Positions 1 through 33,106 of a stretch of DNA of 33,106 nt are shown here, in pieces. The stretch comes from Methanobacteriota archaeon (GTDB lineage: Archaea > Thermoplasmatota > Thermoplasmata > Methanomassiliicoccales > UBA472), in NCBI GenBank assembly GCA_012729095.1, contig JAAYDU010000023.1, forward strand, positions 1 through 33,106. Direction: 5' to 3'. The position numbers were made by a program, and so were the translations under genes. Below the pieces are notes generated by a model that made no database searches, was not told where the DNA came from, and was given only the letters and a program-made list of their open reading frames with translations. Within the stretch, counting starts at the first letter, position 1, and each line of letters begins with the position of its first letter.

Positions 1-131
1 CTTCTGGTGGACGATATAGGACATGCATAATAGGTATAACTATGTAAGTAGATAAACATTCGCATAGCCAGCATTGGATAACATCAGTATATCGTCGGGC
101 TAGTTATCAAAACCCGGGAGTTTGGGTCTCA

Positions 132-485
132 GTGCTCATCGTCATCTCGGTGGTGCTGCTGGGGGCGGCGATATTCTCCACCCTGTCGCTAATGATCGCC
201 TGTATGGTGAAAACGCGGGAGCGCTTCATGGGAATAGGGCAGATGGTTACCATGCCCCTTTTCTTCGCCAGCAATGCCATATATCCCATAGAGATGATGC
301 CTGGCTGGCTTCAGATAATATCCTACGGGAACCCGCTGACGTACGTCGTGGACGCCCTGCGCGCGGTCATGGTGGTCGGGGGCAGCAGCGAGTTCGGTGT
401 CGCCTTCGACCTGGCCCTGCTGACCGTGATGATGGTCGCGCTAATAATCGTAGCCGGAAGGCTTTACCCGCGCGTGGCCAGGTGA
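132..485 (+). CDS. ABC-2 type transporter permease, C-terminal part only
   Basis: This is the C-terminal third of an ABC-2 (daunorubicin/NodJ-like) export permease, which would form the membrane channel paired with an ATPase. Visible are a hydrophobic helix, the conserved 'VKTRERFMG' loop, the 'MPLFFASNAIYPIEMMPGWLQ' type motif, 'NPLTYVVDALRA', and a final membrane helix before the TGA at 483-485. The GTG at 132 is only the first available start. The frame stays open upstream to a TAA at 45-47, but the residues encoded before about base 105 are polar and do not resemble a permease. The usual N-terminal four helices are absent, so this is a 5'-truncated remnant or the result of a rearrangement or assembly join near bases 105-125. 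Family assignment is firm; functionality is unlikely. Confidence 0.75.
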   Translation: MLIVISVVLLGAAIFSTLSLMIACMVKTRERFMGIGQMVTMPLFFASNAIYPIEMMPGWLQIISYGNPLTYVVDALRAVMVVGGSSEFGVAFDLALLTVMMVALIIVAGRLYPRVAR

Positions 486-539
486 CACGCGGCCTGCGAA
501 ACTGTTTTGAGCTTGGCCGGGGATTGAGGTGCGAGGGAC

Positions 540-1283
540 ATGATCAAGGTCGTACTGCTTCGCCACGGGGAGAGCACCTGGAACAAGGAGAACCGATTCA
601 CCGGCTGGACCGACGTCGGCCTATCCGATAAGGGAGTGGCGGAGGCGCACGAGGCCGCCCGTTTGCTTAGGGAGGGGGGTTACGAGTTCGATATCGCCTT
701 CACGTCCCTGCTGAAAAGGGCCATAAAGACCCTGGACATAGTCCTGGAGGACATGGACCTGTGCTGGCTTCCCGTGCGGAAATCGTGGCGCCTCAACGAG
801 AAGCATTACGGTGCCTTGCAGGGACTGAACAAGTCCGAGATGGCCAAGAAGTACGGGGAGGAGCAGGTGCTGCTTTGGCGTAGGGCGTACGATGTCAGGC
901 CCCCAACTTTGGAACTGGACGATCCGCGCCACCCGGCGCATGACCGCCGTTACGCCGACATGTCGCCGGAGGACGTTCCGGGAACGGAGTGCCTGAAGGA
1001 CACGGTCGCCAGGTTCGTCCCCTACTGGAAGGAGCGGATCGTTCCTGAACTGAAGAACGGGAAACGCATCATCATAGCTGCCCACGGTAATTCCCTGCGG
1101 GCGCTGGTGAAGTACCTGGACAATGTTCCGGATGAGGAGATCGTTTCACGCAACATCCCCACCGGAGTTCCGCTGGTCTACGAGCTTGACGAGGGGATGA
1201 GGCCGATACGCAGCTACTACCTCGGAGACCAGGACTCCGTCAAGAAGGCCATGGACGCGGTGGCCAAGCAGGGCAAGGCCTAG
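540..1283 (+). CDS. gpmA: 2,3-bisphosphoglycerate-dependent phosphoglycerate mutase
   Basis: This cytoplasmic enzyme interconverts 3- and 2-phosphoglycerate in glycolysis and gluconeogenesis through a phosphohistidine. The 247-residue product matches the usual length of about 250. The phosphate-accepting motif LRHGES is at residues 7-12 with catalytic His9, the [12 protein letters not shown] segment is at 84-95, and the second histidine lies in AAHGNS (His182). The ATG at 540 is preceded by GAGGTG at 526-531 with good spacing. The gene follows the permease fragment by 54 bases on the same strand and ends in TAG. The cofactor-dependent form is less usual in archaea, many of which use the independent ApgM type, so an old acquisition from bacteria is possible. 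Identity is very secure. Confidence 0.96.
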
Positions 1284-1728
1284 GCGAGCATGCTTAGCGC
1301 GCAGCCTTTCCCCCGGACCCTTTCCCGGAGGAGTTAGACGGGATGGGTGGTCTAAGAGCCGTCATTGCCATCGGGATACCTTCGATAACTGCCCTGCCCG
1401 ATGAAAATGCATAAAAGCACAATATCAACGACCTCACCGTCGGGCGGAGCGAGATTATGATAGAGAACCATCATAATTCATTATCACAATTGTGTAAAAA
1501 GTGAGCGGTCCTTATTTAAGTGGACAGCCAATTGTCATATTTATCTATAATAATTGTATTATATCATCGTCGAATTCCATCATCAGGGATTTGGTTACCC
1601 TGAACCCGTTTGAATCATATGGCCAGATTATGAAGGGCCATGCCGTTCTGACATATTATCGGCACATCTTTCACTTATTTCGATAGTGGAAAGCAAGACT
1701 TTATAAGGCCGGGACTCCAAATTTTATT
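1284..1728. other. Intergenic region without a convincing protein gene
   Basis: After gpmA there are about 445 bases without a supportable protein gene. The first part is GC-rich and contains a perfect 7-bp inverted repeat, CATCGGG at 1369-1375 and CCCGATG at 1397-1403. From about 1400 the sequence becomes strongly AT-rich. A 61-codon open frame at 1501-1686 lacks a ribosome binding site and has low-complexity composition, so it is not called. The region ends in a TATA box that appears to drive the candidate RNA starting near 1729. Confidence 0.5.
1700..1706 (+). promoter_or_regulatory. TATA box upstream of candidate small RNA
   Basis: TTTATAA lies at 1700-1706 in an otherwise mixed-composition stretch. 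Its centre is 26 bases upstream of the ATG at 1729, the normal archaeal distance from TATA box to transcription start. Transcription would therefore begin at or next to 1729. Confidence 0.5.
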
Positions 1729-1836
1729 ATGCCTTCTAGGCTAAGGCGTCCGGAAGAAAGGCCCATCCCATAACCCTCTCCCTGATTTGTCGTTAGATCC
1801 TCCGCCTATCCCAGCCGGACGCTGATATTTTGTTTA
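1729..1836 (+). ncRNA. Candidate structured small RNA or leaderless micro-ORF
   Basis: A TATA box predicts a transcript starting near 1729. The sequence contains an exact long-range inverted repeat, GCGTCCGG at 1746-1753 and CCGGACGC at 1815-1822, which a G-U pair extends to nine pairs. A further AGGC/GCCT pairing (1759-1762 with 1804-1807) lies inside it. A small 5' hairpin, GCCT-TCT-AGGC, occupies 1731-1741. The closing stem is followed by a T-rich stretch at about 1825-1835 that could end transcription. The same start would also make a leaderless 14-residue peptide (ATG 1729 to TAA 1773, sequence MPSRLRRPEERPIP). I do not recognise either as a known family. Structure and promoter position are seen; expression is inferred. 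Confidence 0.35.
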
Positions 1837-1848
1837 GGGGCTCCACGC

Positions 1849-3177
1849 TCACTTGATCATAAGATAGTAAGATCCGCGGCCTTTTCCCTTGCGCAACACG
1901 TATCCTGCCTTTTCTAATGCCTGAAGGTCGTTGTAAGCGGTCGGAACGGAAACGGACATCATGAAGGAGACCTCGCCGGTGGTTATCTTTCCTTTTTCTT
2001 GTATTACCCTGAGCATCCTTTTCTGCCTGTCGGTGATGGGGCTAAGCTCTCTAGCCGATGAGTTCAGCAGAGTGACTTTGAAGAAACCTGCGATCTCCTC
2101 GAAACGTGGGTCGGGGAGTCCAGCCTCCATCATGGCCGATCTTATCCTGGGTATGCCACTGGCCATTCCTTCTACGATCCGTAGTTCTCTCAACAACCCG
2201 TAAAGAAGGGGGTTTCTCTGGATGGATATGGACCCGAGCGCGGAGATGCTGAGCCCCGGAAGCAGCCGCCCGGGGTTCACTATCTCAATACGGTCATCGA
2301 AGATGCTGACTTGAACACCGTTACAATCAAAATAGTCCCGGTGTACGACAGCGTTTATCAAGAGTTCCCTAATAGCAGCCACAGGATATTCCGGGACCTC
2401 CTGGCTGACCATCCCCTCGATCTTGAGGCCGACCTTGATGTTCCTGAATATGAAAGCCTCGGCGGTAGAAAGGTTTTCGAGCACGGTGCCATCGGCGTAT
2501 AGCTTGTCAAGTATCCTGACCGGTTCCCGCCCGGCGAAGCGTACGAGACGTATCTCGCTTTGAGGAACCGCCCTTCGGGGATTGTTGCTGAACATGAGCA
2601 CGGCAGCGTTCCTCAGATCACCCCTACTGGTCGCCAGCTTGAGATTGAAGAGCACGTCCCTTAGATCGAACGGATCAGGTATCGCACCAGGTGAGCGCTT
2701 TTGTAGGTATTCCCTGACCTTTTTCTCATCGATGTCCTCCAATGTCTCCTCACTGGTTCGAAAGTCGTACCGGAGCAATTGCCGGTCGGCAAGGAACTGC
2801 ATCAACGCCGGGCCATCCAATCTGAGATTTGAGCTTCCCGATCTTACGTAGATGAGTCCATTGTGAGTGCAGAAGGCATCAGGGGCCAATGTCCTTATGC
2901 TCAATCTTATGATGCTCTTCCCCCCTTCCTTCTCGATTTGTATATTATGGAGAGGAGTTGGTGAAACGCATTGGACCGCTCCTGACAGCCGCAGTTGAAT
3001 GTCATCTAGCCTGCTTTCTTCGAGACCTATGATGTCGCCTCGGTCATCGACCCCGATGAGGATCTCCCCGCCAGAGGTGTTAGCGAACGCACAAGCGGTC
3101 TGGCCGATGTCGTTGAAATTTCTTGCGACCCTCTTGAATTCCAGATCCTGTCCTTCCTGACGGCGTTCTGAGATCAT
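1849..3177 (-). CDS. AlbA_2/Schlafen-domain transcriptional regulator with C-terminal winged helix
   Basis: This is a putative DNA- or RNA-binding regulator of the COG2865 type. An N-terminal AlbA_2 (Schlafen-like) domain holds LEFKR, the 'AFANTSGGEILIGVDD' type core and GLE. It is followed by the divergent HATPase_c_4-like region with ELLINAVVHRDY and IEIVNPGRL, and a C-terminal winged helix ending in GKGRGSYYLMIK. Reading may begin at GTG 3192 (447 residues), but I prefer ATG 3177 (442 residues), which lies about 27 bases from a TATATAT element at 3202-3208 and would be leaderless. The gene is single and divergent from the dehydrogenase at 3331. Such proteins often sit near defence or toxin-antitoxin genes and some act as transcription regulators. 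Targets here are unknown; autoregulation is suggested by the inverted repeat over its promoter. Confidence 0.8.
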   Translation of the reverse strand: MISERRQEGQDLEFKRVARNFNDIGQTACAFANTSGGEILIGVDDRGDIIGLEESRLDDIQLRLSGAVQCVSPTPLHNIQIEKEGGKSIIRLSIRTLAPDAFCTHNGLIYVRSGSSNLRLDGPALMQFLADRQLLRYDFRTSEETLEDIDEKKVREYLQKRSPGAIPDPFDLRDVLFNLKLATSRGDLRNAAVLMFSNNPRRAVPQSEIRLVRFAGREPVRILDKLYADGTVLENLSTAEAFIFRNIKVGLKIEGMVSQEVPEYPVAAIRELLINAVVHRDYFDCNGVQVSIFDDRIEIVNPGRLLPGLSISALGSISIQRNPLLYGLLRELRIVEGMASGIPRIRSAMMEAGLPDPRFEEIAGFFKVTLLNSSARELSPITDRQKRMLRVIQEKGKITTGEVSFMMSVSVPTAYNDLQALEKAGYVLRKGKGRGSYYLMIK

Positions 3178-3195
3178 CAAGGTCGATAACACGAG

Positions 3196-3214
3196 TAATC
3201 ATATATATTGATTA
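3196..3214 (-). promoter_or_regulatory. TATA box framed by an inverted repeat (possible autoregulatory operator)
   Basis: TAATCA (3196-3201) and TGATTA (3209-3214) are perfect inverted arms around a TATATAT core (3202-3208). The core is correctly placed to start transcription at about 3178, next to the preferred ATG of the AlbA_2 regulator. A dimeric regulator bound here would occlude TBP. The AT-rich surroundings raise the odds of a chance palindrome. Confidence 0.45.
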
Positions 3215-3330
3215 TTAATGATTTCTTATTGATTTATTATTTATTAGTTGAATTGCCCACCAAGGGGTCCTTTGCAGATCTTACCTGAAAAAAGTAATAA
3301 GCGTCCATCGTTTGCCTTTCCCTGGTCAAA

Positions 3331-4527
3331 ATGAACGACGCCGAGATAAACGCCGCCAAGGAGCACTTCGGTAAGATACTCAAAGAGCAGCTGATGCGGG
3401 TGGAGGACATGAAGGCCTCCTCCGGCTGGATGGACTACTCCAAGCTTGACAGGTTGGTAATAGGCGTCGTAGGCGGGGACGGCATCGGCCCGTTCATAAG
3501 CAAGCACGCCGAGAACGTGCTCAAGGAGCTGCTGAGGGACGAGATCGCCTCCGGGAAGGTGGAGGTGCGGACGATAGACGGCCTGACCATAGAGAACCGC
3601 TGCAAGCAGCTTAAGGCCATACCGGATGAGGTGCTTGCCGAACTGAAGAAGTGCCATGTCGTTCTCAAAGGACCGACCACCACCCCGAAGAAGGGCGACG
3701 GCTACCCGAACATCGAGTCCGCTAACGTCGCTATGCGCAGGGAGCTCGATCTTTTCGCCAACGTCCGTCCGGTGCGCATACCCGAGCAGAACGTTGATTG
3801 GACCTTCTACCGGGAGAACACCGAGGGCGGGTACATCCTGGGCAGCAAGGGCGTGGATGTTAACGAAGACATAGCCATCGATTTCACCGTGGCGACCACG
3901 CAGGGAAGCGAGCGCATCATCCGGCTGGCGTTCGACCACGCCAGGAAGACCGGGGTGAACCGGGTGACGGTCGTTACGAAAGCGAACGTCATCAAGAGGA
4001 CCGACGGCAAGTTCCTGAGCGTTGCGGAACGTATCGCCAAGGAGTACCCGGAGGTCAAGTGGGACGACTGGTTCATCGATATCATGACGGCAAAGCTCAT
4101 CGACCCTTACCGCCGGGCCGATTTCAAGGTAATGGTGCTTCCGAACCTGTACGGTGATATCCTTACGGACGAGGCGGCGCAGATACAGGGCGGCGTCGGT
4201 ACGGCCGGTTCGGCGAACATAGGTTCGCGATACGCTATGTTCGAAGCGATACACGGCTCCGCGCCTCGCATGGTCGACGAAGGAAGAGCTCAATACGCCG
4301 ACCCCAGCTCCATGCTCAAGGCCGCGGCGATGCTGCTGAACCATGTCGGCTTCTTAGAAAAGGGAAGGAAGCTGGAGATGGCCCTGGACCTCTGCACGCA
4401 GTTCGAGAAGAGGATCAAGATGACCGGCCGTTCCGACGGTGCTACGGGCGAGGAGTTCGGACGATACGTGCTGGAGACGGTGGAGCGAAAGGACCTCGAG
4501 GAAGCGTGGAAGAAGGCCAGCTCCTGA
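3331..4527 (+). CDS. Isocitrate/isopropylmalate dehydrogenase family protein
   Basis: This 398-residue enzyme belongs to the family of NAD(P)-dependent, metal-requiring beta-decarboxylating dehydrogenases (isocitrate, 3-isopropylmalate, homoisocitrate). The GDGIGP nucleotide-proximal motif is near residues 50-55. The substrate loop FYRENTEGGY is near 160, the catalytic KANV segment follows, and the metal-binding stretch has DIMTAKLI and NLYGDILTDEAA. The adenine-binding end has EAIHGSAPR. An N-terminal extension of about 40 residues precedes the core. The YRENTEGGY loop and overall length favour an isocitrate dehydrogenase, but homoisocitrate dehydrogenase (coenzyme B or lysine route) cannot be excluded, especially with a homocitrate synthase at 16831-18006. 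No Shine-Dalgarno precedes ATG 3331; a short-leader transcript is likely. Family is certain, substrate is not. Confidence 0.9.
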   Translation: MNDAEINAAKEHFGKILKEQLMRVEDMKASSGWMDYSKLDRLVIGVVGGDGIGPFISKHAENVLKELLRDEIASGKVEVRTIDGLTIENRCKQLKAIPDEVLAELKKCHVVLKGPTTTPKKGDGYPNIESANVAMRRELDLFANVRPVRIPEQNVDWTFYRENTEGGYILGSKGVDVNEDIAIDFTVATTQGSERIIRLAFDHARKTGVNRVTVVTKANVIKRTDGKFLSVAERIAKEYPEVKWDDWFIDIMTAKLIDPYRRADFKVMVLPNLYGDILTDEAAQIQGGVGTAGSANIGSRYAMFEAIHGSAPRMVDEGRAQYADPSSMLKAAAMLLNHVGFLEKGRKLEMALDLCTQFEKRIKMTGRSDGATGEEFGRYVLETVERKDLEEAWKKASS

Positions 4528-4612
4528 TAGGAAAAATCTTTCAATATTTTTTTTATCGAATCGTGAAGAAAAATGTAAGTACTCCCGAAGGGAATGCAAC
4601 TTCGGGGAAGAA

Positions 4613-5482
4613 ATGGCGAACATATCGATGTCGCAAGCGCTGCTGGCCGCCATCATCGTCGTCATGCTGATAAGCGCGGCCTTTCTGTCCCAGGCTGAGG
4701 ATGACGAGGAGGGCGGCGATGTCATGCGACCAGAGGGCACGTTCACCTACAGCGTGACCATGGAAATGGACGGTATGGTGTACGAGGGAACCTTCGTGTA
4801 CAGCACGTTCGCGAGCGGGAATGTTCTGACGTGGGAGAACGAGACCTTTGGGCAGTGGATGGAAGGGATGCGTCATAATTATTCGGAACCTTCTTCACTG
4901 GTGTTCCTGCACCCCTTCGGAACAGGAATGTTCCCCACCAAGATAGACAAGGTGCAGATGGACACCCCATGGGGCGAGAAGAGGCTGGACCGCAGCATGT
5001 TACTGTGGCCGGACATGGAGGGCGGGTTCCTTATGCGGGTGGCCTACGGAGGCGCGGACACCCGGATCGCCTATCGCGAGGACGTAATAACGGAAAGATG
5101 GCGGGCGAACTTCCTGCTGACGGAGTTCGAGGGAACGGACCTCACCGGCAAGGACCTGGAATGGTCGGACCTGACGACCGATCTGGGCAATTCCCGTCAG
5201 CACTACGGGAACGTCTGGACCATGCTCGGAGAGGATGAGGTACGCCTGATGCGCACGGACGGGAAGGTCTACAACGTGTCGGTGAAGAACTACGCCTACT
5301 ACCACTTCAGCCAGGACGTCATGATGGACATGTTCGAGGGCGGGACCTTGCGCTACGATGAGGAGAGGTCGGTCATCGGCAACGGAAGCGTGGAGTTCGA
5401 GCTGGATGGACAGTGGTATCTCCGGGTAATAGTGCCGGTCGGCGACCAGCCCAACGTGTTCATGATGGAGACGAGGGATTGA
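4613..5482 (+). CDS. Uncharacterised exported protein with N-terminal membrane anchor
   Basis: I do not recognise this 289-residue protein. Residues 7-27 form one hydrophobic helix (ALLAAIIVVMLISAAFLS), followed directly by an acidic stretch (AEDDEEGGDV). This indicates either a signal peptide or a single anchor with the rest outside the cell. The remainder is rich in aromatic and acidic residues with several N-x-S/T sequons (NYS, NVS, NGS), consistent with an extracellular beta-rich, possibly glycosylated domain. No cysteine lipobox is present. The frame is open upstream into the dehydrogenase gene, but ATG 4613 is chosen because the hydrophobic segment begins there and a T-rich promoter-like stretch lies at 4543-4555. 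It could be co-transcribed with the dehydrogenase, 85 bases upstream. No function can be assigned. Confidence 0.75.
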   Translation: MANISMSQALLAAIIVVMLISAAFLSQAEDDEEGGDVMRPEGTFTYSVTMEMDGMVYEGTFVYSTFASGNVLTWENETFGQWMEGMRHNYSEPSSLVFLHPFGTGMFPTKIDKVQMDTPWGEKRLDRSMLLWPDMEGGFLMRVAYGGADTRIAYREDVITERWRANFLLTEFEGTDLTGKDLEWSDLTTDLGNSRQHYGNVWTMLGEDEVRLMRTDGKVYNVSVKNYAYYHFSQDVMMDMFEGGTLRYDEERSVIGNGSVEFELDGQWYLRVIVPVGDQPNVFMMETRD

Positions 5483-5796
5483 ATCATAGCCCCCGTTCAT
5501 TCTGTGGATAACAATATGCCGCAATCCCTTCCCATCAATAATTATGAACGAACGTCATCGAACGGCAGCAGATACATCATTCATAGATAGACGTGCGATT
5601 CCCCAATCCATCGTCTGTTTCACTTGAACGTTATCGATGATCGATGGTACCGGGATCGGCCATTTATGCAGGATCGATTATCAAGAAGGGAATGAAAAGA
5701 TCGATCGGACCGAGCATCGAAAAGGCGCCAGCCTAAACACGTTCGTACTTCCTGTTCGCAGAATCGAGAAAATCATATATCCCGGGAAGATAGTGA
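5483..5796. other. Intergenic region, no gene seen
   Basis: About 314 bases separate two convergent genes. The sequence is of mixed composition with several ATCGAT/GATCGAT occurrences around 5632-5646, but no convincing reading frame, RNA gene or long inverted repeat. A 76-codon open frame from 5637 overlaps the end of the DUF4276 gene on the other strand and has no ribosome binding site. Confidence 0.5.
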
Positions 5797-6459
5797 TCAC
5801 GAAGATCGGCAGGAATCGGAACCGCTCGTTCGTGCTGCATCTCTCAAACCCCGAACAAAGGTCTTGAAGCTTTCAGATGTGTTTCTATCGACATCCATAT
5901 AAGCAGATACCTTCCCAGCGACCTCTGTTTTAACCATGCCAGTAGAATAATATCCGTATCCCTGAAGTATCTTTTCCAGGCGCTCCCATGTTCCACCCCT
6001 GATGTCGTCTGGAACCCGAAATGCTGCCTTAGTAAGTGCCGTCGGGAGCACTTTGGGAAACGCCGAGGTCACCGCAGATGGGTCTCCGAAGAACCAGGCC
6101 TCCAGCTCTTCCACAACTATCCGGTTGAGGACATGATAATTACCTCCGGTCGCGGCGGTCTTGGTCAACAATCCCTGTTCGGCAGCGATCGATTCCAGTT
6201 GCCCCTTGGGCACATGACAGTCCTGACGATCCTCGTCCACGATCACGACGATCTTATGATAGGACCGCATGGACCTTCTCCTCCCCTTCAATCGTGCTGG
6301 TAATTTATTAAAAAGATCCATCTTCCCTCTGAACTCGCGTATGTCCCAGGAGATATCCTTATCGATAAAGACCTTGGGTAGGAGATTGAGCAAGGCGATC
6401 CTCATCGAAGGCTCTTCGACGAAGAACTCGAGGTAGGGTGTCTGCCCAAATTCGACCAT
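5797..6459 (-). CDS. DUF4276 family (Toprim-like) protein, second gene of an ATPase pair
   Basis: This intact 220-residue protein resembles DUF4276, a family usually encoded just downstream of a COG4637-type ATPase and thought to be a Toprim-like nuclease partner. Supporting marks are the N-terminal glutamates in FFVEEPSMR (Glu15/16), the acidic motif VIVDEDRQDC (Asp75, Asp77), and EELEAWFFGD near 117-126. The C-terminal 'KTEVAGKVSAYMDVDRNTSESFKTF' type region is also characteristic. It starts 11 bases after the ATPase stop with a strong GGAGGG site, so it is translated from the same transcript. By analogy with ATPase/Toprim defence pairs such as PARIS and AbiL it may be an anti-phage effector, but that is inference. 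The upstream ATPase is broken, so this gene may be an orphan. Confidence 0.75.
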   Translation of the reverse strand: MVEFGQTPYLEFFVEEPSMRIALLNLLPKVFIDKDISWDIREFRGKMDLFNKLPARLKGRRRSMRSYHKIVVIVDEDRQDCHVPKGQLESIAAEQGLLTKTAATGGNYHVLNRIVVEELEAWFFGDPSAVTSAFPKVLPTALTKAAFRVPDDIRGGTWERLEKILQGYGYYSTGMVKTEVAGKVSAYMDVDRNTSESFKTFVRGLRDAARTSGSDSCRSS

Positions 6460-6470
6460 GACATCCCTCC

Positions 6471-7667
6471 TTACCTTTTCCCATGCGATGAACTGGAAGG
6501 ATATCCTGCGTCAAAGAATCGTTCCATCCACAGATCACCTAACTTACCCCCCGCTTCGACCAGTTCAAGTATGCCAGGCATGTCCTTGGCCCTTCGTGCG
6601 TTGGTGTGGCCTTTCTCATCGCGAAACAGCACATAGACCTCTTCAGGCTTGGCTTCGTTGACTATGAAAGGGGAATGAGAGGTGACCAATAGCTGAGTCC
6701 TCTGAGATGCCTTTCGGAACTCCTCGGTGAGGTTTCCTAAAAGGGATGGGTGAATAAAATTTTCAGGTTCTTCGATCCCCACGAGATGTGGCGGTGATGG
6801 GTCGTTCATCAGCGTCATGTATGCCAGCATTTTCAATGTCCCATCGGACGCATACTTGGCTAGGACGGGAGATCGAAAAGGTGCATCCTTTATCTGAAGC
6901 ATGAGCCTGCCATCCGGGAGCACCTCGGCATCAATCCTTTCCAATTTCGGTACTCGTGCAGAAAGCTCCATCATGATATTATCATAAATGGTCGCGTGCT
7001 GCTCTTTCAGATATTGTATCACGTTGGGCAGATTGTCCCCACTGGTGGAGAGATGTTCCTGGGCCCCGGCCTCGGGTGTGCCCCTTGCGGCATCTGCGGT
7101 CAGATAGGACAGATGCCAGTCGATGATGAAATTTCTCAATGCACTCACCCGGGGGTGGTTTTTCAACTGACCCAAGGTATTGACCGCGATCGTCTCGGGG
7201 GAGCTAAGGGGCTCTGGCCTGCGTTCGTCCATCTGGTCTGGCATTTCTCCAGTGACGACCGAGCCTTCACCTTTGCGATATTCGAGGAATCGAAAGGGTT
7301 GCCCATAAGGCCTCCTCTTTCAGGACAGATATTCCTCCTGCACAAACGGACCCCGGGCGTCCTCATTGATAGCGAGATGATAGGTGATCAAAGGGTTGTC
7401 CTTAGTGGTCCTGTTCTCCCGATATTTCAACTCGATGACGATCGGACCGGTCTGATCGCGCGTCCTCAGCTCCTTGAATCGGTTGCGTTTTTCCCAAGCT
7501 TTCCGCAGACCGACGGTGAAACATTCAGACAAGAAGGCGAAAACGTCGAATATTGTAGATTTTCCGGACCCGTTCGGACCTAGAAAAAAGGTCAGCGGTT
7601 CGAGCTGTAAATCGACATTTTTTAAAGCCCGGTAATTTTGGACCTTTAAGCGTACGATGCGAGGTAC
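6471..7667 (-). pseudogene. AAA_21/COG4637-type ATPase, disrupted (in-frame TGA, no normal start codon)
   Basis: One reading frame of 399 codons encodes a complete SMC/ABC-like ATPase. It has Walker [10 protein letters not shown] (codons 30-38), an ABC-type signature SDGT (about 274-277), Walker B VGIEEPE (about 296-302) and the SHSPF switch (about 330). Two defects are visible. The position where relatives begin (before [12 protein letters not shown]) is GTA at 7665-7667, and no ATG, GTG or TTG lies between it and the upstream in-frame stop. Codon 116 is TGA (7320-7322), in the EEYLS-x-KRRPYGQPF segment where this family usually has tryptophan. Both differ from sense by one G-to-A change. 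Internal starts such as 7532 or 7244 would lack Walker A. The gene pairs with DUF4276 immediately downstream. Probably inactive unless TGA is read through and a rare start is used. Confidence 0.8.
7320..7322 (-). other. In-frame TGA in the ATPase gene at a usual tryptophan position
   Basis: The codon (TCA on the plus strand) interrupts an otherwise continuous frame from 7667 to 6471. Homology to the family continues on both sides without a frame change, so the cause is a substitution, not an indel. TGG to TGA is the simplest origin. Confidence 0.8.
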
Positions 7668-7854
7668 GCCTGAGTGCCCCTGACCCTCTGTTCATTATTT
7701 TTGTATTGGGTCTGCTGGTGATAAAACTTCGCTGAGGGGCGCATCGGTGCAGATATTGAATCTGGTACTAAGGAATAGCATGGAGAACGATGATCAAATC
7801 ATAAGTTCATAAAAATTCGGCTTTGACCATACGTCCAGATGGCTCGAGATGTGT

Positions 7855-8199
7855 CTATTCACCGGTCTGCTGGCTCTGGTATTTGGTGTAGCGGTCCAGA
7901 TAATAGACCAGGCCGTCCATGACCTCTTTGGTTATGATGCCGGCGGCCTCCTGCTCCCTAACGAAATCCTTGGCCTCCCTTATGCTTTGGCGGGAAGCCT
8001 TCGCTATCACGCTGGCCAGGAACGTCGTCGCCAGGTCGGGGTCCATCTGGTTGTCCACGAAAAGCTCCCGGACGTCATACCTGAACTCGCCCAGACGGCG
8101 TTGGTTCAGCATTCCAACGCGGGTGGAGGGCGCGTCCCGGTCCCGGTAGTGCTTCGGTTTCCCCGCTCTGCTCTTGTTCCTGTTGGGTCGATACGCCAA
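7855..8199 (-). CDS. Small basic protein of unknown function
   Basis: I do not recognise this 114-residue protein. The first 35 residues are very basic (MAYRPNRNKSRAGKPKHYRDR and onward), suggesting nucleic-acid or ribosome contact. The rest looks alpha-helical, with an 'AKASRQSIREAKDFVREQEAAG' type helix followed by IITKEVMDGLVYYLDRYTKY. The start is TTG at 8199, supported by CCGGAG about nine bases upstream and by a TATA box at 8231-8243. The gene ends in TAG. It stands alone between the broken ATPase and the carboxymuconolactone decarboxylase gene. The strong promoter, good ribosome site and biased composition argue it is a real, probably lineage-restricted gene. Confidence 0.75.
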   Translation of the reverse strand: MAYRPNRNKSRAGKPKHYRDRDAPSTRVGMLNQRRLGEFRYDVRELFVDNQMDPDLATTFLASVIAKASRQSIREAKDFVREQEAAGIITKEVMDGLVYYLDRYTKYQSQQTGE

Positions 8200-8230
8200 A
8201 GTGATTTCTCCGGGATGAAGTGATGAGGAG

Positions 8231-8243
8231 ATATTATAAATAC
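8231..8243 (-). promoter_or_regulatory. TATA box for the 114-residue basic protein
   Basis: The sequence reads GTATTTATAATAT on the minus strand. Its centre is about 38 bases before the TTG start at 8199, predicting a transcript start near 8210 and a leader of about ten bases carrying the GGAG ribosome site. Confidence 0.5.
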
Positions 8244-8312
8244 TTTGCCAAAATATGAATAATTAGAGCTAAATAATAAAGCAATAAAAAATATTTGTGG
8301 CCAAGGACTGGC

Positions 8313-8783
8313 TCACTTCTTCTTTGAGGTTTTCTTGGCCGTGCCGGTCTTCGTGGAGGCCTTCTTCGCAGCGGGCTTTGCGCCGAGCTTCTCCTTCTCC
8401 GCGTCCTCCTTGGCCCATTCGGTGAACAGCTCGGTTATACCTTCCCTGGCGGTGGACCATGATGGAACCCCTCCGGTAAGCACTGCTATGTTCAGCGCCT
8501 CCATGATCTCTTCCCGGGTAGCGCCGCAGTTCTTGGCAACTTTGGCCTGGGGATAGATGCAGCCGTCGCACATGCGCACCGCCACGCAGGCCAGGGCGAT
8601 CAGCCTCTTGGTCTTGCGGTCCAGCGCGCCGTCGGTGTTGATGACCTTGTCCATGTCACGGATGATGACCGCCAATTGTGGGTGGTTGTTCTTGATGTGT
8701 TGCAGCGTCGGTGGAACGTAACCTCCCATCTGCTCGCCCAGCTCGTCTACGGCCTTCTTGGCCTTCATCTCGCAGTCGTTCAT
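8313..8783 (-). CDS. Carboxymuconolactone decarboxylase (AhpD-like) family protein with Lys/Ala-rich tail
   Basis: The 156-residue protein carries the all-helical CMD fold of AhpD-like peroxidase/disulfide-reductase proteins. The CxxC pair is Cys72-Cys75 in VRMCDGCIY, followed by the usual AxxxGATREEIMEAL segment. In classical AhpD the motif is CxxCxxxH; here the histidine position is Gln79, so the proton relay differs and activity may not be peroxidatic. Residues 134-156 form a Lys/Ala/Thr-rich tail (AAKKASTKTGTAKK and onward) that is not part of the domain and may bind nucleic acid or the membrane. The gene is probably monocistronic, with a weak TATA-like element at about 8799-8808. It may help thiol redox balance in an anaerobe, but the substrate is unknown. 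Confidence 0.85.
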   Translation of the reverse strand: MNDCEMKAKKAVDELGEQMGGYVPPTLQHIKNNHPQLAVIIRDMDKVINTDGALDRKTKRLIALACVAVRMCDGCIYPQAKVAKNCGATREEIMEALNIAVLTGGVPSWSTAREGITELFTEWAKEDAEKEKLGAKPAAKKASTKTGTAKKTSKKK

Positions 8784-8884
8784 TGTGATGAACTATGAAG
8801 CTTAATGGTTATTAGCCTTGTGCTGCTGGAGCGTTCTACAATAAACTAAGGGGTCTGGAAAAGGGTTTAGGAGCGTTCTCATCG

Positions 8885-9619
8885 TCACTTCAGGTCCAGC
8901 TCGGAACGGGGGTCGGGATGCTCGAAGATGCGGCACGGCGGCTGCTCCACGCTACCGGTCCTCAGCTTGGGATCCAGGCGCTCGCCGGTCACCATGTAAT
9001 AAACGTACTCGCCGATGTTGCAGGCGTGGTCGGCCACCCTCTCCATGTAGCGGGCGACAAGTATCAGGTCGATGCCGATGGTGATCTTCCGGGGGTCCTC
9101 CATCATGTACGTCAGGATCTCCCGGAATATGCTGTCGTAAAGGGCATCCACTGCATCGTCCCTCTCGTGCAGGTGCGACGCCTTCTCGGCGTCCCTCTGC
9201 AGGAACGAGTACACCGCGTCATCAACGATTCCGACCACGAGGCAGGACATGGTGCGCAGCGACTCGAAGCGCTTGAACGCTTTACCTTCCTCGAAATCGT
9301 CGATGAGTTCCGCGATGTCCGTCGCGTAGCGGCCGAAGCGGTTGAGGTCCTCCACCATCTTCAGGCAGGCGGATATCAGACGGAGATCGCCGGCCACCGG
9401 CGAATGCAGGGCGATGATGTCCAGGCAGTGCCGGTCGATCTGCTCGTTGAGCTGGTAGACGAGCTTGTCCAAGGCCCTGACCTCCTCGCGCAGGGAGAAG
9501 TCCATGTCGGTGATCATCTGCACCGACCTCTCGAAAGCTGTACGGGAGGCGTTGGCCATTTCGGTTATCTCCTTGCTCAGTTCCTCCATCTCGTGGTTGA
9601 ACGTGGTACGCGGCGTCAT
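8885..9619 (-). CDS. phoU: Phosphate transport system regulator PhoU
   Basis: PhoU is a cytoplasmic helical-bundle metalloprotein that restrains the Pst transporter and relays phosphate status. The 244-residue product has the two PhoU repeats, each a three-helix bundle. The first contains 'HSPVAGDLRLISACLKMVEDLNRFGRYATDIAEL' type signature and the second 'LILVARYMERVADHACNIGEYVYYMVTGE', both with the E/DxxxD metal-contact pattern. It is the last gene of the operon, its ATG overlapping the pstB stop by one base (TGATG), so it is translationally coupled. No PhoR/PhoB pair is present nearby. A second PhoU-type protein is encoded divergently at 13478-14485, so the two may have separate roles in transport inhibition and DNA binding. 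Confidence 0.95.
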   Translation of the reverse strand: MTPRTTFNHEMEELSKEITEMANASRTAFERSVQMITDMDFSLREEVRALDKLVYQLNEQIDRHCLDIIALHSPVAGDLRLISACLKMVEDLNRFGRYATDIAELIDDFEEGKAFKRFESLRTMSCLVVGIVDDAVYSFLQRDAEKASHLHERDDAVDALYDSIFREILTYMMEDPRKITIGIDLILVARYMERVADHACNIGEYVYYMVTGERLDPKLRTGSVEQPPCRIFEHPDPRSELDLK

Positions 9620-10410
9620 CAGCCCATCCTCCCGGTTATGTACTGCTCGGTTAGCTCCTTCTGCGGCCTCTCGAAGATCTGCTTGGTGTCACCCATCTCT
9701 ACCAGGTCGCCCAGGTAGAAGAAGGCCGTGCGGTCCGATATCCTCGCCGCCTGCTGCATGCTGTGCGTTACGATAACGACCGTGTAATCCTTCTTCAGGT
9801 CCACCAGCAGGTCCTCTATCTTCGCCGTGGCGATCGGATCGAGAGCGGAGCAGGGCTCGTCGAAGAGTATTATCTCAGGATTTACCGCTAGAGTCCGGGC
9901 GATGCACAGCCTCTGCTGCTGTCCGCCCGATAGTGACGTCCCGCTCTTGTCCAGGCGGTCCTTGACCTCGTCCCATAGGGCCGCCCTTTTCAATGAATGC
10001 TCGACGATCTCGTCCAGATCCTTCTTGGTGTGCTTGCGCCTACGCAACCTTCCGTCCGCCATTTCGGCGACCCCGTGCAAACGCGGCCCATACGCCACGT
10101 TCTCGTAGATGCTCTTGGGGAACGGGTTCGGCTTCTGGAATACCATGCCTATGCGCCGGCGGACGTTGACGACATCGATTTCATCATCGTTGATGTCCTC
10201 CCCGTCCACCATCACCTTCCCTTTCACCATGCAGCCGGGGATAAGGTCGTTCATGCGGTTGATGCAACGGATGAAAGTGGACTTGCCGCAGCCTGACGGG
10301 CCGATGACGGCGGTCACCCGGTTCATCTCGATGTCCATGCTCACGCCCTTGAGGGCGTGGTTCTTGTCGAAGTATACGTGAAGATCGTCTGTGCGAATAG
10401 CGGTCGTCAT
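9619..10410 (-). CDS. pstB: Phosphate ABC transporter ATP-binding protein PstB
   Basis: This ATPase powers high-affinity phosphate import. All ABC motifs are present in the 263 residues: Walker [10 protein letters not shown] (37-45), Q-loop VFQKPNPFP (Gln92), signature LSGGQQQRL (160-168), Walker B ILFDEP (181-186) and the switch histidine in VTHS (216). The '[16 protein letters not shown]' and CSALDP segments are specific for PstB. A short basic stretch ([10 protein letters not shown], 121-130) is an insertion relative to the shortest family members. Three bases separate its ATG from the pstA stop, and its own stop overlaps phoU, giving a tight operon. Confidence 0.97.
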
Positions 10411-10413
10411 TTG

Positions 10414-11271
10414 TTACCACCTGTACTTGTCGCGGTATCTTTTCCTAAGGACTATGGCTATGAGGTTCATCCCAAGCACCAGCAGCAACAGCACCAGTGC
10501 CGTGGCGTACTGTATCGGCCGGGTGGCCAGCAGGTCGGACGATTGCGTGGCCATGTAGAACACGTGATAGGGCAGGGCCATGAAGCTGTCGAAGAAGCTG
10601 TCCGGCAGGCGCTGCAGCGACATTGCCACGCCGGTGAGCATCAGCGGCGCCGTTTCGCCGGCGGCCCTGGAGACAGACAGTATTATGCCGGTGAATATGC
10701 CCGGAAGCGCGTACGGAAGCACGTGATGCCAGATGGTCTGCCATTTGGTGGCGCCAAGCGCGTACGACGCCTCTCGAACCGTGCTCGGCACCGCGGCTAT
10801 GGCCTCCCTGGCGGACGATATCATGAGCGGCAATGTCATAATGCTGAGCGTAAGGCCGGCCGAGATCAGGGAGAAACCGAGTCCGAGATAGGCTACGAAT
10901 ATCCCCAGGCCGAGCAGCCCGTAGACTATGGACGGAACGCCGGCCAGATTGTAGGCGGCCAGCTTGAACACCCGGCCCATCCAGGAGCTCTGCTCGTATT
11001 CCACCAGGTATACGGCGGACATGACGCCGATGGGGACGGATATCCCCAGCACGATGAGCATCAGGTAGAACGTGCCCACGATGGCCGGAAGTATACCGCC
11101 CTGCGTGTTGGCCCGGCGGGGCATCTCCGTGAGGAACTCGATGCTCAATCGTTCCAATCCGCCAGTGACTATGTACCCCAGCAGCACCACCAAGGCCAGG
11201 ACGACCAGCAGGGCGCATCCCCGGAACATTGTGAAGACCGCCACTTCGGTCGCCTTCCGGTTGAGCATCAT
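10414..11271 (-). CDS. pstA: Phosphate ABC transporter permease PstA
   Basis: This is one of the two membrane subunits of the phosphate importer. The 285-residue product has six predicted membrane helices and the cytoplasmic EAA loop (REASYALGATKWQTIWHHVLP) that docks onto PstB. The 'AAYNLAGVPSIVYGLLGLG' type segment is typical of PstA. The frame is open far upstream inside pstC, but ATG 11271 (or the adjacent ATG 11268) is chosen because it overlaps the pstC stop as TGATG and precedes the first helix. Order and overlap show co-translation with pstC and pstB. Confidence 0.95.
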   Translation of the reverse strand: MMLNRKATEVAVFTMFRGCALLVVLALVVLLGYIVTGGLERLSIEFLTEMPRRANTQGGILPAIVGTFYLMLIVLGISVPIGVMSAVYLVEYEQSSWMGRVFKLAAYNLAGVPSIVYGLLGLGIFVAYLGLGFSLISAGLTLSIMTLPLMISSAREAIAAVPSTVREASYALGATKWQTIWHHVLPYALPGIFTGIILSVSRAAGETAPLMLTGVAMSLQRLPDSFFDSFMALPYHVFYMATQSSDLLATRPIQYATALVLLLLVLGMNLIAIVLRKRYRDKYRW

Positions 11272-12197
11272 CAGTACTCCTCCCGGTAGCGCCTGGTCAC
11301 CCATTCGGCCAGGAAGTTGATGATGAAGGTGATGACGAACAGCACCAGCCCGACCAGGAACAGCACGTGATAGTGTTCGGAACCGAACTCCACCTCGCCG
11401 AAGTCTATGGCTATGGCCGCCGTCATCGTTTGCACCGATCGCAGGAGGTCGAAGTGCAGCGCGGTGGCGTTCCCGGTGGCCATGAGCACCGTCATCGTCT
11501 CGCCGACCGCCCTGCCGAAGGCCAGGACGATGGCGGCGACCACTCCCGACAGCGAAGCGGGAACGACCACGTGCCGGATGGTCTCCCACCGGGTAGCGCC
11601 CAGCGCCAGGGATGCCTCGCGAAGGCTGCAGGGCACCGCGTTCATAGCGTCCTCGGCCACGGTGACCATGATCGGGACCATCATCACCGCCAGCATTATC
11701 GCCCCGTTCAGGGCGTTCAATTTCGTCACGGGATCGAACACCACGGCTATCCATTCGGACAGGATGACCAGCGCGAAGAAGCCGAAGATGACCGAGGGAA
11801 TTCCGGCCAAGATCTCGATGGCCGGCTTGAATATCGCCTTAACGCGGGGGCTGGCCAGCTCCGCCAGCCAGATCGAGCACCCCAGCCCGACGGGTATGGC
11901 TATCAGCGCCGCGCCGAACGATACCATCAGGGTGCCGACGAAGAGCGGCAGTATCCCGTACAGCGGGTACATGGGGTGGGCGGGGTTCCACACCGTGCCG
12001 GTGAAGAAATCGATGATGTTTATGGAGGAGAACGCCGGCAGCGCGCCCAGAAGCAGCTCGCCGAACACGGCGGCCAACGCCACCACGGAGGACCATGTGG
12101 CCAGCCTCAGCGAAAGCTGTATCGCCTTCTCCCGGGGAGGCAGATGCTTGTTCTTGCGCAACCTGCGCCCTCCTTCCTTTCTCAACCTTAACGCCAC
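11271..12197 (-). CDS. pstC: Phosphate ABC transporter permease PstC
   Basis: This is the second membrane subunit of the Pst importer. The product has a basic cytoplasmic N terminus, about six membrane helices, the 'EILAGIPSVIFGFFALVIL' type segment and the EAA loop (LREASLALGATRWETIRHVV). Two GTG starts are possible. GTG 12206 (311 residues) lies only one base after the GGAG at 12208-12211. GTG 12197 (308 residues) lies ten bases from it, a workable spacing, so I prefer 12197. The gene follows pstS by about 71 bases that include a G-rich tract, the only real gap in the operon, so pstS may be expressed at a different level from pstCAB. Confidence 0.93.
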   Translation of the reverse strand: MALRLRKEGGRRLRKNKHLPPREKAIQLSLRLATWSSVVALAAVFGELLLGALPAFSSINIIDFFTGTVWNPAHPMYPLYGILPLFVGTLMVSFGAALIAIPVGLGCSIWLAELASPRVKAIFKPAIEILAGIPSVIFGFFALVILSEWIAVVFDPVTKLNALNGAIMLAVMMVPIMVTVAEDAMNAVPCSLREASLALGATRWETIRHVVVPASLSGVVAAIVLAFGRAVGETMTVLMATGNATALHFDLLRSVQTMTAAIAIDFGEVEFGSEHYHVLFLVGLVLFVITFIINFLAEWVTRRYREEY

Positions 12198-12234
12198 TCT
12201 ATCCACGCTCCTTTGGGTTTTGAAACGGTTTGAT

Positions 12235-12262
12235 GGGATTTGGGAAAAGGTTAGGGAAGGGG
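12235..12262 (+). promoter_or_regulatory. G-tract cluster between pstS and pstC
   Basis: Runs of G at 12235-12237, 12242-12244, 12254-12256 and 12259-12262 fit a four-tract quadruplex pattern on the plus strand, which is the template strand for pst transcription. The mRNA would carry the matching C-rich, unstructured segment. It may mark partial termination or processing after pstS; it could also be chance in a short gap. Confidence 0.3.
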
Positions 12263-12268
12263 TTTGGA

Positions 12269-13183
12269 TCAGCCCAGCTTGGCCCTCTCCTCGGCGATTA
12301 CCTCGGCCGAAAGGGGATAGAAGCCGACGTCCACCGCCACCTGCTGCCCCAGATCGGCGTCCAGTATCCAGCTCAGCCAGCGGCTGACCTGGTCCGTCGG
12401 GGTACCGTCGGTGTAGATGTAGAGGTACCTGGACAGGTCGTACTGGCCGGATTGAACGGCGTCGGCGTCCAGCGGCGAATAGGCCTCGGACGTCGAGTTC
12501 TTCTTCAGGTCCAGGACGTTGATGCCGGAAGCGGAGGCGTAACCGATGCCCACGTAACCTATTCCGCCCTCGTCGCCCTGCACCCCCGCCACGATAGCGG
12601 AGTTGCCGGAGAGCATGTTCATGTCCTGGGAGTAGTTCTCCTTCTGCAGGACGTGCTCCCAGAAGAACTCGTACGTGCCGGAGGTGGACTGGCGGCCATA
12701 GAGGGTGATGTCCTCGTTCGCACCGCCCACCTGGTTCCAGTTGGTTATGGTGCCGTTGTATATGCCGCGCAGCTGCTCGACGGTCAGGACGCCGATATCG
12801 TTCGAGGTGTGCACGATCACGGCGATGCCGTCTATGGCCACCTTGAACTCGACCGGGGTGAATCCCGCTGCCTGGGCGCTCTCTATCTCGCTCGACTTGA
12901 TCTGACGGGAGGCTTGCGCCACGTCCACCTGCCCGTTTATCAGGGCGGTGATGCCGGTGCTGCTTCCGCCGCCGGAGACCTCCACCTCAACGGCCGAGTT
13001 CTCGGCCATGTATTCCTCTGCCCATATCTGGCAGAGCTCAAGCAACGTATCGGACCCCTTCTGCACGATGACGCCGCCTTCGCCGTCGCCGTCATCGTCG
13101 CCCTGGAAGAGGAACACACCGACGGCGGCCACTATGATTATGGCCACTACGCCGATGACCAGGTACTTCATCTTGTTCTCCAT
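12269..13183 (-). CDS. pstS: Phosphate ABC transporter substrate-binding protein PstS
   Basis: This is the extracellular phosphate-binding component. The 304-residue product begins with a hydrophobic anchor (residues 6-23, YLVIGVVAIIIVAAVGVFLF) followed by an Asp/Gly-rich linker, so it is probably held by an uncleaved helix; there is no lipobox cysteine. The binding-protein core shows KGSDTLLEL, VSGGGSSTGI, DVAQASRQIK and YGRQSTSGTYEFF, the loops that contact phosphate in this family. The frame is open upstream, but ATG 13183 is chosen because AAAGGTGA lies just before it and the anchor follows. It is the first gene of pstSCAB-phoU, with a leader of roughly 136 bases from the predicted promoter. 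Confidence 0.95.
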   Translation of the reverse strand: MENKMKYLVIGVVAIIIVAAVGVFLFQGDDDGDGEGGVIVQKGSDTLLELCQIWAEEYMAENSAVEVEVSGGGSSTGITALINGQVDVAQASRQIKSSEIESAQAAGFTPVEFKVAIDGIAVIVHTSNDIGVLTVEQLRGIYNGTITNWNQVGGANEDITLYGRQSTSGTYEFFWEHVLQKENYSQDMNMLSGNSAIVAGVQGDEGGIGYVGIGYASASGINVLDLKKNSTSEAYSPLDADAVQSGQYDLSRYLYIYTDGTPTDQVSRWLSWILDADLGQQVAVDVGFYPLSAEVIAEERAKLG

Positions 13184-13319
13184 TCGTTCACCTTTGAAAT
13201 GTAAAGAAAGAACAGGGGGCCGCGGTCCAGTCATGCAGGACGAGAATAGGAGGATCGAGACGGCGTCTTACGCCGAGGTCCTTTCCTGTACCGGCAGGTC
13301 CTTTGTTCATTTTCTCCGG
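13184..13319 (-). promoter_or_regulatory. 5' leader of the pst operon with hairpin and direct repeats
   Basis: The predicted transcript start (near 13319) leaves about 136 untranslated bases. They include a perfect 6-bp hairpin with a three-base loop (CGGCGT at 13261-13266, ACGCCG at 13270-13275) and two exact copies of AGGTCCTTT (13276-13284 and 13296-13304; AAAGGACCT in the transcript) 20 bases apart. Regulation through this leader is possible but unproven. Confidence 0.4.
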
Positions 13320-13339
13320 AACGAGCTACCAAAAACGCC

Positions 13340-13440
13340 GTTTATATACATTGGCGAAATAGAATATATTCTTGTATTTTGTATATAGAATATGTATCAA
13401 TTAGAATTTTTAATATTTCTAGTAAGTTTTGTATATACAA
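13340..13440. promoter_or_regulatory. Divergent pst / AbrB-PhoU promoter region with repeated palindromes
   Basis: TTGTATATACAA at 13429-13440 is a perfect 12-bp palindrome and doubles as the TATA box for the regulator gene, predicting a start near 13460. An 11/12 copy lies exactly 50 bases away (13379-13390) and a weaker 9/12 copy (13340-13351) overlaps the minus-strand TATA box of the pst operon. A different perfect palindrome, AGAATATATTCT, is at 13361-13372. Sites coinciding with both TATA boxes suggest one regulator could switch both directions, the AbrB-PhoU protein being the obvious candidate. Confidence 0.55.
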
Positions 13441-13477
13441 TAACCACTTAAGTACGCTCGTGAAAAGGGATAGCGCC

Positions 13478-14485
13478 ATGAACACCGAGGTCCGCCGGGT
13501 TCAGAAGACCGGAGCGTCCACGTTGACCGTATCGCTGCCCAAAGACTGGGTCGATTCGTCCGGACTGAAGGCCGGGGACCAGGTCTCCATGGCCGTTCAG
13601 CTGGACGGGACGATACTGCTCGATACCAACATGGACCGCCGCAAGGAGACCCTGAAGAAGGAGATCTGGACGGATGTGGAGGAGAGCACGGAGCACCTCA
13701 CCCGCAAGCTGATAGGCGCTTATCTTGTCGGATACAACGTCATAGAGGTCCGCTCCAAGGGCCGCATGGAGCCGGATGCCAAGAGCGCCATCAGGGAGTT
13801 CTCGCGCCTGGCCATAGGCCCGGAGGTTGTGGAGGAGACAGCCAACAGCGTCCTCATGCACGACCTTTCGGACCCGGTGGAGCTGCCGCAGGAGAAGTGC
13901 GTCCGCCGCATGCATCTGATCGTGCGCACCATGCACGCTGACGCCATCGAGGCGCTGTGCGAGGAGGACAAGGGCCTGGCGGAGGACGTCATCGACCGCG
14001 ACACGGACGTGGACCGTTTGTACTGGATGGCGGTGAAGCAGAACACGCTCATCGCCAGGGACCGCAAGCTTGGGGACCGCATGGGCCTGGACATATTCGA
14101 GTCGAACGACCTGATGCTTGTCGCGCGCGGCATAGAGCGCATAGGCGATCACGCCGTACGAATATCCAGGAACGCCCTTTTGAGCGCGGAGGACGAGGAC
14201 AGGCTGCCCGAGGCCGGGGAGATAAGGAAGCTGAGCGCGGAGTCCATGCGCGTGCTGGAAATGGGAATGGACGCCCTTTTCCGGAAGGACGTGTCGGAGG
14301 CCAACCAGGTCATAGACGAAGGGCGGGACGTCGTCAAGCGCTGCGAGAAGCTCGGCCAGGGCGCCCGGATCAAGGACAGCCGGGAGGCCATAATCATCAA
14401 CATGGTCATGGACTCCATCATTCGCTCCACGATGTACGCCGTGGACATCGCCGAGATAGCGATAAACGGGGCGATGCGTCAGTGA
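13478..14485 (+). CDS. AbrB-PhoU phosphate-responsive transcriptional regulator
   Basis: The 335-residue product joins an N-terminal SpoVT/AbrB-type swapped-hairpin DNA-binding domain (residues 1-50, with STLTVSLPKDWV and GLKAGDQVSM) to a PhoU-like helical region. The latter includes 'LMLVARGIERIGDHAVRISRNALL' type signature near 210-235 and a closing IRSTMYAVDIAEIAING. Archaeal proteins of this architecture are thought to sense phosphate or metal through the PhoU bundle and bind DNA through AbrB. The frame is open upstream to 13379, but ATG 13478 has AAGGGA at a good distance and starts the AbrB domain. It is divergent from pstS and probably regulates it, and perhaps itself. Confident on domains, inferential on targets. 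Confidence 0.9.
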   Translation: MNTEVRRVQKTGASTLTVSLPKDWVDSSGLKAGDQVSMAVQLDGTILLDTNMDRRKETLKKEIWTDVEESTEHLTRKLIGAYLVGYNVIEVRSKGRMEPDAKSAIREFSRLAIGPEVVEETANSVLMHDLSDPVELPQEKCVRRMHLIVRTMHADAIEALCEEDKGLAEDVIDRDTDVDRLYWMAVKQNTLIARDRKLGDRMGLDIFESNDLMLVARGIERIGDHAVRISRNALLSAEDEDRLPEAGEIRKLSAESMRVLEMGMDALFRKDVSEANQVIDEGRDVVKRCEKLGQGARIKDSREAIIINMVMDSIIRSTMYAVDIAEIAINGAMRQ

Positions 14486-14536
14486 AGGTCCACCGGTCCT
14501 GTGATCGGGGATGATCGCTCTTTAAGCATCGACCCA

Positions 14537-14809
14537 CTATTTGTTCTGGGAGCTCTTCCATAACAGGTAAGCCAAAGCTGCCGTGCTCAGCCCAAGAATG
14601 AAACCAATGGTCAATGCGCCGTCGGCCTCGGAATCGGCCTTGTTCGGGATGTCGACTATGTTCTGCCGCTGAAGCTCCTCCCAGTCCAAGGCATCCGTTC
14701 CCTTGCGCACCAGGTACGACTGGACCTCCTTCAACTTGTTGTAATCCTCCTCTCTTAGGCGGACCGTCTTGTACCGCTGATCGGTAGGCTTTTCATCCTC
14801 TGCGTTCAT
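14537..14809 (-). CDS. Small tail-anchored protein with antitoxin-like N terminus
   Basis: A 90-residue protein (92 if GTG 14815 is used). Residues from about 13 to 45 (YKTVRLREEDYNKLKEVQSYL and onward) resemble the beta strand and helix of ribbon-helix-helix or VapB-like antitoxins, but this is only a resemblance. Residues 65-84 form one membrane helix (ALTIGFILGLSTAALAYLLW) ending in WKSSQNK, so the protein would be tail-anchored with its N terminus in the cytoplasm. ATG 14809 is preferred because GGTG lies at a workable distance. No toxin gene is next to it. It ends in TAG and converges with the AbrB-PhoU gene. Function unknown. Confidence 0.65.
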   Translation of the reverse strand: MNAEDEKPTDQRYKTVRLREEDYNKLKEVQSYLVRKGTDALDWEELQRQNIVDIPNKADSEADGALTIGFILGLSTAALAYLLWKSSQNK

Positions 14810-15120
14810 AATCACACCTGTGTAGTATATTGCATGCTATTGCAAAAGTAAATGTAATCATTACAATATGAATGTTGTGCATTTCTAACATCATCGAACC
14901 ATTCGGATCAAACAGTTCCCGATCTGACCATGGATCAGGGAAACGCCCACTCGCCTACGGTTCGAAACCGGATATTAATGGCATCATCTTCATATCCAGA
15001 TAAGAGACGATGGTCGGAGGGGGTTTATAATGAGGATGATGGGTGATTGCGCCCGAAACGGACCTGTTGAAACAGATATACTTACTGCATACATGAAAAG
15101 TATATAGTACATATCGAGTC
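14810..15120. other. Intergenic region upstream of abiE with promoter elements and a micro-ORF
   Basis: The region carries AT-rich elements upstream of the 90-residue protein, then mixed sequence without a protein gene of normal size. GGTTCGAAACC at 14959-14969 looks like a tRNA T-loop but no tRNA surrounds it. The right end holds a 25-codon open frame and the AGTATATAG TATA box (about 15099-15107) for abiEi. Confidence 0.45.
15030..15107 (+). CDS. Possible 25-residue micro-ORF
   Basis: ATG 15030 is preceded by GGAGGGGG at 15016-15023, one of the strongest ribosome-binding sites in the window. The peptide begins MRMMGDCARNGPVETD, has no recognisable domain, and stops with TAG inside the abiEi TATA box. 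It might be a small protein or leader peptide, or a chance match. Confidence 0.2.
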   Translation: MRMMGDCARNGPVETDILTAYMKSI

Positions 15121-15147
15121 ATAATATCCCAAAGAATAGGATATTAT
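15121..15147 (+). promoter_or_regulatory. Inverted repeat overlapping the abiEi start codon (likely operator)
   Basis: ATAATATCC (15121-15129) and GGATATTAT (15139-15147) are perfect 9-bp inverted arms nine bases apart. The right arm includes the first two bases of the antitoxin ATG, and the left arm lies at the transcript start predicted from the TATA box at about 15099-15107. AbiEi antitoxins are known to repress their own operon by binding inverted repeats, which this would suit. Confidence 0.55.
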
Positions 15148-15811
15148 GGCATCTATTCAAGCCACGTTGATATGGAAGAGACTCCTCTTGGAAGGATACA
15201 AGTTCGTGACCTCCGATAGGATAAAAGATCTGGCCAGGGAGTTCGGGAAGAATGAGGACCGGAGCCTGAGATATCTCCAAGAGCACGGATACACGCTCAG
15301 GGTCCTGAGAGGCGTCTTCTACGTGATGAGCCCCGAGGAGATCGAACAAGGTTACCACAAGTATTCCATTTATGAGATGGTTTCCGAGGCCCTGAGCGTC
15401 AAGGGTGTTAAGAATTGGTATTTCGGCTTGGAATCAGCCCTGAAGATGAACAGGATGACGCACGAGTTCTTCACGGTGGAATGCGTCATCACCGATTCTT
15501 TCCGGACCACCAAGACCATAGGCATTCTTGACACGCGCTTCGTTTTCACCAAGTGGATGTTAGGCAGCGGACCGGCGCCTTGGAAGGTGAAACTCATCAC
15601 CGATCACGGGTGCGCGATATTCCACTCGGACAAAGAGAGAACGGTTCTGGACCTATCGTACCGCGCCTATCTCGAAAGAGGCGGACTGGAACGGACCATA
15701 GCTCCGATCGTCGAATACGGAGACCGTTTGGACAAGGACAAGGCGGCGGGATATCTGACGTCGTATCCACCCAAGTTCAGGGAGATGATCGCTGTTGGAC
15801 AAGTTCTTTAG
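15146..15811 (+). CDS. AbiEi-type antitoxin (type IV toxin-antitoxin system)
   Basis: The 221-residue product resembles AbiEi antitoxins, which repress their operon and counteract the AbiEii nucleotidyltransferase without binding it directly. The N-terminal part (about residues 15-65) is a winged helix with the DRSLRYLQEHGYTLRVLRGVFYV segment. The C-terminal antitoxin domain includes YGLESALK-like 'WYFGLESALKMN' and the segment ending in RTVLDLSYRAYLERGG. ATG 15146 follows a TATA box by about 45 bases and overlaps an inverted repeat. The stop is TAG at 15809-15811, and the toxin's likely TTG start lies 17 bases inside the gene end, the overlap typical of abiE operons. The antitoxin is intact while the toxin is not. 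Confidence 0.82.
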   Translation: MASIQATLIWKRLLLEGYKFVTSDRIKDLAREFGKNEDRSLRYLQEHGYTLRVLRGVFYVMSPEEIEQGYHKYSIYEMVSEALSVKGVKNWYFGLESALKMNRMTHEFFTVECVITDSFRTTKTIGILDTRFVFTKWMLGSGPAPWKVKLITDHGCAIFHSDKERTVLDLSYRAYLERGGLERTIAPIVEYGDRLDKDKAAGYLTSYPPKFREMIAVGQVL

Positions 15812-16717
15812 GGCCGCGGGCGAGATCGGAGGACGGACGTTATAGAGAAGGACTATTACCTTCACCTGCTGCTGCTGGAGATCTCCAAGGATCCTTATCT
15901 ACGAGAGCATCTGGTTTTCAAGGGCGGCACTTGCTTGGTGAAAGCCTACTCGGGCTATTATCGTTTCTCGGAGGGTATCGATTTCACCTGGGCGGACCAA
16001 GGAACCTGGTCGACCGTTACCCCAAGCAAGAGGAACGCTCTCTGCGCCAAGGAAGCAGAGGAGATCATCCATCATATCAAGGAGATCACCGACCGGGCAG
16101 GCCTTCTGTTCAGTGGCAAAAAGGCGGGTGAAGATGTCCATATTAGCAGCGGGGGTAAGATGCTGACCCTCCACCCGACGTATTATTCTGCGGTGGGAAG
16201 GATGCGCAGCGAGGTGAAGATCGAGGTCAACCTTTTTGACCTGAAGTCGTTCCCGTACCAGGAAAGGATGCTGGGGACCTATATCGATGGCGCGGGGTTC
16301 GAAACTCTGGAGAACCTGCATAAGGGACCGTACCGCAACTACACCACCCCGGTGGAGCTGACCTGCTACGGCCTTCGTGAGATATTCGTCGAGAAATGCA
16401 GGGCCCTCATGACCAGAAGGACCTACAAGCCACGCGATTCCCTGGACCTGTATCAGATGAGCAGGACCGTGAACCTAGATGTTCCAGGTCTGAAGGAGGA
16501 CATCGCCAGGAAGGTTGGGTTCGCGCTCGATGTGTACGAACGATATATCGACCAGATCGACGACAACGACCTTTCCAAGCTGAGATACGATCGCCGTGAT
16601 GACAACCTCCTACTTTGCGAGATGCCGGAGGACCTTGAGAGCTCCATAGTGATCATCCATGAAGAGCTCGAGAAGGTCCGAAAAGAACTGGTCTCGAAAG
16701 TTCACCGGGAACGATGA
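15795..16717 (+). pseudogene. AbiEii-type nucleotidyltransferase toxin, frameshifted and with an altered active site
   Basis: The toxin should transfer nucleotides to tRNA ends and halt growth. It appears to start at TTG 15795, giving LDKFFRAAGEIGGRT, but that frame ends at TAG 15843. The homology continues one frame away as VIEKDYYLHLLLLE from about 15839. The 923-base gene is exactly one base short of 308 codons, so a one-base deletion near 15837-15840 explains it. In the joined protein the nucleotidyltransferase motif FKGGT is at 42-46. The metal-binding DxD is read as EGID, with Gly61 (GGT, 15974-15976) where the family usually has Asp (GAT). Internal starts at 15935 or 15938 would lack FKGGT. 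Two independent defects suggest inactivation. The rest of the protein, to residue 307, is intact and normal in length. Confidence 0.8.
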
Positions 16718-16830
16718 AACCCATCAACCCGTATGGTTCTCGCTGTCAGAGATCCCTGGAGCATACGCAAAGGGAGTGCTGCGCCTCACATGCATTCTCG
16801 TGACGAGCGCCGGTGGAGGTCCAGACCGGG

Positions 16831-18006
16831 TCATCGCATGATCTGATTGTCCCCTACCTGGAAGTCCTGGTAAATGTAGATCAGCTCGTTCTCCGAGAGG
16901 GACCGTTTCAGCGCTATCGAGTTCGCTCGGACCTGGTCCAGTATCTTCTGCGCCAATTCGTCATCCACCTCGATGCCCTTGTTGGCCAGGATCTGCTTGA
17001 CGGTATGACGGCCAGAGTGCTTGCCGATGACTATCTTCCTGGTGAGACCGACCTCCTCGGGGGTGTACGGCTCGTAGTTGCTCAGGTACTTGATCACCCC
17101 ATCGGTGTGAATTCCCGCTTCGTGCGCGAAGCAGTTGGTGCCTATTATCGGCTTCCAGCCGGGTATCTCGCGCGCTGACGATTTCGCCACGTATTCCGCC
17201 ACCTCCCGGAAGCGCTCCGTGCGGTAGTTGACGTCCATGTGCAGCAGGTGCTTGGCGGCCATGACGATCTCTTCCAGAGGGGTGTTGCCAGTGCGCTCCC
17301 CGATGCCCATCACCGTGGTGCTGACGAACTTGGCACCGGCCTGCATTCCCGCTAACGCGTTCGCCGTAGCCTTCCCGAAATCGTTGTGGGTGTGCATCTC
17401 GATGTCAATGCCGACCGCCTCGTGCAACGTTTTTATCTCATCGTAAGCGCGCCTCGGCTCCAGAAGACCGATGGTGTCGCAATATCGCAGGCGGTTGGCG
17501 CCGGCCGCCTTCGCCGCCTTGCCGAACTCTATGAGGAACGCGGGGTCCGCCCTTGAAGCGTCCTCGGCGTTGCACGATACGTAGAGACCGTGGTCCCTGG
17601 CGTACTCCACGCTCTCCACGACCCTCTCGAGAACCCATTCCCTGGTCTTCATCAGCTTGTTCCTGATGTGTATGTCGGAGGAGGACATGGATATGGCCAC
17701 GGAATCAACATCGCAGTCGATGGAGTGCGCCACGTCCTCCTTGCTGGCCCTGTTCCATCCCAGTATCGAAGCGCCCAGCCCCAGGGAGGCGATCTTCTTC
17801 ACCGCCAACTTCTCATCCCCGCCCATGGCCGGGATGCCCGCCTCTATCTGCTGCACGCCCAGCTCGTCCAGCAGCTTGGCTATCCTCAGCTTCTCCAGGT
17901 TGGCGAAGACTATCCCGGCGGCCTGCTCACCGTCCCGCAGAGTGGTATCGCAGGTGATCAGGGGGCTCTTCTCGAACTTGGCAAGGATCTCGGACCTGTC
18001 TCTCAT
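16831..18006 (-). CDS. Homocitrate synthase, NifV/AksA type
   Basis: This cytoplasmic enzyme condenses acetyl-CoA with a 2-oxoacid, most likely 2-oxoglutarate, to give homocitrate. The HMGL-like TIM barrel begins at ITCDTTLRDGEQ (17-28), with the catalytic arginine in LRDGE. Further marks are EAGIPAMG (55-62), NAEDASRADP (146-155), the metal ligands HTHND (205-209), GIGERTGN, and the C-terminal GKHSGRH. The EAGIPAMG and EDASRADP segments point to NifV or AksA rather than LeuA. In methanogens AksA extends 2-oxoacids for coenzyme B. Several upstream ATGs are in frame (18105, 18033). ATG 18006 (391 residues) is preferred for its AAGGT site and a TATATAT element at about 18043-18050. No nif genes are present here, favouring a coenzyme B or lysine role. 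Confidence 0.88.
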   Translation of the reverse strand: MRDRSEILAKFEKSPLITCDTTLRDGEQAAGIVFANLEKLRIAKLLDELGVQQIEAGIPAMGGDEKLAVKKIASLGLGASILGWNRASKEDVAHSIDCDVDSVAISMSSSDIHIRNKLMKTREWVLERVVESVEYARDHGLYVSCNAEDASRADPAFLIEFGKAAKAAGANRLRYCDTIGLLEPRRAYDEIKTLHEAVGIDIEMHTHNDFGKATANALAGMQAGAKFVSTTVMGIGERTGNTPLEEIVMAAKHLLHMDVNYRTERFREVAEYVAKSSAREIPGWKPIIGTNCFAHEAGIHTDGVIKYLSNYEPYTPEEVGLTRKIVIGKHSGRHTVKQILANKGIEVDDELAQKILDQVRANSIALKRSLSENELIYIYQDFQVGDNQIMR

Positions 18007-18056
18007 CTCTTTACCTTCCGCATCGCCGCTCATTCGGAAACCGATATATGTCCCAG

Positions 18057-18103
18057 ACGCCCCGTTTCGGACAGGGCGTCGAAGGGAGAGTCCGCCCTTC
18101 GAC
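18057..18103 (-). promoter_or_regulatory. Two abutting inverted repeats upstream of the homocitrate synthase gene
   Basis: ACGCCC/GGGCGT (18057-18062 and 18074-18079) and GTCGAAGGG/CCCTTCGAC (18078-18086 and 18095-18103) are perfect repeats sharing two bases. They lie just upstream of the TATATA element. They could be operators or, with an earlier transcript start, alternative leader hairpins. Confidence 0.4.
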
Positions 18104-18165
18104 ATCTGCTCCTAACGCACCCTGGAACGGAATGAACGGCCGGTAGGATCGCGATGATCAAGAAT

Positions 18166-18207
18166 AAAAAAAATGTTTTGGACTTCCGGGAAAGAGCGTT
18201 CCCGGAA
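18166..18207 (-). terminator. Hairpin plus T-tract after pelA
   Basis: A perfect 9-bp inverted repeat (TTCCGGGAA at 18184-18192, TTCCCGGAA at 18199-18207, six-base loop) starts three bases after the pelA stop. On the minus strand it is followed ten bases later by eight T residues (18166-18173). This fits a transcription terminator for pelA. The same sequence contains GGAA-N6-TTCC, the pattern bound by the methanogen nitrogen repressor NrpR, probably by coincidence. Confidence 0.6.
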
Positions 18208-18210
18208 CGC

Positions 18211-19251
18211 TCAGCTCGACATGCGGTAGCGCAGCAGAGCGGCCATACCGCCGAGCGCCTCCAGCTTCTTCCCGCCCTCGTGCATCTCGCTGACCACGGT
18301 GACCCGCCCCCGGGCCTCCTCCACGGAGCGCATGAGAGCCTCAACATCCCTCTCCCGCACCATGGAGTCCAGTATCAGAAGCTGCTCCACCGCCCCGGCG
18401 TTCACGGCCTCCCGCACCTCCCTGGGGCCGTAGGTCGCCAGGCCGTCCGTGCCCACCTGTTCCAGGAGCTTTTCCACTAGCTCCGTCTCCTCGGCGACGC
18501 GGGAATCCTTGAGCACCTCCGCGCCCATTCCCCGCTTCATCAGCTCCTGAATGCCGTTCATGCCCGATTGCCCGGTATGGTAGAGGAAGGCCTTGGAGAA
18601 CATCTCCGGCTCCCTCTCCTTTCCCTTGGCCAGCAGGGTCTCCTTGGCGAAGCCGGGGCCGAGCACCATTATTGGCACGCCGGGAGAGTGCGCCTGCTTG
18701 GCCTTGGCGATCACCTCGCCGTAGTAATCGCCCTCCTCCTTGGTGGCGTACATCTTGCCGTGACCGCCGGATGAGATGTCCGCCAGGCGTTTCACACCGA
18801 ACTGGCGCATAGCGGCCACAGTCGCCTCGTCGTCGTCAAGTGCGATGAAGAGCACGCTGGGCTTTTTGGAGTCCTCCACCGCCCGGCGCACGCGGTCGAG
18901 CTGGGACGGCCTCCACTGCTGCTTCACCACCGACAGCACCTCCCCCTCCTCCATGATCAGGGTGTGATGGGAGCCTACGTCCTGCGGCCCTTCCTCTATG
19001 ACGCCGAGCAGGCGCAGCCGGTTGTCGAACTCCCCGAACTCCACCTTTTCGAGACGGATGCCGAGCGTCATCCTCTTCTTCTCGCCCCTCTCCGCCCTTA
19101 TCTTGTCGGATTTCGCCTCCTCCCGGCGGTACGTCGAGGCGAACACCAGGTCCCCCGGGGTCAGGATGTTGTAGAGATGCCAGAGGTCGTCCGGCACCTC
19201 CACCTGCATCTTTATCTCCCCCTTGAAGCGGTCCTGGTGCAGCACCTTCAT
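18211..19251 (-). CDS. pelA: Archaeal pelota (mRNA surveillance and ribosome rescue factor)
   Basis: Pelota enters the A site of stalled ribosomes and, with archaeal EF1A and ABCE1, splits them. The 346-residue product has the Sm-like N-terminal domain (residues 1-130, starting MKVLHQDRFKGEIKMQVE, with DDLWHLYNILTPGDLV). The central and C-terminal eRF1-like domains follow (VLFIALDDDEATVAAMRQFG onward, then LATYGPREVREAVNAGAVEQLLILDS). The GGQ tripeptide of release factors is absent, as expected. The frame is open 62 codons further upstream, but ATG 19251 is chosen because it starts the conserved domain and lies 28 bases from the CCATAAATG TATA box (19275-19283), giving a leaderless message. 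It is divergent from carA. Confidence 0.93.
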   Translation of the reverse strand: MKVLHQDRFKGEIKMQVEVPDDLWHLYNILTPGDLVFASTYRREEAKSDKIRAERGEKKRMTLGIRLEKVEFGEFDNRLRLLGVIEEGPQDVGSHHTLIMEEGEVLSVVKQQWRPSQLDRVRRAVEDSKKPSVLFIALDDDEATVAAMRQFGVKRLADISSGGHGKMYATKEEGDYYGEVIAKAKQAHSPGVPIMVLGPGFAKETLLAKGKEREPEMFSKAFLYHTGQSGMNGIQELMKRGMGAEVLKDSRVAEETELVEKLLEQVGTDGLATYGPREVREAVNAGAVEQLLILDSMVRERDVEALMRSVEEARGRVTVVSEMHEGGKKLEALGGMAALLRYRMSS

Positions 19252-19430
19252 GGCGGCCGTGATGCCCATCCGGGCATTTATGGTTGTCCCAATGCGTCCG
19301 AAATCGGACAAAAAACGCGGTGAACATTCGTAAATGCGTACGAGCTGTTGACAGCCAGACAAAAGGGTTCCAGCCAGGTTTGGGAACTCAGTAAGCATTA
19401 AGTATGCAATAACTCTACCGTGAAATTCTG
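19252..19430. promoter_or_regulatory. Divergent pelA-carA promoter region
   Basis: The minus-strand TATA box CCATAAATG (19275-19283) serves pelA. The plus-strand element TTAAGTATG (about 19399-19407) lies some 28 bases before the carA ATG. Both predicted transcripts would be leaderless, and no ribosome-binding site precedes either start. Nothing else is evident between them. Confidence 0.5.
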
Positions 19431-20507
19431 ATGGCAAAGTGCTTCCTGGTTCTCGAGGACGGGACTGTGATGGAGGGCACCGGTTTTGGTCATCTGGGCG
19501 ACACCTCGGGAGAGGTTGTCTTCAGCACCGGGATGGGAGGGTACCAGGAAAGCCTGACCGACCCCTCGTTCCGCGGCCAGATACTGACGATGTCCTATCC
19601 TCTCATCGGCAATTATGGAGTTAACCCCAACGATGTGGAGTCGGACCGGGTGCAGGTCAGCGGCTTTGTGGTGAGGGAGCTGTGCGACTTTCCCACCACG
19701 GGATACGGAGGAAAGCTCCTTGAACCTTATATGAGGGAGAACGGGATACCCGGCATCGCCGGGGTGGACACCCGCTCCCTAATAATCAAGATCAGGAACG
19801 CGGGCACCCTGAAAGGGGCCATAGTCCACGACGACCCCCAGGGGGCGCTGGAAAGGGTTAGGGAAATGCCCCACCCGGCGGAGAGCAACCTGGTCGGGGA
19901 GGTCAGCACCAAGGAGGTGCGCCACTTCCCAAAGCCCGGCGCCAAGAGGGTGGCCGTCTTCGACTGCGGGGTAAAGCTCAGCATAATGAAGGAGCTGACC
20001 AGGCGCTTCGAGGTGTACCAGCTGCCCTACGACACCGGCGTGAAGTTCTTCCGGGACCATGGGATCGACGGCATTTTCCTGACCAACGGCCCCGGCGATC
20101 CCTCTCACCCTTCCATCAAAGACACCGTGGTCTCCACCCTGCGCAAGGTCAGGGACGACTACCCCATGATGGGCATATGCATGGGCAATCACCTGGTATG
20201 CCAGGCCTTCGGGGGAACCACCTACAAGCTGAAGTTCGGCCACCGGGGAGAGAACCAGCCGGTGCGGTTCAAGGACCGCATATACATCACGTCGCAGAAC
20301 CACGGGTACGCCGGGGACCCTCAGAGCCTGGAGGGGTCCGGCCTGGAGATAGACCAGGTGAACGTGAACGATGGCACGGTGGAGGGGCTGCGCCACAGGG
20401 AATTGCCAATATTCTCCGTGCAGTACCATCCCGAGGCCTGTCCCGGACCTAGGGACACCGCATTCCTGTTCGACGACTTCGCTAAGATGCTGGAGGCGAG
20501 CAGGTGA
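19431..20507 (+). CDS. carA: Carbamoyl-phosphate synthase small (glutaminase) subunit
   Basis: CarA hydrolyses glutamine and passes ammonia to CarB for carbamoyl phosphate, the entry to pyrimidine and arginine synthesis. The 358-residue product has the N-terminal CPSase small domain (GEVVFSTGMGGYQESLTDPS at 27-46) and a class I glutamine amidotransferase domain. Its triad is Cys250 (GICMGN), His333 and Glu335 (QYHPEACPGP). The nucleophile loop reads GICMGNHLV, where bacterial enzymes have GICLGHQ; the catalytic cysteine is retained. ATG 19431 appears leaderless. The stop overlaps the carB start by four bases (GTGA), giving coupled equimolar translation. Confidence 0.97.
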   Translation: MAKCFLVLEDGTVMEGTGFGHLGDTSGEVVFSTGMGGYQESLTDPSFRGQILTMSYPLIGNYGVNPNDVESDRVQVSGFVVRELCDFPTTGYGGKLLEPYMRENGIPGIAGVDTRSLIIKIRNAGTLKGAIVHDDPQGALERVREMPHPAESNLVGEVSTKEVRHFPKPGAKRVAVFDCGVKLSIMKELTRRFEVYQLPYDTGVKFFRDHGIDGIFLTNGPGDPSHPSIKDTVVSTLRKVRDDYPMMGICMGNHLVCQAFGGTTYKLKFGHRGENQPVRFKDRIYITSQNHGYAGDPQSLEGSGLEIDQVNVNDGTVEGLRHRELPIFSVQYHPEACPGPRDTAFLFDDFAKMLEASR

Positions 20508-23500
20508 GCAAGGGCAAGCTGCTGGTCATAGGCTCCGGGCCCATCGTCATCGGGCAAGCGGCGGAATTCGACTTCTCCGGATCGCAGGCCTGCCGCTCCC
20601 TGCGCGAGGAGGGCTATACCACCGTCCTCGTGAACTCGAACCCGGCCACCATACAGACGGACCTTGAGATGGCCGACATCGTTTACATCGAACCGCTCAA
20701 CGTGGAGACCATCGCCGAGATAATCAAGAAGGAGAAGGTGGAGGGGGTGCTCTCCGGAATGGGCGGCCAGACCGCCCTGAACCTGTGCTCGGAGCTTGCG
20801 GAGAAGGGTTACCTGGAAAGGCTTGGTTGCCGCCTTCTCGGCACTCAGCCGGAGGCCATCGCCCTTTCCGAGGACAGGGAGCTGTTCAGGGACACCATGA
20901 TCAAGATCGGCGAGCCCATCCCGCGCAGCGTCACCGTCACCAGCATCGATGAGGCAAAGAAGGCCGTGGAGGAAGTGGGGGGCTACCCGGTACTTATCCG
21001 TCCCGCCTATACCCTGGGGGGAACGGGAGGGGGCGTCGCCTACAACGATGAGGAGCTCGTTCCGATAACCGGCCGCGGGTTGATCTACTCGCGCATACGC
21101 CAGGTGCTGATAGAGGAGAGCGTGCTGGGCTGGAAGGAGCTGGAGTACGAGGTCATGCGGGACCGCAAGGACAACTGCGTGGTCATATGCACCATGGAGA
21201 ACGTGGACGCCATGGGCATACACACCGGCGAGAGCATAGTGGTCGCTCCAATCCAAACGCTGAACGACGAGGACTACCAGCTGATGCGCACCGCCTCCAT
21301 CAAGATCATACGTGCGCTGGGGATAGAGGGCGGCTGCAACGTGCAGTTCGCCTACAATCCCGCCAACCGGGAGTACCGGGTGATAGAGGTGAACCCCCGG
21401 GTCTCCCGCTCCTCCGCCCTGGCCTCGAAAGCCACCGGCTACCCCATCGCCAGGGTGGCGGCCAAGATAGCCGTCGGGAAGACGCTGGACGAGATACCCA
21501 ACAAGATAACCGGAATGACCTACGCGGCCTTCGAGCCCACCATCGATTACGTGGTGGCCAAGGTCCCCCGATGGCCCTTTGACAAGTTCCGCACCGTGGA
21601 GACCAAGATCGGAACGCAGATGAAGAGCACCGGGGAGGTGATGTCCATCGGCCGCACCATCGAGGAATCGCTGATGAAGGCCGTTTGCTCGCTGGAAACG
21701 GACCGCATAGACCTCGAGCCGGAGATTTGGGACGACGAGGAGCTGGAGGAGGAGCTCAGGGTTCCCTCCGACAAGCGCCTTTACGCCATAGCGGAGGCGG
21801 TGCGCCGCGAGATGCCCGTAGACGTCATCGCCGACCTCACCAAGTGGGACGCGTTCTTCGTGCACAAGGTAAAGAACATCGTCAACATGGAGCGCGAGCT
21901 GGCGGCCGGGCCGCTCACCCCGGACCTCATACGCAAGGCCAAGCGCATGGGGTTCCAGGACGAGAGCATCGCCAAGTTCTCCAAGAGGACCGAGGCTTCC
22001 ATAAGCCAGGCCAGGCGGGAGAACGGGATATTGCCGACGTACAAGATGGTGGACACCTGCGCCGCCGAGTTCGCCGCCCAGACCCCTTACTTCTACTCCA
22101 CCTACGGAACTGAGTGCGAGGTGCCTCCGTCCGACAACAAAAAGGTCATAATAGTCGGCGCCGGGCCGATACGTATCGGCCAGGGAATAGAGTTCGACTA
22201 CTGCTGCGTGCACGGGGTCATGGCCTGCCAGGCCGCCGGGGTGGACGCGGTGGTAATAAACAACAACCCGGAGACCGTCTCCACCGATTACGACATCTCC
22301 GACCGGCTCTACTTCGAGCCCCTGACGCTGGAGGACGTTCTGAACGTCATCGAGAAGGAGGACGCTGACGGCGTGATATTGCAGTTCGGCGGGCAGACCT
22401 CGGTGAACCTCGCGGTGCCCCTGGAGCAGGCGCTCAAGGGCAGCAAGTGCAAGGTGCTCGGAACGTCCCCGGACATGATGGACATGGCCGAGGACCGCAA
22501 GCGCTGGTCCGCGCTCATGCATCGATTGGACATCGCCCAGCCGGAATCGGGCACCGGGCATTCCTACGAGGAGGTGAAGGCGCACGCGGACCGCATCGGC
22601 TACCCGGTGCTGCTTCGCCCGTCCTACGTGCTGGGCGGACGGGGCATGGAGATCGTTTATTCCGAGGAGGAGCTGAAGCAGTACGTGGCGACCGCGGTGA
22701 AGGTATCCAAGAAGCATCCCGTGCTGATCGATAAGTATCTGACGCACGCCAGGGAGCTGGACGTGGACGTGGTCTGCGACGGCAGGGACGTCCTCATCGG
22801 CGGCATCATGGAACACATCGAGGAGGCCGGGGTGCACTCGGGCGATGCCACCATGGTATTGCCTTGCCAGACCATCTCCCCCAAGGTCATGGAGAGGGTC
22901 ATCGAGATCACCAACGAGGTGGCGCTGGCGCTGCAGATCAAGGGCTGCATGAACCTTCAGCTGGCGGTGAAGGACGACGAGGTGTACATGCTGGAGGCGA
23001 ACCCGAGGGCGTCTCGCACCGTCCCGTTCATATCCAAGGCCATCGGCGTTCCGCTGGCGAAACTGGCCACCAAGGTCATGCTGGGCGAGACGCTGAAGGA
23101 CCTCGGCCATGTCGGCGTGGCCAAGTTCGATCACGTCGCCGTGAAAGCATCCGTCTTCCCGTTCCTGAAGCTGGTCGGCGTGGACTCCATACTGGGCCCG
23201 GAGATGAAGAGCACCGGGGAAGTGATGGGCATCGACAAGAACTATGGCGCCGCTATGTACAAGGCGATGGTGTCCGCGGGCAACAAGTTGCCTATGCAGG
23301 GCGGCGTCTACGTCACGGTATCGGACGCGGACAAGCCGGAGATACTCCCGCTGGTCAAGGACCTGCACGAGATGGGCTTCGCCATCTACGCCACGAAGGG
23401 CACGTCCACCCACCTGCGCAACAACGGCGTTCCGGCGACCACCGTCTACAAGGTCGCGGAGAACGTGTCGCCCGATGCCTTGGGCCTGCTGCGCCGCGGG

Positions 23501-23695
23501 GAGATCAACCTGATCATCAACACCCCCACGAATTCATCCGGATCACGCCGCGACGGGTACATGATGAGGCGCCTGGCCGTCGAGCTGGAGATCCCTTTCC
23601 TTACCACCGTTCATGGCGCCAAAGCCACCGTCTGCGCGATACAGCGCGCCCGGCAGGGCGATCTCGAGGTCAGGGACATCGGGTCCTACCATTGA
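20504..23695 (+). CDS. carB: Carbamoyl-phosphate synthase large subunit
   Basis: CarB makes carbamoyl phosphate from bicarbonate, ammonia and two ATP. At 1063 residues it is full length. Two homologous ATP-grasp halves are visible, the first with 'GSGPIVIGQAAEFDFSGSQA' and RPAYTLGGTGGG, the second with GAGPIRIGQGIEFDYC and RPSYVLGGRGME. An oligomerisation region lies between them and a C-terminal MGS-like allosteric domain (about 935-1063) contains YATKGTSTHLR and NTPT. It starts at GTG 20504, overlapping carA. There is no frameshift or stop over 3.2 kb, a useful contrast with the damaged accessory genes nearby. Confidence 0.98.
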   Translation: MSKGKLLVIGSGPIVIGQAAEFDFSGSQACRSLREEGYTTVLVNSNPATIQTDLEMADIVYIEPLNVETIAEIIKKEKVEGVLSGMGGQTALNLCSELAEKGYLERLGCRLLGTQPEAIALSEDRELFRDTMIKIGEPIPRSVTVTSIDEAKKAVEEVGGYPVLIRPAYTLGGTGGGVAYNDEELVPITGRGLIYSRIRQVLIEESVLGWKELEYEVMRDRKDNCVVICTMENVDAMGIHTGESIVVAPIQTLNDEDYQLMRTASIKIIRALGIEGGCNVQFAYNPANREYRVIEVNPRVSRSSALASKATGYPIARVAAKIAVGKTLDEIPNKITGMTYAAFEPTIDYVVAKVPRWPFDKFRTVETKIGTQMKSTGEVMSIGRTIEESLMKAVCSLETDRIDLEPEIWDDEELEEELRVPSDKRLYAIAEAVRREMPVDVIADLTKWDAFFVHKVKNIVNMERELAAGPLTPDLIRKAKRMGFQDESIAKFSKRTEASISQARRENGILPTYKMVDTCAAEFAAQTPYFYSTYGTECEVPPSDNKKVIIVGAGPIRIGQGIEFDYCCVHGVMACQAAGVDAVVINNNPETVSTDYDISDRLYFEPLTLEDVLNVIEKEDADGVILQFGGQTSVNLAVPLEQALKGSKCKVLGTSPDMMDMAEDRKRWSALMHRLDIAQPESGTGHSYEEVKAHADRIGYPVLLRPSYVLGGRGMEIVYSEEELKQYVATAVKVSKKHPVLIDKYLTHARELDVDVVCDGRDVLIGGIMEHIEEAGVHSGDATMVLPCQTISPKVMERVIEITNEVALALQIKGCMNLQLAVKDDEVYMLEANPRASRTVPFISKAIGVPLAKLATKVMLGETLKDLGHVGVAKFDHVAVKASVFPFLKLVGVDSILGPEMKSTGEVMGIDKNYGAAMYKAMVSAGNKLPMQGGVYVTVSDADKPEILPLVKDLHEMGFAIYATKGTSTHLRNNGVPATTVYKVAENVSPDALGLLRRGEINLIINTPTNSSGSRRDGYMMRRLAVELEIPFLTTVHGAKATVCAIQRARQGDLEVRDIGSYH

Positions 23696-23790
23696 AACCC
23701 CCTCGGACCGTCGATTTTTCAGATCGTTGGATAAATTAGATATCCCTATAATGGCCATCGGTCTGCCATTGGGATCCGGGGGGGTTCTGA

Positions 23791-26700
23791 ATGTCGAGTG
23801 GAAGAGCTGTAGCTGTAGGAGTTCTAGGTTTCTTAGGATTGCTTTTGATCGCATTGATCCTCTTTTCGGGGAACGCGTCCGCGGCGGACAGCGGTCCGCT
23901 GGAGTACGTGGGGGACGGCGATCTGGAGCAGGCGGTCGTCGATCTGGAATGCACCGGCAGCGGGACGGAGACGGACCCGTATGTCTTCGCGAACTACACC
24001 ATAGATTGCGCGGGGTTCGGATATGGCATATCCCTTATGGACACCACGAGCTACGTGGAGATCGTCAATTGCACGTTCTCCAACGCCGCCTATATCACCC
24101 CGTCGGCCAGGGGGGCCGGAGTGAGCCTGGACAACTGCTCCAACGTTTCCGTGATCGACTGTACCTTCATCAGCTGCGATTGCGGCATCTGGGCCAGCCT
24201 GTCCGACGGATGCGAGTTCACGGACAACGACCTTTCATCGACGATCGATAGAGGAATCTTCATCGATGGTTGCAGCGCCATGCTAACCTCCCGCAACTTA
24301 AAGGACGCTTCGTGGACGATGATGGGGTCGGCCGTGTACGTAGGCAGTTCACAATACGTGACCATTAACGATACGGTGGTGGAGGGCTGCTTTAAATCGA
24401 TCATCCTCGTGGATTCCAGTTACATCATCATCAACGGTTCCACGCTTACGGGCGCTGACCAATACGGCATCGATGCCACCGGCTGCCATGATGTCACAGT
24501 ATCCTGGACGGAGATCGGAGAGGTGACCAACGCCTGCCTCCGCTTCGTCACCTGCGCTCACGTTCACGTGCATAACGGCTCATTCCACGATTCCATTGAC
24601 AATGGCATTGAGGCCCACGACAGCGATATGGTCGTGATAGAGGACAGTCTGATCAACAATACCGACACAGACACGCCCAGCAACGGGTTCGGCATCGCTT
24701 TCTACAATGTCGGCAACTGTTCCGTACAGAGGAATACCTGCACCAACAACACCAATTTTGCGATCTTATTCATTGGATGCAACAACTGCAGCGTGATCGG
24801 TAATGTCATGCACAACGTGTCCAACGGCATCCAGCTCTACACGGTCCAGGGTGCGCTGGTCCAAGAAAATGTCGTCCATACGAAATATGGCATGGGCATC
24901 TATCTTTACGATTGCGATGCCGCGAATGTCATCGGAAATGAGGTCATCGGCGAAACGGAACTGACGAACTGGGGGATCGGCCTCATCACCTGCCGGGATG
25001 GCGTACTGACGGATAACGCGATCTCGGGAACGCTGCCCCACGGCATATATGTCGACGGAGGAACGGCCAACGAGATCTCCGGGAACATCATGGAGAACAC
25101 CATGGAGAGCACCGGCTCGTACGGAATGTACCTACAGGGCGCGGGACCTGCGGAGGTCGTTAACAACACTGTCTAGGGGAGCGTTGAATACGGGCTCTAC
25201 GCCACCGATTCGTACGCCCTCAACATTTCCGGGAACGTCATGGAATGGTTAACCTACGGAATGTGGCTGGATTACTCGTATGATGTTCTGATCGAGGGAA
25301 ACAGCGTAGATCATAGCGCGACGCGGGGGATCTACCTGTCGTATGGTGGTGGGGAGCTTCAACCCATGTCCATTGTGAACAACAGCTGCCGGTACTCCGG
25401 CACGGGAATTATGCTCAGCCAGATTTCTTTCACTGTTCTGGAGAACAACGATTGCAACGATTGTTCGAACGGAATAGCCCTCCTTTCCTCAATGGCGACC
25501 TACATCGGGAACTGCACCGCCGACCGTTGCGAACAGGGGCTTCTTTTGACCGGGAGCGATGGCTCCACCGTCATCGGAGGAAGCTATTGCCAATCCCTCA
25601 TTAACGGGATCTATCTGAGCGGCTCGGATTCCGTAAGAATCGAGGGGGTCAACGCGTCTGGAAATGGAAACTGCGGGCTGTGCCTGAGCAATTCCATATA
25701 CGGATATGTCATCAACTCGACCTTCTCTGGGAACACCAGAGGCGTGCAGGTTGACCTGGACGAATCGCACCATCAGCCGTTCTACATGATGGGCTGCCGA
25801 CTGGAGAACAATACGGCGTATGGCATGTACAGTGATGGCGGGTGGCTGGTCAACGTAAAAGGCAACCACCTGGCCAACAACCTCGACTACGCCATGTACC
25901 TGCTGGGAACGAGCGATGACTGGTACATACACAACAACACCTTCCTCAACAACCGCGGGATCGTGGGCTTGAACGAACTGGCCGTCCAATGTTACGACCT
26001 GGGTACGAACAATAGATGGTACGTGCACGAGGGGGACCGCAACTGGGGCAACGGCTGGAGCCACCTGCCCAACCTGGACGTCAACGAGGACGGTTACGTG
26101 GACTACCAGGTCCGCATAGGCGGATCTGGGGATTATTACCGGTATCAGCTTCCCTACGGCCCCAAGATCGAGGGGGCTTCCGCTCCGACCGACCTCTCCT
26201 TTGAGCTAACGCCATACTACATCGACCTGAACTGGACCGCCCCCGAGTCGCTGGGCAACTCCACTCTGGTTGGCTACCTGGTGTATATGGGGGTAGTTCC
26301 AGACATAATGAGCATGTCGGAGGCCGGTCAGACCTCCGGCGAGCTGGAATGCACCGTGATGAGCATGCTGGAGAACGGCAACACGTACTATTTCGCGGTG
26401 GCCGGTTTCAACGAGTACGGCATGATGGGAGATCATTCGAGCATCTTGGAGGTGCACTATCAGCCGTACCCGCCCGCGAACTCCGCGCCCATCGCCATCC
26501 ACAGCGACCAGGAGTTCGCCGATGCCGCAGCCTACTACGGCTGGGAAGGGGACGGAAGTTTCGTGGACCCCTATGTCATCGACGACCTGACCATTGACGG
26601 CCAGATGTTCGGGTATTGTTTGCAGATATGGAACACCGAATCGCATTTCGTGGTCCGCAACTGCACCTTCTACATGGGAGTGACCCTAGCATACGGGAAG

Positions 26701-29700
26701 GCGGTTGACCTGCAGGACGTTTACAATGGCCACTTCGAAGAATGCACGTTCCTGGGGGACATGGATAGAGGATTGAGCCTGATCACCGGGCAGATCGATG
26801 TTGTCGACTGCCTGTTCGACGGGCCGATGCTCTATGGCCTTTTCGTTTCCGACTGTATCGTGGCCGTATCGGACTGCACCTTCAATTCCTCGTACTGTGG
26901 ATTGAACATTGAGTCCTCGATGTATATCATGGCAGAGAGGGACCTTTTCCTGAATTGCAGCAGCGCCATCATCATCTGGAACACTGACTCCGCGGTGGTT
27001 CGCGACAACGAGATCCATGGCGGCAACGCCATTCAGATCGCGGGTTCCAGCGATTGCCTGGTGGAGAACAACCTAGGCGTGGGGGTATACGAGTTCTTCT
27101 ACTCGTCCCAGTCAAACTGGGTGACCCTGCGCGATAACACCGCGAACGGTACGATGATGTCCAGGGGCGCCTACTCCTCGTTCGGCGCGGCGGTGCTGTT
27201 CGAGAACAACACCTTCAGCGGGTTCGATACGGGAATGCAGGGTTATGGCACTCTAGATCTCGCCATGAGGAACAACACCCTGTTCGAGAACAGGATCGGC
27301 ATACGACTGGAACAGGTGATCACCGGGGATGTTTCTGGCAACATCATCCGCGACAGCCTGGAACACGGATTGGAGGTCCGTCGGAGCAACGAGGATGTGC
27401 TGGTCACCCTGAACTCCTTCACCGATAACCTGGGATTCGCCATAAGTTGCGAGGTGGAGCTGAGCTCGGCCACCATCTACCTCAACCACTTCCAGGGGAA
27501 CAACCTGAACGACGGCACATTCACCTATGAGACCGCGCAGGCCAGGGACCTCTATGGCATCCTCTATTGGGAGCTGGACGGACTGGGCAATCACTGGGCC
27601 GATTGGACCTCGCCCGACGCGGACGGCGACGGGATCGTGGACGAACCGTACATTTGGGACGATTTCCCGCTGGTCCACCCCTTCGGGGCGCCGACCGGAC
27701 TGGACCGCACGGTCGGACCGGACTTCGTCAACCTTAGCTGGAGCGGACTTAACTATGACTTCAGCGAGGGCGTGGATGGCTACCGCGTCTATCGCGGATT
27801 GTCGCCTGAGGACCTGGAGTTCATCGGATCGACCGGGAACATGTGGTACAACGATACCTCGGTCGCGTTGGGAACGACCTATTACTATCGCGTCTCCGCC
27901 TACGTCGGTGCGGAGGAGGGCGCGCTGAGCTATCTCATCTCCGCCATCCCCTGTGATGTTCCGGGGGCTCCGACCGAACTTCTGGTCGTCGCGGACCTGC
28001 GTTCCTTCCATCTGTCGTGGACCGCCCCATCGGACAACGGCGGGTCCCTCATACTGGGATACAACATATGGAGAGGGGCATCGCCTACCTCGCTGGACCT
28101 CTTCGATGTCACGGGGACGGTCACCTACACCGACCTTCTGGTAGGTGACGGTGAGACCTGGTACTACGCGGTGACGGCCTTCAACCAGGCCGGGGACGGA
28201 GCGATGTCCGACGTGATGGGCAACACCACCTTCAGCGTTCCCTCCGCACCTTTGAGCGTCACCACCCAGTTCGGGAACGGCAACGTCACCGTGTTCTGGA
28301 GCGCGCCTCTGGACGACGGCGGAACGCCGATAACCGGCTACGTCATCGAATACGTGCACGCGCTGATCGGCCAGTTCGTCCATCCCGGAGCGGACGACCG
28401 TTCCTGGACGATGACCGGCCTGACCAACGGTTGGGAGTATTCCTTCCGGGTTCAGGCCGTGAACATGGTGGGCGACGGCGACTGGTCGCCGCTGGTGTAC
28501 GACACGCCGGCCAGCGAGCCCGAAGCCCCGGTGGACCTGGAGGCGAGCCCCGCTAGCGGCACCGTGCGGCTGTCCTGGCTGCCCCCGACCGAGGATGGCG
28601 GTGACACTCCGTCCCTGTACAACATCTACCGCATGGAGCTGGACGGGGAATGGGGCTGGATCGGCAACAGCACCGTCCTAATGTACGAAGATAACACCGT
28701 CATCGACGGCGTGGTCTACTTCTATCAGGTGAGCGCTGTGAACAAGGCCGGAGAGGGCGGGGCGAGCGAGCCGGTCAGGGCCTTGCCCGGCCTGCCTTCC
28801 GCGCCGATCGACCTTGTGGCAGCCAACTCCGACGGCCGAGCACAGCTGAACTGGACCGCTCCTGCCGACAATGGCGGTTCGGACATCTTGGGGTACAAGG
28901 TCTATCGCAGCACCGGTTCTGGGTACACCTTCCTGGGTACTGTCGGTTCCGATTCGCTCGGCTACCGGGACGGTACCGCCACCCCCGGAACCGAATATCG
29001 CTACCAGGTGAGCGCCGTGACCGCCAAGGGAGAGGGGCCCCTTTCCAACGAGGCGATCATCACCTTGCCCTTGGTTCCCCCTGAAGCACCGGTCATAGAT
29101 TCCGCGGTGCAGGGGACCGCTGGAGCTCTCATCGTCTGGCACGTGCCGGAGAGCTCCACCGTTCCGGACGAGTTCCTGGTCTACCGTGGAACGGCGACCG
29201 ATCCGTTGGCGCTCATCGCCATCATCGAAGGCGGCGCCAGCGAGTATCTGGACGTGGCCGGAACTGCCGGCATGTTATACGCCCTGCGGTCATCGAACGA
29301 ATACGGGGTCGGGGATATGAGCGACGTGTTCCAAGCGACACTGGGCATCGTTCTGCCGCCGGAAGCCCCGCATGGACTGACGGCGATCGCCGGCGATTCC
29401 CTGGTAACATTGAGCTGGACCTCTTCCGAAGGGGCGGTCGGTTACCACGTCTACCGGGACAACGGGACCGGTTACCTTCTGCTGTCTGCGACCTCTGGAA
29501 CGGAATTCACTGATGGTGAGGTGGTCAACGGAGTCGCCTGCTCATACCGCGTCGCCGCCTTCAACGACGGCGGGGAGAGCGGCAATTCCACGACCATACT
29601 GGCCACCCCGGGAACCGTCCCGGGAGCGGTGCAGAACCTTGCCCTGATCGAAGGCGAGGCCATAGTTACCCTGAACTGGGAACCCCCGACGGACGACGGC

Positions 29701-31152
29701 GGTTCTGCCGTGCTGGGATACCGTGTGTTCCGCGACCTGAACGGAACGGTGGCAATGCTGGCCATGGTCAACGCCATGACCTATACCGACCACAGCGTGG
29801 TCAGCGGGCTCCAGCACAGCTATTGGATAGTGGCGCTCAACGCCTGGGGACCCGGTCCCGAGTCGGTTCGCGTGAACGTCACGCCGGACGAGATCACGGT
29901 GACCGGACTGCCCGCCCCTTCCTATCTACTGGCCGAGGTCGGCAATGGTACGGTGACCCTTAACTGGGATGCCATGACCTCCTTCCACGTTGACGGCTTC
30001 AGGGTGTTCCGCAACGACGGCGGGAACTTCACCCTCCTTGCCGACCAGGCCGGTTCGTCGTACCTTGACGCGGGACTGGTGAACGGAGCGACGTACACCT
30101 ACCGGGTGCACTGCTACATCGGCATGTCGGACGGAGAGAACGCTTCTGTCGAGGCGATGCCGGGAACGGCGCCCGGGGCGCCTGCGTTGAGCGGAACGAC
30201 CGCGGTGGACCGCGTGACCCTGAGCTGGACCGTTCCGGCCAACGGCGGCTCGCCGGTCATCGGTTACCGCCTCTATCGCACGCCGGGCACCGGCACCAGG
30301 GTGCTGCTGGCCTCCCTGACAGACACGACATACGTGGACCTCGGCGTTCTGGCGGGCGTGAACTACACCTACATGGTGACCGCGCTCAACGCCTTCGGGG
30401 AGGGCGCCCCGTCCAACACCGTCCTGCTGAGCACCGACCAGCAAGCCTCGCCCAGCATCGACTTCCCCTCGGAGCCGTACCTCAGCTCGGCCACCGGCGG
30501 CAACTCCAGCGTTTCATTGGTCTGGACCGCCCCGATCGACCCTGGTGACGGCCTGATCGTCAGCTACAACGTGTATCGCGGGACCAATCCGCTGATCGTG
30601 TACCTCCTGGCCTCCGTACCAGCGGGGACCACCGCTTACGTGGACTCCACGGCCGTTTACGGCACGACGTACTACTACTGCGTCTCCGCCCTCAATCTGT
30701 GGGGGGAAGGCGAGATCTCCAGGGTGCTCGCCGCGTCCCTGGTGGCCCTGGCCGCCCCGGGAGAGGTGGACGTTGACGTGGAGGAAGGACAGGGGAGGAT
30801 CACCCTGTCCTGGTCCGTGCCTGACGACCAGGGAAGCTCGTCCGTCACCGGGTACAACATCTACCGGCGCGGGGAGACCGGCGACCGGCAGCTCATAGCG
30901 ACGGTGCCGGCGGGAACGGACACCTTCGTGGACGGGTCGGTGGAGGCCGGGGAGGAGTACGACTATTGGGTCACGGCGGTGAACGCGGCCGGAGAGGGAC
31001 CGCTCGCCGACGCCCCGGCGTCCGGCGTGCCCTTGGCCGTGATCGCTGGCGAGGCCGAGATAGGTCCGCTGCCGACGATCGCCTTGGCGCTAGGTGCCAT
31101 CGGCCTGCTGGTTGCGGTGGTCGCCGTGGTCCTAGTGCTCCGCAAGAGGTAG
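23791..31152 (+). CDS. Giant secreted beta-helix/fibronectin type III surface protein, interrupted by an in-frame TAG
   Basis: One frame of 2,453 codons encodes an adhesin-like surface protein, probably for attachment or polysaccharide contact. It has a signal peptide (about 1-32, ending NASAAD) and a first block of right-handed parallel beta-helix (PbH1/NosD-like) repeats to about 790. One fibronectin type III domain follows (about 797-890), then a second beta-helix block (about 895-1300) closing with the acidic DADGDGIVDEPY motif, about twelve tandem fibronectin domains (1301-2415), and a C-terminal membrane helix ending LVLRKR. Codon 462 is TAG (25174-25176) inside the first beta-helix; the frame and repeat pattern continue directly after it. 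The first ATG after the TAG, at 25240, has no signal peptide. A TATA-like element (ATAAATTA) lies near 23731-23738 and a T6 run follows the final TAG at 31174-31179. Without readthrough only a 461-residue secreted fragment would be made. Confidence 0.82.
25174..25176 (+). other. In-frame TAG codon in the giant surface protein gene
   Basis: The codon sits in the context VVNNTV-TAG-GSVEYGLYATD, in the middle of a beta-helix repeat. The same frame runs on for another 1,991 codons. A CAG (Gln) to TAG transition is the simplest explanation. Pyrrolysine insertion is the alternative if the organism encodes Pyl, as Methanomassiliicoccales do. Confidence 0.75.
27690..31040 (+). repeat. Twelve tandem fibronectin type III-like repeats
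   Basis: About twelve domains of roughly 93 residues follow each other. Each opens with an AP-x-x-L type linker, then a V-x-L-x-W-x-x-P strand, GY-x-V/I-YR, and a YxYxVxAxNxxGEG strand. The copies are divergent in DNA, so this is an old expansion rather than a recent one. They probably form a long stalk between the beta-helix head and the membrane anchor. Confidence 0.8.
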
Positions 31153-31214
31153 GCCAAACCTCTTTCCATTACTTTTTTATTCAAGACCGTTCAGTGCCTG
31201 ACCATCAGATGATC

Positions 31215-32660
31215 TCAGCAAGAGAGCAGAAGCCATTCCCGAGGGACCATGGCCACTCTTTCCTCGTCGTCGAACCTGAGGGTGCCTTTTCCAACAGATA
31301 CCCCGTAGATCGCCCCTGCATCGCCCATGGTCGAAAAGGCCTGCTTGGTTCCCTTTCTTCCGAATCCCACCTCCAGAGCTACCCTGGAACCGTCCCCCCT
31401 GGTTATTACGAAGCCTGCGCCTGCCGCCTTCGGATCGAAATCGAAACGACGCAAGTTGCCGTCCAACGAGGCCCTGCGCATGGCCAGGACGGTCGCGTCC
31501 TCGAAAAGAAGTCCAAAGTCGGCATTGTCGCTTCCCAAACGACCCAGCTGGGCGAGAACCGCCGCACGCATGGCCGGGGATGTGAATCGATAGAGCGGAG
31601 TTCGCCTCAGACGGGTGGATTCCGGTCCGAACGGCATTACCCGATGGATGACGTCCGCCTTCTCCAAGCCTTCCAGGACCGATGACAGCGTCACGCGGTT
31701 GATGCCCAGGTTGGTAGAGAGGGATTGCTGACTGAGTCGGTCCCCGAACGCCAGGTAGCTAAGGAGGTTGGACGCTTTGATCAACGTCGGACGGTCCACC
31801 TGGCGTTGGGCCAATAGGTCCCGTTCTAGTACCCGGTCGATGGTGGAAGAGATCAGGGACATGGCGGTGGTCTCGTCATCTATCCCGAGAACGTACGGCA
31901 AAGAACCTTTTCGCAGGTACCTTTCCAGAGAATATGGTTCTATGTTGATGGCCACCGCCGATAGAGAGACCTCGATATCGAGCAATCCTTTCTTCAATGC
32001 CTCATACCCCATTGAAGAATAGAGCAGATGACCAAGTTTGCGGGATAGGTCCCTCGAAAGGTCCGCCTTCCTCTCCAACTTGAGGAACTCCCGATAAGAG
32101 AGAGGAAGAACGTTCATCTCTAAAGCCCTCTGGGCGGTGTCCGCATTGCCGCTGAGAGCAAGGGCCGAAGAACCGGTGACCATGACGAAAACGTTCTCCG
32201 TCCGGTCGTGGAGGCTCTTGATGGCCAATGGCCAAGAGGGATCGAAATGCGCCTCGTCGATGAATATGTACACATCCTTTCTAAGAGACTCGAAGGCCGT
32301 GCCGATGATCCTTTCGTATGCGGTAAGCGCATCGTTCAAGGATGCGCCAAGCCTGAGCTGAAGATCGTCCAGGCTGAGATATAGCATGTCCTCCATCGGT
32401 ACGCCCATCGCCTTGAGACGATCGAACGTCTGGGCCAGCATCGTGGTCTTTCCCACTCCCCGGAGACCGGGCAGAACCAGCCATCTCACCTGTCACCTTC
32501 CGGACCGGAAGTTGTCAATGAGCGTGAATGTTCGGGCAAGATCGTCCCTTTGCTCCAGCCGTTCTCCGGAGCGCTCGAAGACCTTTTGCCCCAATCGGTC
32601 TTCGGCCCTGCCTATGGACTCAATGATGTAACCTGAGATCGGTTCTTCCTTGGTCAACAT
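31215..32660 (-). pseudogene. AAA_14/DUF4143-type ATPase with an in-frame TGA near its N terminus
   Basis: The family joins a P-loop ATPase to a C-terminal domain with a winged helix; roles are mostly unknown and many copies lie in mobile or defence-rich regions. Visible are LPGLRGVGKTT (Walker A, codons about 63-73), VYIFIDEAH (Walker B, about 130-138), the sensor VMVTGSSAL, and a C-terminal part with LLSYLAFGDRLSQQSLSTNL and a restriction-nuclease-like VALEVGFGRKG. The leaderless-looking ATG is at 32660, about 27 bases from TTTAATAG (32683-32690). Codon 56 is TGA (32493-32495), just before Q-V-RWLVLPGLRG. A restart at GTG 32489, with AGGTGA three bases upstream, could still give a 424-residue protein with Walker A. 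It is therefore damaged or split into a 55-codon ORF plus ATPase. Confidence 0.7.
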
Positions 32661-32848
32661 CAATGTAAAGTATGATTTACTGTTTAATAGGCTTTCTGTA
32701 CAATTATACTTTACAATTATTTAAGCAGCTGACGTGGAAAGCACCCTTACTGGAGAATGGATGCGCCTTTAACTTCCCTTGCGGTCGATGTAACCTATGG
32801 CGCTGCCTTAAGCGTAACCTCTGGAATTCGATCGATCGTGAAAACTCC
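32661..32848. other. Intergenic region between the EamA gene and the AAA_14 gene
   Basis: An AT-rich stretch around 32670-32730 holds the AAA_14 promoter, and GTAAA/TTTAC-like short repeats occur near 32665-32720. No gene is seen in the rest. Confidence 0.4.
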
Positions 32849-33106
32849 TCACTGCTTTCGGTCCATTGCCGTGAGACCCACACCGACCAGAACCAAAGGC
32901 GCTGCCAGAACCACGGTCCAAGCGGGGATCTCTCCTAGAAGCAACAAAGCGAGCAAACTGGCCAATATCGGCTCTCCGAGCAGGGAGGTGCTGATGACCG
33001 GGGCCGGAAGGTATCTCAGGGACCAGTTGTAGACGGTGTGCCCGAATATGGTGCAGACGACCGCTAAGGCAAGGAAGATCAGCAGCTCCTCGGTCGGGTA
33101 AGGCCA
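32849..33106 (-). CDS. EamA-type (DMT superfamily) transporter, C-terminal part, cut by the window edge
   Basis: The frame enters from the right edge and stops at TGA 32849-32851, giving 85 residues. It shows the second EamA repeat of a ten-helix metabolite exporter. Three membrane helices are visible, with the family segment GHTVYNWSLRYLPAPVIS, LLGEPILASLLALLLLGE, then a last helix ending VGVGLTAMDRKQ. The substrate is unknown; relatives export amino acids, nucleotides or other small metabolites. No start codon is visible inside the window, so the gene continues beyond 33106. Confidence 0.85.
   Translation of the reverse strand, partial: WPYPTEELLIFLALAVVCTIFGHTVYNWSLRYLPAPVISTSLLGEPILASLLALLLLGEIPAWTVVLAAPLVLVGVGLTAMDRKQ

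Follow-up and report, generated by a model that had tools for sequence, protein, structure and literature searches.

A gene for an accessory cell-surface protein, in a methanogen that lacks pyrrolysine (Pyl), has most likely been broken by a recent nonsense mutation; the lesion is known from a metagenome consensus. The window analysed is a stretch of 33,106 nucleotides (contig JAAYDU010000023.1), in which the forward-strand frame 23791-31152 translates into 461 residues, a TAG at codon 462, 1,991 further residues, and a terminal TAG (Table 1). No further stop and no frameshift was found on translation of this frame, whereas the other two forward frames of the interval contain 106 and 48 stops. 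Pfam placed Beta_helix/NosD repeats on either side of the premature TAG and fn3 repeats downstream of it, and the third-position GC is steady across the site (0.74 before, 0.80 after). Residues 231-700 were modelled with AlphaFold, using glutamine to stand in for the TAG and an alignment that contained one orthologue. The result is a single continuous beta-solenoid (mean pLDDT 88, pTM 0.87), whose strand 230-233 has the TAG residue (model position 232) close to its end. These results, together with uninterrupted orthologues in two relatives, establish that 23791-31152 is one gene, broken only by the TAG at 25174-25176. The sequence-only reading had claimed that frame and repeat homology continue directly past this codon, and translation, Pfam, orthologues, and AlphaFold all bear it out.

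Table 1. Features of the broken gene and its neighbours in the window.
Feature	Position	Strand	Remark
carA, carbamoyl-phosphate synthase small chain	19431..20507	+	syntenic neighbour
carB, carbamoyl-phosphate synthase large chain	20504..23695	+	directly upstream of the gene here, in UBA472, and in G005
N-terminal part of the broken gene, 461 aa	23791..25173	+	signal peptide (MSSGRAVAVGVLGFLGLLLIALILFSGNASA), followed by the initial ~430 residues of a parallel beta-helix
Premature in-frame TAG, codon 462	25174..25176	+	near the end of a beta-strand, mid-solenoid
Downstream open part, 1,991 codons	25177..31149	+	remainder of the beta-helix, second NosD-type helix, fibronectin-III repeats, C-terminal transmembrane anchor ending RKR
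Natural terminator, TAG	31150..31152	+	directly after the membrane anchor
AAA_14/DUF4143 ATPase	31215..32489	-	next gene downstream

The encoded protein has an adhesin-like architecture, with a signal peptide, beta-helix, FN3 repeats, and membrane anchor, of which the signal peptide and the hydrophobic C-terminal anchor with its RKR were judged by eye from the translated sequence. Proteins with beta-helices and FN3 domains are counted as adhesion factors in Methanomassiliicoccales and occur more often in free-living members than in host-associated ones (PMC7883539). The present gene has both kinds of repeat in common with these adhesin-like proteins; however, it combines the two classes in one frame and is broken by a stop, and its annotation as a putative adhesin is by analogy (PMC7883539).

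The host genome comprises 1.68 Mb in 72 contigs, with a completeness of 99.44% and a contamination of 0.32%. A match of 936 bits shows that it encodes methyl-coenzyme M reductase, and the carB beside the surface-protein gene shares 91% identity with its counterpart in Methanomassiliicoccaceae archaeon UBA472. It follows that the host is a methanogen within the Methanomassiliicoccales and shares its genus with UBA472; the earlier guess at this order was correct. UBA472, whose sequence is carried by genome G003, is closely related to MALP, a genome of the Lake Pavin cluster in which the pyrrolysine methyltransferases, operon, synthetase, and tRNA are all missing (PMC6147122). The AAA_14/DUF4143 ATPase is 86% identical and in the same position in UBA472, and it also adjoins a short version of the surface protein gene in a third relative, G008.

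Uninterrupted orthologues from the same genus were found in G005 (2,455 aa) and UBA472 (about 2,352 aa), each lying immediately after carB and aligning straight across the premature TAG. The residue at this column is Glu in G005 and Gly in UBA472; TAG is not conserved. The sister-genome comparison suggested in the sequence-only reading thus returned sense codons, as expected of a nonsense mutation, but the relatives lend no support to the CAG-to-TAG route proposed there, having no Gln at this place. Across their first 900 residues the orthologues share 41-45% identity. Identity drops to about 0.29 for residues 251-500, within the beta-helix, and climbs to 0.82 towards the C-terminal end; judged by these alignments, the premature TAG thus sits within one of the fastest-changing parts of the gene. 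The version in G008 has 651 aa; it includes a signal peptide and FN3 repeats but lacks the beta-helix. In this frame, on contig C43, the FN3 repeats of the C-terminal part follow the signal peptide without a change of frame and the whole beta-helix, about codons 52-1844, is missing, which represents either a real deletion or a collapsed repeat assembly. Other members of the genus gave weak partial matches only, and in several relatives carB is followed by different genes; the surface protein thus appears to be accessory and patchily kept in the genus, and its loss is therefore probably tolerated.

The gene has intact orthologues at the same place in UBA472 and G005, and TAG is a normal terminator, as in a nonsense pseudogene. 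Among random single-base changes in the coding sequence, 3.4% would create a stop, half of these being TAG. The absence of a further stop over the 5,973 nt downstream of the TAG limits the neutral substitutions since inactivation to at most about 88 (1.5%), a rough 95% bound from the rule of three that frameshifts would tighten, and the lesion is thus young, or not real. We propose that release factor would terminate translation in the ordinary way at codon 462, that the product would be a secreted half-solenoid of 461 residues without FN3 repeats or anchor, possibly degraded, and that display on the cell would be lost; the 1,991 downstream codons would have stayed intact because the time since inactivation was too short for decay.

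A lesion that is not real would be an assembly or consensus artefact, the population carrying mostly a sense codon and the TAG being a minority variant or a metagenome consensus error. The distribution of the genome over 72 contigs and its origin as a consensus are in keeping with this, as are the presence of just one lesion in 7.4 kb and a downstream frame that is preserved throughout. However, the completeness of 99.4% and contamination of 0.3% suggest good coverage, and single-base errors are uncommon in consensus sequences. We therefore rank the artefact below the nonsense mutation, as an unlikely explanation that nevertheless carries some weight.

Reversible switching of the surface protein, either phase-variable or at the level of the population, had also been offered as an option. 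Surface proteins are often targets of such switching, and this gene shows gain, loss, or shortening among members of the genus, but neither a hypermutable repeat nor an invertible element was found at 25174: simple-sequence tract, inverted repeat, and tandem array are all absent from the site. The nearest tandem array (25083-25113, with a 12-nt unit) is in frame and did not create the TAG, and a point stop is no known switching device, so we regard on/off switching as very unlikely.

Decoding of the TAG as pyrrolysine or another residue, which would make the product an extracellular Pyl-containing adhesin, deserved attention since the order includes Pyl users and two genomes of the same genus (G001 and G006) have the full system, with an in-frame TAG in mtmB. 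However, every pyl component tested was absent from the host genome. The best match to pylS scored 38 bits against a cut-off of 178, which was passed by 60 of the 101 genomes searched, and the best match to pylB scored 21 bits against 348; pylD was likewise absent, the test of pylBCD having covered pylB and pylD. The clients mttB and mtmB were not found in the host genome either. As a positive control, one genome exceeded the cut-off for each of pylS, pylB, pylD, mttB, and mtmB (Methanosarcina acetivorans for the last two). A search for tRNA-Pyl with model R1 returned a best match of 34.9 bits at C70:10353, which is a tRNA-Gly(ccc), whereas true tRNA-Pyl in the genus score 53-91 bits. None of the 39 tRNAs found, an incomplete list (e.g., no Trp, Tyr, Cys, or His), has the CUA anticodon that reads UAG. 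By comparison, pylS, pylD, tRNA-Pyl, and mtmB co-occur in 6 of 21 compared genomes (G001, G006, G011, G026, G027, and G029), and the mtmB genes of all six show the expected in-frame TAG. Because G001 and G006 belong to the genus of the host, it is unlikely that pyl genes were missed through divergence, and a chance loss of all components from a 99.4%-complete assembly is also unlikely. The pyrrolysine option of the sequence-only reading thus fails by the refuting condition set there, through the absence of pylS, pylB, pylD, and tRNA-Pyl.

The use of TAG elsewhere also argues against its decoding. The orthologues reside in Pyl-less species, pylS being absent from G005 and UBA472, and they have unlike residues at the TAG column. 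The natural terminator is TAG in the gene and in the three relatives examined (G005, UBA472, and G008), and efficient decoding of TAG would therefore read through the gene's own terminator as well, extending the protein to the first in-frame TGA beyond it, at 31210. Among the family-supported genes of the window, 2 of 18 end in TAG, one being the broken gene itself; this corrects the earlier count of about 5 in 25, but its point that TAG is a normal stop stands. We consequently give a Pyl-containing adhesin hardly any credence.

Readthrough of the TAG at a useful frequency without a Pyl system, by a near-cognate tRNA or weak termination, is similarly improbable; if true, one gene would give a secreted, unattached half-solenoid plus small amounts of the full-length, anchored form. 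No RNA structure that would promote readthrough was found 3' of the TAG beyond chance (z -0.20). A gene at 18211-19437 (-) was considered as an altered aRF1 and rejected: it has eRF1 domains 1 and 3, a sub-threshold domain 2, and no GGQ. It is an aPelota-like gene that overlaps the start of carA on the opposite strand. A search for the alpha-tmRNA family gave no match, though this family is unsuited to the TAG question. Two separate genes, a secreted beta-helix of 461 residues and a downstream protein starting at ATG 25240, are scarcely credible, since the ORF at 25240 exists but lacks a signal peptide, the orthologues are fused in both sister species, and the AlphaFold solenoid is continuous through the break.

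With pyrrolysine rejected, sense codons in the sister genomes, and phase variation without a basis in the sequence, the plain nonsense mutation, another option of the sequence-only reading, is the one that remains after the pyl, sister-codon, and repeat checks. The case itself is most likely an ordinary gene-breaking mutation, and its main use is to dispose of a false lead: unless a Methanomassiliicoccales genome contains pyl genes, an in-frame TAG there does not count as evidence of pyrrolysine. The Pyl-containing MtmB and MttB of relatives, which carry a TAG in genomes with pylS and tRNA-Pyl, resemble the present gene in that the frame stays open past a single in-frame TAG; however, the present gene encodes a surface protein and not an enzyme, its genome lacks pyl genes, and the codon is not conserved. 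Another parallel is 'Ca. M. alvus', where the Pyl system is complete and just 1.6% of genes end in TAG, and in which additional Pyl proteins were predicted from TAG-interrupted genes, half of them with TAG-free homologues (PMC4153887). A TAG-interrupted gene is common to both, but the present genome lacks the Pyl system and uses TAG as an ordinary stop.

The genome comparison also revealed that Pyl is patchy within one genus, pylS and pylD being present in 2 of 10 genomes (G001 and G006) and absent from the others. G001 (contigs C70 and C28) and G006 (contig C16) each carry two tRNA-Pyl and two mtmB genes with an in-frame TAG, and the mtmB at C28:2615-3964 of G001 has a TAA inside as well. This patchiness is relevant to the timing of Pyl gain or loss in the order, and to the published inference that the absence of Pyl from the Lake Pavin cluster is ancestral.

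Elsewhere in the window, a phosphate-uptake cluster at 8313-14485 comprises PhoU, an ABC ATPase, two permeases, a binding protein, and a PhoU protein with a MazE/AbrB-type DNA-binding domain. At 5797-7244 (-), a DUF4276 protein lies beside an AAA_21 ATPase, with third-position GC below that of the neighbouring genes; this is possibly an acquired defence-type pair.
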